Shown here piece after piece: positions 1 through 64,000 of a stretch of 64,000 bases of DNA (position 1 is the stretch's first letter; each line of letters starts with the position of its first letter). The notes beneath the pieces are model-generated. The model was not told the DNA's origin. It searched no databases and worked only from the letters and a program-made list of their open reading frames with translations. Position numbers and translations under genes: made by a program. Location: positions 62,001-126,000 of the forward strand of contig JAFSTN010000042.1 of the NCBI GenBank assembly GCA_017450485.1, given 5' to 3'. This DNA comes from Lachnospiraceae bacterium. Its GTDB lineage: Bacteria; Bacillota; Clostridia; Lachnospirales; Lachnospiraceae.

Positions 1-539
1 CCATTATCCCATTTGTATTTCTCTTCTTTTTCAAAGGTTCCCTTTTTGACCACAATAGCATACTGACGCTCTGCAGCAAGCTCATGACCGGCAGTCTCAA
101 GTATCCGGTTCATTTCTTCGTCAGTTGTATCCGCATCGATCACGGTGTAGCTGACGCCCATGAGTTTCAGCATATCCAGAGTGATCTTTCCTTGGTATAC
201 ATGCTGAGGTTCATCATGCACTCCGGGCTCTCCGCGCCATCCTATGATGAAGAGCATGGGCACTCCGTATACGTCTTCATTGGCCAACGAAGCCAGCGGA
301 TTGATGATATTTCCTTCGCCGGAATTCTGCATATATACACATGCAGGGTGACCTGTCGATAGATATGTACCTATCGCCAGACCGACAGCCGCGCCTTCAT
401 TTGCCGTCACATAATGACTGATACCGCCCTTATAACCGTTCAGCCCGTCACAGAATTGAGTCAATGTCGAATCGGGCACTCCGGTGAAGGTCGTGATATT
501 CATTTTACGAAGCTCATTAAGCAGATATGATGCTTTCAT
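1..539 (-). CDS. aepY: phosphonopyruvate decarboxylase, N-terminal part (runs off the window)
   Basis: Thiamine-diphosphate enzyme that decarboxylates phosphonopyruvate to phosphonoacetaldehyde, the step that pulls the unfavourable PEP mutase reaction forward. About 179 residues are visible and the C-terminal TPP-binding half lies beyond position 1. The visible part matches the family N-terminal domain: the opening reads LRKMNITTFTGVPDSTL, the catalytic-Glu segment TANEGAAVGLAIG has Glu at about residue 48, and there is a GWRGEPGVHDEPQH stretch. The start is set by GAGGAGAGTCA just before the ATG. It overlaps the end of the cytidylyltransferase gene by 23 nt, so the two are translationally linked. 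The family call is firm. Biosynthetic rather than catabolic use is inferred from PEP mutase upstream. Confidence 0.93.
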   Translation of the reverse strand, partial: MKASYLLNELRKMNITTFTGVPDSTLTQFCDGLNGYKGGISHYVTANEGAAVGLAIGTYLSTGHPACVYMQNSGEGNIINPLASLANEDVYGVPMLFIIGWRGEPGVHDEPQHVYQGKITLDMLKLMGVSYTVIDADTTDEEMNRILETAGHELAAERQYAIVVKKGTFEKEEKYKWDN

Positions 540-1215
540 TGACTCTCCTCAATTCATCCGGGGTATCGATCTCCGTGATCTGCCCCTCTCGCACTTCTCT
601 GATCCTCAGATCCAGCTTATCCAGATTGCGGTCAACGACTTCATCCCAGAACAGTTCATCACTGCCTTCGGAGCGGTACACCTCCTCGATGCATCTCCTG
701 AGTATCAGCGAATCCTCGGCTGTGAAAAATGATACACCGACCATATTAAACGTATCCGTTCCGCCTTTTCCTACCCGGACTATACGGTCTCCTTTCATGT
801 CGAAAACCCAGTCATCGGAAAAACCTTTCTGCATACGTCCGAAATAACAGGAATGAGTCAGCTTCTCTCCGAATATCGACGGATCGGAAATATACAGATC
901 CGACTCACAGATAAATACATCGGAATCACCCAGAACTTCGCGGGCAGCATATATCGAGGATATGTTGTTCTTCACATTATAATCGTCGTTGGATATCAGA
1001 CGTACGTGATCATACTTTCTCGTCAGCGGTTCAAATGAATGACCCAGATATCCCGTAACGACATATATCTCATCCACCGGATAACCGCTGATCGCATCTA
1101 TGACGGTCTCGATCATCGACCGGTCTCCGACTTTCAATAAGGGCTTGGGACAGTTGTCGGTGAGCGGCCTCATCCTGCTGCCCAGTCCCGCAGCCATAAG
1201 TATCGCTTTAGTCAT
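517..1215 (-). CDS. LicC/PntC-like CTP:phosphocholine or 2-aminoethylphosphonate cytidylyltransferase
   Basis: A 232-residue nucleotidyltransferase of the LicC type. The nucleotide-binding loop LMAAGLGSRMRPLT is at residues 6-19 with KPLL after it. NNISS at 83-87 and ESDLY at 104-108 fit the phosphocholine/phosphonate-activating branch rather than the sugar-1-phosphate branch. The family makes CDP-choline-like products; PntC relatives convert CTP and AEP to CMP-AEP. The surrounding AEP pathway makes AEP the likely substrate here (inference). The gene starts 2 nt after the PEP mutase stop and overlaps the decarboxylase start, so it sits inside the operon. Phosphocholine specificity cannot be excluded from sequence alone. 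Confidence 0.85.
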   Translation of the reverse strand: MTKAILMAAGLGSRMRPLTDNCPKPLLKVGDRSMIETVIDAISGYPVDEIYVVTGYLGHSFEPLTRKYDHVRLISNDDYNVKNNISSIYAAREVLGDSDVFICESDLYISDPSIFGEKLTHSCYFGRMQKGFSDDWVFDMKGDRIVRVGKGGTDTFNMVGVSFFTAEDSLILRRCIEEVYRSEGSDELFWDEVVDRNLDKLDLRIREVREGQITEIDTPDELRRVNESIISA

Positions 1216-1217
1216 TT

Positions 1218-2513
1218 TTACAGCTCATCTATCAATGTGATTATCTGTTTAATAGGCATCAGACGCTCATCGGCTTCATATGCCCTGTGATACTTGAGTA
1301 TATCTTTTGCAGTCCGTTCCATTGCGGGAAAAGCACTTCTGGTCAGCTGGTTTGCATATATTACGATATTGACGCCGTGAGAAGCAAGCTCGGCTTCCGT
1401 GATCGTATTGAACGAAGACGGAACAACCACTATGGGTGTCTCGCTGTCCTCCTGTCTGAATCTGTCACAGAACTCCAGTATCTCATCCGGTTCCTTGCGT
1501 CTGCTGTGTATCATTATGCCATCCGCTCCGGCTGCTACATAAGCACGGGCTCTGGTAAGGGCATCCTCCATTCCCTGATTCAGGATCAGACTCTCGATAC
1601 GTGCTATTATCATAAAATCATCCGTCAGCTGTACCTTTTTACCGGCTTTGATCTTTTCACAGAAATGCTCGACATCATCCTGTGTCTGCTCAACCTCGGT
1701 ACCAAAGAGTGAGTTCTTCTTAAGGCCTATCTTATCTTCGATAATGACGGCTGATACACCCATTTTCTCAAGAGTTCTGACCGTATATACAAAATGCTCC
1801 GCAAGTCCGCCCGTGTCCCCATCAAAGATTATGGGCTTGGTCGTAACTTCAGTGACATCATCTATAGTCCTGTATCTGGAAGTCATATCCACCAGTTCGA
1901 TATCAGGCTTTCCCTTTGCCGTGGAATCACAGAGCGAGCTTATCCACATGGCATCGAACTGGTCCAGTTCTCCGTCATGCTCCACTACGGTCTTCTCGGC
2001 TATGAGTCCGGTCAGACCGCTGTGAACCTCGATCGTCTTAACTATGTCACAAATCTTAATGAGCTGTCTGAGTCTGGGGCGTCTGTATTCCGGCATAGCC
2101 AGTTTCTCACGCATCTGAGTATCGGCCCTTTTGACGTCTTCATTACGCGTGTAGGCTACTTCGATCAGCTTTCCGCCGTATTCCCCGAGAAGAGCGATCA
2201 CGTTCTCGCGTATGGCCTTCTCCGGTCCCTCGACCCAGTTATCACCATGGATCACGTAGTCGGGCTTAAGCTCATGAATGACATCATCATACATAATGGT
2301 ATGCTGAGTGATAACTCTGGAAACCCCGGGTATGGCTTCAACCATTCTGACCCTCTCCTCGAACGAGATCGAAGGGAAACGGTTGAACTTAATGGAAGCT
2401 TTATCATCCATTACTCCCACCACCACTTCACCGTATTTCCCGGCCTCATTTATGATGTTCAGGTGGCCTTCATGGATGATATCAGTGCAGAAACAGGTAT
2501 ATACAACAGCCAT
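1218..2513 (-). CDS. aepX: phosphoenolpyruvate mutase with N-terminal cytidylyltransferase-like domain
   Basis: Makes the carbon-phosphorus bond by rearranging PEP to phosphonopyruvate, the entry step of nearly all known phosphonate biosynthesis. The mutase signature EDKxxxKxNS is exact at residues 259-268 (EDKIGLKKNS), which separates it from isocitrate-lyase relatives. The C-terminal barrel spans about 145-431. Residues 1-135 form a separate TagD/CCT-type nucleotidyltransferase domain with the HxGH motif (HEGH, 14-17). This two-domain layout is known for some PEP mutases, but the job of the N-domain is not established. AAGGAGTGAGAT precedes the ATG. It lies 3 nt after the transaminase and 2 nt before the next cytidylyltransferase. 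Confidence 0.95.
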   Translation of the reverse strand: MAVVYTCFCTDIIHEGHLNIINEAGKYGEVVVGVMDDKASIKFNRFPSISFEERVRMVEAIPGVSRVITQHTIMYDDVIHELKPDYVIHGDNWVEGPEKAIRENVIALLGEYGGKLIEVAYTRNEDVKRADTQMREKLAMPEYRRPRLRQLIKICDIVKTIEVHSGLTGLIAEKTVVEHDGELDQFDAMWISSLCDSTAKGKPDIELVDMTSRYRTIDDVTEVTTKPIIFDGDTGGLAEHFVYTVRTLEKMGVSAVIIEDKIGLKKNSLFGTEVEQTQDDVEHFCEKIKAGKKVQLTDDFMIIARIESLILNQGMEDALTRARAYVAAGADGIMIHSRRKEPDEILEFCDRFRQEDSETPIVVVPSSFNTITEAELASHGVNIVIYANQLTRSAFPAMERTAKDILKYHRAYEADERLMPIKQIITLIDEL

Positions 2514-2516
2514 ATC

Positions 2517-3650
2517 TCACTCCTTATATGCAACCGGAACGCTGACACCGCACACGTTCAGAGCTTCCTTAAACACTTCGAAGAAAGCTTCGATATCAGA
2601 CAGGTCGATAGCTCCGAGAGAGCACAGTCTGAACATTCCGCGCTTCTCGACCTTACCGGGATAGATCGTAAATCCTCTGTCATAACAATGGTCATGGATA
2701 CGCTTAAAGTCCCAATTATCATCATCGGGATAAAGAGCTGCAACCACCAGTCCGGCACAGTCCTCCCTTTTTACAAACATACGGAAACCAAGCTCCTCAA
2801 GACCGTCATACAATGCATTGAAAACTCTGAAGTGACGATCCCATTTAGCGGTCTCTCCTTCTTCAAAGTATTCCTTCAGGCCCTGTCTTGCGGCATATAT
2901 CACCTGAACCGGAGGCGTAAAATGCATCTCACCGTGCTCGATCGCATATTCATACTGCATATAGAGGTTGCAGTAGTATGAACGCTTCGGATATTCACGA
3001 GATTTCTCGATCAGTGACCTGTTGCCTATAACATACGACAATCCTGTCATGGCCATGATACCCTTCTGCGCGGAAGCCATCAGGAAATCCACGTTATCCG
3101 CTTCTATATCGATGGGGCGTATAGCATATGTGGAAGTGGTATCCACAATAAACACCGCTCCTTGCTCATGAGCCAGAGCACCTATCTCACGAATGGGGTT
3201 CAGCACTCCTGTACCGGTCTCATTGTGCGTGATATAAACTATGGCAATATCGCGATCCGCCTCCAGTGTTCTGCGGATTTCTTCTATATCAGCCGGTCTG
3301 TCTATCGGGAGCTTAAGATCGATATGCGGCATACCGTAATAAGTGCATACCTCAACCGCTCTGGAGGAATACGCACCGTTATTTACGACCAGAACCTTTT
3401 TGCCTTCGGGCAGAAGAGAATTAAGGCATACATCTATATTGATCGTACCGGATCCGCAGAAAAGCACTGCCGCATACTTAACGGGATCTGCATGAACGAC
3501 CTTCAGAAGACCTGCTTCAACCTCACGCATTACACCCACAAACTCTTCTTCTCTGGGACAAATATCCGGTACCACCTGTGCAAGTTTTACGCTGTCCGTC
3601 GTCGTGGCAGGACCGGGATTCAACAGTACATTTCGTTTGATCTGTGTCAT
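2517..3650 (-). CDS. phnW: 2-aminoethylphosphonate aminotransferase
   Basis: PLP-dependent class V aminotransferase, 377 residues, of the PhnW/AepZ family. It interconverts phosphonoacetaldehyde and AEP. The N-terminal signature NVLLNPGPATTTDSVK is typical. The Schiff-base lysine is K196 in SAQKG, and D170 (in VDTTSTY) is placed to hold the pyridine nitrogen. In degradative operons this enzyme is paired with phosphonatase. Here it is paired with PEP mutase and phosphonopyruvate decarboxylase, so it should run toward AEP. AAGGAGAAGATA precedes the ATG, and the gene follows the polymerase fusion by 15 nt. Confidence 0.93.
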   Translation of the reverse strand: MTQIKRNVLLNPGPATTTDSVKLAQVVPDICPREEEFVGVMREVEAGLLKVVHADPVKYAAVLFCGSGTINIDVCLNSLLPEGKKVLVVNNGAYSSRAVEVCTYYGMPHIDLKLPIDRPADIEEIRRTLEADRDIAIVYITHNETGTGVLNPIREIGALAHEQGAVFIVDTTSTYAIRPIDIEADNVDFLMASAQKGIMAMTGLSYVIGNRSLIEKSREYPKRSYYCNLYMQYEYAIEHGEMHFTPPVQVIYAARQGLKEYFEEGETAKWDRHFRVFNALYDGLEELGFRMFVKREDCAGLVVAALYPDDDNWDFKRIHDHCYDRGFTIYPGKVEKRGMFRLCSLGAIDLSDIEAFFEVFKEALNVCGVSVPVAYKE

Positions 3651-3665
3651 TATCTTCTCCTTAGG

Positions 3666-5540
3666 TCATCTCTTTGAGTATTCGATAAGTTTCTTGATGA
3701 TATATCTGGCACCGGTCTCACCACTGTGTCCTATATTATCCAGATACTTATCTCTGACTGCGGCTATCGACTCGGGGGAGTACAGTTGCTCTGTCAGGAG
3801 CCTGTGAACCGAATCCGCTACGGTATCCAGCTTATCCACATCAACGGACACTCCTATCTCGTCTCTGACCGTTACATCAAAAGGCTCTATGCCTATCTCC
3901 TCATAATCGGGGTTGATGATCTTCATCGGTGTGTTTATATACAAAGTCGGTTTAAGAGTCGTAAACGAATACTCATATGCTATACCGGACCAGTCCGTCA
4001 ACATGACATCGGCATCCATAACAGTTTTGTTGGATGAGAAATCCGTCTGAAGCTCAAAGTCCCGATGATCCTTATACTTCTCACCAAGCTCGGCCAGCTT
4101 ATCGCCGAACAGTCTGACATATTGAGGATGAGGGCGGAGCGTCACATGATATCCGCGTCCCAGAAGCTGATCCAGTATCTCACCTATACACAGATCGAGG
4201 AGATTATCCTGCTGCCATGAAGGCGCTATCAGTATCTCCGGGATCTCATTCTTCGTGCTCTCACGACGACTGTAATCCGCGATCATGTCATCTATCAGGC
4301 CATAACCGGTACGAATGATATTCTTGGCGGGCAGATCGTAGATGCGCTCCTGCTCCCTGATCTCGCGCTCGGTGAGTTCGTTGGGAACAAATATCGTATC
4401 GAAATGATCCAGAGCATGCTTACGGTAACTCAGATTCACATCACCCATGGCATGATCCATATATATGTACTCAATATTATCCTGCACGATAGATTTCTTC
4501 AGGTGATAGGTCTGCAGATCGGGTGTCGTCATGACCATGATGTCCGCTTCGAGCTTCATCATAAGGACTATCAGTTTGTTCTCGCCTATATAATATGTTT
4601 TGAATCTTTCCGATTCTTTCCCGTATATGTCATCTGCCGGATCGCCGGAGATATAATGTATCACGATATCGGTTTTTTCCAGGATATACTCGATCACATT
4701 CTTGAAATATTTATAGAAGCCCTTCTTTTCGGCATAGAATACTATCTGCTTATAGCCGTATTTGAAGAAGCGTTTGTAATCCTGCTTTTCTCTGAGCTGA
4801 TCCTCTTTGCTCATTTGACTCTTCGCGGACTTGTGATACTGCTCAACCTTATCAAGCTCTGCTCTGCTCTCGCCCAGTGCCTGATAGTCAATATGTTTCT
4901 TCGGATTAATACAGGCATTCAGGATATAGAGCTGTACTACGGCGAGCAGATTGCCGACTGTCCAGTACATCGCCACACCGCCGTTTACGAGAAATCCCAG
5001 ATAGAGCGAAAGCCCCACGCTGATACCCATGGTGGTATACTTATTGACCTTGCTCTGTTCGGACTGAAGCACATTGACACGGTTCTGTATAAAACACATG
5101 AACCAGGCTGACACTGCCGCGATGATCGGGACCAGGATATATTTCCCGAGTACATGGCCCGGGATCAGGCTTAAATCAAATCCGGCAAACCATGTGTTGT
5201 CTATGGATGTTCTCTTGATACCCTCTATAACGCCCATAAGAAGCACCAGCTGCAGGATCACGGGGACCAGATCCAGCATCGGATGATAGTGATCTCGCTT
5301 GTAGAGCTTGTAATTCTCCTCGGAGATCATGTCCTTGTTGCCAAAATATCTGGCCTTGATCAGATTCATCTCCGGATACATCTTCACCATCTTGATGGAG
5401 TTGACCTGTACCATCACGGATATGGGTATCATAATGACACGCGTCAGTATCGTAAAGATAACGATAGCCCACCCGTAATTACGGGTGAGCTCATAACACC
5501 AGTTAAGTATAGCTGCAAAAAAAACACCTATTATATTCAT
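3666..5540 (-). CDS. YidC/Oxa1-like membrane domain fused to CDP-glycerol glycerophosphotransferase-type (TagB/TagF) domain
   Basis: A 624-residue two-part protein. Residues 1-215 look like the YidC/Oxa1 insertase core: several hydrophobic helices, a conserved-type Arg at 34 (LTRVIMIP), a charged hairpin at about 45-85 ending KLYKRDHYHPMLDLVPV, and later helices at about 90-108, 135-150 and 170-207. After a charged linker (215-262), residues 263-620 match the TagB/TagF polyol-phosphate transferase fold, with DHAMG at 362-366, LRPHP at 468-472 and TDWSGIAYEY at 515-524. TagF-type enzymes transfer a phospho-alditol from a CDP donor to a surface polymer at the membrane face. Inside an AEP operon the donor may be CMP-AEP (inference). 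A canonical YidC role is unlikely to be the main job. It overlaps the small membrane protein gene by 4 nt. Confidence 0.88.
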   Translation of the reverse strand: MNIIGVFFAAILNWCYELTRNYGWAIVIFTILTRVIMIPISVMVQVNSIKMVKMYPEMNLIKARYFGNKDMISEENYKLYKRDHYHPMLDLVPVILQLVLLMGVIEGIKRTSIDNTWFAGFDLSLIPGHVLGKYILVPIIAAVSAWFMCFIQNRVNVLQSEQSKVNKYTTMGISVGLSLYLGFLVNGGVAMYWTVGNLLAVVQLYILNACINPKKHIDYQALGESRAELDKVEQYHKSAKSQMSKEDQLREKQDYKRFFKYGYKQIVFYAEKKGFYKYFKNVIEYILEKTDIVIHYISGDPADDIYGKESERFKTYYIGENKLIVLMMKLEADIMVMTTPDLQTYHLKKSIVQDNIEYIYMDHAMGDVNLSYRKHALDHFDTIFVPNELTEREIREQERIYDLPAKNIIRTGYGLIDDMIADYSRRESTKNEIPEILIAPSWQQDNLLDLCIGEILDQLLGRGYHVTLRPHPQYVRLFGDKLAELGEKYKDHRDFELQTDFSSNKTVMDADVMLTDWSGIAYEYSFTTLKPTLYINTPMKIINPDYEEIGIEPFDVTVRDEIGVSVDVDKLDTVADSVHRLLTEQLYSPESIAAVRDKYLDNIGHSGETGARYIIKKLIEYSKR

Positions 5541-5839
5541 GCCTCACCATTGAATCCGTCAGATGATGCGCTGTCGTCAGATGAAGCATCATCGTCAAAA
5601 TGTATCTCTTTCTTTTCTTCCTCGCCCTTTCCTTTCTTAAGGAAGGCAAATATCTTGTGTCTGAAAATGGTAAGAGCGGCACCGAGTGCGATCACTACTC
5701 CGGCAACAGCCTGGATCACGTAAGTAACTGCAGAAGGATCAATATACGCATGTACATTGATAGTCTGCAGATTAAAACCCGCAACAAAAAAAACTGTGGT
5801 CATTATGATCCAACCGGGGATAAATCTGTTCTTTCTCAT
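5537..5839 (-). CDS. small membrane protein with acidic C-terminus
   Basis: A 100-residue protein with no function I can name. An N-terminal hydrophobic segment (about 8-30) is followed by AYIDPSAVTYVIQ and a second membrane helix (about 40-62), then a Lys/Glu stretch and an Asp/Ser-rich tail. Short proteins with an YIDP-type motif before a single helix recur beside envelope polymer genes, but I know of no assigned function. AAAGGAGAAGTAATT gives a clear start. The stop overlaps the ATG of the YidC/TagF fusion, so stoichiometric production and a physical partnership are plausible. A TATAAT box at 5878-5883 could provide an internal promoter, but its -35 is poor. Confidence 0.75.
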   Translation of the reverse strand: MRKNRFIPGWIIMTTVFFVAGFNLQTINVHAYIDPSAVTYVIQAVAGVVIALGAALTIFRHKIFAFLKKGKGEEEKKEIHFDDDASSDDSASSDGFNGEA

Positions 5840-5904
5840 AATTACTTCTCCTTTGTAATTGATCGATACAAAAAGCTATTATAACATATAATCGGTCGGA
5901 ATGG

Positions 5905-7647
5905 TCAGTTATCCGAGTCATACATAGGGATGATCTCGTCAGGCCCCGAGGCGATGGATTCTCTCAGGTCATCAAAGTCCCCGGTATAATCAAATCTGTA
6001 ATATACGTTCATATAGGCCTGCGATCCGGTGAAGATGTTCATAACCTTGGGATAGGCCATATCTTCGGTATGCCAGTAATATGATCTGGCGCGGGGTTCA
6101 TCCTCGGGTATCTCATCGATCCGTGGACCGAAGTATGAGCTGTCACCGCCGACTGCCTGAACAATGGTCGGCAACAGTTCACAGTGTGAGATCGGAGCAT
6201 GATTAACCTGCATCTGATCATGAGTTTCGCCCGGGTATTTGATGAAGAATATGACCTGAGGCTCCTCATCGCTTCCGTGATCCGAAGTGATGATTATCGT
6301 GGAATCATCATATTTGTCTATGGCCTTCAGCTGGTTCAGATACTCCTCCATCAGAGTCATGTTTCCCATGCATGTCTCAGCCAGGGTGGCATTATCCTTT
6401 TGGCGGCAGTCCGCCCCCACATCCCAGCTGTGAGCACCGTTCAGATGCTGGATCGCACACAGGTTGTGCCTGCTGTCCGGATCGACGGTAACGCCGTCTC
6501 TCATCATTCTGTCATAGAAGTCAAACAATGTGTGTTCTCTGTTAGTATTCTTGTATTTGACGATATTCACATACTCTTCGTATCCCGTATAAAACATCGG
6601 TTTGAGGATCTCCGGTGCAAACCGGTACGAGGAACACTTGGACATGGTGGATATCATCAGTTTCTTATCTATCACGGGTTCCTGTCCCTGATTGGTCAGA
6701 TTGTCAAACATGCCTTCAAGTATTCTGACGTCATTGTTGCCTCTTAGTATCTTGCCGTCGGGAGTATATACATTGATCTCATAATCATGGGAGTGAACGG
6801 TTTCAAAAAACTTCGAAGCTTTCTCGGTGAACCATATGTCATGAAACCATTCATCCATCGGCTGTGAAGCATCGACCTCGCTCCCCGAGAGCATGTGTGC
6901 TATCGAAGGAATGGTACCCATATATACGCATTCATCATTATCGTAATATGTAAAGTCATGCAGATAATCGAGAGCACCGGGATATTCCGCAAGCATCGTA
7001 TCAATATAGGTATTGCTGAAATAATCCAGGATAAAAACCATGACGTTATCCCCTTCGGATACCATCATCTGTTTCTCTCCCGACATGTACCATTCTCCGG
7101 GATCCCTCTCAAAGCACGTCTCTTCGCCTCCCGTTATGAGCGAAACTATCGCAACCAGCTGGATGGCCAGCAAAAAAGCCGGGATTCCGGGGATGATCTT
7201 ATGGACCGAGGTGTTACGGGGCACGATTGCAACGACGACCATCAGAGCGATCAAAGCCAGCCAGACGATCAGACCGGTCACACTCGCATGGGGGTCAGCC
7301 TTGTATCCATCGGGATTCTGTCCGAGCAGATCGAGATTCTTGTTCAGAAACATGACCTGAATGTATCCGGCCACATCCACGGCGCTGATGACTGCACACA
7401 GTATCCGCATGATCTTCTCCGGCAAAAGTGCCAGAAGAAAAGTAAAGATGAGCGTGACAATCAGGCATACCGTGACCATCAGTCCGAAGAATTCCTTAAA
7501 AATGAACTCAAACTCACTGTGATTTACAAAGAATACCTCCGTGGGTCCGAAAACAAATATCATATAACAAAAGGCAAGTACCGGAAATAAAGCAAATATC
7601 GATTTTTTAAGCAGTTTCTTCAGCATAATAGTTCTCCTGTCTGTCAT
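5905..7647 (-). CDS. membrane sulfatase/alkaline-phosphatase-fold protein (phosphotransferase-like)
   Basis: A 580-residue protein with four or five N-terminal membrane helices (about 15-175) and an extracytoplasmic alkaline-phosphatase-superfamily domain (about 198-560). Metal and nucleophile motifs are visible: FILDYFSN (D208), MGTIPSIAHML with T245 as likely nucleophile, SDHGSDEE, and a late VNHAPISHCELLP histidine segment. The fold includes LTA synthase and phosphoethanolamine transferases, so it could modify a surface polymer or hydrolyse a phospho- or sulfo-ester. The substrate is unknown. Two starts are possible: position 7647 (AGGTGGAG before it) or the in-frame ATG eight codons on at 7626 (AGGAG before it). 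It is the first gene of the phosphonate operon. Confidence 0.85.
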   Translation of the reverse strand: MTDRRTIMLKKLLKKSIFALFPVLAFCYMIFVFGPTEVFFVNHSEFEFIFKEFFGLMVTVCLIVTLIFTFLLALLPEKIMRILCAVISAVDVAGYIQVMFLNKNLDLLGQNPDGYKADPHASVTGLIVWLALIALMVVVAIVPRNTSVHKIIPGIPAFLLAIQLVAIVSLITGGEETCFERDPGEWYMSGEKQMMVSEGDNVMVFILDYFSNTYIDTMLAEYPGALDYLHDFTYYDNDECVYMGTIPSIAHMLSGSEVDASQPMDEWFHDIWFTEKASKFFETVHSHDYEINVYTPDGKILRGNNDVRILEGMFDNLTNQGQEPVIDKKLMISTMSKCSSYRFAPEILKPMFYTGYEEYVNIVKYKNTNREHTLFDFYDRMMRDGVTVDPDSRHNLCAIQHLNGAHSWDVGADCRQKDNATLAETCMGNMTLMEEYLNQLKAIDKYDDSTIIITSDHGSDEEPQVIFFIKYPGETHDQMQVNHAPISHCELLPTIVQAVGGDSSYFGPRIDEIPEDEPRARSYYWHTEDMAYPKVMNIFTGSQAYMNVYYRFDYTGDFDDLRESIASGPDEIIPMYDSDN

Positions 7648-7779
7648 ACGAGCTCCACCTGCATAATGCTATCATGATTTTGCACCCAATTAAAGCCTAA
7701 ATATTTTTGGGCGAAATCAGCAGATCATAATAGAAGAAGGTATTAAACATGGGATTTTATCGAAACAGAGGCCGAATTA

Positions 7780-7992
7780 ATGCTTATATATGGAAAAGAC
7801 ATTCCTCTGCATACCTTTGTAGGATGGCACAACCTTGGAAAGATCCCACGCAAAGGACAACACGGGATCCCTACGAAGCTATGGAAGTGTACCAAGGGTA
7901 GTAAAAACGATGAGGATCCGAAAAAAGAAAAGTTTATACTTGTAAAATCTTATCTGTTTTCAGCGGATCAGGTAGAGGATATTAAAGCTTGA
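7780..7992 (+). CDS. short ArdC/DUF1738-like fragment, possibly a gene remnant
   Basis: A 70-residue frame on the plus strand resembling the N-terminal ssDNA-binding region of ArdC-type antirestriction proteins: a GW-x-NLG-x-I-x-RKGQ-x-G stretch, a KxWK segment and a closing ILVKSYLFSADQVE. Those families normally run to 250 residues or more, so this is either a small stand-alone version or a truncated relic. The reading frame extends upstream without an ATG to a stop near 7744, and the ribosome site is weak. Such genes travel on plasmids and conjugative elements, which fits the AT-rich accessory patch. The resemblance is by eye only. Confidence 0.4.
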   Translation: MLIYGKDIPLHTFVGWHNLGKIPRKGQHGIPTKLWKCTKGSKNDEDPKKEKFILVKSYLFSADQVEDIKA

Positions 7993-7998
7993 GAAAAA

Positions 7999-8400
7999 TT
8001 AAAAATGTACTATAAAACCATCCTCTTCTATATTATTTCTTCTTAGCTCTGTTCGTATACACTTCAAGGCATTCCTATCATATATTTTGTAATATAGGAA
8101 CATCGCGATAAAAGCAGGTATTATACCCAACACAGCACATACAAGGGATAATTTAAAACTATAGAACTCATTCTGTTCTTCAGCAATGCCGATATACCCT
8201 ATGAATTTGGGGATGTCATCACCAGACACCCGACCATTATCTATTGATTCTCTGATATTTACATCCTCCGGCGTGATCCATATTGTGCGTTCATGCTCTT
8301 TATATGCACCGCGGATACTTCCATATGTAGCACATACCAATAACATGAATACCAAAAGGTACCATTTATATCTAATGAATTGAAAAAAACTTTTATTCAT
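7999..8400 (-). CDS. two-helix membrane protein of unknown function
   Basis: A 133-residue protein I do not recognise. One hydrophobic helix near the N-terminus (about 11-30) and a second at about 83-105 flank an external, charged loop of about 50 residues (HERTIWITPEDVNIRESI and on). The end is cytoplasmic and Arg/Glu-rich. That helix-loop-helix plan is also seen in chain-length regulators, but the loop is too short to claim that. Its start overlaps the end of the GT-C glycosyltransferase gene by 8 nt, so the two are co-translated and probably work together. Base composition is AT-rich like its partner. Confidence 0.7.
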   Translation of the reverse strand: MNKSFFQFIRYKWYLLVFMLLVCATYGSIRGAYKEHERTIWITPEDVNIRESIDNGRVSGDDIPKFIGYIGIAEEQNEFYSFKLSLVCAVLGIIPAFIAMFLYYKIYDRNALKCIRTELRRNNIEEDGFIVHF

Positions 8401-9964
8401 CCCCGTTCTCCATATAAACGCAATTATATCCTCGATGGTTCATTAATAACACGGCATCATCCGGTATTAACAAGTCCTCGGCTATATACATAACTACAGA
8501 GTCCGTACCAGTGATTCTGCCGGAAAGAATGTCTTTTAGATTCAGATCGTTGTATCCATCAGCATCAATACATTTGACTTCATCAAATTGTGCTATTTCA
8601 TAAAAATTGTAGTCCATAAGATGTAACTCCTGCATCCCTATGCACAGGCAGTCACAACTATGATACTCGTTAGCAAGCTCATTCCATTCAACGTCAACTG
8701 GATGAATTGCCTCAAAATAGTCATATAAAACGCCAACCCGGTTACCCATCAATGCAATACCTGATAGCAATAATATAGGAAAGGTTATCCGCCAATCATT
8801 AGTAAAAGTTTTGATAATCCATATTATAAATGCAGAGAATAAAAATAACACAGGTATATACTCAGGGGAATTATAATGATCTCTTCCCCCGTCAAGAGTA
8901 AATATGATCAGCAAATAAATAAGAGTAGAACACGCCGTAATGACCCAGGCATACCTACTATTAGTGATAGCCTCTTCCTTGCATAACTTTTTATATAGCA
9001 ACACGCATATAGCACATATGGCAAATATGAAGAGTATTAGCCGCCCCTGCCCGCTGAACCAATATTCATTGATGAAGCCAATCAGATCCCTTATTTTTTC
9101 TTTGTTCCACCCGTATATTTCTGTATGCTTTCCCTGCTGATTAAAAATCACCTGCCAAATCATCCAAGGAAATATTATAAGGACAGACATGATTCCTATC
9201 ATCCCTGTAAACAGATAATTTATAAGAGCATAAAACCTTTTCTGAATGATGAATCTGATTATCTGAACTAACGTAACACAAAATGCATAAACATAGAAAT
9301 AATTGTGAGATAAACATCCCAGGATCACACATAGTATAAACTGTATTAAGCGCTTACGGCTCCATCCGTTAATATCACTTAATATATGGATATATAGATA
9401 CCAAAAGCACATGGCTTCGAGCAATATATACATTCTAAGATTAAAGATCTGCGATACCATACCGCCTTGAATTGGAATAATAAGGATTGGCAGCGCAGCA
9501 TATATATAATTTGAATATAAGGTCTTGAACAGTAACCCAAACAGCAGGTCTATGATCAGAATACCGAGAATATTAACTATCCCAGCATACATGTTTGAAT
9601 AAGTACCGGGAAAAACAGAGCATACCGTATGAATTAACATATAATATAGCGGTGGATGAACATCAATCCTTTGATGCCAGTATACTCCTTTATAATCGAA
9701 ACGATCATAGTCGTTTACAAGATACCATTCTCTGAGTATTTCAGCGTTAAACCATCCGTTTGTATTCGGAATAGCATCTATCACTTCTTTATTAAAGAAT
9801 AGTGGCGAATATGTATTATTTGCCAGAGTGTATGTGAATATCATATCTCCGGCAATACTGATATTCTTAGTGGCGGGAATTATTAAATGAAGTTGGATAC
9901 AAACAGAAATTATTACAAGTAATATTTGAAAAAATCCACCGAACTTACTGCAGTTTGATATCAT
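8393..9964 (-). CDS. GT-C fold membrane glycosyltransferase (GT39/ArnT-like)
   Basis: A 523-residue polytopic protein with about ten membrane helices. A large first external loop ends in IDVHPPLYYMLIH, the acidic-xxx-PPLYY pattern typical of polyprenyl-phosphate-sugar-dependent GT-C enzymes. Such proteins move a sugar from a lipid carrier to a surface protein, lipid or polymer on the outer face. The acceptor cannot be told. TAGGAGCAGCGC precedes the ATG. The gene is divergent from an XRE regulator, with two operator-like repeats in the 83-nt gap, so repression by that regulator is likely. Composition is clearly more AT-rich than the flanking operons, suggesting recent acquisition. Confidence 0.8.
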   Translation of the reverse strand: MISNCSKFGGFFQILLVIISVCIQLHLIIPATKNISIAGDMIFTYTLANNTYSPLFFNKEVIDAIPNTNGWFNAEILREWYLVNDYDRFDYKGVYWHQRIDVHPPLYYMLIHTVCSVFPGTYSNMYAGIVNILGILIIDLLFGLLFKTLYSNYIYAALPILIIPIQGGMVSQIFNLRMYILLEAMCFWYLYIHILSDINGWSRKRLIQFILCVILGCLSHNYFYVYAFCVTLVQIIRFIIQKRFYALINYLFTGMIGIMSVLIIFPWMIWQVIFNQQGKHTEIYGWNKEKIRDLIGFINEYWFSGQGRLILFIFAICAICVLLYKKLCKEEAITNSRYAWVITACSTLIYLLIIFTLDGGRDHYNSPEYIPVLFLFSAFIIWIIKTFTNDWRITFPILLLSGIALMGNRVGVLYDYFEAIHPVDVEWNELANEYHSCDCLCIGMQELHLMDYNFYEIAQFDEVKCIDADGYNDLNLKDILSGRITGTDSVVMYIAEDLLIPDDAVLLMNHRGYNCVYMENGDE

Positions 9965-9981
9965 GCGCTGCTCCTACGTTG

Positions 9982-10004
9982 AAATATCCCAAATTGGGAT
10001 ATTT
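9982..10004. promoter_or_regulatory. operator 1: perfect inverted repeat between GT-C gene and XRE gene
   Basis: An 11-bp inverted repeat around a single central base, with core TATCCCAAATTGGGATA. It starts 18 nt upstream of the glycosyltransferase ATG and lies upstream of the XRE ATG. Its symmetry and position are those of an XRE-family repressor site. Binding by the adjacent regulator is inferred. Confidence 0.7.
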
Positions 10005-10010
10005 TGAATA

Positions 10011-10025
10011 TACCAATTTGGGATA
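10011..10025. promoter_or_regulatory. operator 2: imperfect copy of the same repeat
   Basis: TACCAATTTGGGATA is the reverse-orientation copy of the operator 1 core with one changed base. Its centre is about 25 bp from the first centre, allowing cooperative binding of two dimers across the divergent promoter region. Confidence 0.6.
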
Positions 10026-10047
10026 ATGGCGTCAAGGAGCTAACTGT

Positions 10048-10260
10048 ATGGAGTTTCGATTAAAACAGTTACGTAAAAGCAGACATATATCTCAAATTCA
10101 TTTAGCAATGGAATTGGGAATGACACAGAATTCAATAAGTCGTTTTGAAACCGGCACCAGAAGACCGGATTATGATACTTTGATATGTTTTGCTGACTAT
10201 TTCGATGTTTCTATAGACTACCTGGTTGGTCGTACTGATATTCCTGATCTAAATAAATAA
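10048..10260 (+). CDS. XRE-family helix-turn-helix transcriptional regulator
   Basis: A 70-residue single-domain regulator that is essentially all HTH. The recognition region reads ISQIHLAMELGMTQNSISRFETGTRRP, followed by the family ending DYFDVSIDYLVGRTD. There is no ligand or protease domain, so it probably acts as a simple dimeric repressor of the lambda Cro/SinR type. AAGGAGCTAACTGT precedes the ATG. Two matching inverted repeats lie just upstream between it and the divergent glycosyltransferase gene, implying autoregulation and control of that gene (inference). A bidirectional terminator follows. Confidence 0.9.
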   Translation: MEFRLKQLRKSRHISQIHLAMELGMTQNSISRFETGTRRPDYDTLICFADYFDVSIDYLVGRTDIPDLNK

Positions 10261-10332
10261 AGCCTGTGTCGGAATTAGAACACTTCCTCCTTTCTATGGA
10301 TACTCAAGAATACTCAAAATTTCAAAACAAAT

Positions 10333-10376
10333 AAAAAGCTGTAACCATTGAAAATTCAACGATTACAGCCTTTTTA
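10333..10376. terminator. bidirectional terminator between XRE gene and tRNA-Arg
   Basis: A stem of about 16 bp (AGCTGTAACCATTGAA paired with its near-complement, one wobble and one bulge) is flanked by A5 on the left and T5 on the right. It can stop both the plus-strand XRE transcript and the minus-strand tRNA transcript. Confidence 0.75.
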
Positions 10377-10380
10377 TTCG

Positions 10381-10454
10381 CGTGCGTGAGAGGATTCGAA
10401 CCCCCGACACCTTGGTCCGTAGCCAAGTGCTCTATCCAGCTGAGCTACACACAC
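10381..10454 (-). tRNA. tRNA-Arg (anticodon ACG)
   Basis: A complete 74-nt cloverleaf on the minus strand. The acceptor stem GTGTGTG pairs with CACGCAC through one G-U and is followed by a G discriminator. The D arm is GCTCAGCTGGATAGAGC. The anticodon stem CTTGG/CCAAG encloses loop CTACGGA, giving anticodon ACG, read as inosine for CGN arginine codons. The T arm is GGGGGTTCGAATCCTCT. No CCA is encoded. A decayed tandem copy lies immediately upstream and both share a strong promoter. Confidence 0.95.
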
Positions 10455-10470
10455 GTATATCTATGTTAAG

Positions 10471-10543
10471 TCCCCGACACCTTGGTCCGTAGCCAGGTGC
10501 TCTATTGGACCAGCTGTGCTGGTCCGGCTGAGACTACACACAC
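10471..10543 (-). pseudogene. truncated tandem tRNA-Arg copy with an extra D-arm hairpin
   Basis: This repeats the intact tRNA-Arg from its 5-prime flank (GATATAC) through the acceptor strand, D arm and anticodon arm, including the ACG loop, then stops after CGGGG: the T arm and 3-prime acceptor strand are missing. The D arm is expanded by an 8-bp hairpin with a 3-nt loop (plus-strand 10507-10525, GGACCAGC and GCTGGTCC). One anticodon-stem pair is broken (C against A). It should not make a functional tRNA, yet it is transcribed ahead of the real one. Confidence 0.8.
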
Positions 10544-10582
10544 GTATATCATTTCGATCGCATTTTCGCAACCGCAACGATT

Positions 10583-10611
10583 ATTTTATGGCACCACATC
10601 ATTTTTGTCAA
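10583..10611 (-). promoter_or_regulatory. strong sigma-A promoter for the tRNA-Arg unit
   Basis: Minus-strand -35 TTGACA (10606-10611) and -10 TAAAAT (10583-10588) are separated by 17 nt. Predicted transcription starts near 10576, about 33 nt before the tRNA-like copy and 120 nt before the intact tRNA. It abuts the stop of the DUF4352 gene. Confidence 0.8.
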
Positions 10612-11637
10612 CTACCAGTCTAAATCTATCACGATACCCGGCCCTTTGTAGCCGTAATCATCCAGTTCCATCTCGATATAGTTGCTGTCGTTATTTAGAC
10701 CCAGCGCCATCTGTCCCGAAGTCTTGTGTCCCGGTGTGATCGAGTGCGGATACTCATATGAGATGGGATAATCATCCATGGAATGTCCGTCGGCGTCATA
10801 GAATTCGAAATCATTCGAACCCATATACAGCTTGTCATTATAGTAATTATCATACTCCACGACGTATGAGATATTCTCATATTCATAATCTATCAGGACC
10901 ACTCTGTCGGGATCGGAGTCTGCATACTGATTACGCTCCGAAGTCTCGGATACGCCCTTGATCGTGAACGAATACTCTCCGTTGTCGGTCTGCACCGTTA
11001 CCGTATCTCCGACAGAGTAATGCAGCTTCTCCTTTACCTTGGACGTATCGGTACCGGTCTGGGACTGAGTCTGAGGAACCACTATATCGTCATAGTCATA
11101 GTCATAATCCTGTGTCACCGCTACGGGTTCATCCTCGAGCAGGCCCGAAAGTCCCCCGTTTTCTTTCCACTCATTAAAAGCGAAACCATACACCAGCATG
11201 GTCAGCAGAAATCCTACCGAGGCAACGGATATGGCAGCTATGCCGAGCCCCTTTTTAAACCTGTTTTTATTGATCGATATGGCTCCCAGTATTATCGCTA
11301 CCAGATCCAATAAAAGCCCCAGCCCAAACCATCCGGTTATAAAGCCGCCTATACTTAATCCCAGTGCGGCAGCACCGAGATTCCTGGCTGTCCGATACTC
11401 TTCTTCATAGTAATCATCCAGACTCGAATCATATGGCCGCGGTTGATAAGCAGTCTCGGCATTGTACTGAGGCTGATATGCGGTCTCGGTTGTATATTGA
11501 GGCTGATATGCAGTCTCCGTATTATACTGCGGCTGCACTTCCCTGTACTGCTGTGTCGCAGGGCCCTGAGCCTGCATCTCCACTTCTTTATACTCCTGCG
11601 CTGCGGCAGCCTGCATGGATTGGTTCTTACTGTCCAT
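10612..11637 (-). CDS. DUF4190/DUF4352-like membrane-anchored protein with Gln/Tyr repeats
   Basis: A 341-residue protein. The N-terminus (1-75) is low-complexity, with three exact-length 10-residue repeats of the type QYNTETAYQP. A two-helix membrane region follows (about 88-165, AALGLSIGGFITGWFGLGLLL and on), then an acidic YDYDYDD linker and an extracytoplasmic beta-rich domain (about 205-341) of the DUF4352 kind (HYSVGDTVTVQTDNGEYSFTIKG). Such proteins are common surface proteins of Firmicutes without a defined activity. AAGGAAATAACAG gives the start; the SD overlaps the end of the GH115 gene, so it is co-transcribed with the xylan genes. Confidence 0.75.
   Translation of the reverse strand: MDSKNQSMQAAAAQEYKEVEMQAQGPATQQYREVQPQYNTETAYQPQYTTETAYQPQYNAETAYQPRPYDSSLDDYYEEEYRTARNLGAAALGLSIGGFITGWFGLGLLLDLVAIILGAISINKNRFKKGLGIAAISVASVGFLLTMLVYGFAFNEWKENGGLSGLLEDEPVAVTQDYDYDYDDIVVPQTQSQTGTDTSKVKEKLHYSVGDTVTVQTDNGEYSFTIKGVSETSERNQYADSDPDRVVLIDYEYENISYVVEYDNYYNDKLYMGSNDFEFYDADGHSMDDYPISYEYPHSITPGHKTSGQMALGLNNDSNYIEMELDDYGYKGPGIVIDLDW
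11441..11530 (-). repeat. three tandem 30-bp repeats inside the DUF4352 gene
   Basis: Units at 11441-11470, 11471-11500 and 11501-11530 encode QY(N/T)(A/T)ETAYQP-type decapeptides. The copies differ by a few bases, so they are diverged rather than freshly expanded. The count could still vary between strains. Confidence 0.85.
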
Positions 11638-11640
11638 CTG

Positions 11641-14600
11641 TTATTTCCTTCCGATCCGTCCCATATATCCGTCCGCCCATTCGGTTCCGGACTTACGGAT
11701 CAATATGCGTTCGGGCACCACGCCCGGATCAACGGCATATATTGAGAGTTTATTGTCTCCGCTGTTCATCTGCATGGTCACTGTCTTACGATGTTCCTGA
11801 TCCAATGCACTTACACACCACTCCGGACAGCTGTTCTCACCACCCATGTAGTTATCTCCCACCATGGAAATGACCTGCGCGAGACCATCGTTTATCTGCA
11901 TGCCGACTCTGAGCCGGCCGCTCCCGTCAATAGGATTGGACGGAGCAGTGATCAGTGTCACATCATATGATCCGGCCTCGGGAGCATACAGGCTGTAACT
12001 TACCGAAGGTGCGTTATCTATATTGAAGTGAGCATCCACGGGATAGGCTTTGATCGCAGTCCTGTACTTACCGTAAGGACTGATCTTCACAAAACGTCCA
12101 CCGCCTGCCTCTCGTTCGGCATCCGCATCATCGGCATCGATCACCAGGCCCAATGCATCTTTACCAAGTTCACGCAGCACATTCTTCGGTATGTCACCTG
12201 TATATTTCTCCGGCATCACCGGAATAACTCTTTTCTTTACCCCCTCTTCGGGAGTATACACATCCGGACCGTATCCTGCAACCGCAACCAGTATATCTGC
12301 ATGACCGGGACCTCCCGTGATCGTGATCACGGCAGTCTTCACATCTCCGGGAGCGATGTTTGCGACAGTTCTGTCCACACTTACGGTCAGCTCGCATACG
12401 CTTCCTATTCCGGCCATCGGATCCTCACGGAGCATATCCAGTTCCAATCTGTCATCACCGGCCTGTAGCGGTTCCGACAGTGTTCCGGATATGGAAGAAA
12501 GAGATACCCATTCACATTCGGTCTGTGCCTTCCATGAGAGTTCCCCTGCTCCGCCGTTTTCTATCGTCACGGATATCTGTTCGCACGCAGGATCAATAAG
12601 ATCGACCGCATACAATGTCTGCCTTGTCCAATCCTCTCCCATCGTGTATCGATCCGAATCGGTCAGCCTTACGATCATCCTGGATTTCCTGTACGGATAC
12701 ACCAGAGTACGCAACGGATATCTTGACTCCTCTTCATTCCAATGAACGAATCCTATATGCTCAGAGCTCATGATCCCGTTCCACTTTCCTTCAGCGGTGT
12801 CATGATACATCTGAGTCAGCACACTGTCTGTCTTGAAGCATTCATCCACATAGCGTGCATAGATATTTGCAGAGGGGCATCCCATACGGGCAAGTGCCGC
12901 ATTACGTCCGGCGCTGAGCTGCATATACAGCAGGTTCGCAGTGGCACGTACGGGGAATCCCACGAGTTCCTCATAAGCATCATGAACGGGAGTATCCTCA
13001 AATGCCTTACTGAGAGCAGCAGCCCTGCGATAAAGATCCGCAGCCGTTCTCAGCATATAAGTACTCTCACCGTAATTAAACGGATGATAGGTATCAGGTT
13101 GCAACGCTTCCGGCTTACGACAAAGATTGATATATGTATAGCCGTCGATCAGTTCTCCGATCTCGTGCCTCTGATCCTCATCGGCATATCCGCCGAACTG
13201 TTCATTCACCCATTTTTCCAGATAGTCGGTCGCACTCGACATATTGGAAGCGCCCCATCTGTCATAGTCATAAGCCAGATCAAAGAAGAAGGATATCGGG
13301 AGTTCCTGAGGCTTTAAGTCACCGGTATTCACGATCCATATCTTACGCACACCGGCTTCATAAGCTTCACTCATCTGCTCCCATGTCTTCGCAAGGGTAG
13401 TGGAATTTATCCATTCATACGATATCGGGCCGCCATGGTAATCGAAGTGATAATACATTCCGAAACCGCCGTCCCGATCTCGTTCCTCCTCTGCGGGCAG
13501 ACCGCGCATATTGCCGTGATTATCCTCACACAACATGCATGTGATGCCGTTTAATCCATCCCACGTACGCAGACCGGGCGTCGACTCATCACCGAGGTAA
13601 TATTTCTCAACTTCCTTGTATATCGCTATCATACGCGGAACACGGTTCAGGTCCGGATCTACGGTCTCACGTATCAGATCATTCTGTACCTCTACGACCT
13701 CTTTGATGTAATCGATATTATCCTTGAGTGTCGCCTCGGCTCCCATGATCTCGGAATCACGTTCTCCGCGCATTCCCATCGTGATGATATTCTCCAGATG
13801 GCCGTTACGCTTAAGACCGTCACGCCAATAGTTCGTAAGTCCTTCTCTGTTACGGTCGAAGTTCCAGGCGCTTCCGTACCGGGTATCATCGCCTTTCACC
13901 ATATCCCATTCCTCGCTGTGTCTTAAGCACGGCTCATGATGTGAATTACTCATCACGATACCCATCTCATCTGCCAGCTCGGCACTCGCCATGCCCGGAC
14001 CGTCCAGTGAGAAATTGGATGTCCACATGGCCGGCCACAGGTAATTACCCTTCAGCCTGAGAATAAGCTCAAACACATGCTCATACATCCCGGCGGTGAA
14101 TCCGCCGAAATGCTCAAATGTCCAATTGCCGAATGAAGGCCACTCGTCATTTATGAAAAGCCCCCTGTACTCTACGGAAGGCTCATGAGATACGATATCA
14201 TCCGCAGCGGTGATATTCACCTTATCTCTGTGCGCGGGCACTGCATCCGCAAACCACACCCACGGACTCACACCCAGCAGTTCCGAAATATGGAAAAGCC
14301 CGTATATCGTACCGCGCTTGTCACAGCCCAGGATCACCAATGCGCTTCCGCCTGCTGCCTCTACGGTCGTAAACGAGAATACCTCACGTTTCTTACTCAC
14401 CGCGGATACATCCACGGTTCCCGCGAGGCTGTCGGCCAGTTTACTGTGCCCAAGTGTGCCCGCATATATGCATCCGGCTTTCGGTTCCGTCTGTCCGGAC
14501 TCACAGGCGATCCCAGGGCATACTTCGGTCACCAGTTTTATATCATCAGCCACTTTGGCGGCTATCCGTTTTACACCGGGCCACTCATTATCGGCCAGCA

Positions 14601-14643
14601 CTATCTTCACTTCGGGATTGTCTTTTCCCAGGATCATATTCAT
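11641..14643 (-). CDS. glycoside hydrolase family 115 (xylan alpha-1,2-glucuronidase)
   Basis: A 1000-residue GH115 enzyme, which removes (4-O-methyl)glucuronic acid side chains from xylan or its oligomers. The N-terminal GH20-like support domain is followed by the catalytic barrel, with family blocks YRGLFINDEWPSFGNWTFEHFGG and LKGNYLWPAMWTSNF at about 170-215 and DNHGNMRGLP further on. The C-terminal third carries the beta-rich accessory domain usual for the family. No signal peptide is visible, suggesting hydrolysis of imported oligosaccharides in the cytoplasm. I place the start at the ATG at 14643, which shares a base with the TGA of the esterase gene, rather than the GTG one codon earlier. 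Confidence 0.92.
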   Translation of the reverse strand: MNMILGKDNPEVKIVLADNEWPGVKRIAAKVADDIKLVTEVCPGIACESGQTEPKAGCIYAGTLGHSKLADSLAGTVDVSAVSKKREVFSFTTVEAAGGSALVILGCDKRGTIYGLFHISELLGVSPWVWFADAVPAHRDKVNITAADDIVSHEPSVEYRGLFINDEWPSFGNWTFEHFGGFTAGMYEHVFELILRLKGNYLWPAMWTSNFSLDGPGMASAELADEMGIVMSNSHHEPCLRHSEEWDMVKGDDTRYGSAWNFDRNREGLTNYWRDGLKRNGHLENIITMGMRGERDSEIMGAEATLKDNIDYIKEVVEVQNDLIRETVDPDLNRVPRMIAIYKEVEKYYLGDESTPGLRTWDGLNGITCMLCEDNHGNMRGLPAEEERDRDGGFGMYYHFDYHGGPISYEWINSTTLAKTWEQMSEAYEAGVRKIWIVNTGDLKPQELPISFFFDLAYDYDRWGASNMSSATDYLEKWVNEQFGGYADEDQRHEIGELIDGYTYINLCRKPEALQPDTYHPFNYGESTYMLRTAADLYRRAAALSKAFEDTPVHDAYEELVGFPVRATANLLYMQLSAGRNAALARMGCPSANIYARYVDECFKTDSVLTQMYHDTAEGKWNGIMSSEHIGFVHWNEEESRYPLRTLVYPYRKSRMIVRLTDSDRYTMGEDWTRQTLYAVDLIDPACEQISVTIENGGAGELSWKAQTECEWVSLSSISGTLSEPLQAGDDRLELDMLREDPMAGIGSVCELTVSVDRTVANIAPGDVKTAVITITGGPGHADILVAVAGYGPDVYTPEEGVKKRVIPVMPEKYTGDIPKNVLRELGKDALGLVIDADDADAEREAGGGRFVKISPYGKYRTAIKAYPVDAHFNIDNAPSVSYSLYAPEAGSYDVTLITAPSNPIDGSGRLRVGMQINDGLAQVISMVGDNYMGGENSCPEWCVSALDQEHRKTVTMQMNSGDNKLSIYAVDPGVVPERILIRKSGTEWADGYMGRIGRK

Positions 14644-16442
14644 CACTCCACTACACCAAATCCAAGTATCGTGAACTTCTTGTGTTCCGACCCGGATGCC
14701 ATGCCGATCGTAATGGTATGCTCCTTACATTCATCACCGTCACATATGATCACCGCATTGCAATGTGTCCACCCGATATCAAGCGGGTTATATTCCATCA
14801 CTTTGCTGCCGTCGACATTGATGACAGCGGTTCCGTATTCAGCCAGTCCGGAGTCCTTTATCACAGCCAGAATCCTGGTACAGGTACACTTCATGACAAA
14901 GGGCTCGGGAGAATCCGAAGAGCCGTCGTAGTGCCAGTTATACGGGAACTCCGGTACAGGCACTATCTCCGAATCCATCTCGACTCTCTGAAGATCATCA
15001 TCGGTCTTATCAAAACTTCCGTCGGTGAATGATACCTCGGTCGAGAGAGGATTGTCCTTTTTATCAAGAAGCTCCACACGCTCGAATCTTCCGCTCAGCA
15101 GAGGCTTTTTTTGAAGTTGCGTCTCCACCTCTTTTGTCCAGAGCTCATCATATTTCTGATACTCGCTACTCCAGTGAAGCTCGCCGTATTCTTTGAGCTC
15201 CGCTTCTCTTTCACGCATCAGTTCATTGGTAGCTTCCAGGAAGAGCGCCCTGATACAGTCACTCATCACGATATGACCGTTGTTGCTGGGGTGATACTGA
15301 TCATAGAAGTACTGATTCTTTGATATCACGCGACCCTCGGAGGGAGACAGATTGAACTGCGGTGACACGGCATCCTTCACGCTGGCCATCGGCAGGTTAT
15401 AATGCATGCCGATCGGTCCCAGACGCTCCTGCAGATTATAATCATTGGAGAATACGGCAAAAAGGAGAATGACAGCGGGATGCCAGGGCAGAGCCAGCGC
15501 CTTTCGCACCAGACTCTCATAACACTCACCCTTCGTCTCATCTCCTTCATCATTCACAGCGAACTCTATGATGATCGCATCGGGTTTCTTAGCACCGTTT
15601 CTCAGAACGTCCCTCGTAAAGCGGACCATGCCGAGCTCCGACGGGGTTCCTCCCACCCCCGCTTTTACGAGATCAACCTTGGACAGATCACCTTCACAGA
15701 ACATTTCGGCAAAAACATTTGCGAAGGTACGTGCATAACATTTCTCGTGGATCGGTATCGCACCCGCCCCCTGTGTGATCGAACCACCGATAAAGCCCAG
15801 AGTGATCTGCTGTCCTTCCGCACTCTTGGCCAGGAGTTTCTTAATCCCGTCCAGATTACCCGGATTCAGCATGCTGTGTGATATCATCATCTGATATTCA
15901 ACGGAATCTATCGCCACTGCCGTGTCTGCACTCTGCTCAGGTGCCGTGAAACCGTCATTTAAGTAAAGTCTCACATCCACTGTAGCCAGCACTCCGGGAT
16001 GATCGAATTCAAATCTGATCTGCCCCACGGTATTGTCCGTATCCAGCCAGTCTACGCCGGCCATTTCTATCACCTGTTCCTCCCCGTTTGCGGAAAAAGT
16101 ACGGCTGATAACGGTAGCGGGATCAGCGGGATCGGCGGGATACATCTGCAGCACGAATGTAACATTCTCTTTTTCCTTTACAGATACGCTCACTCCCACT
16201 GAATGAACCAGCTTGCGGAACCCTGCCGTAGTCGGCATAAGGGAGAGTATCTCATCATCGGTCACATTGCCGACAAGACGCGCGGAATCGGCGAATCGCC
16301 CGTCATTCTCGTATATGAACTGAATGCCTTTCCCGTCACGCTGCGGAGAGGCATATATATCCTTATTGTGCATTACATAGAAATATTGTCTTTTCGCCGT
16401 GGGGTCTTTCGGAGCCTTGGGGCCGCTTAACTGATCTGACAT
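14643..16442 (-). CDS. SGNH/GDSL hydrolase, probable xylan-side-chain esterase
   Basis: A 599-residue protein. After a beta-rich N-terminal region (1-200), an SGNH hydrolase domain shows all four blocks: GFIGGSITQGAG (nucleophile Ser), GVGGTPSELG, IIEFAVNDEGDE (Asn) and DQYHPSNNGH (Asp-x-x-His). A beta-rich C-terminal domain follows. No export signal is visible. In its operon with GH115 it most likely deacetylates xylo-oligosaccharides (inference from context). ATGGAGGTGATCAC precedes the start, and a near-consensus promoter sits just upstream, so this gene opens the GDSL-GH115-DUF4352 transcript. Confidence 0.85.
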   Translation of the reverse strand: MSDQLSGPKAPKDPTAKRQYFYVMHNKDIYASPQRDGKGIQFIYENDGRFADSARLVGNVTDDEILSLMPTTAGFRKLVHSVGVSVSVKEKENVTFVLQMYPADPADPATVISRTFSANGEEQVIEMAGVDWLDTDNTVGQIRFEFDHPGVLATVDVRLYLNDGFTAPEQSADTAVAIDSVEYQMMISHSMLNPGNLDGIKKLLAKSAEGQQITLGFIGGSITQGAGAIPIHEKCYARTFANVFAEMFCEGDLSKVDLVKAGVGGTPSELGMVRFTRDVLRNGAKKPDAIIIEFAVNDEGDETKGECYESLVRKALALPWHPAVILLFAVFSNDYNLQERLGPIGMHYNLPMASVKDAVSPQFNLSPSEGRVISKNQYFYDQYHPSNNGHIVMSDCIRALFLEATNELMREREAELKEYGELHWSSEYQKYDELWTKEVETQLQKKPLLSGRFERVELLDKKDNPLSTEVSFTDGSFDKTDDDLQRVEMDSEIVPVPEFPYNWHYDGSSDSPEPFVMKCTCTRILAVIKDSGLAEYGTAVINVDGSKVMEYNPLDIGWTHCNAVIICDGDECKEHTITIGMASGSEHKKFTILGFGVVE

Positions 16443-16475
16443 GTGATCACCTCCATAGATGAATTCATGGTTTTA

Positions 16476-16504
16476 ATTATATGTTCTGTACAGATGCGTT
16501 TCAA
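16476..16504 (-). promoter_or_regulatory. sigma-A promoter of the esterase-GH115 operon
   Basis: Minus-strand -35 TTGAAA (16499-16504), 17-nt spacer, -10 TATAAT (16476-16481). Predicted start near 16469, giving a leader of about 26 nt before the esterase ATG. It shows that this operon can be expressed separately from GH43 and capA. Confidence 0.75.
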
Positions 16505-16520
16505 GTCGGGGCGAAGAGGC

Positions 16521-17660
16521 TCACTTCCACAGATCGCCCCATACATCGTCGCACAGATCCAGACAGTATTCATAGCTGAAGGAAGCGTCCTGCCTGCGGA
16601 TCTCATTTGCTTCGGCGAGTTCAGGTGTATACTTCGTCAGCGGATACACGGTCACGCCATCCCGGCCGGGACGAAGGTCGGTAACCAGTGCAGTCACACC
16701 ATAGTCGGATATCACTGCTTTCCCATCGTCGTCACGGGTCAGGGTAACTTCAGCCATTCCTCCCACCATACGATTTGCCGTGCCCGCTCCTGTCCCCGAT
16801 GTCCAGTTCACGTAGTTGCCGAGCGAGTAGTATACGAGCGTACCGCGTTCATCTGCACCGTCTGCATCGCTTTCTACCCATTCGACCGGTTCTATCACAT
16901 GAGGGTGAGTACCTATCACCAGATCGGCTCCGTTATCAGCGAATATCTGCGCCCACTTAAGCTGGCTGCTGTCCGGCGTCAGTCTGTATTCGGTTCCCCA
17001 GTGAGGACATACCACCGTGAAATCCGCCATCTCCTCTGCCGCCTTCAGATCGGCGATCACTCTGTCCTCGTCCAGCAGGTCCACGGCATACGGCATATCG
17101 GATGGTACAGGTATCCCGTTGGTCCCGTATGTATAGTTGAGAAAAGCGATATCCATCCCCCCGGCGTTGAGTATACTGATATGAGACTGATCCTCAGGAG
17201 AATCATGTATGCCCAGCACCTCTGTCTCCGGATGGTTTTCCTCCCAATATGCATAGCAGTTCCTGATACCTTTCGCCCCTTTATCCAGGACATGGTTCGT
17301 GGCATGCAGGACCACATCGAACCCCGCACCGGTCAGTGCATCACCCACTTCATAAGGAGCGTTGAAGGCCGGATATCCGGATACTCCCAGCTGTTCTCCG
17401 CCTATGATGACTTCTTCATTTACCAGCGCGATATCAGCAGCGGATATCATATCCGATGTTTCGGAGAAAATATGTGTATAGTCATAACTTCCATCTTCGC
17501 GTCGTGCAGCATCCTCCACGGGAGTATGCAGAAGTATATCTCCGACCATGACAAGGGTTACCGAAGGATCCGGAGCAGACACCTGAGCCCGAGCCGGAAG
17601 GCTTAATGCTATCGCCAGCGCTGCTATCTGCTTAGTCAAATGTAAATGAGTCAAATACAT
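16521..17660 (-). CDS. CapA-family (poly-gamma-glutamate synthesis type) metallophosphatase-like protein
   Basis: A 379-residue PGA_cap protein. The core opens VTLVMVGDILLHTPVEDAA and continues with DIALVNEEVIIGG, GFDVVLHATNHVLDKG, CPHWGTEYRLTP and GTHPHVIEPVEW, the metal-site blocks of the calcineurin-like CapA fold. I start it at the ATG at 17660, after GGGAGCGAGGT, which gives a clean signal peptide (ALAIALSLPARAQVSA). The longer frame from 17705 lacks a good ribosome site. CapA proteins help make or anchor poly-glutamate capsules in some bacteria, but most homologues have no proven role. Its place between GH43 and the esterase is unexplained. It overlaps the GH43 stop. Confidence 0.85.
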   Translation of the reverse strand: MYLTHLHLTKQIAALAIALSLPARAQVSAPDPSVTLVMVGDILLHTPVEDAARREDGSYDYTHIFSETSDMISAADIALVNEEVIIGGEQLGVSGYPAFNAPYEVGDALTGAGFDVVLHATNHVLDKGAKGIRNCYAYWEENHPETEVLGIHDSPEDQSHISILNAGGMDIAFLNYTYGTNGIPVPSDMPYAVDLLDEDRVIADLKAAEEMADFTVVCPHWGTEYRLTPDSSQLKWAQIFADNGADLVIGTHPHVIEPVEWVESDADGADERGTLVYYSLGNYVNWTSGTGAGTANRMVGGMAEVTLTRDDDGKAVISDYGVTALVTDLRPGRDGVTVYPLTKYTPELAEANEIRRQDASFSYEYCLDLCDDVWGDLWK

Positions 17661-19332
17661 ACCTCGCTCCCGCATCCCCGGATACGAATTCAAAATACAC
17701 AGCATGCCTGCCCGTAACGGATGCTGTCACTTCTCCTGTATACTCAATCATCTCATCCGTAACTGAAGCTTCGACCGATCCGATGATATCTCCCGTATAT
17801 GAATCGATCCGGACATTGATACGCAGATCATCCGCTCCGGTACCGGGCTGTACGGGATGCACATTCATAACCCTGACCGTGACACTCTTCGGGCCCTTAT
17901 CGCCGAACTGCAGATACTTAAATCCTATCGTGGCACCATCAGCGATATTCATGATCGGAGATGAGTATTCTCCCGGAGTGTCATATACGAGCGTGGGCTT
18001 CTTGTCTATATCAAAATCGGTGTAAGTTATTCCTTTCAAGCCGTCCGCATAACGCTCTTTCAGCGTCTTAAACATCTCATCGCTCAGTCCGCTGTCGGGA
18101 GTATATACAGGCACTATCACCATCTTATGCCGTGCGATCTCCCGTAAGCTTTCATCATTTCTGTCTCTGGCAACCTGTGATATGCCGCCGGGACATGATA
18201 CCGTATATACACTGTCGCATGTACCGTCATACATATGGCACGCATATCCGGCCGAGATATCCAGATAAGCATCTATGCCGTTCACATATGCGCCCTGGGA
18301 TGTCATCTCCACGGGGAGGGATTCCACAGGCTCACCGTTTTCATATCTTATCCTGCCGACAAGGGGGCGTCCGTCCCTGCCTATAGCCACATCCACGGGT
18401 TCTATCATAGCCTGCCTTGAGAACTCATCAATGCCGGTCTGACGGTGATAGAAGATATACCACTGATCGAGCACCTTCATGAGCGATCCATGGTTATTAC
18501 CCCATTGGAAGGTCATCAGTCCGCGTCCGTCGATTCCGTCCGGAGTCGCCTTACCGCCACGGCTTACATCGGGCACTATCTCTCCTCCGTTGAAACTGAT
18601 ATCTCCTCCGCGCTTAAACCCGCCGAGGGGTGTATCACTCCACATATAGGACAGGAATCCGAAGTTCGGTCCGTATACGCCCAGTTCAGGCATATCCTGC
18701 TGATGTCTCTTGGAGTAGATGAGGAGATATTTATCTCCGATCTTACGTGGGCTGGATGCCTCAAAGAAAGCGTCATCGTCCGAGAGATGTTCTCTCTCCG
18801 TCACCCACGGAGAATCGGCATGTCCGATCAGATGCTCAACGAGGGTACCCTCCTTGATCGTAGCCATGTCATCATTAAGCTCTGCCGCATATGATTCACA
18901 GAATCCCCAATATGCATATACCCTGCCGTCATCATCTACCAGAACACCGGGATCGAATTTCAGATCCGTAAGCACCGGATCGGTAAAAGGTCCCCAGGGA
19001 GTCTTTGACTTCGCAACATAAATATATGTTCCTCTGTCCTCGGCAACGTACATATAGTACATGCCGTCCTTATATACGACATCGGGCGCATACATGGGAG
19101 TGTCATACGTGGCACGATAGCACACCCCGTGGCATTTCCATTTGGTCAGGTCATCCGCAGGAGCGCTCCATACGACATAATCATATCCGCAATACTCGGT
19201 ATAGATACTGTCATGCGAACCGTATACATACACTCGCGTCTCGCCGTTATATGTAAATACTCTGGGTTCACCGTCCGGGATATGCTCCCACAACGGCATA
19301 TAAGGATTGGCTCCTGTCAGTTTCGCTTTCAT
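17632..19332 (-). CDS. glycoside hydrolase family 43 (beta-xylosidase/arabinofuranosidase type)
   Basis: A 566-residue enzyme with an N-terminal five-bladed GH43 domain (about 5-320). The likely catalytic base Asp is in WEHIPDGEPRVF, the pKa-tuning Asp in FDPGVLVDDDGRVYAYWG and the acid Glu in FFEASSPRKIGDKYLLIYS. A C-terminal beta-sandwich (about 420-566), resembling a CBM6-type module, ends the protein. It should cleave xylose or arabinose from xylan fragments. There is no signal peptide, in line with the cytoplasmic character of the other hydrolases here. GGAGGGATGAT precedes the start. It is the first gene of the cluster and overlaps capA downstream. Confidence 0.9.
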   Translation of the reverse strand: MKAKLTGANPYMPLWEHIPDGEPRVFTYNGETRVYVYGSHDSIYTEYCGYDYVVWSAPADDLTKWKCHGVCYRATYDTPMYAPDVVYKDGMYYMYVAEDRGTYIYVAKSKTPWGPFTDPVLTDLKFDPGVLVDDDGRVYAYWGFCESYAAELNDDMATIKEGTLVEHLIGHADSPWVTEREHLSDDDAFFEASSPRKIGDKYLLIYSKRHQQDMPELGVYGPNFGFLSYMWSDTPLGGFKRGGDISFNGGEIVPDVSRGGKATPDGIDGRGLMTFQWGNNHGSLMKVLDQWYIFYHRQTGIDEFSRQAMIEPVDVAIGRDGRPLVGRIRYENGEPVESLPVEMTSQGAYVNGIDAYLDISAGYACHMYDGTCDSVYTVSCPGGISQVARDRNDESLREIARHKMVIVPVYTPDSGLSDEMFKTLKERYADGLKGITYTDFDIDKKPTLVYDTPGEYSSPIMNIADGATIGFKYLQFGDKGPKSVTVRVMNVHPVQPGTGADDLRINVRIDSYTGDIIGSVEASVTDEMIEYTGEVTASVTGRHAVYFEFVSGDAGARYVFDSFTFD

Positions 19333-19373
19333 ATCATCCCTCCATAGACATACATTCAGTCTGCATAAAATAT

Positions 19374-19402
19374 GAGGGCCAACCTTGATAAGGTTGGCCC
19401 TC
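19374..19402 (-). terminator. rho-independent terminator after yjfB
   Basis: A perfect 13-bp stem (GAGGGCCAACCTT with a GAT loop) followed on the minus strand by ATATTTTAT. It separates yjfB from the GH43 operon. Confidence 0.8.
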
Positions 19403-19424
19403 GATTACACATGGTATAGCGTCC

Positions 19425-19625
19425 CTATACGGACATATCAAAATTGCGTCCCAGGTGGGGTGCAACTGACTGTTCCATCATCTTGACCATACCGGCTCCC
19501 TGCTCTTTCTGGTTGTCCAGCGACTTATCCAGCAGTGCAACCCCGATAGCAGAAGCATCCTTACTTACTCTGTTGGCCAAAGACATAGACGTTACATTCG
19601 GTGTAACCATCATAGAAACATCCAT
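19425..19625 (-). CDS. YjfB-family putative motility protein
   Basis: A 66-residue protein matching the YjfB family: a short MDVSMM start, a helical middle (SMSLANRVSKDASAIGVALLDKSL) and an ending with HLGRNFDMSV. The family is listed as putative motility protein because it follows the flagellar regulon in Bacillus. Its mechanism is unknown. AGGAGGTAGGAAA precedes the ATG. A sigma-28-like -10 box and a 9-bp inverted repeat lie upstream. It is monocistronic, bounded by a terminator. Confidence 0.85.
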   Translation of the reverse strand: MDVSMMVTPNVTSMSLANRVSKDASAIGVALLDKSLDNQKEQGAGMVKMMEQSVAPHLGRNFDMSV

Positions 19626-19644
19626 TTTCCTACCTCCTATGTCT

Positions 19645-19664
19645 CTGTCAAATCCATTTGACAG
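19645..19664. promoter_or_regulatory. inverted repeat in the yjfB leader
   Basis: CTGTCAAAT and ATTTGACAG separated by two bases, 19 nt upstream of the yjfB start. It falls in the predicted 5-prime leader and could be an operator or a small RNA hairpin next to the ribosome site. Confidence 0.4.
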
Positions 19665-19682
19665 TTTATGTAATCATAACAT

Positions 19683-19690
19683 TTATCGGC
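19683..19690 (-). promoter_or_regulatory. sigma-28 (FliA/SigD)-like -10 element upstream of yjfB
   Basis: The minus strand reads GCCGATAA, identical to the sigma-28 -10 consensus, 57 nt before the yjfB ATG. The expected -35 TAAA at a 15-nt distance reads TCAT, which is weak, so the assignment rests on the -10 and on the motility annotation. Confidence 0.45.
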
Positions 19691-19723
19691 CACAGTTACA
19701 AGATAATGAAGCGGTATTACGGA

Positions 19724-20626
19724 TTATTTTTTGCGTACGGTGACATCGCCGCTGGTAGTGTCGATATTCATGGGATGACCGGACGGTGAATTATTCTCTA
19801 TATCCACGTCTCCGCTGACCGTATTGACTGATACGTTTACCTCTACCACGGCATATATCCTGATATCCCCGCTGGTGGTATCGATATCCGTATCCTCACA
19901 GTCAAAACCATCCAGAGCTATATCTCCGCTGGTAGTATCGATGTCGGTTTTCTGCGCCTTAACCGATTCAGCTGTGATACTGCCGCTCACTGTATTTACA
20001 TCCAGTCCGCCGGTCTCTAAGTTCTTCAGATCTATCTCTCCCGATGTCGCATCGATCGATACCTTATCATCTGCTTTAATGCTCTCCGCCTTGATCTCAC
20101 CGCTCACGGTAACCATAGACAGCTCATCACATTCAAGGCCGCTTGCTACATTGATATTTCCGCTGACGGTGGTCAGCTCAACCTCATCGTAAACATCGGC
20201 GGGAAGATAGATATCAACAGGTTCGACCTCATAGTCGGAGTCGCCAAAGAAACTGCCGATATTAAACCAGCCCATCTTATGATACCAGGGTACTCTGTTC
20301 TTAAATCGTATTGTGAGAGTGTTGCCGGCGACCTCGATCTCATTCGTATAATCGGGACCGTCAGTATACTCCACATAAACCATATCCTTGTCGGATAGAA
20401 GGATATTTATATCTGAACTCACCTGGGATACTTCCAGATTCTCTATGTGTTCCTTGATCTCCATTGACTGACGTGCGTACTCCGCGCTTTCATTGGCAGA
20501 GTTGTACATATTGGCTACTCCGCCGTACCTGATCCTCGATATTCCCATAGCTATACCGCCTATGATCAGGCCGAGTCCTACGAGTACACCTGCTGTTATC
20601 AGTATTATTTTGGTTGATTTAAGCAT
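19724..20626 (-). CDS. DUF4097-family beta-repeat envelope protein
   Basis: A 300-residue protein with one N-terminal membrane helix (about 6-28) followed by a right-handed beta-structure of repeated VNTVSGxI / DTTSGDI units (about 110-300). The repeats are typical of the DUF4097 (LiaG-like) putative adhesin family. The domain is predicted extracytoplasmic. Members sit in envelope-stress operons next to PadR and HAAS (DUF1700) proteins, as here. The molecular role is not known. The start overlaps the DUF1700 stop by 8 nt. Confidence 0.88.
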   Translation of the reverse strand: MLKSTKIILITAGVLVGLGLIIGGIAMGISRIRYGGVANMYNSANESAEYARQSMEIKEHIENLEVSQVSSDINILLSDKDMVYVEYTDGPDYTNEIEVAGNTLTIRFKNRVPWYHKMGWFNIGSFFGDSDYEVEPVDIYLPADVYDEVELTTVSGNINVASGLECDELSMVTVSGEIKAESIKADDKVSIDATSGEIDLKNLETGGLDVNTVSGSITAESVKAQKTDIDTTSGDIALDGFDCEDTDIDTTSGDIRIYAVVEVNVSVNTVSGDVDIENNSPSGHPMNIDTTSGDVTVRKK

Positions 20627-21263
20627 TTTTCATCTCCTCATTATCTGTCATTTGAGAGTTCCTGTTCCTGCGAGCGATGAATCGCATCTTGATCTTAGTT
20701 GCCATTCTTCCCATCATCTCCACCAGCCACAGTGCGCCTGCCTTGATAGGTATGAAGAGCAGAACCGCAATTCCTACGGCCAGGAGTGATGCTGCAAACT
20801 CAAGCAGTCCTTTGGTGCCTTCTCCCATGATGATGCCGACCAGCGAACCGAATGCTGCTACCACTCCGCAGACAGCTGTCGCCAGAACTGAAAAGATCAG
20901 TGCCAGAACAACTGCTATAAGTGCGAGTGCCAGCGATAATCCTACTGCAAAAACCGCTATCGCTATGGGCAGCCAGACCGGAGCTCCGAGAACAATCAGC
21001 ACTATCTCCCATGCTTTGATCTTACGCTTGGGCTCTGTGGCGGGCTGTGCTTTCACCAGAGTCGGAAGAGGTGTCTCCATCAATACCTTGTCCGCTATCT
21101 CGGCAGGTGTCCCCAATGCTTCAACAGCCTGGTCCTCACTTAATCCGTCTTCCATTCGATCTTCCAGAGCTTCGTTGTAGAAATCCAGTGTTTTCTGAAT
21201 ATCCGCTTCGGGAAGTCCCGTAAGCCTGGCTCTGATCTCATTCATAAACTCATTCCTGTTCAT
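20619..21263 (-). CDS. DUF1700 (HAAS-domain) membrane protein
   Basis: A 214-residue protein. Residues 1-65 form the HAAS helical domain (MNRNEFMNEIRARLTGLPEADIQ, then EDGLSEDQAVEALGTPAEIA). This is followed by a basic linker, long hydrophobic helices at about 84-165 and a basic tail. HAAS proteins are membrane partners of PadR regulators and signal envelope state. The start overlaps the end of padR by 14 nt, and its own stop overlaps the DUF4097 start, so the three are one translationally coupled unit. Confidence 0.88.
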   Translation of the reverse strand: MNRNEFMNEIRARLTGLPEADIQKTLDFYNEALEDRMEDGLSEDQAVEALGTPAEIADKVLMETPLPTLVKAQPATEPKRKIKAWEIVLIVLGAPVWLPIAIAVFAVGLSLALALIAVVLALIFSVLATAVCGVVAAFGSLVGIIMGEGTKGLLEFAASLLAVGIAVLLFIPIKAGALWLVEMMGRMATKIKMRFIARRNRNSQMTDNEEMKNA

Positions 21264-21618
21264 CTGTGCTCCCTTCCGCAGCTTCCGGTACGTTTTGATC
21301 TGCCGGCGCGTCCTGATCTCTCGTCACATAGTCGTATATCGACATGATCTCCTTCCACTCCTCCGTGAAATCGATAAGCTTGTTACGACCCAGAGACGTG
21401 ATCTCATAATACTTACGTAACCTGCCGTTATGCTCAACCGACTGTACCGTGAGACTGCCGGCATCCTCCAGGCGTCTGAGTATCGGATACAGTGTCGACT
21501 CGGAGATCGTCAGATACGGCTTCACATCCTTGATGATCTTATAACCGTATGACGGTTCGGTCTTGATAGCTGCCAGGACACATATATCCAGAAGTCCTCT
21601 CTTTAACTGTGTGTCCAT
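21250..21618 (-). CDS. PadR-family transcriptional regulator
   Basis: A 122-residue winged-helix regulator: MDTQLKRGLLDICVLAAIKTEPSYGYKIIKD, then the wing ESTLYPILRRLEDAGSL and YYEITSLGR. The C-terminal tail is acidic. The start is the ATG at 21618 preceded by AAGGAGGTAATACAT. An in-frame GTG further upstream overlaps the promoter -10 and is not used. It most likely represses its own operon through the repeated CAGTAT boxes upstream. The signal is unknown. Confidence 0.9.
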   Translation of the reverse strand: MDTQLKRGLLDICVLAAIKTEPSYGYKIIKDVKPYLTISESTLYPILRRLEDAGSLTVQSVEHNGRLRKYYEITSLGRNKLIDFTEEWKEIMSIYDYVTRDQDAPADQNVPEAAEGSTDEQE

Positions 21619-21642
21619 ATGTATTACCTCCTTACGTGTCAT

Positions 21643-21671
21643 ACTATACACCGCGAGGTATTATATGTCAA
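21643..21671 (-). promoter_or_regulatory. sigma-A promoter of the padR-DUF1700-DUF4097 operon
   Basis: Minus-strand -35 TTGACA (21666-21671), 17-nt spacer, -10 TATAGT (21643-21648). The predicted start near 21636 leaves a leader of about 18 nt with the AAGGAGG site. Confidence 0.8.
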
Positions 21672-21672
21672 G

Positions 21673-21712
21673 CAGTATTTTGTGAAAAATAGTATTCTGT
21701 CTAAAACAGTAT
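21673..21712. promoter_or_regulatory. three phased (C/T)AGTAT boxes upstream of the padR promoter
   Basis: CAGTAT at 21673, TAGTAT at 21690 and CAGTAT at 21707 are spaced exactly 17 bp apart, directly upstream of the -35. The first two share the longer form AGTATT-x-TGT. They are candidate PadR binding sites, or UP-like elements (inference). Confidence 0.5.
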
Positions 21713-21738
21713 CCCGCACCGGGCCGTATCCATACAAA

Positions 21739-21766
21739 AACCGCCGGGAAGCAATTCCCGGCGGTT
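21739..21766 (-). terminator. rho-independent terminator after ptsI
   Basis: A 12-bp perfect stem AACCGCCGGGAA with a GCAA-type loop. On the minus strand it is followed by TTTGTATG. It ends the ptsI transcript before the padR promoter. Confidence 0.8.
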
Positions 21767-21782
21767 ACGTGCAAAACATCTC

Positions 21783-23393
21783 TTATCTGCAATTGTTGAT
21801 GATATGATCTCTCATGAGAAGGATCTCGGCAGGTGCCACCGAAAGACAGTCGACATCCGTATCAAGCAGTCTGGATGTATACTCTCTGCGTGATGCTATC
21901 TCTCCGCACACACATACACTCAGGCCCGCATTATGCGCTTTATATACCACGCGCCCGATCATTGCGAACAGATTCTCATAATCATCTTTGATAGCCCCTT
22001 CCACTGCCGAGAAACGATCCACCCCGTATATATCACATGTCAGATCGTTCGTTCCTATGGAAATAAAGTCGGCATGCGGTATCAGTGCATCGATATTCTC
22101 CACCGCATCAACAGTCTCCACCATGATCCCCTGAGGTATCGATACGGAACCAACCTCCGAGAGAAGTGCCCACTTCACTTCGGCAAACAGTGAATTCGCT
22201 TTCACAACTTCCTCCGCATTCGTTACATACGGATACATGATCCTGAGCTGTCCGTATACCGATGCCCGTACAAGAGCACGCAACTGGACTCTGAATATAT
22301 CCGGATGTGCCAGACTGACGCTTAAGCCTCTCTTCCCCTCGGGATCCACATAGGGGGTCAGTTTATCTCCTCCCAGATCCATGGTCCTGACCGTAAGCAC
22401 CTTGTCCTTGTACATGTTCAGGAGCTTCTTATATACGGCAAACTGTTCATCTTCGGACGGAGCCTCAAGCCGCTCCATATACATGAACTCACTTCTGTAC
22501 AGACCTATCCCCTCGGCATCATTCTCCATAGCCTTCTTCATATCCACAACCGAGGATATGTTCGCATACAGATCTATATGTCTGCCGGTGATCGTCACGG
22601 TCTCACATCCTTTGAGGCCGAGCAGAGCCGATCTGACCGGATCGGAGCTCCGGTGCGCCTGCTCAATGAAATCCACGTCCGGACTCACTATCACTTCGCC
22701 GACATCCGCATTTACATATATCGGAGTCCCGTCCTCTATCGCATCAAGGTCAATGGGAACAGACACGATCATCGGTATATCCATCATATGAGCCAGGACG
22801 GCGGCATGCGATGTAGTGCTGCCCTCCACGGTGACTATGGCGAGTACATTGTCCTGATCCAGCTCCATCACTTCACCGGGAAGTATGCTGCGGGTCAGGA
22901 GTATATGCGGATATTCCTTCTGCGGATCATCGGAACCATCGATCCCTTCATGCAGGGCTATGATCACCTCACGCGCTATGTCACGTACATCATCCGCGCG
23001 TGCGCGCATATACTCATCTTCCATCTCATCGAACTTGGAAGCCAGTGCCTCACTCGTCTGTCTGACGGCCTCCTCGGCATCCATCTGTCCGTCTTCGATG
23101 CATATCCTGGACAGATTTCTGAACTCCTTTCCGTCCAGGACAAGCTTATGCATAAGAAATATCTGAGCGGCATCCTTTCCCGCTTTCACTCCGGCATCCA
23201 GAACCATTTTGTCCATATGAATCTTGGTAGCTTCAATAGCCTGCTCAAGACGCACAAGCTCGGCTTCCACTCGATCCGGCTCGGACATCATTGCGACAGG
23301 TGCCGCATTCCCCGGTTCGCTTTTTCTTATCACACGGGCCGGTCCTATGGCTATTCCCGAACTGACTGTACTCCCCTTGTATTTGTTGTTCAT
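21783..23393 (-). CDS. ptsI: phosphoenolpyruvate-protein phosphotransferase (PTS enzyme I)
   Basis: A 536-residue enzyme I, slightly short of the usual 570. It takes phosphate from PEP and passes it to HPr for sugar uptake. Visible parts are the phospho-His domain with VEGSTTSHAAVLAHMMDIP (active His), then the PEP-binding barrel: GIGLYRSEFMYMER, RTMDLGGDKL, YPYVTNAEEV, GIMVETVDAV, FISIGTNDLTCDIYGVDR and GLSVCVCGEIA with the catalytic Cys. AGGGG precedes the start. No ptsH or sugar-specific EII genes are nearby. A 34-nt gap from the DUF6320 gene suggests read-through from that operon. Confidence 0.93.
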   Translation of the reverse strand: MNNKYKGSTVSSGIAIGPARVIRKSEPGNAAPVAMMSEPDRVEAELVRLEQAIEATKIHMDKMVLDAGVKAGKDAAQIFLMHKLVLDGKEFRNLSRICIEDGQMDAEEAVRQTSEALASKFDEMEDEYMRARADDVRDIAREVIIALHEGIDGSDDPQKEYPHILLTRSILPGEVMELDQDNVLAIVTVEGSTTSHAAVLAHMMDIPMIVSVPIDLDAIEDGTPIYVNADVGEVIVSPDVDFIEQAHRSSDPVRSALLGLKGCETVTITGRHIDLYANISSVVDMKKAMENDAEGIGLYRSEFMYMERLEAPSEDEQFAVYKKLLNMYKDKVLTVRTMDLGGDKLTPYVDPEGKRGLSVSLAHPDIFRVQLRALVRASVYGQLRIMYPYVTNAEEVVKANSLFAEVKWALLSEVGSVSIPQGIMVETVDAVENIDALIPHADFISIGTNDLTCDIYGVDRFSAVEGAIKDDYENLFAMIGRVVYKAHNAGLSVCVCGEIASRREYTSRLLDTDVDCLSVAPAEILLMRDHIINNCR

Positions 23394-23427
23394 ATATACC
23401 CCTGTAGTCTAAGCACGCAAACGGATC

Positions 23428-24087
23428 TCACACGTGAAATCTGCGTTCCAGTTCATCAGGCACGTGTCTCCCTTTAAACACCACGGCGCCTATGATCCCC
23501 ATGATACCGGCCAGCAGACAGAGGACCCACAGCACGCTGCGCTCACCGGTGATCAGCATACACAATACTCCCATTATGATACACAGGAAACTGCATCCCA
23601 GCAGATATGCCATGGCATTTCGTGCCTTATCGATCATCATGAAAATGAAGTGAAGCACCTCGGCGGAAATGGCTATGGCCGGCATGATATACCAGAAATA
23701 GATCGGACGGATATCTTTGATGATCAGGAAAGTGAACATGACCAAAACAGCGGCCCACCACGCATTAACCGATATGACCTTGGACGGATTATGGTGACCG
23801 TGAATGACTGCCGCCAGCCATATCTCACCGCCTATGACCCATACACAGATGAGCAGGCTCCAGTGAAACGTCGTGCGCACATCCAGCAGGAATTCACATG
23901 CCAGACATACGACCATGGCCGAAAGAAATATAAACATCTGCAATTTGTAGAGCACAGACTGCTTACGCATGACCTCCATGGAGGGATACACACGCTCCGA
24001 TGCCTCGCCTCTGAGCGCATTCTGACACAGAGGGCATCTGTCCGCATCACCTTCCACGTTCACCTTGCAGCTGGGACAATACTTCAT
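23428..24087 (-). CDS. DUF6320-type zinc-ribbon membrane protein
   Basis: A 219-residue protein. It begins with a Cys4 zinc ribbon (CPSCKVNVEGDADRCPLCQ, residues 4-22) and continues with about six short membrane helices from 45 to 205. The combination and its neighbours (acyltransferase and alpha/beta hydrolase) recall the DUF6320 family of Clostridia, whose function is not established. Its start overlaps the stop of the acyltransferase gene by one base. It may be a membrane partner or regulator of those enzymes (inference). Confidence 0.75.
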   Translation of the reverse strand: MKYCPSCKVNVEGDADRCPLCQNALRGEASERVYPSMEVMRKQSVLYKLQMFIFLSAMVVCLACEFLLDVRTTFHWSLLICVWVIGGEIWLAAVIHGHHNPSKVISVNAWWAAVLVMFTFLIIKDIRPIYFWYIMPAIAISAEVLHFIFMMIDKARNAMAYLLGCSFLCIIMGVLCMLITGERSVLWVLCLLAGIMGIIGAVVFKGRHVPDELERRFHV

Positions 24088-25337
24088 CAGCGTATCACCT
24101 CCGTGGCATTTACGGTCACTTCTATATCTTCTTTCGTCAGCATCCTGACGAAATTCTTGATCACCCTGGTATCGCTGTAAGCAGTGGACAATCCCAGCTT
24201 CAATATTCCGTTATAACTGAACACGGTAAAGAAAAGCTCGGAATGCGCACAAAAAGCCGAGAAGCTTTCAACAAACGGTTTTACTTTCTCATCAACCTTG
24301 ATCTCGCCCATGTTGGACATGACGAAAGATACGGTCTTATTCTCAACCTTGGAAAAATGCCTGACGACCGGCTGCTTGACCATCAGCGGAACCATACGTA
24401 CGAACAGTATCCTCTCCAGAGTCTGATATGAATCCATCTGCTCGGCTATACGCTCGGGCTTCATGGACTCCTTCAGATCCTCATCTATCCCGCGAGCTAT
24501 CGCAGCGGTATCCTCATCCCCGTTCAGACGGCACTTGATATTCACACTGTTAAAGAAATTCCTGGACGTCTCGGACGGATAATAGTTGCGCAGATTCACC
24601 GGAATGCTCACGGTGATCGGAAGCTTACGCATGAGTGCGGGCATATCGTGATACATGCTCTGAACCATCAGTGCTCCTATATATCCGGTCAGAGATACTC
24701 CCGCTTCCTTGGATTTGGCTCTGATATCCGCGAATTTCATGGAGATTTCCATGAACTGCAGCTGATCGTACGGCAGCTTGCGTCCGATTGGATGATACGC
24801 TTTGGAGGACGGCAGTTTCTTACGCTCACCGTTACCGTAAAACTGACTGTAACTGTCCTGCCTCAGGTCGCCGTCCGAAGCGCCGCTGCCTTCACTGACC
24901 CCTTCCAGCTGTCCGGGATGAGCCAGCTTCAGATACTCAACCAGTATCACATTAAAGAATTCAAACAATCCGGTCCCGTCGCTGAGCGCATGGAACATAT
25001 CCAGATTGATACGTCTGCCGAAATAGCTGACCTTGTAATGCAGCACACCGTTATATTCGCTGCCATACAGAACAGGACACGGGCGTCCTGACTCTTCGGT
25101 AACCACGGGCAAGGCATCGGTCGTCTCTATATAATGCCAGAAAAAACCTCTGCGGATACGCACCTGGAACTGAGGTCGTATATCGATCGCGCGAAGCAAT
25201 GCTTCCTGAAGGATCTCGGGATTCACGGACTCCGTAAGCGTAGCTCCCACACGCATGGTACGTGTATCTCTGCGATTATGCGAGGCCAGAAAAACCTTGG
25301 CCACGTTATCGGTTTTATACCATGTAGACTCGCTCAT
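24087..25337 (-). CDS. condensation-fold acyltransferase (alcohol acetyltransferase-like)
   Basis: A 416-residue protein of the CoA-dependent acyltransferase/condensation superfamily. The HxxxDG active-site motif is present as MFHALSDGTGLFEF at about residue 115, and a later block reads VSFVMSNMGEIK. These enzymes join an acyl-CoA or carrier-bound acyl group to an alcohol or amine. The acceptor here is unknown. There is no NRPS or carrier protein nearby. The stop of the upstream hydrolase overlaps its start by 4 nt, so hydrolase, transferase and DUF6320 protein form one unit. Confidence 0.78.
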   Translation of the reverse strand: MSESTWYKTDNVAKVFLASHNRRDTRTMRVGATLTESVNPEILQEALLRAIDIRPQFQVRIRRGFFWHYIETTDALPVVTEESGRPCPVLYGSEYNGVLHYKVSYFGRRINLDMFHALSDGTGLFEFFNVILVEYLKLAHPGQLEGVSEGSGASDGDLRQDSYSQFYGNGERKKLPSSKAYHPIGRKLPYDQLQFMEISMKFADIRAKSKEAGVSLTGYIGALMVQSMYHDMPALMRKLPITVSIPVNLRNYYPSETSRNFFNSVNIKCRLNGDEDTAAIARGIDEDLKESMKPERIAEQMDSYQTLERILFVRMVPLMVKQPVVRHFSKVENKTVSFVMSNMGEIKVDEKVKPFVESFSAFCAHSELFFTVFSYNGILKLGLSTAYSDTRVIKNFVRMLTKEDIEVTVNATEVIR

Positions 25338-26299
25338 AAACCAAGCTCCCTGATAAAATCAGCCACATCGTCCAAGGCTTTGGCCGCTTTCGGGACAGGC
25401 AGTACCTGAAAAACATGCCATCCGCCGGTGAATACCTGAAGTTTCGTGATACATCCGTTCTTGTGAAGCTTTTTGTACAGATTCTCACTGTCCGATCTGA
25501 GTATCTCGTTACTCCCCACCTGTATCAGTGTCGGAGGCATGCCTGTCAGATCAGCGAACAGCGGACTGAGAGACGGATTGGTGTAATCGGTCTCACATCC
25601 GGCATATGCATTACGAGCTCCATATACATATTCTACAGTAAGCATCGGATCGGTGTCTTTATATTTCTCATATGATGCTCCCCCGGCAGTCATATCCGTC
25701 CAGGGGCTCATAAGTATAAGAGCTGCGGGCAGCTGTCTCCTCTGTGACTTAAGTACCAGCGTCAGCTCAAGTGCCAGATTACCTCCGGCCGAATCTCCGA
25801 GAACTATCACTTCATCCGCGCCGTATCCGAGATACATCAGATGATCCCATACGACAACCGCATCCTCTATTGCGGAAGGATACGGATTCTCGGGAGCCAG
25901 TCTGTACTCGAAGCTGTATACGCTTAAGCCTGTATGCATCACCATTTTGCCTGCCAGCATACCTGCATATCCGAGTCCGCCCGAGGTATAACCGCCTCCA
26001 TGACAGTACAGGATGACGGGCTTATCTCTGTGCGGAAAATCGGCCACGGCCCATTCGGTGTTTATTCCCTTTACTTCCTCTTTGGTATATGATACTCCGA
26101 CAGTGGGCGTGACCAGCTTGGACAGCCTCTCGTGTGAAGCACGCTGTTTATCGAGTGTCTCCGCTCTTTCCACATCCGATACGGCGATAACCGAATGGAT
26201 CGCCTTGATCGCTTTCATGAACGGATCCATTTTAACATCGGCCGCTTCGGTCTCCATGTCTTTCTCTTTTTCCAGAATGTGTGGTAAATGTGCTCTCAT
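25334..26299 (-). CDS. alpha/beta hydrolase fold-3 (HSL-type) esterase
   Basis: A 321-residue hydrolase with the hormone-sensitive-lipase signature: oxyanion-hole motif YCHGGGY and nucleophile elbow LGDSAGGNLAL. The acid Asp is in the DPMLTVEYV to LIQVGSNEILRSDSE region and the His in FTGGWHVFQVLP. It should hydrolyse short-chain esters in the cytoplasm. Translational overlap with the acyltransferase suggests that the pair makes and breaks the same ester or processes one lipid (inference). An in-frame ATG at residue 15 is an alternative start. Confidence 0.85.
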   Translation of the reverse strand: MRAHLPHILEKEKDMETEAADVKMDPFMKAIKAIHSVIAVSDVERAETLDKQRASHERLSKLVTPTVGVSYTKEEVKGINTEWAVADFPHRDKPVILYCHGGGYTSGGLGYAGMLAGKMVMHTGLSVYSFEYRLAPENPYPSAIEDAVVVWDHLMYLGYGADEVIVLGDSAGGNLALELTLVLKSQRRQLPAALILMSPWTDMTAGGASYEKYKDTDPMLTVEYVYGARNAYAGCETDYTNPSLSPLFADLTGMPPTLIQVGSNEILRSDSENLYKKLHKNGCITKLQVFTGGWHVFQVLPVPKAAKALDDVADFIRELGL

Positions 26300-26309
26300 G
26301 TGATTTGCC

Positions 26310-29300
26310 TTAAATGATCCCTGCCATCATGTCAAATATGCTCAGCTGTCCGCTCTCGGGAAGACCGCTCAGTATGCCGAGTTCAGTCAGCTTATCTACG
26401 TTGGTCTTGGACGCCCTGGTCCGCTCCCTGAATTCAGCCTTGGATATAAACGGACCTTTGGCGGCAGCTGCTGCTATGGCCTCCGCAACTTCCGGGCCTA
26501 TTCCGTCTATGCTTGCCAGCGACGGCATGATACTCTTTTCATCTATCATACGGAAGTTCTTGGAGTCCGCTTCACCTACATCTATGGGCACGAACTCTAT
26601 GCCTCTCGCATACATTTCCTGGGCGATCCTCATATCGCGATATGTATTTTTCTCGGTAGCGCTTAACGAATTATCTGCGGCTTTGTGTCTGAACTCCTCC
26701 AGATGTGATTCCAGTCTGCCGCGCCCCATTGCCATCAGTTCATACGAAAATCCCGAAGCTCTGATCGTGAAATATGCCGCATAATAGGCTGCAGGATAAT
26801 ACACCTTGCAATAGGCTATCCTGAGCGCCATGATGACATATGCCGCCGCATGCGCCTTGGGGAACATATACTCTATACGTTCGCATGACCATATATACCA
26901 GTCCGGCACATCATGTGCGATCATGTCGGCTTTCCATTCATCCCACTGCTTGCATTTATGTCCGGCGACCTTACCCTTGCGGACATTTTCCATGATATTA
27001 AATGCCTCTGCGGGGTCGAGCCCCTTCTGGATCAGATATATCATGATATCATCACGACAGCAGATGGCTGTGGATATCGTAGCCTTGCCTTCTCTGATCA
27101 GGGTCTGAGCATTATCACCCCACACACCCGTACCGTGTCCCAGTCCCGATATACGGATCAGATCGGACATATACTGAGGTTTGGTCTCGATGAGCATACT
27201 CATCGCATTATCGGTACCGAACTCCGGTATGCCCAGGCATCCAAGCTTCGTGCCCGGTATGTCGGCAGGCGTGATACCCAGCGCATCCGTGCTTAAGAAA
27301 AGTGACATGACCTTTTCATCATCCAACGGGATATCTGTAGGATCAAGACCTGTCAGATCCTGAAGCATACGCATCATGCTCGGATCATCATGGCCGAGGA
27401 TATCCAGCTTAAGCAGGTTATGATCTATGGAGTGATAATCGAAGTGGGTTGTGATGGTATCGGTATCCATCTTGTTGGCAGGGTGCTGTACGGGGGTAAA
27501 GGTGTATATCTCCTCTCCCATCGGGAGCACCACTATACCTCCGGGATGCTGGCCGGTTGACTTACGTATGCCCTCACAATGGGAAGCGATACGCTCCATT
27601 TCGCATCTGCGCTTGGTTATCCCCTTGTCTTCATAATAGTGATGGACATAACCGTATGCGGTCTTCTCCGCCAGCGAGCCTATGGTGCCCGCACGGAATG
27701 TCTGACCGTATCCGAAAATAACTTCCGTGTATTTATGAGCCTTGGACTGATACTCACCCGAGAAATTCAGGTCGATATCAGGTTCCTTGTCTCCTTTGAA
27801 GCCGAGGAATGTCTCAAACGGAATATCGTAACCGTCACGTGCGAGCTCCTCACCGCATATTGGACACTTTTTAGGCGGCATATCGGATCCGGCCATGCCG
27901 CCGAAGGCTTTGACCTCATCGGAGTCGAAATCATAATAATGACAATGAGGACAGTAATAATGCGGAGCAAGTGAATTCACTTCCGTGATACCCGCAAGGA
28001 AGGCCACGAAAGATGATCCGACGGATCCTCGCGAACCCACCAGATATCCGTCCTCGACGGACTTCCAGACGAGCTTCTGGGCTATGATATACATCACGGC
28101 AAATCCGTTACCGATGATCGACTTGAGCTCCCGCTCCATTCGCTCGGAAACTACGTCCGGCAGATCGGGACCGTATATCTCGTGAGCCTTGTTTTCACAT
28201 ATCTCACGCAGCTGCGTATCGGAATTCTCTATCACTGGAGGACATTTGTCGGGTCGCACCGGTGACATCGAATCGATCATATCACAGATATATCTCGTGT
28301 TCTTGACTACGACTTCAAATGCCTTTTCTTCACCCAGATAACCAAACTCCTCAAGCATCTCATCTGTGGTCCTGAGGTACAGAGGCAGTGAGTCGTCGTC
28401 CTCATCTGAGCTGCTGTGGTTAGCCAGGATGATACGTCTGTATATCTCATCCTCGGGATCCATGAAATGTACATCACCTGTGGCAACTACAGGCTTATTC
28501 CATTTCTCGCCGAGTTTTACTATCTGCTTATTGATCTCACGTATATCATCCTCCGAATTTATATCGGGATATTTCTTATAGCTCACGCCGTCCTTTTTGA
28601 CCATCTTGGATATCATGAACCTGTTATTCGCCACAGGCTGTATCTCCAGATAGTCATAGAACTCCACGATATGGGCTATCTGCTCTTCGCTGCGTTTCTC
28701 CACAAGTGCTTCGTACAGTTCGCCGGCACAGCATGCACTGCCGATGATAAGCCCCTCACGGTATTTGTTCAGCATGCTCTTCGGGATCTTCGGCTTACCG
28801 GAGAAATAATCGAGATGCGACATGCTCACCAGTCTGTACAGATTGATCCTGCCCGTATTGTTCTTCGCCAGAATGATGCAGTGAGTGGGTCTGAGTCCTC
28901 TGACGACATCGAAACCCTCCTCGGCATATCTGTTGAGTGACTCGAAATCATGTATATCCATCCCCTTAAGGATATCCATGAGCTTGAGATATATGAGTGC
29001 GGTACACTCCGCATCATCCACGGCCCTGTGATGGAACCCGAGATCCACGTTCAGCATCTTCGCCACGGCATCGAGAGTATACTTCTTATGTCCGGTCAGC
29101 AGCGCCCTGGACATGCCCAGTGTGTCGGCATATGTATAAGGACAGTCCAGTCCGAGCACGGTCTTCATCTTCTCCCTGATGAAGCCGACATCGAACTCAA
29201 CGTTGTGTCCCACGAGTACCGTTTCATCTCCGCCAATGAAATCAAGGAACTTCGGCAGCGCGATATCCACCGTATCCTGTCCCATGACCATGGCATCGCT

Positions 29301-30875
29301 TATGGAGGTCAGCTGCTCTATCCGAAAAGGAATAGGTCTCTTCGGATCGACAAATGTCGAAAATCTGTCGACTATCTCTCCACCGCGTAGCTTCACGGCT
29401 CCTATCTCAATGATCTCATCATGAACAGGAGAAAAGCCGGTGGTCTCAAGGTCAAATACCACATATGTCTGGGAGGCTATCTCTCGTGATGTGTCTCCGT
29501 TTACGATCTTGCGCAGGTCATCCACAAGGTATGCTTCGACACCGTATATGATCTTAAAGAAATCCTGCTTATCGGGAGCGGGATCGCCTGCCGCTTTGCG
29601 TTTCTTGCATTCACTGTCCCAGAGGTCGCACCAGGTATGGTATGCATCGGTGAAGCCCTGCACCACTCCGTGATCGGTTATGGCAAGTGCGGGCATTCCC
29701 CACTCATAAGCCCTCTTGACCAGAGATGAGCAGTCGGATACCCCGTCCAGTTCACTCATCTTGGTATGACAATGAAGCTCAACTCTTTTAACTGAAGCCG
29801 TGTCGTACCGGTGTGTACGGAAATCGGGGATAGTCTTTATACCGGATACGGAAGCCAGTTCCAGTTCCTTATCCCAGCTGTCCATCAGGCATTTGCCCTG
29901 AACCTTGATGAAGACACCCTTTTTCAGATCTGCCGTCAGCTCGGGAAGCTGCTCATTATGCACGAACAGCTTGAACTTGATGGAATCATCAAAATCAGTG
30001 ATGATGCACGTGGCAATGGTTCTGTCACCTTTTATCGGTTTGGTTTCTACACTTGTGACCATACCCCTGATCACACAGTCTCCGATCTCACCCTGGAGAT
30101 CCGATATCGGGATAGCATCCTCCGCTATGTCACGTCCGTATATTACATCCGGATTATCGCTGTGTCTGAGCGGTTTGATCTTGGGATTACGTTTCTCGCG
30201 CCCGGGCGCCTCTCTCTGAGTTTCCTTCTCCTCATCATCCCTGTCTTCGGAACCCGGCGGTTCGGCTCCGGGAACCACATGCGACAGACTGTCGGGATCG
30301 ATGGCGGGACCGACCCAGCTTCCTGTCCAGCCCTTGCCGTAATCCTCCCTGACGGCTCTGTCATATTTGATGATGATGTTGGCATCCAGACCGCATCTGT
30401 CAGTGAATATCCTGTGCAGGATATCTTGCAGCTCCGGAACTCTCTTCTCTATATATGAGCCCTCTTCGAATGTCAGCGTCATCGTATCCTTTGCGGTAAA
30501 CTCTACCTTCGCATTGCTCAGCAGATCATGCAGCACCCTGCTTCGATCATAAACTTCCGCATAAATGGATTCCTTATAGATATCGTAGAGGTTCGACAGA
30601 TCATACTGCGCAGACAGATGAAACTTCGGAAAAAGCAATATCTCCGGTCCGCCTCCGCCAAAGATCTGCTTCTTAATGCTGCGCTCAACCGTGCACAGTT
30701 GCTGATAGGTGATCAGGTTGTCACTGGAAATATATATTCTGAGCTTGGATCTGTCGGAGGGCTGAGAGACATTGTCCACGGAGACCCTCTCAAACAGATC
30801 GTGCACTATTCCCTCTAATTCGATTTTAGGAAAAACATCATAAAACGACCGCTGGTTCATATCCGTAACTTTCAA
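26310..30875 (-). CDS. polC: DNA polymerase III alpha subunit, Gram-positive PolC type
   Basis: The 1521-residue replicative polymerase of low-GC Gram-positives. The order is an N-terminal domain (1-235), an OB fold (about 255-345), the PHP domain beginning VELHCHTKMSELDGVSDC, an inserted DEDD proofreading exonuclease (YVVFDLETTGFSPVHDEIIEIG, later HNVEFDVGFI and HHRAVDDAECTALIY), then the polymerase core with GSRGSVGSSFVAFLAGITEV, a Cys4 zinc site and the PDIDLNFSGEYQ catalytic segment. The C-terminal helix-hairpin region (GIGPEVAEAIAAAA) is intact. It directly follows ispG, a common arrangement in this group. Confidence 0.97.
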   Translation of the reverse strand: MKVTDMNQRSFYDVFPKIELEGIVHDLFERVSVDNVSQPSDRSKLRIYISSDNLITYQQLCTVERSIKKQIFGGGGPEILLFPKFHLSAQYDLSNLYDIYKESIYAEVYDRSRVLHDLLSNAKVEFTAKDTMTLTFEEGSYIEKRVPELQDILHRIFTDRCGLDANIIIKYDRAVREDYGKGWTGSWVGPAIDPDSLSHVVPGAEPPGSEDRDDEEKETQREAPGREKRNPKIKPLRHSDNPDVIYGRDIAEDAIPISDLQGEIGDCVIRGMVTSVETKPIKGDRTIATCIITDFDDSIKFKLFVHNEQLPELTADLKKGVFIKVQGKCLMDSWDKELELASVSGIKTIPDFRTHRYDTASVKRVELHCHTKMSELDGVSDCSSLVKRAYEWGMPALAITDHGVVQGFTDAYHTWCDLWDSECKKRKAAGDPAPDKQDFFKIIYGVEAYLVDDLRKIVNGDTSREIASQTYVVFDLETTGFSPVHDEIIEIGAVKLRGGEIVDRFSTFVDPKRPIPFRIEQLTSISDAMVMGQDTVDIALPKFLDFIGGDETVLVGHNVEFDVGFIREKMKTVLGLDCPYTYADTLGMSRALLTGHKKYTLDAVAKMLNVDLGFHHRAVDDAECTALIYLKLMDILKGMDIHDFESLNRYAEEGFDVVRGLRPTHCIILAKNNTGRINLYRLVSMSHLDYFSGKPKIPKSMLNKYREGLIIGSACCAGELYEALVEKRSEEQIAHIVEFYDYLEIQPVANNRFMISKMVKKDGVSYKKYPDINSEDDIREINKQIVKLGEKWNKPVVATGDVHFMDPEDEIYRRIILANHSSSDEDDDSLPLYLRTTDEMLEEFGYLGEEKAFEVVVKNTRYICDMIDSMSPVRPDKCPPVIENSDTQLREICENKAHEIYGPDLPDVVSERMERELKSIIGNGFAVMYIIAQKLVWKSVEDGYLVGSRGSVGSSFVAFLAGITEVNSLAPHYYCPHCHYYDFDSDEVKAFGGMAGSDMPPKKCPICGEELARDGYDIPFETFLGFKGDKEPDIDLNFSGEYQSKAHKYTEVIFGYGQTFRAGTIGSLAEKTAYGYVHHYYEDKGITKRRCEMERIASHCEGIRKSTGQHPGGIVVLPMGEEIYTFTPVQHPANKMDTDTITTHFDYHSIDHNLLKLDILGHDDPSMMRMLQDLTGLDPTDIPLDDEKVMSLFLSTDALGITPADIPGTKLGCLGIPEFGTDNAMSMLIETKPQYMSDLIRISGLGHGTGVWGDNAQTLIREGKATISTAICCRDDIMIYLIQKGLDPAEAFNIMENVRKGKVAGHKCKQWDEWKADMIAHDVPDWYIWSCERIEYMFPKAHAAAYVIMALRIAYCKVYYPAAYYAAYFTIRASGFSYELMAMGRGRLESHLEEFRHKAADNSLSATEKNTYRDMRIAQEMYARGIEFVPIDVGEADSKNFRMIDEKSIMPSLASIDGIGPEVAEAIAAAAAKGPFISKAEFRERTRASKTNVDKLTELGILSGLPESGQLSIFDMMAGII

Positions 30876-30876
30876 T

Positions 30877-31929
30877 CTATTGCCAATTCATCAGTTCATC
30901 ACGAAGCGCATCGAGAAGCTCATCCTCAGGAAGCTTGCGTATGACTTCACCATGCTTGATGAGCAGTCCCTCACCTATACCGCCGGCTATGCCTATATCA
31001 GCCTCTCTGGCTTCTCCGGGACCGTTTACGACGCAGCCCATTACAGCCACCTTGATATCCAGCGGGATATCGGCTACCATGGCCTCTACGCGGTTCGCCA
31101 GTCCTATCAGATCTATCTGCGTTCTGCCGCAGGTCGGGCAGCTGACCACCTCGATACCGCCTGTGCGCAGCCCCAATGTCCTGAGGATCAGTTTGGCACT
31201 GCGTACCTCCTCTACGGGATCTCCGGTCAGAGAGACTCTGATCGTATCTCCTATTCCCCGTGAGAGTATCATCCCCAGGCCTACACTCGACTTTATATTT
31301 CCGCTCCACAATGTTCCCGATTCCGTGATCCCGACATGCAGCGGATATGTTGTTTTGGCCGCTATCAGATCATGGGCTTCGGCACACATCATCACATCCG
31401 ATGATTTAATGCTTATCACTATCTCGTGATAATCCATGTCCTCTATCATAGCCACTTTATCCAGAGCGCTTTCCACTATTCCCACGGCAGTCACCGAACC
31501 GTACTTAGCGATTATCTCCTTTTCCAGGGATCCGGAGTTCACGCCGACTCTGATCGGAATATTACGTTCTTTGGCGCATTTTACAACCTCTGCCAGTTTG
31601 TCCCGTCCGCCGATATTACCGGGGTTGATACGGATCTTATCGGCACCGTTCTCCATGGCCGCTATAGCCATCCTGTAGTCGAAATGGATATCCGCCACGA
31701 GAGGAATGCTTATCTGCTTACGTATCTCACTCAGGGCATGTGCCGCCTCGATAGTGGGCACGGTACATCTGATGATCTCGCAGCCTGCTGCCTCCAGACG
31801 CCTGATCTGCCCGACGGTGGCCTCTACATCCTCTGTACGGGTGTTGGTCATGGATTGTATAAGTATAGGGTTGCCGCCGCCAATGACGCGGTCTCCGATG
31901 TGTATGACTCTTGTATTGTCTCGATACAT
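30877..31929 (-). CDS. ispG: 4-hydroxy-3-methylbut-2-en-1-yl diphosphate synthase
   Basis: A 350-residue IspG (GcpE), the penultimate step of the MEP isoprenoid pathway, converting MEcPP to HMBPP with a [4Fe-4S] cluster. The TIM-barrel start has IGGGNPILIQSMTNTRTEDVEATV. The cluster ligands are in SCPTCGRTQIDL and MGCVVNGPGEAREADIGIAGG. With dxr upstream, two MEP steps lie in this region. One base separates its stop from the polC start. The gap to the kinase gene upstream is 36 nt. Confidence 0.96.
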   Translation of the reverse strand: MYRDNTRVIHIGDRVIGGGNPILIQSMTNTRTEDVEATVGQIRRLEAAGCEIIRCTVPTIEAAHALSEIRKQISIPLVADIHFDYRMAIAAMENGADKIRINPGNIGGRDKLAEVVKCAKERNIPIRVGVNSGSLEKEIIAKYGSVTAVGIVESALDKVAMIEDMDYHEIVISIKSSDVMMCAEAHDLIAAKTTYPLHVGITESGTLWSGNIKSSVGLGMILSRGIGDTIRVSLTGDPVEEVRSAKLILRTLGLRTGGIEVVSCPTCGRTQIDLIGLANRVEAMVADIPLDIKVAVMGCVVNGPGEAREADIGIAGGIGEGLLIKHGEVIRKLPEDELLDALRDELMNWQ

Positions 31930-31965
31930 AACTGCTCCAATCAGAATAAACAGATACTATATATT

Positions 31966-33330
31966 TTACCACACCGGGCTGTCAATTTGGAGACTAATAC
32001 TCCGACTGTAGCCGGCTTCATTCCGGTCCGGGATATAAGCCACATCCAGCCTTCCGTCACCGCATTCCGCCAGAAAATCGCTGTCTATATCAAGTCTCAG
32101 ATCCCCCTCAGGATTATACGATGCGTCGTATTTAAGGAGTATCCGGTTACCGCTTTCATCGACTATGCTGACCGGGAGTACCGCTTCGCCGCCTTCGAGC
32201 TCTTCCGCATAAGATACCGGTACCTCCCTCCCGCCTATACCCGCGCCCAGCACGGTTCCCGCCAGCAACGCTCCCATCCATAGTCCGGGATTCTTCCTTG
32301 CGCTCAGATATACACTCCGATCCACCCTGATAAACCTCCGTTTCTGAAATCTCCTGAAAGCCAGCAGCATGCAGCCACCGGTAGCAAACATATAACCCAT
32401 ATCACGAAATACTCTGACCGAACCAGTATATCCGGGAATGCTTCCATGTCTGATAACGCTCTCCAGTGCAGCGAACACTCCGTCGCGATAAGCCACATAC
32501 CATGACATGAGAAATGGCAGAACGAGCAGAGCCATTACCATCAGGAATACGGATCTGTACAATGTGTCTCTGTACCTGCCGTTCTTCACGGCATGCATCA
32601 CCTCACGTACGTTTTCATATCTTTCATGAGGATTTCTGGATACCGCTCTGCCTACCACATGAGCCAGGCCATACGAAACTCCGGGAGCCACCACCTTAAG
32701 CTTCTCCATCGTATAAGGGGGCCTGTTGAGCATCCTGCCGCTTAAACAACTGTACATCACGGCTCCCCAGGCATAGATGTCACTCCTTACATTTGCATAC
32801 CTCTCTCCGCAGATCCCTCTTTGTTCCGGAGCGCCGTAACCCACCGTTCCGGCCAGGTTCTTTACTTCGTCACCGTAGTTCATGACCAGAGCCGTTCCGA
32901 AATCAACAAGTTTGATATGTCCGTCAGGCATCAGCATTATATTTGCCGGCTTGAGATCCTGATACACAAGTGCAGGACGCAATCCGTGCAGGTAGTCCAG
33001 TATCTTTAGTATCTCCGTCCCTATGGCAGCTGCCTTCTTTTCCGACATGGCTCCCCGCGTCGTGATATACCGTTCGAGATCAACCCCCTCTATCCATTCC
33101 ATGACCATATATGTGTGGTCATTCTCGCGATATATGTCGTATAATCTGGGCAATCCCTTGTGATCAAGCGACTTAAGGATATCCGCCTCCCGATCACCTA
33201 TCCCTTCCACCACTTTGATGGCGACATCACGCTCCATGCTTTCATCATATCCCCTGTACACACTTCCGAAACCGCCATGTCCGGCCAGATATTCCAGTCT
33301 GTATCTACCGCATATCATTTCCATATTCAA
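31966..33330 (-). CDS. membrane-anchored Ser/Thr protein kinase (PknB-like)
   Basis: A 454-residue protein with an N-terminal kinase domain (about 8-265): glycine loop GHGGFGSVYRG at 17-27, K39, catalytic loop VYQDLKPANIM (D125, N130) and DFG at 143-145. The usual HRD Arg is Gln, so activation-loop control is probably absent. After the kinase come three hydrophobic segments (about 275-300, 325-340, 360-378) and a C-terminal extracytoplasmic domain of about 75 residues. There are no PASTA repeats. It pairs with the PP2C phosphatase 25 nt upstream, the standard Hanks-kinase/phosphatase couple. Confidence 0.88.
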   Translation of the reverse strand: MNMEMICGRYRLEYLAGHGGFGSVYRGYDESMERDVAIKVVEGIGDREADILKSLDHKGLPRLYDIYRENDHTYMVMEWIEGVDLERYITTRGAMSEKKAAAIGTEILKILDYLHGLRPALVYQDLKPANIMLMPDGHIKLVDFGTALVMNYGDEVKNLAGTVGYGAPEQRGICGERYANVRSDIYAWGAVMYSCLSGRMLNRPPYTMEKLKVVAPGVSYGLAHVVGRAVSRNPHERYENVREVMHAVKNGRYRDTLYRSVFLMVMALLVLPFLMSWYVAYRDGVFAALESVIRHGSIPGYTGSVRVFRDMGYMFATGGCMLLAFRRFQKRRFIRVDRSVYLSARKNPGLWMGALLAGTVLGAGIGGREVPVSYAEELEGGEAVLPVSIVDESGNRILLKYDASYNPEGDLRLDIDSDFLAECGDGRLDVAYIPDRNEAGYSRSISLQIDSPVW

Positions 33331-33355
33331 CTCTCCTTTCCCATAAGATCCCGGA

Positions 33356-34102
33356 TCACATGATCACACATACTGCGCTCCGGTTATCGCCGCATCCGCG
33401 TGCCGCCGCTTCATTCCCCAGCCCCGCCAGTCTGTGTTCAAGCCTCTCCTGCGTAACATCCGCCCCCATACACAGGCATTCGCCCATTTCCCGCAGGCCA
33501 AAGTTTCCTGCGAATCCGTCGCTCGCAACCAGAATACCACTGCCTCTGCACAATCGACCGGTGTGAAAGTCCGGTTCAAAATAACCCATGCTTCCCACGC
33601 ATCTGACCAATTCATTCCGGGCATTTACATGCACACCGGTTATCTGTTCTACGCCGGCTCCGGACAGATAAGCACGACGTATCCGCAGAAAAGCCGATGA
33701 CTCACACATCCTCCCGAACACAAAAGCAGCCGAATCCCCGAGATGCATGCATATGTATCTGCTGCCCCGTATATATACGCACGTACAGGTAGTGCCCCAG
33801 GATATGCCCAGGCTTTTCGCTGTCTCCTTAAGCTCCATATGGCAGTCATATATGCATTTACGCAGACTGCGCCTGATCTTTCTGACGGAGCAGTGATACA
33901 TACGTAATCCGGCACCGTAGAACCACCTAATCAGACATTCGGACACGTATCCGCTGACGACTTCGCCGTGCGGAAGCGATCCTATGCCGTCACATACAAC
34001 CATCAGGGTACACTTACCCATATCCGTGTGCACGGCCTCGAGGACTACGGTATCCTCATTTACGGCACGAGCACCCACGGACCAGTACACTCCACTGACC
34101 AT
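33356..34102 (-). CDS. PP2C-family protein phosphatase
   Basis: A 248-residue PPM-type Ser/Thr phosphatase. Conserved blocks are GARAVNEDTVV near the N-terminus, MVVCDGIGSLPHGEVVS (metal Asp-Gly), SWGTTCTCVYIRG with HLGDSAAFVF, ILVASDGF and GCGDNRSAVCVIM (metal Asp-Asn) at the end. All expected metal ligands look present. It probably reverses the action of the kinase encoded next. AGAGGTAAAACT precedes the start. It is unusually rich in Cys. Confidence 0.88.
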   Translation of the reverse strand: MVSGVYWSVGARAVNEDTVVLEAVHTDMGKCTLMVVCDGIGSLPHGEVVSGYVSECLIRWFYGAGLRMYHCSVRKIRRSLRKCIYDCHMELKETAKSLGISWGTTCTCVYIRGSRYICMHLGDSAAFVFGRMCESSAFLRIRRAYLSGAGVEQITGVHVNARNELVRCVGSMGYFEPDFHTGRLCRGSGILVASDGFAGNFGLREMGECLCMGADVTQERLEHRLAGLGNEAAARGCGDNRSAVCVIM

Positions 34103-34144
34103 AGTTTTACCTCTGTTTGATTATTTGGGCGTTTCGGAAAATAC

Positions 34145-34182
34145 GGGAGATAATTCTCCCTCATCCGAACAGATCGTTCGGA
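34145..34182 (-). terminator. double hairpin after the hybrid histidine kinase gene
   Basis: Two short stems lie between the kinase stop and the phosphatase start: TCCGAAC/GTTCGGA (34164-34182) and GGGAGA/TCTCCC (34145-34160), the latter followed on the minus strand by GTATTTTCC. They probably end or attenuate the rseP-histidine kinase transcript. Confidence 0.5.
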
Positions 34183-34213
34183 TTGAAAACGAGTATATCA
34201 CGAAAGAAAATAA

Positions 34214-36454
34214 TCAACAATACTTTTCTATCATATCGTTCAATATCTTTTTATCTATGGGCTTTGCGATAAAGTCCTGCATCCCCTCTGCGATGAGCAT
34301 GTCTCTGGTGCCGTCCACCGCATTGGCCGTTAAGGCAATGACAGGGACCGTCAGATTATATCCTCCGAGATCACGGATCGCATGCAGCGTCTCAACGCCG
34401 TCCATCTCGGGCATCATGTGATCCATCAATATGATGTCATATCTGTGCCGAGCAGCAAGTCTGACGGCCTCGGTACCTCTGCCTGTCACATCCACCTGCA
34501 TACCGTATGGAGCGAGAAGTCCCTTTGCAACCATCAGATTCACTCTGGAATCATCCACCACGAGAACACTCTTGTCCGGGTATTCATGGTACGCGAAACT
34601 GTCCTGTTTCTCTTTGAATTCATAGCTGTCATTTCTGATCGCGGCAGCCATCTCCGCACCGATGGGTTCATCCTCGCCCATCCTCTGGAATATGTTTACA
34701 TGGAATACGGTACCGCGGCCGTGGGCGGATTCAACGGTAATATCGCCGTCCATGGCCTGAGCCAGCCTGCGGCTGATCGACAGCCCCAGTCCTGCCCCCT
34801 GAGCTATGCGCATACGGTGAGTATCTATCCGGTTAAACGCATCAAACAGATGCCCGGCCTCTTCAGCTCTCAAACCGGTTCCTGTGTCGGATACATCGGC
34901 AAACAGCCTCAAACCGCCATACTCTCTTTCACCCCGGATCCGTATATGTATATAACCCTTCTCGGTACAGTTGATCGCAAAAGTGATCAGATTCATGAAT
35001 ATCTGTCTGATACGGGGTTCATCTCCTATCAGGGTCTGCGGCAGAGTATCATCCACATCCACTATATATTCAAGTGAAGTAGCGGCGATCTTGACTCTGA
35101 TGATACTGTTGATGGCATGGAGCATATCCGGCAGGGAATATGTCGCTTCAACCAAATCATTATGGCCTGCCTCGATCTTGGATATATCGAGAACATCATT
35201 GATTATACCCATTATACTGTCGCCGGCTTCATATATATGGCGGATCTGCCGTCTCTCCTCATCTTTGATCTGAGGATCTGCCAACAGGATATCGCTTATA
35301 CCCATGATCGCATTCATCGGAGTGCGCAGTTCATGACTCATATTCGCCAGGAAAACACTCTTTGAAGTGCTGGCATCTTCGGCTATCCGGCGGCTGATAC
35401 TCATCTGGCTCATCGCCTCTCGGATATCCGTGACATCCTGTACGAAGCATATGGTATACATGAGATCATGGAACTCGTCGTAATAAGAAGTCTTTGATAA
35501 TCTGCAATATGCTTTCCGGTCCTTATCCGCAGTCTTGCCGTTGTTTACGACATAAATCTCCTCGCCGTCCGTCCCCTCAAGCAGTTCATCCTCGTCCGTA
35601 AGAGACATCAGTTCGTCTGCTCTAAGCCCCGCCATATCACCGGGATCCACGCCGAAATAATCCGGTGCGATACGGTTCCATATCACGGTCTTTCCCGAGC
35701 CGTCCAGCACGAGCACGGGGACATTTACGTCCCTGAAAACATATTGGGATATATTCCGTTCATATATACCGAATGCCATGTATCTGCGAGATATTCCATA
35801 CAGAAGCATGGCTGATATGAATGCCGATACCGCACTGCCGGGGACAGCCGCAATATCATACAACGATGGCATCAGGGTATCAAATACATATCCGCAGAAC
35901 ATGATCGGTGCAAAGAGCGTGAATCTCTTGATGATCATATGCTCCCGTTCCAGATTCGTCGTATTTCTCCAATATGACAGGATGATGAAGAAGAAAACTA
36001 TGGATACCAGAATACAGGCAAACTGAAGATACCTGCCCCATGTCATCGTACTCTTAAACCAATATCCCCAGGGAGTCATGACAAAGGATACCGAAGAAGG
36101 CTGAATGATCTTCAGCCAGCTGATCAGCGCCGCAACACCGTAGATCGCTGCGAGAATGCCTCTGCCGGTGCGCGGATATCGTGCCAGTTCAGCGGCATAT
36201 TCGATCGCGGCCAGCATATATACGTATACTCCCAGCAGAGCTATCGCTCTGGCCACATATGCCCACTCGCTCTCGTAGCACATCCCCATCCAAGCATAAC
36301 CCGCATCCCAGATGAATACACTTGCAAATACAAGCAGCATCTTCAGACCGACTTTGGACTTGTCGCTCTGCCTGAAGGTGGATATGCCCAGAATGAGTGC
36401 AGTTATGGCCATTCCAGACAATATGAGAGAAACCAATGCGCTTAACGCGTACAT
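34214..36454 (-). CDS. hybrid histidine kinase with C-terminal receiver
   Basis: A 746-residue sensor. Seven or so N-terminal membrane helices (1-215, 7TM-type input region) are followed by a PAS-like domain (about 225-345, FRDVNVPVLVLDGSGKTVIW), HisKA with the phospho-acceptor His in FLANMSHELRTPMNAIMG, an HATPase domain (ANMSH to GAGLGLSISRRLAQ) and a receiver (about 625-746) with phospho-Asp in DIILMDHMMPEMDG and Lys in FIAKPIDKK. There is no output domain, so a partner or phosphorelay is expected. It follows rseP by 12 nt, putting it at the end of the uppS-cdsA-dxr-rseP transcript. Confidence 0.9.
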   Translation of the reverse strand: MYALSALVSLILSGMAITALILGISTFRQSDKSKVGLKMLLVFASVFIWDAGYAWMGMCYESEWAYVARAIALLGVYVYMLAAIEYAAELARYPRTGRGILAAIYGVAALISWLKIIQPSSVSFVMTPWGYWFKSTMTWGRYLQFACILVSIVFFFIILSYWRNTTNLEREHMIIKRFTLFAPIMFCGYVFDTLMPSLYDIAAVPGSAVSAFISAMLLYGISRRYMAFGIYERNISQYVFRDVNVPVLVLDGSGKTVIWNRIAPDYFGVDPGDMAGLRADELMSLTDEDELLEGTDGEEIYVVNNGKTADKDRKAYCRLSKTSYYDEFHDLMYTICFVQDVTDIREAMSQMSISRRIAEDASTSKSVFLANMSHELRTPMNAIMGISDILLADPQIKDEERRQIRHIYEAGDSIMGIINDVLDISKIEAGHNDLVEATYSLPDMLHAINSIIRVKIAATSLEYIVDVDDTLPQTLIGDEPRIRQIFMNLITFAINCTEKGYIHIRIRGEREYGGLRLFADVSDTGTGLRAEEAGHLFDAFNRIDTHRMRIAQGAGLGLSISRRLAQAMDGDITVESAHGRGTVFHVNIFQRMGEDEPIGAEMAAAIRNDSYEFKEKQDSFAYHEYPDKSVLVVDDSRVNLMVAKGLLAPYGMQVDVTGRGTEAVRLAARHRYDIILMDHMMPEMDGVETLHAIRDLGGYNLTVPVIALTANAVDGTRDMLIAEGMQDFIAKPIDKKILNDMIEKYC

Positions 36455-36466
36455 TTATACGTCCTC

Positions 36467-37525
36467 TTACTTAAACAGTCTCGCGATGTCATGATACATC
36501 ACGACCACCATCAACAATATGATCGCCACTATACCGACCAGGTGTATGATACCTTCCTTTTCCGGCGGAACCCGACGCCCGGTAATAAGCTCTATCAGTG
36601 CGAAGATCAGTCTGCCGCCGTCAAATGCGGGCAGCGGAACCAGATTTATGATCCCGACATTCACCGACAGGAGCACCAGCAGATTCATCATCGTCAGAAT
36701 CACACTGACAAATCCGTACGGACGTACCTCCTCATAGGTGTCATTCACCACTTCCGCCATTCCTACCGGACCCGACAGCGCATCGATCCCCAGCTTGCCG
36801 GTAAAGATCATGCCCAGAGATTTGACGGTATATCTCATCCAATACTGAACCTCATACAGAGCATATTGAAACACCTGAAAGGGATTGCAATCCAGTATCT
36901 CCGCGCCGCCTCTTATACCGATATAGTACCGTCCGTCCTGCTCATCATACTTGGGAGTCAGTACAACGGTGTGTCTGGCGCCATCGCGTTCGTATTCGAT
37001 CTCTATGCTCTTTCCTCCGTCGTACATGGATGAAAACATACTGACCTCACGGTACAGATGCACGTGCTCGCCGTCGATCCTGGTGATCATGTCACCCTGC
37101 ATAAGTCCGGCCTCCTCCGCTGCGGATCCCTCTATGATCGAACCGATCACAGGCAAATCCACCCCGGTGAAGCCTACCAGAACAAGAGCGAAAACAAAAG
37201 CGAGAAGAAAGTTTGCAAACGGCCCTGCAAACAGTGTCGCCGCTCTCTTAAGAGGAGATACATTCGGCAAAGCATGCTCATCCAGTTCTTTCTCGTCTTC
37301 TCCTATGCCTTCCATGCCGTCAAATATGCATGCTCCGCCCAGCGGAAGCAGTCTGAGGGCAAAAAGCGTTTCACCCTTTTTGAAAGAAAACAGCTTCGGT
37401 CCGAAACCGACGGTAAACTCATTCACTCTCACACCGCACATCCTGCCGACTATATAATGTCCGAATTCATGCGAGATGATCAGCAATCCTATTATCAGAA
37501 AAAACAATATGATAGAGACTATCAT
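36467..37525 (-). CDS. rseP: site-2 protease RseP (RIP zinc metalloprotease)
   Basis: A 352-residue intramembrane protease. The zinc motif HEFGH is at residues 19-23 in the first helix, a PDZ domain runs from about 125 to 190 (VIGSIIEGSAAEEAGLMQGDMI), and the second active-site block NLVPLPAFDGGRLIF is near residue 300. It cleaves membrane-bound anti-sigma factors or signal-peptide remnants. It overlaps dxr by 4 nt in the classic order. Confidence 0.95.
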   Translation of the reverse strand: MIVSIILFFLIIGLLIISHEFGHYIVGRMCGVRVNEFTVGFGPKLFSFKKGETLFALRLLPLGGACIFDGMEGIGEDEKELDEHALPNVSPLKRAATLFAGPFANFLLAFVFALVLVGFTGVDLPVIGSIIEGSAAEEAGLMQGDMITRIDGEHVHLYREVSMFSSMYDGGKSIEIEYERDGARHTVVLTPKYDEQDGRYYIGIRGGAEILDCNPFQVFQYALYEVQYWMRYTVKSLGMIFTGKLGIDALSGPVGMAEVVNDTYEEVRPYGFVSVILTMMNLLVLLSVNVGIINLVPLPAFDGGRLIFALIELITGRRVPPEKEGIIHLVGIVAIILLMVVVMYHDIARLFK

Positions 37526-38676
37526 CTGTATGCCTCCGCAAAAGCCCTGACTTCGGATTCGATAGCGAGTATATCATCCACCGAAGGATCGTCGATGACT
37601 GTATGATGATCCATACATGCCGAAATGAACTCGGGTATCTCCACAAACCTAAGGGCTCCGTCTATAAACATCCCTACAGCGGCCTCATTCGCCGCATTAA
37701 ATACCGTGGGCAGACTGCCGCCTCTTCTGCAGGCATCATAAGCAAGCTTGAGTCCCGGGAAAGCATCCGTATCGGGCTTCTCAAACGTCAGACTGCCGAG
37801 TGAGAACAGGTCCACTCTGCCTGCATCCATCGGTCTTCTGTCCGGATAATAAAGCGCATACTGTATGGGCAGTTTCATATCCGGCACTCCCAGCTGAGCC
37901 ATGATGGCACCGTCTGCATACTGTACCGCGGAATGCACTATACTCTGGGGATGTATCAGAACCTGTATCTGATCCAGCTCCACGCCGAACAACCACTTGG
38001 CCTCCATTACCTCAAGTCCCTTGTTACACAGGGATGCCGAATCGATAGTCACCTTACGTCCCATGGACCAGTTTGGATGCTTAAGTGCATCGGCCAGCGT
38101 CATCTTCTCAAGCTCCGCCCTGCTCTTCCCTCTGAATGGGCCGCCGGAAGCAGTGAGCAGGATCTTCTCCAGTCTGTTCTTCGGTTCACCGTTCAACGAC
38201 TGGAATATCGCACTGTGTTCCGAATCCACCGGAAGTATATCGACCCCGGATCTCGAAGCAAGCGGCATGATGATATGGCCGGCGCATACAAGTGTTTCCT
38301 TATTTGCGAGTGCTATATCCTTCCCCGCCTCGATCGCAGCTATAGTAGGGCGTATGCCTATCATGCCCACGATGCCCGTGACCACTATGGACGCCTCCGG
38401 TTCGGTCGCAGCTTCTATCAGGCCGTCCATACCGGAGGACACGTGCGTCCCGGTATCTGCCAGACGTACTCTCAGCTCTGCGGCATCCGCATCATCCATA
38501 CACGAACACAGAGCCGGCTTAAACTCCCTGACCTGTGCTTCCAGCAGGTCGATATTGCGTCCTGCTGCCAGAGCGGATACACGTATGTCTTTCTCTTTTC
38601 TCACTATCTCGAGAGTCTGAGTTCCTATCGAACCCGTCGACCCGATGACGGATATTGTACGCATAGTTTTAATCAA
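37522..38676 (-). CDS. dxr: 1-deoxy-D-xylulose 5-phosphate reductoisomerase
   Basis: A 384-residue Dxr, converting DXP to MEP with NADPH. The dinucleotide motif VIGSTGSIGTQTLEIV opens the protein. The metal and substrate blocks LPVDSEHSAIFQSL, TASGGPFRG and NWSMGRKVTIDSASLCNKGLEVMEA are intact, and the late AANEAAV segment is present. Length is normal. It overlaps cdsA and rseP by 4 nt on each side. Confidence 0.97.
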   Translation of the reverse strand: MIKTMRTISVIGSTGSIGTQTLEIVRKEKDIRVSALAAGRNIDLLEAQVREFKPALCSCMDDADAAELRVRLADTGTHVSSGMDGLIEAATEPEASIVVTGIVGMIGIRPTIAAIEAGKDIALANKETLVCAGHIIMPLASRSGVDILPVDSEHSAIFQSLNGEPKNRLEKILLTASGGPFRGKSRAELEKMTLADALKHPNWSMGRKVTIDSASLCNKGLEVMEAKWLFGVELDQIQVLIHPQSIVHSAVQYADGAIMAQLGVPDMKLPIQYALYYPDRRPMDAGRVDLFSLGSLTFEKPDTDAFPGLKLAYDACRRGGSLPTVFNAANEAAVGMFIDGALRFVEIPEFISACMDHHTVIDDPSVDDILAIESEVRAFAEAYR

Positions 38677-39533
38677 TTAAACAACATAAACTTAAAGAGC
38701 ATATACACCACCGGTGCAACGAAGATCACCGAATCGAAGCGATCCATGATCCCGCCGTGTCCCGGGAGCAGATTGCCATAATCCTTGATATCATGGTTGC
38801 GCTTGATCGCCGACGCAGCCAGGTCGCCAACCATGGATATGAGAGCTCCGCATACGCATATCACGGCTATCGTAACTATAGTCTCCCACACCGGAGCATC
38901 GGATGACGGCGCTATCAGAAATGCCGCATAGACGCAGCCTACGATCACCGATCCGCACACTCCTCCGATCGCGCCCTCCACACTCTTCTTGGGCGAGAGC
39001 ACAGGAGACATCTTGTGCCTGCCGAACTTCATTCCGATCAGATAAGCGCTGATATCGCATATCCACGAGCATATGATAACCATCCATACAAGCACAATAC
39101 CTCGATCCATAGCTCTGATCATGTATACATAGGAGAGCATGACCGGGCAATATATTACCGAAAAGACAGATGAGATCGTGCGCGTGGCATCATACCTCGG
39201 GAAAGTAAATACATATACACTCATATGCGCCATAAGCATAAGCACGATGACACATATCTGTATCAGACGAAGCATATCCGCATCTATGAGCCCCAGTGTC
39301 TCCACTTCAAGCACAGCATACCACAGAAAGATAAATATATATGCTGCGATCTCCATGGGAGAGATGGCTCGATCCGCTTCGCGAATTCCGAATGCGGCAG
39401 ACAGTTCACGATATCCCACTACTGCCGCGAAGAGCAGAACCCCTATCAGGAACTCTCTGCCCAGCAGTATCATAGCGATCATGAAAGCTCCGCCGATAAT
39501 GGTTGTAAGCGTCCTCTGCAGAAAATTACTCAT
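38673..39533 (-). CDS. cdsA: phosphatidate cytidylyltransferase
   Basis: A 286-residue membrane enzyme making CDP-diacylglycerol from phosphatidate and CTP. About eight helices are seen. The family signature is near the C-terminus: SAIKRNHDIKDYGNLLPGHGGIMDRFDS. I begin it at the ATG at 39533 (MSNFLQRTL), which overlaps the uppS stop by 8 nt. The longer open frame upstream only covers uppS and is not part of the protein. Confidence 0.94.
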   Translation of the reverse strand: MSNFLQRTLTTIIGGAFMIAMILLGREFLIGVLLFAAVVGYRELSAAFGIREADRAISPMEIAAYIFIFLWYAVLEVETLGLIDADMLRLIQICVIVLMLMAHMSVYVFTFPRYDATRTISSVFSVIYCPVMLSYVYMIRAMDRGIVLVWMVIICSWICDISAYLIGMKFGRHKMSPVLSPKKSVEGAIGGVCGSVIVGCVYAAFLIAPSSDAPVWETIVTIAVICVCGALISMVGDLAASAIKRNHDIKDYGNLLPGHGGIMDRFDSVIFVAPVVYMLFKFMLFN

Positions 39534-40242
39534 TCGTGCCTCCGAATCTCCTGTCTCTGCGGGTGTATGCTTCCACAGCCAGGCGCAATTCATCGGGGCC
39601 GAAATCCGGCCATGCCACATCGGTAAAATACAGCTCCGAATATGCGAGCTCCCACAGCAGGAAATTGGATATTCGCTCTTCACCGCATGTCCTGATCATC
39701 AGATCGGGATCGGGGATATCCGGTGCATCAAGATGAGCGCTTATGGTATCGGCCGTGATATCATCCGGAGCCATCTCACCCTTTTCCACGGACTTGGCTA
39801 TACTGCGGACCGCACGGGTGAGTTCATCTCGTCCTCCGTAGTTGATAGCCAGAGTAAGCGTCACTCCGTCATACTGTGCCGTATGCTCTTCTACGTGTGC
39901 TATCGCTTCCTGAATATCGGAATCCAGACCGGTCTTGTCACCGATCACACGTATGCGCATATTGTTTTCATCCGCATCCTTAATACACGTCTTCAGATAT
40001 CCGCGAAAGAGCTTCATCAGGGCGCCTACTTCTTCAGCGGTCCTGCTCCAGTTCTCTGTGGAAAAAGCATATAACGTCACGTATTTGATGCCCATCTGCC
40101 CTGCGGCTCTGGTCACATCGGCTACCCTCTTGGCCCCCTCGGTATGCCCGAATGTCCTCGGCTTACCCTGAGCCTTTGCCCATCTTCCGTTTCCGTCCAT
40201 TATGATCGCTACATGTACCGGGATCTTGAGATTATCCTGCAT
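39526..40242 (-). CDS. uppS: undecaprenyl diphosphate synthase
   Basis: A 238-residue cis-prenyltransferase that extends farnesyl diphosphate to the C55 carrier for wall synthesis. The Asp-containing start HVAIIMDGNGRWAKAQGKPR, the YAFSTENWSR block, NYGGRDEL and the late RTCGEERISNFLLWELAYSELYF motif are all present. It opens the lipid-carrier and isoprenoid gene run. Confidence 0.97.
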   Translation of the reverse strand: MQDNLKIPVHVAIIMDGNGRWAKAQGKPRTFGHTEGAKRVADVTRAAGQMGIKYVTLYAFSTENWSRTAEEVGALMKLFRGYLKTCIKDADENNMRIRVIGDKTGLDSDIQEAIAHVEEHTAQYDGVTLTLAINYGGRDELTRAVRSIAKSVEKGEMAPDDITADTISAHLDAPDIPDPDLMIRTCGEERISNFLLWELAYSELYFTDVAWPDFGPDELRLAVEAYTRRDRRFGGTNE

Positions 40243-40289
40243 GATTCTTCCTTTATGTACGCTCGTACCCTGTTCTTCGGTGTAAAGAA

Positions 40290-40313
40290 GGGGGACAGCT
40301 TATGTTGTCCCCC
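40290..40313 (-). terminator. terminator after frr
   Basis: An 8-bp GGGGGACA/TGTCCCCC stem with an 8-nt loop in the 78-nt frr-uppS gap, followed on the minus strand by CTTCTTTAC. The short T run makes it moderate; some read-through to uppS is likely. Confidence 0.6.
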
Positions 40314-40320
40314 GCTTCGT

Positions 40321-40875
40321 TTATACTGTCATGATCTCTGACGATTTATCCTCGCATAGTTTATCGATCTTGGATATATACTGATCGGTCAGTTTCTGAA
40401 GTCCATCCTCCAGATCCTTGATCTCATCCTCGGAGACATCATCCGTCTTGGACAGTTTCTTGAATGCGTCATTACCGTCTCGTCTGATGTTTCTTACGGC
40501 TACCTTCGCATCCTCGGCCTTCTTCTTGACGTCCTTGGCCAGTTCCTTACGTCTCTCCTCTGTAAGTTCGGGGAAGACCAGTCTGATGACCGCGCCGTCA
40601 TTCGAAGGAGTGATCCCGACATCCGATGCAAGTATGGCTTTCTCGATCTCCTTGATCATAGTCTTTTCCCAAGGGGCTATCTGTATAAGCCTGGGCTCCG
40701 GCACGGTCACGTTACCGACTGACTGCAGCGGAGTGGGTGTTCCGTAGTAATCCACCTTGATCTTGTCCAATACATGCGGATTCGCTCTGCCCGCTCTGAT
40801 CGACATATAATCTCCGGACAGATGCTCCAGAGTCTTTTCCATCTTATCGCTGTAACTGTTTAATCTTTCGTCCAT
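40321..40875 (-). CDS. frr: ribosome recycling factor
   Basis: A 184-residue RRF, which with EF-G splits post-termination ribosomes. The family landmarks are IRAGRANPHVLDKIKVDYYG, the PLQSV segment, IQIAPWEKTMIKEIEKAI and the long helical C-terminus with VRNIRRDGND. It is normal in length and lies 20 nt after pyrH. Confidence 0.97.
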   Translation of the reverse strand: MDERLNSYSDKMEKTLEHLSGDYMSIRAGRANPHVLDKIKVDYYGTPTPLQSVGNVTVPEPRLIQIAPWEKTMIKEIEKAILASDVGITPSNDGAVIRLVFPELTEERRKELAKDVKKKAEDAKVAVRNIRRDGNDAFKKLSKTDDVSEDEIKDLEDGLQKLTDQYISKIDKLCEDKSSEIMTV

Positions 40876-40895
40876 TATATACCCCCTTGCTCGGA

Positions 40896-41591
40896 TCAGA
40901 CCGTAACCTTGGTTCCGTTGAACTTGCCCATCACGGACTCGATTATGCTGTCAGGCTCATTCAGAGAGAATACCAGCATGGGCATCTTGTTGTCTCTGGC
41001 CAGGATTGAAGCGGTCATATCGACCACCTGCAGATTCCGTGCTATCACATCATCAATGGATATCTCATCGAATCGTACTGCATTCGGATTCAGCTTCGGA
41101 TCGGAATCATATACCCCGTCCACAGCCTTCGCCAGAAGTATCACATCCGCTTCCACTTCCACGGCTCTGAGCACTACGCCCGTATCGGTTGAGAAGTAAG
41201 GATGCCCGGTACCTCCCGCAAAGAATACGACCATCCCGCGTTCAAAATACTTGTTTGCACGATCCTTTGAAAAAAGTTTCGTGAACGAACCGCATTCAAA
41301 AGGAGTAAGGATACTGGTCTTCATGCCTTCGCTCCTGAATATCTCGGATACGTAGATACAGTTCATGATCGTGGCAAGCATACCTATCTGATCCGCTTTG
41401 GTACGATCTATGTTCTCGCTGGTTCTTCCTCTCCAGAAGTTACCGCCGCCTATGACCACTCCGACCTGAATACCCGACTGTACAAGTCTGGAAACCTGTA
41501 CGGCTACCATCCGCACCGTATCCTCATCGAATCCGGTCTTCTTTTCTCCCGCGAGAGCCTCGCCGCTGAGTTTGAGCAATATTCTTTTCAT
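40896..41591 (-). CDS. pyrH: uridylate kinase (UMP kinase)
   Basis: A 231-residue hexameric UMP kinase making UDP. It opens MKRILLKLSGEALAG, and contains VGVVIGGGNFWRGR, DQIGMLATIMNCIY and FFAGGTGHPYFSTDTGVVLRA. I start at the ATG at 41591 after GTGAGGTGTGC; a GTG two codons earlier is possible. The pyrH-frr-uppS-cdsA-dxr-rseP order is widely conserved. Confidence 0.95.
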   Translation of the reverse strand: MKRILLKLSGEALAGEKKTGFDEDTVRMVAVQVSRLVQSGIQVGVVIGGGNFWRGRTSENIDRTKADQIGMLATIMNCIYVSEIFRSEGMKTSILTPFECGSFTKLFSKDRANKYFERGMVVFFAGGTGHPYFSTDTGVVLRAVEVEADVILLAKAVDGVYDSDPKLNPNAVRFDEISIDDVIARNLQVVDMTASILARDNKMPMLVFSLNEPDSIIESVMGKFNGTKVTV

Positions 41592-41636
41592 GCACACCTC
41601 ACGTTAATATCGTTTCGTGCTGTCCGATTCGTCGTA

Positions 41637-42455
41637 TCAGAATGATTTCTTGAGTTCTTCGAAGAAGGATGTCGGATTGACATCGGCATATGCCTGTGAG
41701 CACATACCCTCGATCACAGCACCGTTATTGATCTGTACATACTTGGACTTGATATTGCCCATTACTATAGCGGATCCATCCAGTATGACAGGACCTCTTA
41801 CATCTATATCTCCCTTAACCGCACCTGCTATAACAGCACTGGTGGCAGTTATATTGCCGATTATGACTGTGCTCTGTCCAACCTTGACCGCACCCTCGGA
41901 GACCACATCTCCGTTCATCTGCGCTCCTTCGGCATATACCTCGGCCGCTTTTGCGTTACCTTTGATAGTACCTGTGATGCTGAGCTTACCGAGTGCATTT
42001 ACATTACCTATGATGCGGCCGACCAGCTCAAGCGATCCCTGTGTGGTAACATCTCCGTTTATCTCCATACCCAGAGTAATAACCGCGGTCTCATCAAGAA
42101 CCTGCTTACGATCCTGGGGAGTGTTATCACTGTTTAAATACTCCTGTACAGCAGCTGCTGCCTGTGAGCTTCCCTGCGGAACCACCGGTTCCGGGATCGT
42201 TACGGGGTCGGGAATAACCACAGGTTCCTCCTGTACCTCGGGCTCATAGACCGGCTCCGGCTGAACGGGAATCTCGACCTGTTCTTCAACAGTTTCCTCG
42301 GTCTCTATACTTCCGGCTTCCATCTTATCGAGCATAGCGCTCAGGTCCACATCGGGCAGATTTCCTCCTTCTGCAGTTGCCACTCCTTCCTCCTCCGGCA
42401 TCATCTCATTGACTGCCTGTGATAAATCATCTTTTAGATCTGAAAAAAATCCCAT
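41637..42455 (-). CDS. bactofilin-type polymer-forming cytoskeletal protein
   Basis: A 272-residue protein. The first 110 residues are acidic and Glu/Val/Pro-rich. A bactofilin beta-helix follows (about 125-255), made of short imperfect repeats such as INGDVTTQGSLELVGRIIGNVNALG. Bactofilins form filaments at the membrane that organise wall synthesis, cell curvature or polarity. The long disordered N-terminal arm is unusual in length and could recruit partners (inference). The wall genes lie immediately upstream. Confidence 0.85.
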   Translation of the reverse strand: MGFFSDLKDDLSQAVNEMMPEEEGVATAEGGNLPDVDLSAMLDKMEAGSIETEETVEEQVEIPVQPEPVYEPEVQEEPVVIPDPVTIPEPVVPQGSSQAAAAVQEYLNSDNTPQDRKQVLDETAVITLGMEINGDVTTQGSLELVGRIIGNVNALGKLSITGTIKGNAKAAEVYAEGAQMNGDVVSEGAVKVGQSTVIIGNITATSAVIAGAVKGDIDVRGPVILDGSAIVMGNIKSKYVQINNGAVIEGMCSQAYADVNPTSFFEELKKSF

Positions 42456-42475
42456 TTTTAAATTCCTTTCTTAAA

Positions 42476-43444
42476 TCATTCTCTATGCTGAATAGGAAAA
42501 GTATCGTCGCTTATCGGGAGGATCTCCGTATCCTCCATATCCTGAATGCTCTCAATGATACGCGGGAGAGCTTCCACCGTGCTGTGCTTGTCAGCCGCAT
42601 CATGCATCAGTATCACAGCTTCGTTAAAGTTTGCCACCCTTGATACACAGTTACTTACGATCGTATCCGCACTGATCGGGTGTCCTGCGGCATCACCGGA
42701 TACTATATTCCAGTCAAAATAGGTGATGTCCTGCTCCGTCAGATACTCTATCAGCTCGCTCATATCCACCGTTGAAGCGGTATTCGAGCTGCCTCCGGGG
42801 AAGCGATAGTATCTGGACCACACTCCGGTCACCTCGTAGAGGTATTCCTGAAGCTTATTCAGGTCGTCCACAAAAGCATCCTTTGAAGCATATACCTGCG
42901 AATACCGGTGACTGTAGGAATGCATCCCGAGAGTATGCCCGTCGGCAACTATCCTCTTATAAGCATCTACGGCCACATCCTCAGTCTTGCCTATCACAAA
43001 GAATGTCGCTTTGACCTCATGTTCTGCCAGTATGTCAAGGATCTCATCCGTATATATGCTCGGCCCGTCATCAAATGTCAGATAAACTTCTCTGACGTGC
43101 TCTTCTTCATCCTCCGCAGCTTCCTCGGGCATATCGGGTGTCAGGTCCGTTTCAGAAGCATCACGCTGTGAATCCGTAACATCCGACACGCTGTACACAT
43201 CACGGGGAGCGTCGATATATGCGATGTCATCTCTCAGCTGTTCCATGGATGACAGAAGCTCATCGTATCTGTTCTGCAGATCGCTCAGCTCTCTCCTGGT
43301 GTGAATGAACAGGCTCAAGAATACGATCGAACACACCAAAGGAATGATGATAGCCAGCGCCAGCACTATCAGTATTATCTTTTTAAGTCGCCGGACCCGT
43401 CTGCGCCTGTATTCGGCGTAAGCTGATTCATCCATCGCGGTCAT
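42476..43444 (-). CDS. membrane-anchored polysaccharide deacetylase
   Basis: A 322-residue NodB-fold deacetylase anchored by one N-terminal helix (about 24-50) with a short coiled-coil stalk and acidic linker. Catalytic blocks are intact: VYLTFDDGPSIYTDEI (Asp-Asp), GHTLGMHSYSHRYS (two His), RYYRFPGGSSN and, near the end, VILMHDAADKHSTVEALP. Such enzymes remove acetyl groups from peptidoglycan GlcNAc or another amino-sugar polymer outside the cell, often giving lysozyme resistance. The exact substrate is not fixed by sequence. AAGGAAGTGG precedes the start. Confidence 0.9.
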   Translation of the reverse strand: MTAMDESAYAEYRRRRVRRLKKIILIVLALAIIIPLVCSIVFLSLFIHTRRELSDLQNRYDELLSSMEQLRDDIAYIDAPRDVYSVSDVTDSQRDASETDLTPDMPEEAAEDEEEHVREVYLTFDDGPSIYTDEILDILAEHEVKATFFVIGKTEDVAVDAYKRIVADGHTLGMHSYSHRYSQVYASKDAFVDDLNKLQEYLYEVTGVWSRYYRFPGGSSNTASTVDMSELIEYLTEQDITYFDWNIVSGDAAGHPISADTIVSNCVSRVANFNEAVILMHDAADKHSTVEALPRIIESIQDMEDTEILPISDDTFPIQHRE

Positions 43445-43483
43445 CCACTTCCTTCAGGGTCTTCGCACACATAGACTATTTTA

Positions 43484-44665
43484 TCATACCTTACCGCCCT
43501 TTGCACCACCAAATGATGCCCGGTCAAGTATGTTGGTATCGAATGTAAAAGTAAGCGAACGCTCCGCTCTTTCCCTTTTGCGGGCCAGCTCTATCATGCG
43601 TGTGAGCAGTTCTTTATAGGGCACACCGAGAGGTTCCCACAGGTAAAATGCCAGGGATCCCGGTATGGTATTGATCTCGTTGAAATATATCCTGCCGTCA
43701 TCTCCGTCCAGCATGAAATCGATGCGGGCTACGCCGTTGCATCTGAGTGCTTTGAATGATGTGACAGCCATCTCGCGGATCTGTTCTCTCATTTCCGCGG
43801 AGATATCCGCAGGTATCTTACGTGATACGGACGCCATACCCTGGGATTTGCCGCCTTTCGCGCCCGATACATACTTATCCTCATAACTTAAGATATCCTC
43901 TGTGTGCATGGGTTCCTCACACTCGGATGCTTCAGCTTCATTCTCATCACCGAGTACAGAGCAATTGATCTCACGGAGATTCGTTATCGCATGCTCGGCC
44001 AGTACCACGGACGCATATCTGAATGCATCATCCAGCGCTTCGATCAATCCGCGGCGCTCGTGAGCTATGCTGATACCGACACTCGATCCCAGATCTACCG
44101 GTTTGATGATCACCGGATATCCGAACTTTTCTTCGATACGTCCTGCAAGAGCATCTGTCTCCCGGTAATCGGACAGTGTATACAATTTACCGTCCAGCAC
44201 GGGAACACCTACATCCTTAAGTACGGTCTTGGTCACATACTTATCCATGCCTACCGCCGATGCGCACACATCACATCCCACAAAGGTAACTCCCAGTGTT
44301 TTAAAGAATCCCTGCAGAGCGCCGTCCTCAACATTGGTGCCGTGAACTACGGGAAAGACGATATCCACCCGCTTCTCGTATTTGCCTCCGAAAAGCTTCC
44401 CGGGATAACTGCGGAGCTTCACAGAGCCGTCATCGTTGACCCAGATCACACGGACCGATTCCCGAAGCAAAGCGGGGATGTCCTTATATCTGTCTATGTC
44501 ACCGATGTGATCCCCCACGTAGAACTCGCCTGTTTTGGTCATGTAGACCGGTGTCACATCATATTTATCGGTATCGATGTTCATATATGCCTGCAAGCCT
44601 GAGATAACGGACACCTCATGTTCAACGCTCCGGCCGCCAAATACCAATGCCACCTGTGTTTTCAT
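43484..44665 (-). CDS. ddl: D-alanine--D-alanine ligase
   Basis: A 393-residue ATP-grasp ligase making D-Ala-D-Ala for the peptidoglycan stem. It opens VALVFGGRSVEHEVSVISG. It contains VVHGTNVEDGALQGFFKTLGV, YPVIIKPVDLGSSVGISIA, RIDFMLDG and FNEINTIPGSLAFYLWEPLG. The C-terminal extension is slightly longer than usual. A D-Ala-D-Lac or D-Ala-D-Ser preference cannot be excluded by eye, though no van genes are near. It lies 18 nt after the MurF gene. Confidence 0.92.
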   Translation of the reverse strand: MKTQVALVFGGRSVEHEVSVISGLQAYMNIDTDKYDVTPVYMTKTGEFYVGDHIGDIDRYKDIPALLRESVRVIWVNDDGSVKLRSYPGKLFGGKYEKRVDIVFPVVHGTNVEDGALQGFFKTLGVTFVGCDVCASAVGMDKYVTKTVLKDVGVPVLDGKLYTLSDYRETDALAGRIEEKFGYPVIIKPVDLGSSVGISIAHERRGLIEALDDAFRYASVVLAEHAITNLREINCSVLGDENEAEASECEEPMHTEDILSYEDKYVSGAKGGKSQGMASVSRKIPADISAEMREQIREMAVTSFKALRCNGVARIDFMLDGDDGRIYFNEINTIPGSLAFYLWEPLGVPYKELLTRMIELARKRERAERSLTFTFDTNILDRASFGGAKGGKV

Positions 44666-44683
44666 GTCATTCTCCTCATCTGA

Positions 44684-46285
44684 TCAATAATTATCGGGCA
44701 GATCATTTTCCAGCAGGATGTATTTATCGGAATCGGCACGGATCGTCTGTGCGTATCCGAATGCATCCTCAAGTCTGTCAAACACTCTGACTCTGCTTTC
44801 GTCTATACCGGTCTCGAGTGCACCCTCACGTATGGGTGCCGCGCGCCTGCGGCCGACGAGCAGGATATGATCGCAGACTTCGGCAGCATACCTGCCCAGT
44901 TCACGATTGTATTCTTCTTCTTTATCCCCCAGCTCTACCATTCCGGGAGTGATCACGATCTTAGTACCGTCAAACATTGCAAGCGTATCAAGCGCCGCCT
45001 TGCTTCCGACGGGATTTGAGTTATATGCATCATCTATGATATACAGATCCCCCCGTCTGATCAGCTCCAGTCTGTGACTCACGGCTTTAAGCCTTCTTAC
45101 GGGGATCCGCAGATCCTTAAGCGCTATGCCCATCTTATGTGCAACGCTGATAGCTCCCATGACATTGATGACATTGTGTTCACCTATGAGAGACATCTGA
45201 AATGATTCTCGCTCTCCGCCCGGCGTGACTACCTCAAAAGAGGTGCCCGATGCATCCAGCCGGATATTCTCCGCATGATAGTCTCCGGAATGATCGCCTT
45301 CGGAGGATGCATGATACATGATCCGATTCCTGTATGCTCCGGCACGCCCCGCAACATATTCGTTATCACCGTTTAAGAAAAGCATTCCGCCTTCGGGCAG
45401 CGCGTCTGCCAGTTCATACTTCGTGGATATGATGTTATCCATGGTGCGGAAAGTATCCAGATGCTGGGGACCGATAGAAGTGATGATCCCATGGTCGGGA
45501 TGAACCAGGTCGCAGAGCTCACGAATATCACCCACGTGCCTTGCTCCCATCTCACATACGAAAACCTCCGTACCGGGCTTCATGTGTTCGCGTACCGTAC
45601 GGACTACACCCATGGGAGTATTATAGCTTTCCGGAGTGATCAGCACATTGAATCCGACCGAAAGCAGCTCTCCCAGATAGTATTTCACACTGGTCTTGCC
45701 GTAGCTTCCCGTCACACCTATGACAGTCAGGTCTCCGGCAGCAGCCAGCTTCCTTTTTGCATCATTTATAAAATGCCGGTTGATCGCCGCCTCAAGCGGA
45801 TGAATAAGGATATTGGCCGTCACGCATGATATGAACTTGAGTCCCAGAACGAGCAGAAGCAGCCCTTTGACCGCAGGCAGGCCCAGCGGGATGACGACGG
45901 AGGGCAGCACACATACGATCACATCCACAATGATCACGCATGCGGTAAGTCTTTTGACGCGGGCGGTATAGACAAGCTTCTTCTTCGCGGACATTCCGCA
46001 CAGCGCACGGAAAACGACTATGATAAGCGCTGTCCAAAGCCACATCACGATATCGACCGCCGGGCCGTTACGCAGTATAACCCACAATATACCAAGGGGA
46101 ACAGCCGCATAGAGAACCCATTGCCTCTTGCAGTATCTGCGTAACCACACAAGGTGTTCTCCGTTCTTATACCCGTTCAGCTGGAACATATGCAGGTTGT
46201 ATCTGAGTGCATATATATACGCGCATACACCCAGTCCCACGGAGATCAGTATGCGAATGATCACAAAAACAAACTGCATCATCAT
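44684..46285 (-). CDS. murF: MurF-like Mur ligase with N-terminal membrane domain
   Basis: A 533-residue protein. Residues 1-170 are about five membrane helices. They replace the soluble UDP-MurNAc-binding N-domain of canonical MurF. From about 185 the ligase core is complete: P-loop VIGVTGSYGKTSVKYYL, EMGARHVGDIRELCDLVHPDHGIITSIGPQHLDTF, NGDN, then GEHNVINVMGAISVA, SHRLE and DDAYNSNPVGSKAALD. The expected activity is adding D-Ala-D-Ala to the UDP-MurNAc peptide, backed by the neighbouring ddl. The membrane anchor could instead mean a lipid-linked substrate. Its start overlaps the hydrolase stop by 4 nt. Confidence 0.87.
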   Translation of the reverse strand: MMMQFVFVIIRILISVGLGVCAYIYALRYNLHMFQLNGYKNGEHLVWLRRYCKRQWVLYAAVPLGILWVILRNGPAVDIVMWLWTALIIVVFRALCGMSAKKKLVYTARVKRLTACVIIVDVIVCVLPSVVIPLGLPAVKGLLLLVLGLKFISCVTANILIHPLEAAINRHFINDAKRKLAAAGDLTVIGVTGSYGKTSVKYYLGELLSVGFNVLITPESYNTPMGVVRTVREHMKPGTEVFVCEMGARHVGDIRELCDLVHPDHGIITSIGPQHLDTFRTMDNIISTKYELADALPEGGMLFLNGDNEYVAGRAGAYRNRIMYHASSEGDHSGDYHAENIRLDASGTSFEVVTPGGERESFQMSLIGEHNVINVMGAISVAHKMGIALKDLRIPVRRLKAVSHRLELIRRGDLYIIDDAYNSNPVGSKAALDTLAMFDGTKIVITPGMVELGDKEEEYNRELGRYAAEVCDHILLVGRRRAAPIREGALETGIDESRVRVFDRLEDAFGYAQTIRADSDKYILLENDLPDNY

Positions 46286-47091
46286 ACTTTCCCTCCGTCA
46301 CCGTCCGGCAGGGCATCCAGATATGAATTGATAATATGTGCAAAAAGAGAGGGATTCTCGGCAAACGAGAAATGACCGGCTCCCGGAATGACAGCCAGTC
46401 CGCTGTTCGGTATATTCTCTTCCATGATATGTGCATCCCTGATGGGAGTAGCGGTATCGCACTCGCCCCATATGAGAAGAGTGTCCTGTCTGACAGCGGG
46501 AAGCAGTGATGTCAGATCTTCATTCACCGCCTTGACCAGAGTACCGCGCATCACGGGCGATGCCATTCGATAATCCTCCGATCCCTGTCTGCTCTTCCAG
46601 TCATCTATGATCTCATCAAAAAGGAAATAGACCAGTTTATTGTCAAAGAGCTTCTTAAGTATTTTGAACCGCTTCTGTCTGCGAAGCTGGGCCGGTGTTC
46701 TCACGGGCAGTATTCCGGCCGAATCCACGAGAATGATACGGGATATCTCAAACGGAAGCCTCTCTCTCGAGGCCAGCCGGATGATCACGCGGCCACCGTA
46801 TGAATGTCCGATAAGCATTGCTCTGTCTATATGCAGCCTGTCCAATAATGTGACGGTAAAGTCTGCGTACTTCTCCACATCCCAGGATTCGACGGGTTCA
46901 TCGCTCATACCGAATCCGGGCAGGTCAAACTGCAATACCCGGAATCTGTCGTCTATCAGACCCGCCACACCGTCATACAGGCGGCAGTTCGTCCCCCACC
47001 CCTGCATGATCACAGCCCACGGTGCATCCTCCGGTCCGGTGATCCTATATGAGATTGTAAGTCCTTCGACTTCCAGAGTACCGTTATTCAT
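46282..47091 (-). CDS. alpha/beta hydrolase
   Basis: A 269-residue canonical alpha/beta hydrolase: oxyanion region IMQGWGTNCRLYDG, FDLPGFGMSDEP, nucleophile elbow LIGHSYGGRVIIRL, acid Asp in LIWGECDTATP and His in IPGAGHFSFAENP. The substrate is unknown. It leads a three-gene unit with MurF-like and Ddl proteins, so a wall-related role such as releasing or trimming a precursor is possible but unproven. It may also be only co-expressed. Confidence 0.87.
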   Translation of the reverse strand: MNNGTLEVEGLTISYRITGPEDAPWAVIMQGWGTNCRLYDGVAGLIDDRFRVLQFDLPGFGMSDEPVESWDVEKYADFTVTLLDRLHIDRAMLIGHSYGGRVIIRLASRERLPFEISRIILVDSAGILPVRTPAQLRRQKRFKILKKLFDNKLVYFLFDEIIDDWKSRQGSEDYRMASPVMRGTLVKAVNEDLTSLLPAVRQDTLLIWGECDTATPIRDAHIMEENIPNSGLAVIPGAGHFSFAENPSLFAHIINSYLDALPDGDGGKV

Positions 47092-47112
47092 CCTTATGAT
47101 TTTACCACAAAA

Positions 47113-47138
47113 GACCTCCGGTATATATACCGGAGGTC
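47113..47138 (-). terminator. terminator after the DUF3048 lipoprotein gene
   Basis: A 26-bp perfect palindrome (GACCTCCGGTATA and its complement) followed on the minus strand by TTTTGTGGTAAAA. It separates the lipoprotein gene from the hydrolase-MurF-Ddl operon. Confidence 0.75.
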
Positions 47139-47162
47139 CCAGGAAAAACTGTGTTATGTATA

Positions 47163-48287
47163 TTACTGAAGCACCAAATCATCCCAGTCATCATCGGGTA
47201 CGATAGCTATATAAGTCTTACCTGTATTAAGGGTGATCTGCTGTCCTGTACCGTCATAATATCTGGTGATATCGGTCTCTGCAAGCTTAGACCAGGTGAT
47301 ATCGATAGCTTCACCGCCGGTAAGATAGTAGCCGGGCATATTCTCTGCCAGAATATTGAAGATCAGATATCCGTTATCATCCAGCTGAGAGAATGTACAC
47401 TTCTGTATGATCACGTTGGTGAAGGTCAGAAGCTCATCATCTTCGCCGTCACGATGCTCGTTTCCGTACTCGGAATACTCATACAGACCGGTCTCCTCGT
47501 TATATTTCAGCTTGGAGCTGTTATGAGGGAACGGGAAATCCACGGCCTTGGCAGGATAAGTATATCCGGCATATGTTTCCGACAGCACGTTGGGAGCCGA
47601 AGGAAGAGCAAATGTATAATGTGTGCCGGGATAATACTCATCATAATCGGTGGAATAACTGGAAGCAGCAAACTTCTCCTCCAGGTCACCCTTCATGATG
47701 TACTCGGTGTACTCAGTAGCCTTACCGTTATTAACACGGGAGAATCCGCCCGAGAAATGGCAGCAGTAATCTCTGGCTATGTACTGATCGATATAGAAAG
47801 GACCTCCGTCATGTACCAGACATGCATTCCACTCTGCAGCTATGAAAAAGTTGGTGGGACGCGCGGAACGGATGGAACCCATCTGCTCTATCGATCCCCA
47901 ATCCTTCATCATGACCATCATTCTGGTGATTCGTCCGTTGAGTGTCGAATTCATAAGCTCATACACAATATCAGCTTCTGCGATACCGTAATGAGGAAGT
48001 GCAAGTGATTCGTTATCAACCATCGCGGCTATGGGACGCTGATCCTTGATCGCCTCGGGAATGGGAAGGTTGGTAAGCTCTGATCTTACATATCCCTCGG
48101 GGAGTTCATCAACGATCTCCTCTTCAGGCTCCTCTTCAACAACCTCTTCGGGCTCTTCTTCCGGTATAGCCTCTACCGTAACGGTTACCTCGGGAGTCTC
48201 CTCAGCCTCGTCCTGCTTGCCGCAGCCCGTAACCAGAGCAGCTGCCACAGAAACGATCATAAGACTCATAAGCAGTTTCTTTTTCAT
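47163..48287 (-). CDS. DUF3048 (YerB-like) lipoprotein
   Basis: A 374-residue secreted lipoprotein. The ATG at 48287 follows AAAGGAGAGGATA. The signal peptide ends in LVTGC, giving a lipidated Cys near residue 22, followed by a strongly acidic Glu/Pro linker (about 30-60). Two DUF3048 domains follow, starting RPIAAMVDNESLALPHYGIAEADIVYEL and including IGSIRSARPTNFFIAAEW and VHDGGPFYIDQYI. YerB has no firm biochemical role; wall-associated or sugar-related binding is suspected. Confidence 0.85.
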   Translation of the reverse strand: MKKKLLMSLMIVSVAAALVTGCGKQDEAEETPEVTVTVEAIPEEEPEEVVEEEPEEEIVDELPEGYVRSELTNLPIPEAIKDQRPIAAMVDNESLALPHYGIAEADIVYELMNSTLNGRITRMMVMMKDWGSIEQMGSIRSARPTNFFIAAEWNACLVHDGGPFYIDQYIARDYCCHFSGGFSRVNNGKATEYTEYIMKGDLEEKFAASSYSTDYDEYYPGTHYTFALPSAPNVLSETYAGYTYPAKAVDFPFPHNSSKLKYNEETGLYEYSEYGNEHRDGEDDELLTFTNVIIQKCTFSQLDDNGYLIFNILAENMPGYYLTGGEAIDITWSKLAETDITRYYDGTGQQITLNTGKTYIAIVPDDDWDDLVLQ

Positions 48288-48379
48288 TATCCTCTCCTTT
48301 AAACAAACACTGTTGCAATGAAGCATTCAGTTTTGCGCATCAACGCATATAATATCTCATATCGGTCAGAAAAGCAACA

Positions 48380-49153
48380 TCAACCGTCTATCTTGATAAC
48401 TTCCATCGGGTCTATCTGATTGCCGTCCTGATATATCTTATAAGCCAGCTTGGAATCCTTGTTCTCTACCAGTGCCAGGATCGCTCCCTGAAGAACCGAA
48501 TCGCCCTCTTTGATAAGCGGAGTAGCTGCCAGATAGTACTCTGAGATATATCCGTTCTGATGGTCTATACGGATGCAGTATCCGTAATCCGTGTCAGGAA
48601 GGACCTCCAAAACCACACCGTCACCGGCTGATATCACGCTGGTGCCCTCACTGCAACTGAATATCAGACATTTGGGATCATCTTCGGATGTAGTCATTGA
48701 CGCGGATGACGATAACGGGAAGCCCTGAGGGAAATGTGCCGCATCGCTTTCTTCCTGTGCCGCTGTCTCGTGTTCCACCTTGGTATTCACGGTATTGCTG
48801 AGAATCGTGACCTTATCGGCCAGCGTCGTATTCTCGGCGGTCAGAGTATCCACCTGAGCTGAAAGCTCCTCAACCCGGGCAGCAAGCGCATCCCTTTCGG
48901 CTGTCACATTTTGTCTGATATGGGAATTGACTGTCCATCCTATGATAGTGATGACCAGAGTCACTGCTATCACTATACCGATGATCTCGATCAGAATACG
49001 ATTGATCCCCATCTGATGGACACCGCCGTCTTTCTTATTGTCGATAAACAGCATCAGATGATAATCTCTTCTGTCTTTTTTCTTCTTTGGATCGGTGCTC
49101 TTGGTATTCTCTGTGTTTTGGGGTTCCTGTGTTGTGATCTGTTCTTCGCTCAA
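48380..49153 (-). CDS. membrane-anchored coiled-coil protein with degenerate LytM (M23) domain
   Basis: A 257-residue protein with a Thr/Lys-rich cytoplasmic head, one membrane helix (about 60-82), a coiled coil (about 85-125, VEELSAQVDTLTAENTTLADK) and a C-terminal LytM-like domain (VISAGDGVVLEVLPDTDYGYCIRIDHQNGYISEYY). The second HxH zinc pair is replaced by LAYKIYQDG, so it is probably not an active peptidase. I start at TTG (49153) after GGAGGAACGGAT; the longer ATG frame at 49204 has no ribosome site. A role as activator or scaffold for wall hydrolases would fit the domain plan. Confidence 0.8.
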   Translation of the reverse strand: MSEEQITTQEPQNTENTKSTDPKKKKDRRDYHLMLFIDNKKDGGVHQMGINRILIEIIGIVIAVTLVITIIGWTVNSHIRQNVTAERDALAARVEELSAQVDTLTAENTTLADKVTILSNTVNTKVEHETAAQEESDAAHFPQGFPLSSSASMTTSEDDPKCLIFSCSEGTSVISAGDGVVLEVLPDTDYGYCIRIDHQNGYISEYYLAATPLIKEGDSVLQGAILALVENKDSKLAYKIYQDGNQIDPMEVIKIDG

Positions 49154-49271
49154 ATCCGTTCCTCCGTCCGTATTGGCTCCGTGTTCGTAACAAATCTGTA
49201 ACATTTTATCACATCAGCCATCTATATGCAAATCAGGCATGTTTCTTTTATATCCAAATCGGATAAAGTTC

Positions 49272-49300
49272 TTTACACCCGAAATCAAACGTGCTATGCT
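49272..49300 (+). promoter_or_regulatory. sigma-A promoter of the cold-shock gene
   Basis: TTTACA (49272-49277), 17-nt spacer, TATGCT (49295-49300). The predicted start near 49307 gives a leader of about 55 nt with a paired GAATAGCAGTTTCCATACG stretch, of the length in which cold-shock RNAs fold. Confidence 0.75.
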
Positions 49301-49361
49301 AACGCAGTATGGACGAATAGCAGTTTCCATACGTTAGTTTCATTTTTCTCGGAGGTACACA

Positions 49362-49562
49362 ATGAACAAGGGTACAGTTAAGTGGTTTAACAACCAGAAG
49401 GGTTACGGTTTCATCTCTGATGAGAGCGGTAACGACGTATTCGTTCACTACACCGGGCTTAATATGGAAGGCTTCAAGTCTCTTGACGAGGGCCAGGCAG
49501 TTGAGTTCGAAGTAGTTAACGGAGAGAAAGGTCCTCAGGCCGTAAACGTAACCAAGTTATAA
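49362..49562 (+). CDS. csp: cold-shock protein (CspA family)
   Basis: A 66-residue single cold-shock domain, with RNP1 KGYGFISD and RNP2 VFVHYT intact and the opening [14 protein letters not shown]. These proteins melt RNA structure and act as chaperones or antiterminators. GGAGGTACACA precedes the start. It is a single-gene unit, one of only three plus-strand genes in the window, with its own promoter and terminator. Confidence 0.95.
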
Positions 49563-49634
49563 TTGATTTGCTTATCCTACCCGTTACACATATATGTAAG
49601 GTTTTAGATTAGCTGATTTGTTATGACGTAATCA

Positions 49635-49660
49635 AGCCCCTGTCCTTTTGGACAGGGGCT
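49635..49660 (+). terminator. terminator after csp
   Basis: An 11-bp stem AGCCCCTGTCC with a TTTT loop, then TTTACTTTCT on the plus strand. It also keeps the convergent HisA-end transcript apart. Confidence 0.85.
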
Positions 49661-49694
49661 TTTACTTTCTGTATATCCGGTGTGGCATCAAACG

Positions 49695-50474
49695 TCAATT
49701 CTTCCGGCAGTATTCCACCACCTCATCGAACTTCATATTCCCACCGAACAGATCAAGCGCCGACCCTATAGTAATACCGACTCTTCCGCAACCAAGTGCT
49801 TCCACCAGGTACAGATCATCGAAGCTGTGAACACCTCCCGCATAAATTACCGGATTGCCTTTCCATGCTCCCAGCATACCTACCACTTCGGATTCTATTC
49901 CCGAATTCCTGCCCTCTACATCCACCGCATGAACCAGGAACTCGTCACAATATCCGGACAGTTTATCGAGAGTATCGGGATTCAATTCCACGGAAGTGAA
50001 TTTCTGCCAGCGATCCGTCACGATCAGATATCTGTCGTCACGTCGCCTGACGGAAAGATCGAGAACGAGATGTTCTCTGCCTACCGAAGCGAGCATACGA
50101 TCCAGGGCCTGAAAATCTATTTCTCCTTCCCTGAACACGTAGGAGGTCACTATTACATGGCTTGCACCGGCATCAAGATACTCCGGCGCATTGTCGGGAT
50201 TCACGCCCCCGCCGATATGCAGCCCCCCGGGATATGCTCTGAGCGCGGACAAAGCCTGAGTGCGTGAAGCTTCATACATCGGACTTGCGGAGTTATTGAG
50301 TATTATCACATGTCCCCCGCTCAGATCCCTTTCTTTATACAGTTCGGCGAAATAAGCCGCATCGGATTGCGAAACATAATTCTCTTTTACATGAGAGTGC
50401 TCCTCATCGAGCGCGCCTCCCACGATCTGCTTCACGTGTCCGTCATGTATATCTATGCACGGCCTAAACTCCAT
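49695..50474 (-). CDS. hisA: ProFAR isomerase, eukaryotic HIS6-type HisA
   Basis: A 259-residue barrel that isomerises ProFAR to PRFAR in histidine synthesis. It opens MEFRPCIDIHDGHVKQIVGGAL with the catalytic-type Asp. Other blocks are GGLHIGGGVNPDNA, LVLDLSVRRRDDRYLIVTDRWQKFT and VIYAGGVHSFDDL. These fit the fungal/plant HIS6 branch, which some Clostridia have, rather than ordinary bacterial HisA. It ends a DapA-DapB-HisA gene run, away from the rest of the his genes (hisC is 12 kb away). Confidence 0.85.
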   Translation of the reverse strand: MEFRPCIDIHDGHVKQIVGGALDEEHSHVKENYVSQSDAAYFAELYKERDLSGGHVIILNNSASPMYEASRTQALSALRAYPGGLHIGGGVNPDNAPEYLDAGASHVIVTSYVFREGEIDFQALDRMLASVGREHLVLDLSVRRRDDRYLIVTDRWQKFTSVELNPDTLDKLSGYCDEFLVHAVDVEGRNSGIESEVVGMLGAWKGNPVIYAGGVHSFDDLYLVEALGCGRVGITIGSALDLFGGNMKFDEVVEYCRKN

Positions 50475-50480
50475 AAGCGG

Positions 50481-51236
50481 TTATCCTATCACGTCACTCA
50501 TGGAATACATGCCGGGGGCGCGTCCCGCAAGAAAGCGTGCTGCGGATATTGCACCCTGTGCAAAAACATTTCTGGAATATGCCGTATGAGATAATGTGAT
50601 CACCTCATCCGTGCCGGCAAAGATCACATCATGATCACCGACGATCGAACCCCCTCTGACAGCGGATATGCCTATCTCTTTTACGGGGCGTTCCATACGG
50701 CGTTCCGTACGGTCATATACGTATTCATAATCGGAACCGAGGGCTTCTTTGGCTGCATCTGCCAGTGCCAGCGCTGTTCCGCTCGGAGCATCCAGCTTGT
50801 GTCTGTGGTGCTTCTCGACTATCTCGGTATCGAACCCGGCATCCCTGAGGATCGCCGCATTCTCTTTGATAAGCTTGAGCAACAGGTTAATACCTATAGA
50901 CATATTTGCGGAACGCAGTATGGCAACTTCCGTGGAAGCCTCATTAACCTTAACAAGCTGCTCGTCACTGAGACCGGTGGTACACAGTACTACCGGGATA
51001 TGGGTACTCACCGCATACTTAAGCAGTCCGTCCACAGCACTTGAATTTGAAAAATCTATGATAACATCAGCCTCCAGTTCACATGCCTCTATATTCGAGT
51101 ACACGGGAAAAGAGTTCTGTCCGTTATCAAACTTATCAACCCCGGCTACGATCTTGATATCTTCATCGGAAGAAGCGAGGCCGACTATAGCCTGTCCCAT
51201 ACGGCCGTTACAGCCATGCATTATCACTCGGATCAT
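50481..51236 (-). CDS. dapB: 4-hydroxy-tetrahydrodipicolinate reductase
   Basis: A 251-residue DapB for lysine and diaminopimelate synthesis. NAD(P)-binding MIRVIMHGCNGRMGQAIVGL opens it, VVLCTTGLSDEQL and NMSIGINLLLKL follow, and the active-site EKHHRHKLDAPSGTALALA motif is intact. It lies 19 nt downstream of dapA, so consecutive pathway steps are co-expressed. Confidence 0.96.
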   Translation of the reverse strand: MIRVIMHGCNGRMGQAIVGLASSDEDIKIVAGVDKFDNGQNSFPVYSNIEACELEADVIIDFSNSSAVDGLLKYAVSTHIPVVLCTTGLSDEQLVKVNEASTEVAILRSANMSIGINLLLKLIKENAAILRDAGFDTEIVEKHHRHKLDAPSGTALALADAAKEALGSDYEYVYDRTERRMERPVKEIGISAVRGGSIVGDHDVIFAGTDEVITLSHTAYSRNVFAQGAISAARFLAGRAPGMYSMSDVIG

Positions 51237-51255
51237 ATCTATTCTCTCCTTTGGA

Positions 51256-52140
51256 TCACAGGATCCCGTATTCTGTCATGGCTTTTTTAAGTTTCTCGAC
51301 ATTCTGCGGCTCCATGGGGCTCAAAGGCATGCGCAGAGGGCCGACACCCTTGCCCATCAGATTCATTGCAGTCTTGACAGGTATGGGATTAACCTCACAG
51401 AACAGCGCATCTATCAGAGGTATGGCATCAAGCTGTGCTTTAGCCGCGCCTGCAACATCACCGTCAAAGAATTTCTGACATATATCATGGGTCTGCTTCG
51501 GAGCCACATTACTGAGCACGGATATGACACCCAGACCACCGACAGACAGAAGCGGAATGATCTGATCATCATTTCCCGAATACAGATCCACTTTTCCGTC
51601 AGCCATACTCATAAGTTTCACTACCTGACTGATATTTCCGCTGGCCTCTTTAACACCGGCTACATTGCTCACTTCTTTGCACAGTCTGACAACTGTCTCG
51701 GGAGCTATATTGCATCCGGTCCTGGAGGGTACATTATACAGGATCATCGGGATCTTGATGCTGTCGGCTATCTTTTTGTAATGCGCGAAAAGACCGTTCT
51801 GGGTAGCCTTGTTATAGTAAGGAGAAACGGTTAGGACCGCGTCCGCTCCGTAAGCTTCCGCATCCTTTGACAGATGCACGGCCGTATCTGTGCAGTTGGA
51901 TCCGGTTCCGGCCACTACGGGTATACGATGGTTAACTCTCTCAATACAGAACTTAACCACATCGACATGCTCTTCTTCACTCAGGCACGCTGACTCGCCC
52001 GTTGTACCGCAGACAATGATCGCGTCCGTTCCATTTGCGATCTGTTCCTCTATGATCTCAGCGAACTTATCATAGTTGACGCTCCCATCCTCGTGAAAAG
52101 GTGTAACGATAGCCACTCCTGCTCCCGTAAAAACTGACAT
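51256..52140 (-). CDS. dapA: 4-hydroxy-tetrahydrodipicolinate synthase
   Basis: A 294-residue Schiff-base aldolase joining pyruvate and aspartate semialdehyde. VCGTTGESACLSEEEH, the YNVPSRTGCNI tyrosine block and the catalytic Lys in VAGVKEASGNI are visible. Length is normal for a tetrameric DapA. It supplies DapB downstream and thus the diaminopimelate of the wall. Confidence 0.96.
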   Translation of the reverse strand: MSVFTGAGVAIVTPFHEDGSVNYDKFAEIIEEQIANGTDAIIVCGTTGESACLSEEEHVDVVKFCIERVNHRIPVVAGTGSNCTDTAVHLSKDAEAYGADAVLTVSPYYNKATQNGLFAHYKKIADSIKIPMILYNVPSRTGCNIAPETVVRLCKEVSNVAGVKEASGNISQVVKLMSMADGKVDLYSGNDDQIIPLLSVGGLGVISVLSNVAPKQTHDICQKFFDGDVAGAAKAQLDAIPLIDALFCEVNPIPVKTAMNLMGKGVGPLRMPLSPMEPQNVEKLKKAMTEYGIL

Positions 52141-52176
52141 TTCATCTCCTCCTGTTACAATCTCTTGATCCGACTG

Positions 52177-52665
52177 TTATTTGATATCACTGGTAATAGT
52201 CGTCACTTCGTCTGCAAGTTCATTCAACAGCTTGGACACCGTATTACCTGTCATGATTATTTCGGTGTGTTCGCTCTTCAGCTCCAGCACACTCTTAAGC
52301 TCCTCCAAGGTTATGATACCATTATCGACCAGCCCCAGCACCTCATCAAGTATGAGCAGATCACACTCGCCGGTGTTCAAGACCTTTCTCGCATAACTCA
52401 TGCCGTTACGGATATTGATGATCTCTTCCTCCTGCTTCTCCGGAGGCAGTGATTCGAATGCCGCATCGGACTTTTCAAACCTGAACACTTTGATCTCGGG
52501 CTCCATCCGCTTCAGAAAATCCGAGTCGGACAAACCCTTATTCTTAAGAAACTGTATTACAACAGCCCGGCCGCCTCTGCAAGCGGTCTGCACTGCTCTG
52601 CCCAAAGCTGCGGGAGACTTGCCTCGCCCACTCCCGCTGTAGATCCTTATGATACCGTTTACCAT
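52177..52665 (-). CDS. cob(I)yrinic acid a,c-diamide adenosyltransferase-like protein
   Basis: A 162-residue P-loop protein of the CobO/BtuR family, which adenosylates corrinoids. The loop is YSGSGRGKSPAALG, slightly off the usual GNGKGKTTAA form. The Walker B/acid segment CDLLILDEVLGLVDNGII and the late IIMTGNTVSKLLNELADEVTTI match family blocks. It is short of the typical 170-200 residues but complete. No other cobalamin genes are near. It sits between mgtE and dapA in one transcript. Confidence 0.85.
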   Translation of the reverse strand: MVNGIIRIYSGSGRGKSPAALGRAVQTACRGGRAVVIQFLKNKGLSDSDFLKRMEPEIKVFRFEKSDAAFESLPPEKQEEEIINIRNGMSYARKVLNTGECDLLILDEVLGLVDNGIITLEELKSVLELKSEHTEIIMTGNTVSKLLNELADEVTTITSDIK

Positions 52666-52681
52666 GTATTACCTCCGCATG

Positions 52682-54040
52682 CTATAGTCCGAGTGCAGCA
52701 GTCGCTATACCGAAATATACCAGAAGCGAGAGTGCATCGACTATAGTAGTGATAAATGGGGAAGCCATAACGGCAGGGTCAAACCCCATTTTTTTGGCGA
52801 TCATAGGTAATGTACATCCGACCAGTTTAGCCATCAGCACCGCGCACAACAGTGTCAGGCACACCACTAATGATACCATAACAGTCTTTCTGTCCAACAG
52901 AAGCATCTTAACAAAATTTGCCGATGCCAGTGTAAGTCCGCAGACCAAAGCTACCCGGATCTCTTTCCACACGCATTTCCATATATCCGAAAACTCTATC
53001 TCATTCAGGCTGAGTCCGCGGATGATGGTAACCGATGCCTGTCCTCCGGCATTACCTCCGGTATCCATGATCATCGGGATATATGCGGTCAGGACAACGC
53101 ATACCTGCAGTGCATCCTCAAACGAAGTAAGTATCTTGCTCGTAAACGTGGCCGATACCATCAAAAGAAGCAGCCATGGTATACGTTTCTTCCAGGTCTC
53201 AAACACACCCGTCTTCATATATGGCTTATCGGTAGGAACGATGGCGGCCATCTTCTCCATATCCTCCGTAGCCTCGGCTTCCATGATGTCGACTACATCA
53301 TCGACGGTGATGATACCGACGAGTCTGTTCTCATTGTCGACAACGGGCATGGCGATGAAGTCGTATTTCTGGAACTGTCTGGCAACCTCCTCCTGGTCCA
53401 TCATCGTGTTCAGTGATATGACATTCTCATGCATGATATCACCGATGATGGCATCCGGATCGGAAAGCAGCAGATATCTGAGCGCAACGGTTCCTATCAG
53501 GGTACGCCTGGCATCCAGGACATAGCATATATTGATCGTCTCCGAATCAACGCCCAGCTTCCGTATACGCTCAATGGCCTGAGTAACGGTGAGGTTCTCC
53601 TTCAGATCCACATACTCCACGGTCATGATGCTTCCCGCGGAATCCTCCGGATACTGAAGCAGATGATTGACATCCCTGCGCGTCTCGGGTGAAGTGTTGG
53701 CCAGCAGCTTCTTCACGACATTAGCCGGCATCTCCTCCAACAGGTCGGCAGCATCATCGGCCATCAGGTTATCTATGATATTACCCGCATCACGCTCGGA
53801 CAGAGACGTGATGATGTAATGCTGGGTATCCACTTCCAGATGTGAAAACACATCCGCAGCCATGCTCTTCGGCAGGATACGGAACATCTTGAACTGTTCC
53901 TCGTCCTCGAGTTCCTCCATGATGGCTGCGACATCGGCCTCGTTCAGCTCGGCCGCCTTCTGGCGAAGTCGGGTATACTGCTTGGACTCAAGCAGATCTT
54001 TTATCTCGGTCAGAAGATCGAGTTCTTCTTTCTCGTCCAT
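52682..54040 (-). CDS. mgtE: MgtE-family magnesium transporter
   Basis: A 452-residue Mg2+ channel/transporter: an N-terminal helical MgtE_N domain (about 15-115), two CBS domains (about 120-245, including EDSAGSIMTVEYVDL and YDFIAMPVVDNENRLVGIITVDD), then five membrane helices with AYIPMIMDTGGNAGGQASVTIIRGL in the pore region. I start at the ATG at 54040 after AGGGAGGTATAT; the longer frame runs into the YigZ gene. The gap is too short for an M-box leader, so control is probably by the protein's CBS gating. Confidence 0.94.
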   Translation of the reverse strand: MDEKEELDLLTEIKDLLESKQYTRLRQKAAELNEADVAAIMEELEDEEQFKMFRILPKSMAADVFSHLEVDTQHYIITSLSERDAGNIIDNLMADDAADLLEEMPANVVKKLLANTSPETRRDVNHLLQYPEDSAGSIMTVEYVDLKENLTVTQAIERIRKLGVDSETINICYVLDARRTLIGTVALRYLLLSDPDAIIGDIMHENVISLNTMMDQEEVARQFQKYDFIAMPVVDNENRLVGIITVDDVVDIMEAEATEDMEKMAAIVPTDKPYMKTGVFETWKKRIPWLLLLMVSATFTSKILTSFEDALQVCVVLTAYIPMIMDTGGNAGGQASVTIIRGLSLNEIEFSDIWKCVWKEIRVALVCGLTLASANFVKMLLLDRKTVMVSLVVCLTLLCAVLMAKLVGCTLPMIAKKMGFDPAVMASPFITTIVDALSLLVYFGIATAALGL

Positions 54041-54053
54041 ATATACCTCCCTT

Positions 54054-54677
54054 CTATAATGCGTAATGCCCGCTTTCCAGGACGCGTACCTCGGCACGTC
54101 CCGAAGAAACCTGAGTTACGGTGTCGAGCACGCGATCCAGCAGTTCCTGCGCTACGACCAAGGTCATCCTCACCGAATCGGTATAGGCGGTATCCTCTAT
54201 GCGTACGCCGTCCGTCTCAAGACTGCGGCGCAATTTCTCCGCACTGTTATAATCTGCATTGATCTCGATCCGGCTGCCCGCCTGCATATGTCTGATATCG
54301 GCATGCGCGAGCGCTTCTTTGGCTGCCTGTGTATAGGCTCTGACCAATCCTCCTGTACCCAGGAGCGTGCCGCCGAAGTATCTCGTCACTACTATGAGCA
54401 CGCCTCGGAGCTCAGCTCCGGTAATGCAATCAAGGATGGGCCGTCCTGCGGTTCCCGAGGGTTCCCCGTCATCGGATGAACGGCTTATCTCTCCGTTTTC
54501 GCCTGTCACAAATGCATAGCAGTTATGTCTCGCATCCCAGTATTTTCTTTTGATCTGATCTATGAGTACTGCCGCTTCCGCTTCACCGGATATCGGCATG
54601 GCATGTCCTATGAATCTGGACTTGCGGTCGGTATACTCTCCTTCGCCCGGAGATGCCAGAACATAATAATCACTCAT
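54054..54677 (-). CDS. YigZ/IMPACT-family protein
   Basis: A 207-residue YigZ-type protein: the UPF0029 block KSRFIGHAMPISGEAEAAVLIDQIK and the family signature DGEPSGTAGRPILDCITGAELRGVLIVVTRYFGGTLLGTGGLVRAYTQAA, then the DUF1949 domain. IMPACT in eukaryotes dampens Gcn2, but the bacterial role is uncertain and may involve nucleic-acid binding. It lies 8 nt after PBP1A. Confidence 0.9.
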   Translation of the reverse strand: MSDYYVLASPGEGEYTDRKSRFIGHAMPISGEAEAAVLIDQIKRKYWDARHNCYAFVTGENGEISRSSDDGEPSGTAGRPILDCITGAELRGVLIVVTRYFGGTLLGTGGLVRAYTQAAKEALAHADIRHMQAGSRIEINADYNSAEKLRRSLETDGVRIEDTAYTDSVRMTLVVAQELLDRVLDTVTQVSSGRAEVRVLESGHYAL

Positions 54678-54685
54678 AGGCAGGA

Positions 54686-57418
54686 TCAGGGATTGGGAGT
54701 CTCGGCCGGGGGTGCTTCCGCAGGTGCGGGTGCAGGTGCGGCTTCTCCGTTTGCTGCCGCTTCAGCCGCTGCGGCTGCCTGTGCTGCCGCTATCCTCTGC
54801 TCGAGCTCTGCTCTCTGAGCTGCTATCACCGCTTCGTAATCGGGGTTCGCGAAGAACTCAGCTGTATGCTGACATATAGTCTGAGCACCGGCAGTGATAG
54901 GTACCTCATTTCCGGCTTCATCAACCGTAGTCATCGTGGTCGAAGACCCGGACAGCAATGACGGATGCTCCTGAGGAAGTCTCTCGGTCACACCGTGATA
55001 TGAGAAAGGACATCCTTCGGCTGCGGGACAGTTATCATATGCACAGATCTCACCTTCATAATGCACATCACAGGTCTCCGTCGGTACTGTGCCTTCAGCG
55101 AAGTACTCGGTATGAACAGCTGCATCACACAGCCCTGCGATCGGCAGCTTGCCCGATCTCGAACAAACCGATGCGGTTATGATGCCGCTCGGAACCGCGA
55201 AGGATGTTCCCTCCAGATCCTCATGGATCCTGGACATAACCTGTCTCCAAAGCTTCTTGGCCAGGTTTTTCTCATCCGATGATGAGAGCTTGACATTATT
55301 ATCGTATCCGGCCCATGTAGTGGCAGTATAGTATGTGGTGTACCCCGCAAACCATACGTCATTGTAATCCGATGTTGTACCGGTCTTACCTGCTATGGCG
55401 GTGCCTCCGAAATTGACGGATCCGCCGGTACCGCTCGTGACCACGTCTTCCATCGCATCCGTGAGCAGGAATGCCGTGGTCTCCTTGATCACACGATGGC
55501 CGTTCAGTTCGGTATTATCCAATACCACATTGCCGTCATGATCAACGACTTTGGTGTACAGTTTCGGCTTGATGTAGAGACCGCCGTTGGCGATCGTTGC
55601 ATATGCCGCATTCAGTTCCTCATTGGTAACACCGTCTGTAATACCACCCAGCGCCAGTGACTGGGTAATGTCCGAGAATATCTTGATGCCTTCTGCCGTA
55701 TTAACTTCCCTGCTCTCAACCAGGGTAGTGAATCCGAAGTTTTGCAGATAATCGAATCCGAGCTGAGGTGTGATCTGCGTGAGAGTCTTAACGGCTATGA
55801 TATTCATGGACTCCTTGATACCTTCTCTGAGAGTCGTAAGACCTCTGTATGTCTCTCCGTACCAGTTACGCACCGGCCGGCCGTTGTCGTAATTGAACGG
55901 CGCATCATTCTGGATGGTGGCAAGGGTAAGGCCGGCGCTGTCAAGTGCCGGAGCATACGTTGATACGATCTTAAATGTTGAACCGGGCTGTCTCATGGTA
56001 TCCGTAGCACGGTTCAGTGTACGGCTCGCAGTCTTGGAGCCTCTTCCGCCGACCATTGCCACTATCTGGCCCGTCGACTGGTCTTCCACCGTGATCGATA
56101 CCTGGGGCTGGGGAGTGAGGGATACTGTCTCATCGAATACCTCTTCCCCTGCCTGCAGCGTGGCTTCTTTATATGCTTCTATGTCGGCATAAGCATCTTC
56201 CTGGCTCGAATATATCAGATTGTATCTGGAATCGAACTGTCTGAAATACGTCCTGAACATCTCGGTACTGGTGCTGTAGAAATCACCGTCCGGTTTCTGT
56301 ACGGTCATCTGATAGTTCAGATACCATTTGGTATTGGCCGGAAAATACTCTTCATTGGAGAATACTTCATCACATATGCCCTGGATATGCGGATCCTGAG
56401 TGGAATATATCTTAAGGCCACCGCTGTACAGGAGAGTATACGCCTGTGTCTCCGTATAACCTGCTTCTATCAGATCTGCCAGAACATCATCGGTAAGAGC
56501 ATCCACGAAATAGGAATTGATCGTATCGTCAGCCGTCTCGGAATCTATCAGCTGGATCCTGGCGTATACATCATCAGCCATCGCAGTGTCATAATCCGCC
56601 TGGGATATATAGCCCTGCTCTTTCATGTTACGGAGAACCTTCTCGCGCCTCTCGGCATTCTTCTCCGGATGGGAAATGGGATTGAATCTGGATGGGTTCT
56701 GAGTAATTCCCGCAATAACGGCACATTCTGACAGAGTCAGCGTGGATACATCCTTACCGAAGTATCTGAGTGATGCAGCCTGCACGCCCAGCGTATTCTG
56801 ACCGAGGTTGATCGTGTTCATATAGTTGATCAGGATGTCATTCTTACTCATGACTTTCTCAAGTTCAAGAGCCAGATACTGTTCCTGGAACTTTCGCTTG
56901 AACTTATCTATCATGGATGACTCACTTGTCCAGTCGGTGAACACATTGTTCTTGAGCAGCTGCTGGGTTATGGTCGATGCGCCCTGTGAGAAATCACCTT
57001 CTTTGACCGCAAGCACTCCGGCACGTATGATACCTTTTACGTCTATGCCGTTATGCTCATAGAAGCGCGAATCCTCCACCGCCACGAAAGCATGCGCCAG
57101 ATTGTCCGGCACCTGGTCCATGGAGACGGGGATACGGTTGGAATCCGTAGATACAAGTTTTGCGATCTGATTACCCTCCGTATCGTATACAAACGTAGAG
57201 TATCCGGAAGGGGTAACGTCGATGTTTCCGATATCGGGAGCCGTGGCTATAACACCCTTGAAGATGCCGATGCCACCGCTTGCTCCCCATATGAATACAG
57301 CCAGGATCCCCATGATTATCAGTTCAACGACAAATATCCCCAGTTTCCTGGAGAGTTTGGGACCTATGGCTTTGAGCTCATGCTTTTTCTTATTTACGCC
57401 TCTGCTACTGAAATCCAT
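54686..57418 (-). CDS. class A penicillin-binding protein (PBP1A type)
   Basis: A 910-residue bifunctional wall synthase. After a cytoplasmic head and one helix (about 28-50), the GT51 domain has VAVEDSRFYEHNGIDVKGIIRA (catalytic Glu) and QGASTITQQLLKN. The transpeptidase has SxxK as STFK in QPGSTFKIVSTYAP, SMN in KESMNIIAVK and KTG in IAGKTGTTSDYN. A Cys-rich segment (six Cys, about 790-830) and an Ala/Pro/Glu-rich tail follow. No ribosome site precedes the ATG, and a TATAAT box lies only 9 nt upstream. Confidence 0.94.
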   Translation of the reverse strand: MDFSSRGVNKKKHELKAIGPKLSRKLGIFVVELIIMGILAVFIWGASGGIGIFKGVIATAPDIGNIDVTPSGYSTFVYDTEGNQIAKLVSTDSNRIPVSMDQVPDNLAHAFVAVEDSRFYEHNGIDVKGIIRAGVLAVKEGDFSQGASTITQQLLKNNVFTDWTSESSMIDKFKRKFQEQYLALELEKVMSKNDILINYMNTINLGQNTLGVQAASLRYFGKDVSTLTLSECAVIAGITQNPSRFNPISHPEKNAERREKVLRNMKEQGYISQADYDTAMADDVYARIQLIDSETADDTINSYFVDALTDDVLADLIEAGYTETQAYTLLYSGGLKIYSTQDPHIQGICDEVFSNEEYFPANTKWYLNYQMTVQKPDGDFYSTSTEMFRTYFRQFDSRYNLIYSSQEDAYADIEAYKEATLQAGEEVFDETVSLTPQPQVSITVEDQSTGQIVAMVGGRGSKTASRTLNRATDTMRQPGSTFKIVSTYAPALDSAGLTLATIQNDAPFNYDNGRPVRNWYGETYRGLTTLREGIKESMNIIAVKTLTQITPQLGFDYLQNFGFTTLVESREVNTAEGIKIFSDITQSLALGGITDGVTNEELNAAYATIANGGLYIKPKLYTKVVDHDGNVVLDNTELNGHRVIKETTAFLLTDAMEDVVTSGTGGSVNFGGTAIAGKTGTTSDYNDVWFAGYTTYYTATTWAGYDNNVKLSSSDEKNLAKKLWRQVMSRIHEDLEGTSFAVPSGIITASVCSRSGKLPIAGLCDAAVHTEYFAEGTVPTETCDVHYEGEICAYDNCPAAEGCPFSYHGVTERLPQEHPSLLSGSSTTMTTVDEAGNEVPITAGAQTICQHTAEFFANPDYEAVIAAQRAELEQRIAAAQAAAAAEAAANGEAAPAPAPAEAPPAETPNP

Positions 57419-57426
57419 ATTCGATA

Positions 57427-57455
57427 ATTATACCATATTCCGTAATCAAGGTCTA
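57427..57455 (-). promoter_or_regulatory. candidate promoter of the PBP1A operon
   Basis: Minus-strand TAGACC (57450-57455), 17-nt spacer, TATAAT (57427-57432). The predicted start near 57420 is almost at the PBP1A ATG (57418), implying a nearly leaderless mRNA. Confidence 0.45.
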
Positions 57456-59288
57456 TTTACGGCCGGCCATGTTCGCACGCTTCCTCAGCGTCGGATCAAG
57501 TATCTTTTTGCGGATACGCAGATTGGACGGAGTCACCTCCAGAAGTTCATCGGTATCTATGAAATCAAGCGACTGTTCGAGGCTCATGATTTTCTTCGGA
57601 GTAAGCCTCAGAGCTTCATCCGCGCTTGAACTTCGCGTATTTGTCAGGTGCTTTGTCTTGCATACGTTCACTTCTATATCTTCAGGCTTTCCGGACTGAC
57701 CTACGACCATTCCGGGATATACTTTCTCACCGGGGCCGATAAAGAGAGTCCCCCGCTCCTGTGCATTGAAGAGTCCGTAAGTAATGGCTTCGCCTGCTTC
57801 GAATGCTATGAGCGATCCCTGTTTTCTGAATGAAATATCGCCCTTGTATGGTGCATAGCCTTCAAACTGGGTATTCATGATACCGTTTCCCTTGGTATCG
57901 GTCAGGAAGTCTCCTCTGTATCCGATGAGCCCTCTGGACGGCATATAGAATTCCAGCCGGGTATATCCGCCGGCTATGGGATTCATACCTTTGAGTTCGG
58001 CTTTGCGGATGCTGAGCTTCTCTATGACCACACCTGTGAACTCATCAGGTACATCTACAAATACTTCTTCCATGGGTTCAAGCAGCTTGCCGTTCTCATC
58101 ATGCTTGTAAATGACTTCGGCCTTGCTGACAGCGAACTCATATCCCTCGCGTCGCATATTCTCGATCAGCACGGACAGATGCAGCTCTCCGCGTCCCGAA
58201 ACCTTGTAAGCTTCGGTGGTGTCGGTCTCCTCCACGCGCAGGGATACATCCGTATTCAGCTCTCTGAAAAGCCTGTCACGGATATGTCTGGATGTCACAT
58301 ATTTGCCTTCCTGACCGGCAAGAGGTGAATCGTTGACGATGAAATCCATGGAGATAGTAGGCTCGGATATCTTCTGGAAAGGTATGGGGCGGGGATCCTC
58401 GGGAGAGCACAGAGTATCTCCTATACTGATATCACTGATACCGGATATGGCCACTATGGATCCCATGCCCGCCTCTCTGACCTCAACCTTATTCAATCCG
58501 TCAAACTCATAAAGTTTGCTTATCTTGACCTTCCTGACGGTATCCGGATCATGGTGATTGACTATCACGACATCCTGATTGATCTTCACGGAGCCGTTAT
58601 CGACTTTTCCCACACCTATCCTGCCGACATACTCGTTATAATCGATCGTACTGATCAGGATCTGCGTTGCCGCTTCCGGATCACCGACCGGCGCAGGGAT
58701 ATGATCTATGATCGTCTGGAAAAGAGGCTCCATATTTTTGTTCTTCACGGTCAGATTGGTCGTAGCCGATCCATTCTTGGCAGATGCATATACAAAAGGT
58801 GAATCCAGCTGTTTATCATTTGCATCCAGATCCATGAAAAGCTCCAGAACTTCTTCTTCCACTTCCTCCGGTCTGGCTTCGGGTCTGTCTATCTTGTTGA
58901 TGCATACTATGACCGACAGATCAAGTTCAAGGGCTTTCTTGAGTACGAACTTGGTCTGAGGCATCGGGCCTTCGAATGCATCAACGACCAGTATTACACC
59001 GTTGACCATCTTGAGTACACGCTCAACCTCTCCGCCGAAATCGGCATGGCCCGGAGTGTCTATGATATTTATCTTGGTGCCCTTATACATCACGGCAGTA
59101 TTCTTGGACAGAATAGTTATGCCGCGCTCACGCTCTATCGCGTTGGAATCCATTACGCGCTCGGCAACTTCCTGATTCTCACGGAATACACCGCTCTGTT
59201 TCAGCAGTTCATCCACCAAGGTTGTCTTGCCATGATCTACATGGGCGATAATAGCTACATTTCTTACATCTTCTCTGGTCTGTTCCAT
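57453..59288 (-). CDS. typA: ribosome-associated GTPase BipA/TypA
   Basis: A 611-residue translational GTPase. G1 [11 protein letters not shown]3 [14 protein letters not shown] and G4 NKIDRP are intact, followed by EF-G-like domains and the BipA-specific C-terminal domain ([23 protein letters not shown]). It aids 50S assembly and translation under stress. I start at the ATG at 59288 ([10 protein letters not shown]). The longer open frame adds only leader sequence. A good promoter lies 47 nt upstream. Confidence 0.96.
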
Positions 59289-59334
59289 AATACGATTACC
59301 TGTCCGATTTTTATATATTTGCACAATCCATTGA

Positions 59335-59363
59335 ATGATACACCACAATAAAACACATGGCAA
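59335..59363 (-). promoter_or_regulatory. promoter of typA
   Basis: Minus-strand TTGCCA (59358-59363), 17-nt spacer, TATCAT (59335-59340). The predicted start near 59328 gives a leader of about 40 nt. The remaining gene-free bases to 59494 show nothing else I can name. Confidence 0.55.
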
Positions 59364-59494
59364 GAAGTCAAGCTATTCGGGATAGACACGTTACTGCCAG
59401 GCATGTCCTATTATGTAAACCGTGGAACGAATGCATTCTCTGCGTTCCGGCATTCTGTCCAGGCAGGCAGCATTCGGCGCTAAGCGCAAAAATA

Positions 59495-59521
59495 TGGCTG
59501 CGGGGAAAACCCGCAGCCATT
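59495..59521 (-). terminator. terminator after the coiled-coil protein gene
   Basis: An 11-bp stem ATGGCTGCGGG with a 5-nt loop, followed on the minus strand by ATTTTTGCGC. Confidence 0.85.
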
Positions 59522-59545
59522 AATTCTTTTATAAATCCAACCGGA

Positions 59546-60040
59546 TCATTCTTCGATATTGTCGTCGACAGCGTCTTCGATATCCTCTTTTATCTCCTCA
59601 ACAGTCTCTTTGACCTTCGCAAGCTCGTCGTCAACCGCTTCGGTAGCGGAAGCAGCAGCGGCTTCTGCTTCTTCTCTGGCTGCTTCTTTGGCTGCTTCCC
59701 TGGCCGCTCTGGCTTCTGCCTGTGCATCCTTTATCTCATTTACCTTATCTTCCAGATCTTTGATCGCCTGCTCAAGATCGCCTATGGCTCTGACGTTCTC
59801 AACAACCTCGGCTGAGGGATCATCCTTATACTTGTTATAGTAGAACTCTCCGAGAGCAGCATAATTATCCTTCAGGGTAGTCTTGTTGGATGATATCTGA
59901 TTCTTCAGATTAGCCACCTCTACAGCATCCCTGGCATATTCTCTGGCTTCCTTAGCCTTATCGGATACCGCGCCCCCTACCTGTTTACCGGTGTTCATCA
60001 CCGTGTCCGTTACCTTACCGAAAAACTCTGAAAATCCCAT
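59546..60040 (-). CDS. Ala/Glu-rich coiled-coil protein of unknown function
   Basis: A 164-residue protein starting MGFSEFFGKVTDTVMNTGKQVGG after AGGAGGTAGCTAAA. It is soluble and almost wholly helical: a Lys/Ala region, a heptad-like central part (VANLKNQISSNKTTLKDNYAALG), then a long Ala/Arg/Glu repeat and an acidic tail. It resembles a clostridial family of short filament-like proteins, often paired with zinc-ribbon proteins, but I cannot assign a function. It is monocistronic at its 3-prime end, with a terminator. Confidence 0.75.
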   Translation of the reverse strand: MGFSEFFGKVTDTVMNTGKQVGGAVSDKAKEAREYARDAVEVANLKNQISSNKTTLKDNYAALGEFYYNKYKDDPSAEVVENVRAIGDLEQAIKDLEDKVNEIKDAQAEARAAREAAKEAAREEAEAAAASATEAVDDELAKVKETVEEIKEDIEDAVDDNIEE

Positions 60041-60117
60041 TTTAGCTACCTCCTGTCTGTCCGTGATCACTTCGGATCCACATATAGATCATAACCAAAA
60101 GTTTATCACACGAAGCC

Positions 60118-61005
60118 TTATTTCTCAATGCTGAGGTTATGCAACAGTTCTCTTATCTCCTGCGGCGTAAACACATAATGTGTATTGCAGAACTGACAGT
60201 TAAGCTCAACATCCTCGCCGTCCGCTGCCAGCTCCTCCAGTTGCGTTTTGCCCATGCTCAGCAGCACCCGCTCTACACGGTCCCTGGTGCAATTGCAGCG
60301 AAAAGCAACTTCACGGGTATCCGTGATCTCAACGTCGACATCCTTAAGTATCTCTCTGAGCATTTCCTCCGGAGTCAGGCCGCGGTCAAGAAGAGCCGTA
60401 ACCGAACGAACTTCAGACAATGCCTGTTCGAGCCTCGATACGCATTCCTCCGACGCAAACGGCATGAGCTGGATTATGAAGCCACCGGCACATCTGACAG
60501 TATTATCTTTATTCATCAGAACACCGAGTCCCACGCCCGAAGGTATCTGTTCCGATGAAACAAAGTACTGCGCCAGGTCGTCTCCTATCTCACCGGTGAC
60601 CAGCTCCGTCCGGGAGTTGTACGGTTCCTCCATCCCCATGTCCTTGATGACCGTGAGATAACCGCTGCCTACGATACGTCCGACATCCAGTTTCCCTGAC
60701 GCGCTTGCCGGGCACATGGCCTGAGGATTCTTCGCATAACCCTTTACACTTCCGTGCCCATCGGCTGTCACGATGAGTCCGCCCACAGGCCCGTCTCCGT
60801 CCACCTGCAGTGTCAGGAGTTCGTCTTCCTCTCCGAGCATTGATCCCATCATGGCCGCACCACTCATAAGTCTGCCCAATGCCGCCGTTACCACGGGAGA
60901 TGTGTCATGTGCCTTTCTCGCTGTCTCGGTCATCTCGGTCGTTCTGACCGCAAACGCCCGTATCTGTGCATTATCCGCTATGGCTCTTACCAAAGTATCT
61001 TTCAT
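60118..61005 (-). CDS. hslO: Hsp33 redox-regulated chaperone
   Basis: A 295-residue heat-shock protein 33, a holdase switched on by oxidation of a zinc site. The opening MKDTLVRAIADNAQIRAFAV, the PQAMCPASASGKLDVGRIVG block and the zinc Cys pairs FRCNCTRDRVE and CQFCNTHYVF near the C-terminus are intact (CxC plus CxxC). I start at the ATG at 61005, just 7 nt after the methyltransferase stop. A redox-sensing chaperone is expected in an anaerobe exposed to oxygen. Confidence 0.94.
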   Translation of the reverse strand: MKDTLVRAIADNAQIRAFAVRTTEMTETARKAHDTSPVVTAALGRLMSGAAMMGSMLGEEDELLTLQVDGDGPVGGLIVTADGHGSVKGYAKNPQAMCPASASGKLDVGRIVGSGYLTVIKDMGMEEPYNSRTELVTGEIGDDLAQYFVSSEQIPSGVGLGVLMNKDNTVRCAGGFIIQLMPFASEECVSRLEQALSEVRSVTALLDRGLTPEEMLREILKDVDVEITDTREVAFRCNCTRDRVERVLLSMGKTQLEELAADGEDVELNCQFCNTHYVFTPQEIRELLHNLSIEK

Positions 61006-61012
61006 AAATCTC

Positions 61013-61831
61013 TTATACTCCACGTTTCCCGCACTCACGCGCCACAATACACACGCGGGATGTCTCCTCCGTCACGTCAACACCGGTATCGGAGTCAAAA
61101 ATCCTGACCGTCTGCATTCCGGCCTGTCGGATCAGATCCGCCATTTCATCCGCATCATAAGCTCTTTGTTCATGTGTCTCTTCGGAACGGGTATACATCC
61201 CCGTTTCTTCATCCGATTTCATATATATGGTCAGATCATACTCATTGATCCGGCTTTCGTCATCATAGTAGTTTTCCCAGATAAAACTGCCCTCGGGACG
61301 GTTCTCCGCAATGACAGTATCTCCGAGCACATCACGATAATAGTGCACGGTATTGAAATCAAAGATAAAAAGCCCCCGGGGATAAAGATAATTATTGACA
61401 GACTTAAATGTCTTAAGAATATCTTCCGGGGTGAGCAGATAATTGATGCTGTCGCATACACTTACAACCGTGCCCACGGTCGAATACAATTCCGGCGAGC
61501 GCATGTCCTGAAGCAGATACAGGATACGGCGCGCACCGCCGGCTTCATCCGTATCCGGTTCATGATCCATCGCTATCTGCAACATCTGCTCCGACGAATC
61601 TATACCTATGCAATCATATCCCATATCCCGCATAAGCCTGGTAAATCTGCCGGTGCCGCAGCCGAGATCGAGCAGAAGATGAGCCTCCGACGCAAGCGCT
61701 TCATCTCCTTCCGGAACGATCAGCTCATCGAACTTATGCAAAAGGCTGTCCGTTCTCTGTGCCCATTCGGCATACGGAACATTGTCCATAAACAGATCAT
61801 ATACATATGCAAAATCGGTATAGCTGTCCAT
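61013..61831 (-). CDS. class I SAM-dependent methyltransferase
   Basis: A 272-residue Rossmann methyltransferase. Motif I is LLLDLGCGTGRFTRLM, motif II CIGIDSSEQMLQIA and motif IV VVSVCDSINYLL. The opening MDSYTDFAYVYDLFMDNVPY is typical of a clostridial family encoded next to hslO. The substrate is unknown. CTGGAGAGAGGC precedes the start. It reads directly into hslO. Confidence 0.88.
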   Translation of the reverse strand: MDSYTDFAYVYDLFMDNVPYAEWAQRTDSLLHKFDELIVPEGDEALASEAHLLLDLGCGTGRFTRLMRDMGYDCIGIDSSEQMLQIAMDHEPDTDEAGGARRILYLLQDMRSPELYSTVGTVVSVCDSINYLLTPEDILKTFKSVNNYLYPRGLFIFDFNTVHYYRDVLGDTVIAENRPEGSFIWENYYDDESRINEYDLTIYMKSDEETGMYTRSEETHEQRAYDADEMADLIRQAGMQTVRIFDSDTGVDVTEETSRVCIVARECGKRGV

Positions 61832-61852
61832 GCCTCTCTCCAGGTGTTTGCA

Positions 61853-62395
61853 TCAGCCGGCAATTCCGATCCACGCACCGAATCCGAGCGTACATATGAG
61901 TCCGACGATCACTCCCGCAAGCGCCACACCGCAGATGACTGCGATGATACTGTCCTTGAACTTCATATCCAGGATGGAAGCGACCAGCGTACCTGTCCAT
62001 GCGCCTGTTCCCGGCAGAGGTATGCCGACGAAAAGCATCAGTGCGACGAACAGCCCACGCCCTGCTTTGGACTGAAGCTTCTCTCCACCCTTGTGTCCCT
62101 TTTCAAGACAGAAGGAAAAAAACCTGCCTATAACAGGCTTATTCGCACCCCACTCAAGCACTTTTCTCGCGAAAAAGAAAATGATCGGCACGGGTACCAT
62201 GTTACCTACGGCTATAATGATATAACCCAGCAGAAGATTGAATCCGTCGGGATTGAGACCCTCGAATATATATGCCACGGGAATGGCTCCCCTGAGCTCG
62301 ATAAGCGGTATCATCGATACTATGAAGCAGGCAATATACTGTGTAAAAGTATTCGTGGAGAAAGCCTGAACTATATGATCGGTAAGTGCACTCAT
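61853..62395 (-). CDS. small multidrug export protein (COG2426-type) membrane protein
   Basis: A 180-residue protein with about five membrane helices. ELRGAIPVAYIFEGLNP in the first part and GVALAGVIVGLICTLG near the end are family blocks of the putative small multidrug export group. Transport has not been shown for most members. The start is the ATG at 62395 after AAGGAGGATTTTA; the longer frame adds 11 residues without support. It follows hisC by 35 nt. Confidence 0.85.
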   Translation of the reverse strand: MSALTDHIVQAFSTNTFTQYIACFIVSMIPLIELRGAIPVAYIFEGLNPDGFNLLLGYIIIAVGNMVPVPIIFFFARKVLEWGANKPVIGRFFSFCLEKGHKGGEKLQSKAGRGLFVALMLFVGIPLPGTGAWTGTLVASILDMKFKDSIIAVICGVALAGVIVGLICTLGFGAWIGIAG

Positions 62396-62430
62396 TAAAA
62401 TCCTCCTTAACTCAAACGCGGAATACAATC

Positions 62431-63498
62431 TCAGGCGTCGAATATCTCTTTAAGCGCCGCATACAGGCTCTCCATCTCTTCCGGAGTTCCTATGGTAATA
62501 CGCAAATGATCATCTATACGCGGTCTGTTGAAATATCTGACATAAATCCTTCTTTCCTTCAGGGCGCTGTATATGTCTCCGGCCCTGTGATCCGGATGTG
62601 TGACAAACAGGAAGTTCGTCGAAGAATCGAGCACCTTGAATCCCATGTCACGGAGTCTGGCGGCAGCATCGGTTCTCGTGGCTATGATCCTTTCAACCAC
62701 ATCTTCGAAGTATTCTTTGTCGGACAGGGCAGCCGAGGCGGCACCCATCCTTATCACGTCATGACTCATGGTATAGGAATTGATCGAGAACTTCACATCC
62801 TTAAGATACGATATCAGTCGCGGTGAACCGAATGCCATGCCCACACGCGCTCCCGCCATGGATCTGGACTTGGAGAAAGTCCGAACCACGAGCAGATTGT
62901 CATAACGCTTGATCAGGGGCAGCGCAGACTCTCCTCCGAAATCAATATATGCTTCGTCAACAATGACCACGCTGTCAAGATTTGCAGCTATGATACTCTC
63001 TATCGCCGGTATATCCAGATAAAGCGAGGTCGGTGCATTCGGATTCGCGATCACTATACCTCCGTTCATCTGCATATAGGCTTCGGGATCTATCGTAAAA
63101 TCACCTCTCAAAGGGATCTGCTTGTGAGGGATACGGAAGAGATCCGCCCATACCTCATAAAAAGAGTAAGTGATATCAGGAAACAGCAGGGGCTTATCGG
63201 AATCAAAGAATGTCAAAAAAGACATAGCCAGAACATCATCGCTGCCGACTCCCACGAATATACTCTCATCCGGCACATTGTAATAATCAGACAACGCCCG
63301 AACCAGCATCCCGGCTTCCGGATCGGGGTACTTACGCATGATCGCATAATCATCTGCCATATCGCGAAGTGCCTTCTCCACTCCCGGGGCGGGCGGATAG
63401 GGATTCTCGTTTGTATTAAGTTTGATGATACCCTCGCCCGTGGGCTGTTCGCCGGGTACGTACGGAACTACTCTGTGGATGTTGTTTTCCCAGGACAT
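62431..63498 (-). CDS. hisC: histidinol-phosphate aminotransferase
   Basis: A 355-residue PLP enzyme: KLNTNENPYPPAPGV, IVIANPNAPTSLYL, VIVDEAYIDFGGES and the Schiff-base Lys in VRTFSKSRSMAGARVGMAFG are all present, with RITIGTPEEMESLYAAL at the end. It catalyses the transamination of imidazole acetol phosphate in histidine synthesis. Activity on other substrates (aromatic or cobalamin-related) is possible because the gene is away from other his genes. It starts 2 nt after the upstream stop. Confidence 0.93.
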   Translation of the reverse strand: MSWENNIHRVVPYVPGEQPTGEGIIKLNTNENPYPPAPGVEKALRDMADDYAIMRKYPDPEAGMLVRALSDYYNVPDESIFVGVGSDDVLAMSFLTFFDSDKPLLFPDITYSFYEVWADLFRIPHKQIPLRGDFTIDPEAYMQMNGGIVIANPNAPTSLYLDIPAIESIIAANLDSVVIVDEAYIDFGGESALPLIKRYDNLLVVRTFSKSRSMAGARVGMAFGSPRLISYLKDVKFSINSYTMSHDVIRMGAASAALSDKEYFEDVVERIIATRTDAAARLRDMGFKVLDSSTNFLFVTHPDHRAGDIYSALKERRIYVRYFNRPRIDDHLRITIGTPEEMESLYAALKEIFDA

Positions 63499-63500
63499 GA

Positions 63501-64000
63501 TCAGTTTTCCTCTTTTATCCTAATGTATTCTTCTGCCATCTCGTCATTGCCGAGCGCTCTGTATACTTCGATCAGACCGTCAAGCGCCGTATCCGATCCG
63601 GCATGTATGCTTAACACGGGCGTGGTCTCATGCCATGCATTGTAATACCAGATCGCCGCATTATCATAATCACCCAGCCCCAGATAATATGCTCCGAGCT
63701 CATCACATATCTCGGAATTGACCTCTTCTGCAATAACCTTCACCACATTATCAAACATCTGCGGTATCTCTCCGCGCAATCTGTGATATCTCGCAAGCAA
63801 TGTGCAGGCTTCGAGCACCTCATCCGTGCTCCTCTCCGCATCACAGGTCACTCCGTACAGATATCCCGCAAAAGTCTCATAATCCTCCGGCCTCCCCTGC
63901 ATATACAGTTCCCTGTTCAGAAAACGCTGAAGTCTGCGTGATAATCTTCCTCCCGACGAAACGATCCGTTCAAAGGATGCCAGATCTCTGCCCGAATGCT
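63501..64000 (-). CDS. C-terminal part of a TPR-like helical protein (5-prime end outside the window)
   Basis: About 165 residues of an open frame that enters from beyond 64000. It is helical, with TPR-like pairs (DELGAYYLGLGDYDNAAIWYYNAW, then TALDGLIEVYRALGNDEMAEEYIRIKEEN). Such tails are often the C-terminus of family-2 glycosyltransferases with TPR repeats in Clostridia, but the catalytic part is not visible, so I make no enzymatic call. Its stop is 2 nt before hisC. An internal ATG at 63902 is not the true start. Confidence 0.7.
   Translation of the reverse strand, partial: HSGRDLASFERIVSSGGRLSRRLQRFLNRELYMQGRPEDYETFAGYLYGVTCDAERSTDEVLEACTLLARYHRLRGEIPQMFDNVVKVIAEEVNSEICDELGAYYLGLGDYDNAAIWYYNAWHETTPVLSIHAGSDTALDGLIEVYRALGNDEMAEEYIRIKEEN

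Follow-up and report, generated by a model that had tools for sequence, protein, structure and literature searches.

Phosphonyl tailoring clusters of the PntC type have been described in T. denticola, O. uli, and A. rimae (Rice et al. 2019, PMC6697681). These clusters pair a nucleotidyltransferase-fused phosphoenolpyruvate (PEP) mutase with a separate LicC-like enzyme, with 2-aminoethylphosphonate (AEP) as cargo and CMP-AEP as its activated form, and LicD-like phosphotransferases or glycosyltransferases lie nearby; the steps after phosphonate formation in surface pathways are called enigmatic there. Rice et al. was the only source mentioning CMP-AEP in the literature searched, and in Bacteroides fragilis AEP is carried by a glucosamine of the capsule, according to a review (PMC12413058). 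The lic pathway (LicA-LicC-LicD) follows a similar logic of small-molecule supply, CMP activation, and transfer, with a homologous cytidylyltransferase. The locus analyzed here lies in a 64,000-nucleotide stretch of DNA (the window) from an uncultured gut-type bacterium of the Lachnospiraceae. It resembles the PntC clusters in its mutase fusion, LicC-like enzyme, AEP cargo, and predicted CMP-AEP, but has a YidC-TagF fusion, a small protein with a YIDP motif, and a sulfatase-fold protein where those clusters have LicD-like phosphotransferases or glycosyltransferases. It differs from the lic pathway in that its operon is directed to AEP, not phosphocholine, and that LicD was absent from the fusion loci searched.

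Seven genes occupied the minus strand of positions 1 to 7647, each where the first-pass annotation had placed it when proposing a phosphonate operon. They are listed in operon order, followed by two membrane ORFs that may be associated:

5905..7647, minus strand: sulfatase-fold membrane protein, 580 aa; five long N-terminal helices (read as transmembrane) and an alkaline-phosphatase-superfamily domain
5537..5839, minus strand: small membrane protein, 100 aa; by eye, a signal-like helix, an AYIDPSAVTY motif, a hydrophobic helix, and a charged tail
3666..5540, minus strand: YidC-TagF fusion, 624 aa; YidC/Oxa1 fold at about residues 1-220, TagF-type GT-B fold at about 260-624
2517..3650, minus strand: AEP transaminase, 377 aa; TIGR03301, 426 bits against a cut-off of 361
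1218..2513, minus strand: PEP mutase, 431 aa; TIGR02320 above cut-off, PF01467 and PF13714
517..1215, minus strand: LicC/PntC-like cytidylyltransferase, 232 aa; Pfam NTP_transf_3 and solved relatives
1..539, minus strand: phosphonopyruvate decarboxylase, first 179 codons; TIGR03297 on the full gene (374 aa), which is completed outside the window (G000:C27:61415-62539, equal to L023:14415-15539)
7999..8400, minus strand: 133-aa membrane ORF; no Pfam match, 54% identity in L025
8393..9964, minus strand: 523-aa polytopic membrane ORF; no Pfam match, 62% identity in L025

Spacing was tight, and the claim that most gaps are under 20 nt or overlapping held for five of the six junctions: after a 65-nt gap between the sulfatase and small-protein genes, the small-protein and fusion genes overlapped by 4 nt, gaps of 15, 3, and 2 nt separated the fusion, transaminase, mutase, and cytidylyltransferase genes, and the cytidylyltransferase and decarboxylase genes overlapped by 23 nt. 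The next two genes downstream were convergent. Scans for promoters and terminators returned no excess of sites over shuffled sequences (a similar number or fewer) and were not used. A same-genus relative (L025) carried all seven genes in unchanged order, with 97 to 100% identity for the five proteins from the fusion to the decarboxylase, 93% for the small ORF, and 83% for the sulfatase. By our own count, the uninterrupted order fusion, transaminase, PEP mutase, cytidylyltransferase, decarboxylase was found in 20 of the 80 closest fusion loci (L112 being the same-genus relative). With this recurrence of gene order, the operon is more than a chance arrangement. The 523-aa ORF had 28% identical relatives near the fusion in L095 and L149; by eye it might be glycosyltransferase-C-like.

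All three enzymes for AEP synthesis scored above curated cut-offs, as the first-pass annotation would have it, which supports the production of AEP from PEP by the operon. The complete decarboxylase reached 452 bits for TIGR03297 (cut-off 312.5), and the mutase, whose motif reads EDKIGLKKNS exactly as expected, 407 bits for TIGR02320 (cut-off 320). At the N-terminus of the mutase (about residues 1-140) lies a CTP_transf_like domain (PF01467) resembling the cytidylyltransferase domain of Fom1 from fosfomycin synthesis, a point missed at first pass; Fom1 (5x3d) was its closest solved structure (E 1.2e-31). The HxGH motif is kept as HEGH. The GISSTR motif, which is needed for Fom1-type cytidylyltransferase function, is by contrast missing from the window protein and from all 59 aligned relatives, L061 retaining an SS pair.

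The separate cytidylyltransferase had LicC as its best solved relative (1jyk, E 2.8e-33), followed by Tde PntC-AEPT (6pd1, 2.8e-10). Its Glu104 aligned with Glu104 of Tde-PntC, which Rice et al. (PMC6697681) place near the AEP amine. We surveyed this position after dropping rows below 28% identity, shorter than 200 or longer than 700 aa, and AEP rows of at least 320 aa. Glutamate was found in 42 of 42 AEP-linked enzymes (those within three genes of a PEP mutase, near copies counted), in all 12 enzymes with a CobD-like fusion partner, and in none of six fused to choline kinase; 13 other cytidylyltransferase-like neighbors were mixed, with four Glu, among them an unfused Glu-type enzyme in the kinase locus L104. 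At the second published position, mapped through LicC only, 40 of the 42 AEP-linked enzymes have Asp as in LicC, the window enzyme among those with the LicC residue (Asp191), while Tde-PntC has Glu. Homology and this residue pattern together support the predicted CMP activation of AEP by the LicC/PntC-like enzyme.

The YidC domain of the fusion was well recognized (PF02096, 95 bits against a cut-off of 35; fold match to 3wo7, TMt 0.74), with a Lys or Arg aligned to an Arg in a helix of B. halodurans YidC that is presumably the groove Arg. The TagF part matched PF04464 above cut-off, at a modest 33 bits, and adopts a GT-B fold. A single-sequence search of solved structures gave no match for it; a profile built with TagF relatives reached Cps3D and TarL, and its closest solved folds include the polymerases TagF, TarL, and Cps3D. 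His363 and His471, which would correspond to the catalytic histidines of TagF, were invariant in the relatives' alignment (A2). Compared with TagF/TarL teichoic acid polymerases and Cps3D, the window protein is fused to YidC and its donor cassette is for AEP, and polymerization is not implied. The same genome also encodes another YidC-like frame of 457 aa and one canonical TagF homologue. An assembly artifact was ruled out, as the fusion is a single frame in 79 of the 80 closest loci. The small-protein family recurs beside the fusion in relatives, and a YIDPGTGS segment was N-terminal in all four TagF proteins without a YidC domain that were examined.

The fusion recurs across Clostridia, mainly in Lachnospiraceae (79 of the 80 closest loci); the scan yielded 565 confirmed stretches matching TagF-part patterns, not necessarily all fusions. 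Among 397 family genomes, 13 of the 21 that have the fusion also encode PEP mutase, compared with 33 of the 376 that lack it (Fisher p 1.3e-8, not corrected for kinship), and the mutase lay inside the stretch fetched around the fusion in 9 of those 13. The two were apart in the other four, in G332 by about 22 kb on one contig. Neighborhood counts are lower bounds, as the ORF caller, which took the longest frames first, replaced some genes by antisense frames (e.g., in L148, L149, L157) and called no fusion frame in L184. Of 23 fusion loci drawn, the window included, nine had an AEP cassette, four a cytidylyltransferase with choline kinase, three one with a CobD-like domain (L095 counted by Pfam, having been missed by the script threshold), two another cytidylyltransferase, and five no visible cassette. 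The 80 closest loci comprised 35 AEP, 10 CobD-like, 4 choline kinase, and 9 partial cassettes, and 22 without one. On these counts, the notion that every fusion locus serves phosphonate was rejected. AEP cassettes occurred in the isolates Lachnospiraceae bacterium A4, IMSAGC_011, and IMSAGC_002, a CobD-like cassette in COE1, and a kinase cassette in 1xD8-48; a TagD-like domain was found at the fusion locus L175.

Two cassette kinds never occurred together (0 of 102 fusion loci), and the cassette labels required 10 changes on the fusion tree, a "quick" tree with long-branch warnings; the starred branches alone required at least 7 AEP, 5 CobD-like, and 4 kinase changes. These observations strengthened the view that the fusion, small protein, and sulfatase recur together as one module whose headgroup cassette can be exchanged. 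Judged from their genes, the cassettes are expected to produce CMP-AEP, CDP-choline where a kinase is fused, or CDP-ethanolamine where a CobD-like domain is fused, and in relatives the modules probably add choline or ethanolamine groups in place of AEP. For the CobD-like fusion, we infer that ethanolamine phosphate is made, from its cytidylyltransferase partner and a CobD match below cut-off (169 against 290.5 bits in L090). A precedent for serine-phosphate decarboxylase in Campylobacter was looked for in the literature searched and not found. Every cassette is expected to lead to a small headgroup that bears an amine and is activated with CMP, which would make the component common to these loci the transferase. 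No LicD gene was nearby, the closest on a fusion's contig being about 72 kb away (21 fusion genomes, 17 with LicD, some contigs short). With no locus carrying two cassettes and no LicD nearby, the TagF-fold domain is thus the leading candidate for the so far missing phosphonate transferase.

The sulfatase-fold label stood in part: the Pfam score was below cut-off (23 against 25 bits), whereas the predicted fold and the family profile (LtaS, 2.6e-12; phosphonate monoester hydrolase, 3.9e-10) supported it. Thr245, His401, His406, and Asp456-His457 were invariant in 36 relatives aligned; the His and Asp-His residues aligned to LtaS significantly, the Thr within an insignificant segment. The model matched PbgA/YejM, phosphonate monoester hydrolases, and LtaS, with low Foldseek TM-scores over the whole model (0.30-0.37). 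Much like LtaS, EptA, and PbgA, the protein is predicted to combine an N-terminal helix bundle with an alkaline-phosphatase-superfamily domain, and its metal-ligand-type residues align to LtaS; unlike them, it is linked to a YidC-TagF protein. Sulfatase-like ORFs occurred in 54 of the 80 loci, and in five loci such a domain is fused to YidC-TagF in one chain (Pfam run on one). These triple fusions all lacked a recognized headgroup cassette, so none of them ties the sulfatase to a recognized AEP locus. Of 14 sulfatases sharing 38% identity or more with that of the window, 13 lay in AEP loci (10 of 11 loci), and other subfamilies also occurred in such loci (22 of 65 proteins below 38%).

Taken together, we think it likely that the operon makes AEP and activates it as CMP-AEP, that the TagF-fold domain transfers AEP to a surface acceptor, and that the sulfatase-fold protein acts outside. 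PEP would be converted to AEP by the mutase, decarboxylase, and transaminase, and AEP to CMP-AEP by the LicC/PntC-like enzyme. At the inner membrane face, an acceptor hydroxyl would attack the AEP phosphorus and CMP would leave, with bond chemistry as for TagF with CDP-glycerol; a TagF-type fold is compatible with such an attack when the donor is CMP-activated. Membrane anchoring would be provided by the YidC-fold domain and the AYIDPSAVTY protein, which probably also present or move the membrane-borne acceptor, and the sulfatase-fold protein may act on the same product outside. The acceptor may be a polymer, a glycolipid, or a lipid. The first-pass reading of AEP synthesis, a CMP-type activation gene, and transfer machinery unlike the CDP-alcohol phosphatidyltransferase route (PF01066 was absent from the nine ORFs scanned) was upheld, but not its preference for polymer over lipid: genes flanking AEP loci were mixed (the commonest family, glycosyltransferase family 2, made up only 9 of 118), and the data are equally compatible with a lipid or glycolipid acceptor, which might be an intermediate. 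Against the explanation as a whole, no cassette was nearby in 5 of the 23 drawn and 22 of the 80 close loci, including all five triple fusions. The four genomes in which fusion and PEP mutase lie apart, the modest TagF score, the warnings on the tree, the sulfatases of other subfamilies in AEP loci, and the LicC-type Asp and mixed neighbors in the residue survey weigh on the same side.

EptA-type and LtaS-type enzymes use phospholipid donors, and a two-step course is conceivable, though we hold it rather unlikely, in which TagF puts AEP on a membrane lipid (a phosphatidylethanolamine analogue), the lipid is flipped, and the sulfatase passes AEP to an outer polymer. The single-chain fusions, the sulfatase-like ORFs in 54 of 80 loci, the structural and profile matches with the His and Asp-His residues aligned to LtaS, and the tracking of AEP loci by the window's subfamily all agree with it; the cassette-free triple fusions and the low whole-model TM-scores do not, and this analysis came across no TagF-type enzyme with a simple lipid as its acceptor. 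A more specific version, in which TagF loads the lipid inside, the YidC fold and YIDP protein carry it across, and the sulfatase hands the headgroup to the outer polymer, is a speculative proposal that we judge unlikely; the headgroups would be AEP, ethanolamine-phosphate, or choline-phosphate from a CMP-activated donor.

It is improbable that TagF instead polymerizes or caps a teichoic-acid-like chain on which another enzyme occasionally places AEP: the nearest solved folds are polymerases and the genome has a canonical TagF homologue, but no glycerol- or ribitol-phosphate activation gene was recognized among the nine ORFs scanned, cassettes beside the fusion, where seen, are of the AEP, choline, or ethanolamine type (L175 having the TagD-like domain), and LicD is not nearby. 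The YidC fold with its aligned Lys/Arg, and the second YidC-like frame, could also point to a specialized insertase placing a membrane protein later modified with AEP, but in the relatives retained for analysis the protein is fused to a GT-B transferase, and no conserved client was seen except the small protein; we hold this very unlikely. Despite the resemblance of the mutase N-terminal domain to Fom1, a soluble, antibiotic-like phosphonate product is hardly credible for an operon that has no recognized tailoring or export gene, encodes three membrane proteins, of which one has the fold of a polymer transferase, and includes a Fom1-like domain without GISSTR.

Literature searches found neither a YidC-CDP-glycerol glycerophosphotransferase fusion nor AEP together with a glycerophosphotransferase, a weak absence given poor coverage of subscription papers, and YidC with glycerophosphotransferase gave nothing that looked relevant. 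The activation logic of the operon is known; the putative transfer module is new. Transfer of AEP by the TagF-fold domain would give one group of gut and rumen bacteria, named isolates included, a defined transferase candidate, and surface phosphonate, phosphocholine, or phosphoethanolamine may become predictable from gene content. The cassette variants would allow headgroup specificity to be studied through exchanges already made in nature, and the fusion hints that the YidC fold may serve a purpose other than insertion. If the transmembrane hand-over of headgroups were true, these bacteria would change their surface charge chemistry by swapping the donor cassette alone.

The operon is encoded on the minus strand of the window (C27:62001-126000) and belongs to a genome of 2.62 Mb (49 contigs, 91% complete), and over the YidC-TagF fusion its closest relative was an uncultured Lachnospiraceae MAG (L112; 98%). 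Its last gene runs 586 bases beyond the window and is followed by two genes convergent with the operon, encoding PilZ and CTP_transf_3 proteins. The upstream side holds two orphan membrane ORFs and a tRNA-Arg:

C27:61415-62539, minus strand, phosphonopyruvate decarboxylase
Window 7999-9964, two orphan membrane ORFs, low-GC stretch (0.358)
Window 10380-10454, tRNA-Arg(acg)

In a same-genus relative (L025), the orphan ORFs were 54 and 62% identical, compared with 97 to 100% for the five genes from the fusion to the decarboxylase; the pair could represent an insert that varies between genomes or a glycosyltransferase specific to this system. On the operon's other side, a diaminopimelate epimerase and an aspartyl-tRNA synthetase were assigned by eye (own-genome stretch L023:10241-14428), and the interval between these genes and the tRNA is a possible insertion site. 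GH115, GDSL esterase, and GH43-CBM6 genes at window 11641-19332, with a PGA_cap-family protein among them, suggest xylan use.

Among 397 family genomes, PEP mutase was present in 46: 13 of the 21 with the fusion versus 33 of the 376 without it (Fisher p 1.3e-8, counting genomes as independent despite kinship). It lay within the stretch fetched around the fusion in 9 of the 13 genomes having both and elsewhere in the other four, one of which (G332) has three fusion loci and carried it about 22 kb from one of them. Where PEP mutase was missing, the fusion was often adjoined by a cytidylyltransferase fused either to a choline/APH kinase (L102, L104, L107, and L108; Pfam on three) or to a CobD/HisC-like PLP domain (L090, L094, and L095; Pfam on two, NCBIfam on L090). 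A BCCT transporter was seen beside the kinase-type locus L107. Two forms were rarer: a class V aminotransferase with a TagD-like/oxidoreductase fusion (L175:6076-8539, plus strand), perhaps supplying another activated amino-alcohol, and PEP mutase with a radical-SAM/CTP_transf_like fusion (L110:6180-9061, plus strand; Pfam), perhaps supplying a modified phosphonate headgroup. The 23 family-draw loci, window included, comprised 9 AEP, 4 kinase, 3 CobD-like, 2 other cytidylyltransferase, and 5 with none seen; the 80 closest loci, which overlap with the draw in some genomes, comprised 35 AEP, 3 transaminase only, 10 CobD-like, 4 kinase, 6 cytidylyltransferase only, and 22 with none seen. None of the 102 fetched fusion loci held two cassette kinds.

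The PEP mutase, transaminase, and completed decarboxylase all scored above NCBI curated cut-offs, and EDKxxxxxNS was kept in 59/59 PEP mutase relatives. The PEP mutase gene (window 1218-2513) also encodes an N-terminal nucleotidyltransferase domain (residues 1 to 140), closest to that of Fom1. PF01467 fusions are reported in 23.6% of PEP mutases, and a fused plus a separate nucleotidyltransferase in one system is already known (Rice et al., PMC6697681). The domain retains HxGH, as do nearly all of the 59 aligned relatives, but Fom1's GISSTR was absent from the window's protein and from 59/59 relatives (the SS pair remains in L061). Activation by the separate LicC-like enzyme is therefore likelier, judging from these motifs; the fused domain could be a relic, or could sense CTP or a phosphonate.

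Among solved structures, LicC (1jyk) was closest to the cytidylyltransferase, followed by the T. denticola PntC-AEPT protein (6pd1). In Tde-PntC, Glu104 and Glu196 lie near the AEP amine, with LicC counterparts Asp105 and Asp192 (Rice et al., PMC6697681). The first site aligned with the window's Glu104 and was Glu in 42/42 AEP-linked enzymes and 12/12 CobD-like fusions, in none of six choline-kinase fusions (Cys, Ser, or Pro instead), and in 4 of 13 other cytidylyltransferase-like neighbours (6 Asp), the surveyed rows being related to one another and a few of them near copies. The second site, mapped via LicC only and assuming an offset of 20 in chain numbering, was Asp in 40/42 AEP-linked enzymes, as in LicC. 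With Glu as in Tde-PntC and Asp as in LicC, these enzymes thus show one of the two published features.

Of the 80 closest loci, 46 contained the 100-aa AYIDPSAVTY membrane protein and 54 a sulfatase-like ORF, counts lowered by short contigs. A YIDPGTGS segment opened all four TagF proteins without a YidC domain that were examined, and one sulfatase (L099) carried YIDPS. In five loci (L125, L151, L153, L167, and L171; Pfam on L125), YidC, TagF, and sulfatase formed a single chain of 1205 to 1420 aa, with no recognised cassette nearby in any of the five. In the window sulfatase model (pLDDT 91.9), five long N-terminal helices precede an alkaline-phosphatase-superfamily domain; the model's best Foldseek matches include PbgA/YejM, phosphonate monoester hydrolases, and LtaS, with low whole-model TM-scores. 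Against LtaS, the profile aligned His and Asp-His significantly and Thr weakly. Of the sulfatases sharing 38% or more identity with that of the window, 13/14 were in AEP loci (10/11 loci), the exception, L160, having the decarboxylase at a contig end; of those below 38%, 22/65 were in AEP loci.

LicD occurred in 17 of the 21 fusion genomes and near the fusion in none, the nearest on the same contig being about 72 kb away. In the source genome, a canonical TagF homologue has eight LicD genes within about 28 kb (C29, about 32 to 60 kb), and three more lie on C41 (about 49 to 53 kb), making this a LicD-rich region. In 40 AEP loci, a survey covering 118 of 129 unlabelled same-strand neighbours found, in the best 25 of 134 families, glycosyltransferase family 2 most often (9), then acyltransferases (6), O-antigen ligase-like proteins (3), and many housekeeping genes. 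This hints at a surface glycan as acceptor, with no particular polymer fixed.

PEP mutase, AEP synthesis, and YidC and TagF folds were all identified. The locus showed neither Fom1's GISSTR motif nor a LicD route nor a phosphatidyltransferase route. The last absence bears out the first-pass claim of transfer machinery unlike the CDP-alcohol phosphatidyltransferase route. On gene content, the operon would use the same kind of activation as lic/Pnt-type pathways, ending instead in a TagF-type transferase. New here are the transfer module and the exchange of its donors, of which no description was found in the open-access literature searched, though papers outside that set may exist. When 63 fusion proteins from loci with a cassette label were placed in a quick tree, the three labels required 10 changes, compared with 17.8 in shuffles, and starred branches forced at least 7 changes for AEP, 5 for CobD-like, and 4 for kinase. 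Label and tree are therefore correlated, yet the label has been repeatedly swapped, as would be expected if a single transferase scaffold had been retuned for related donors.
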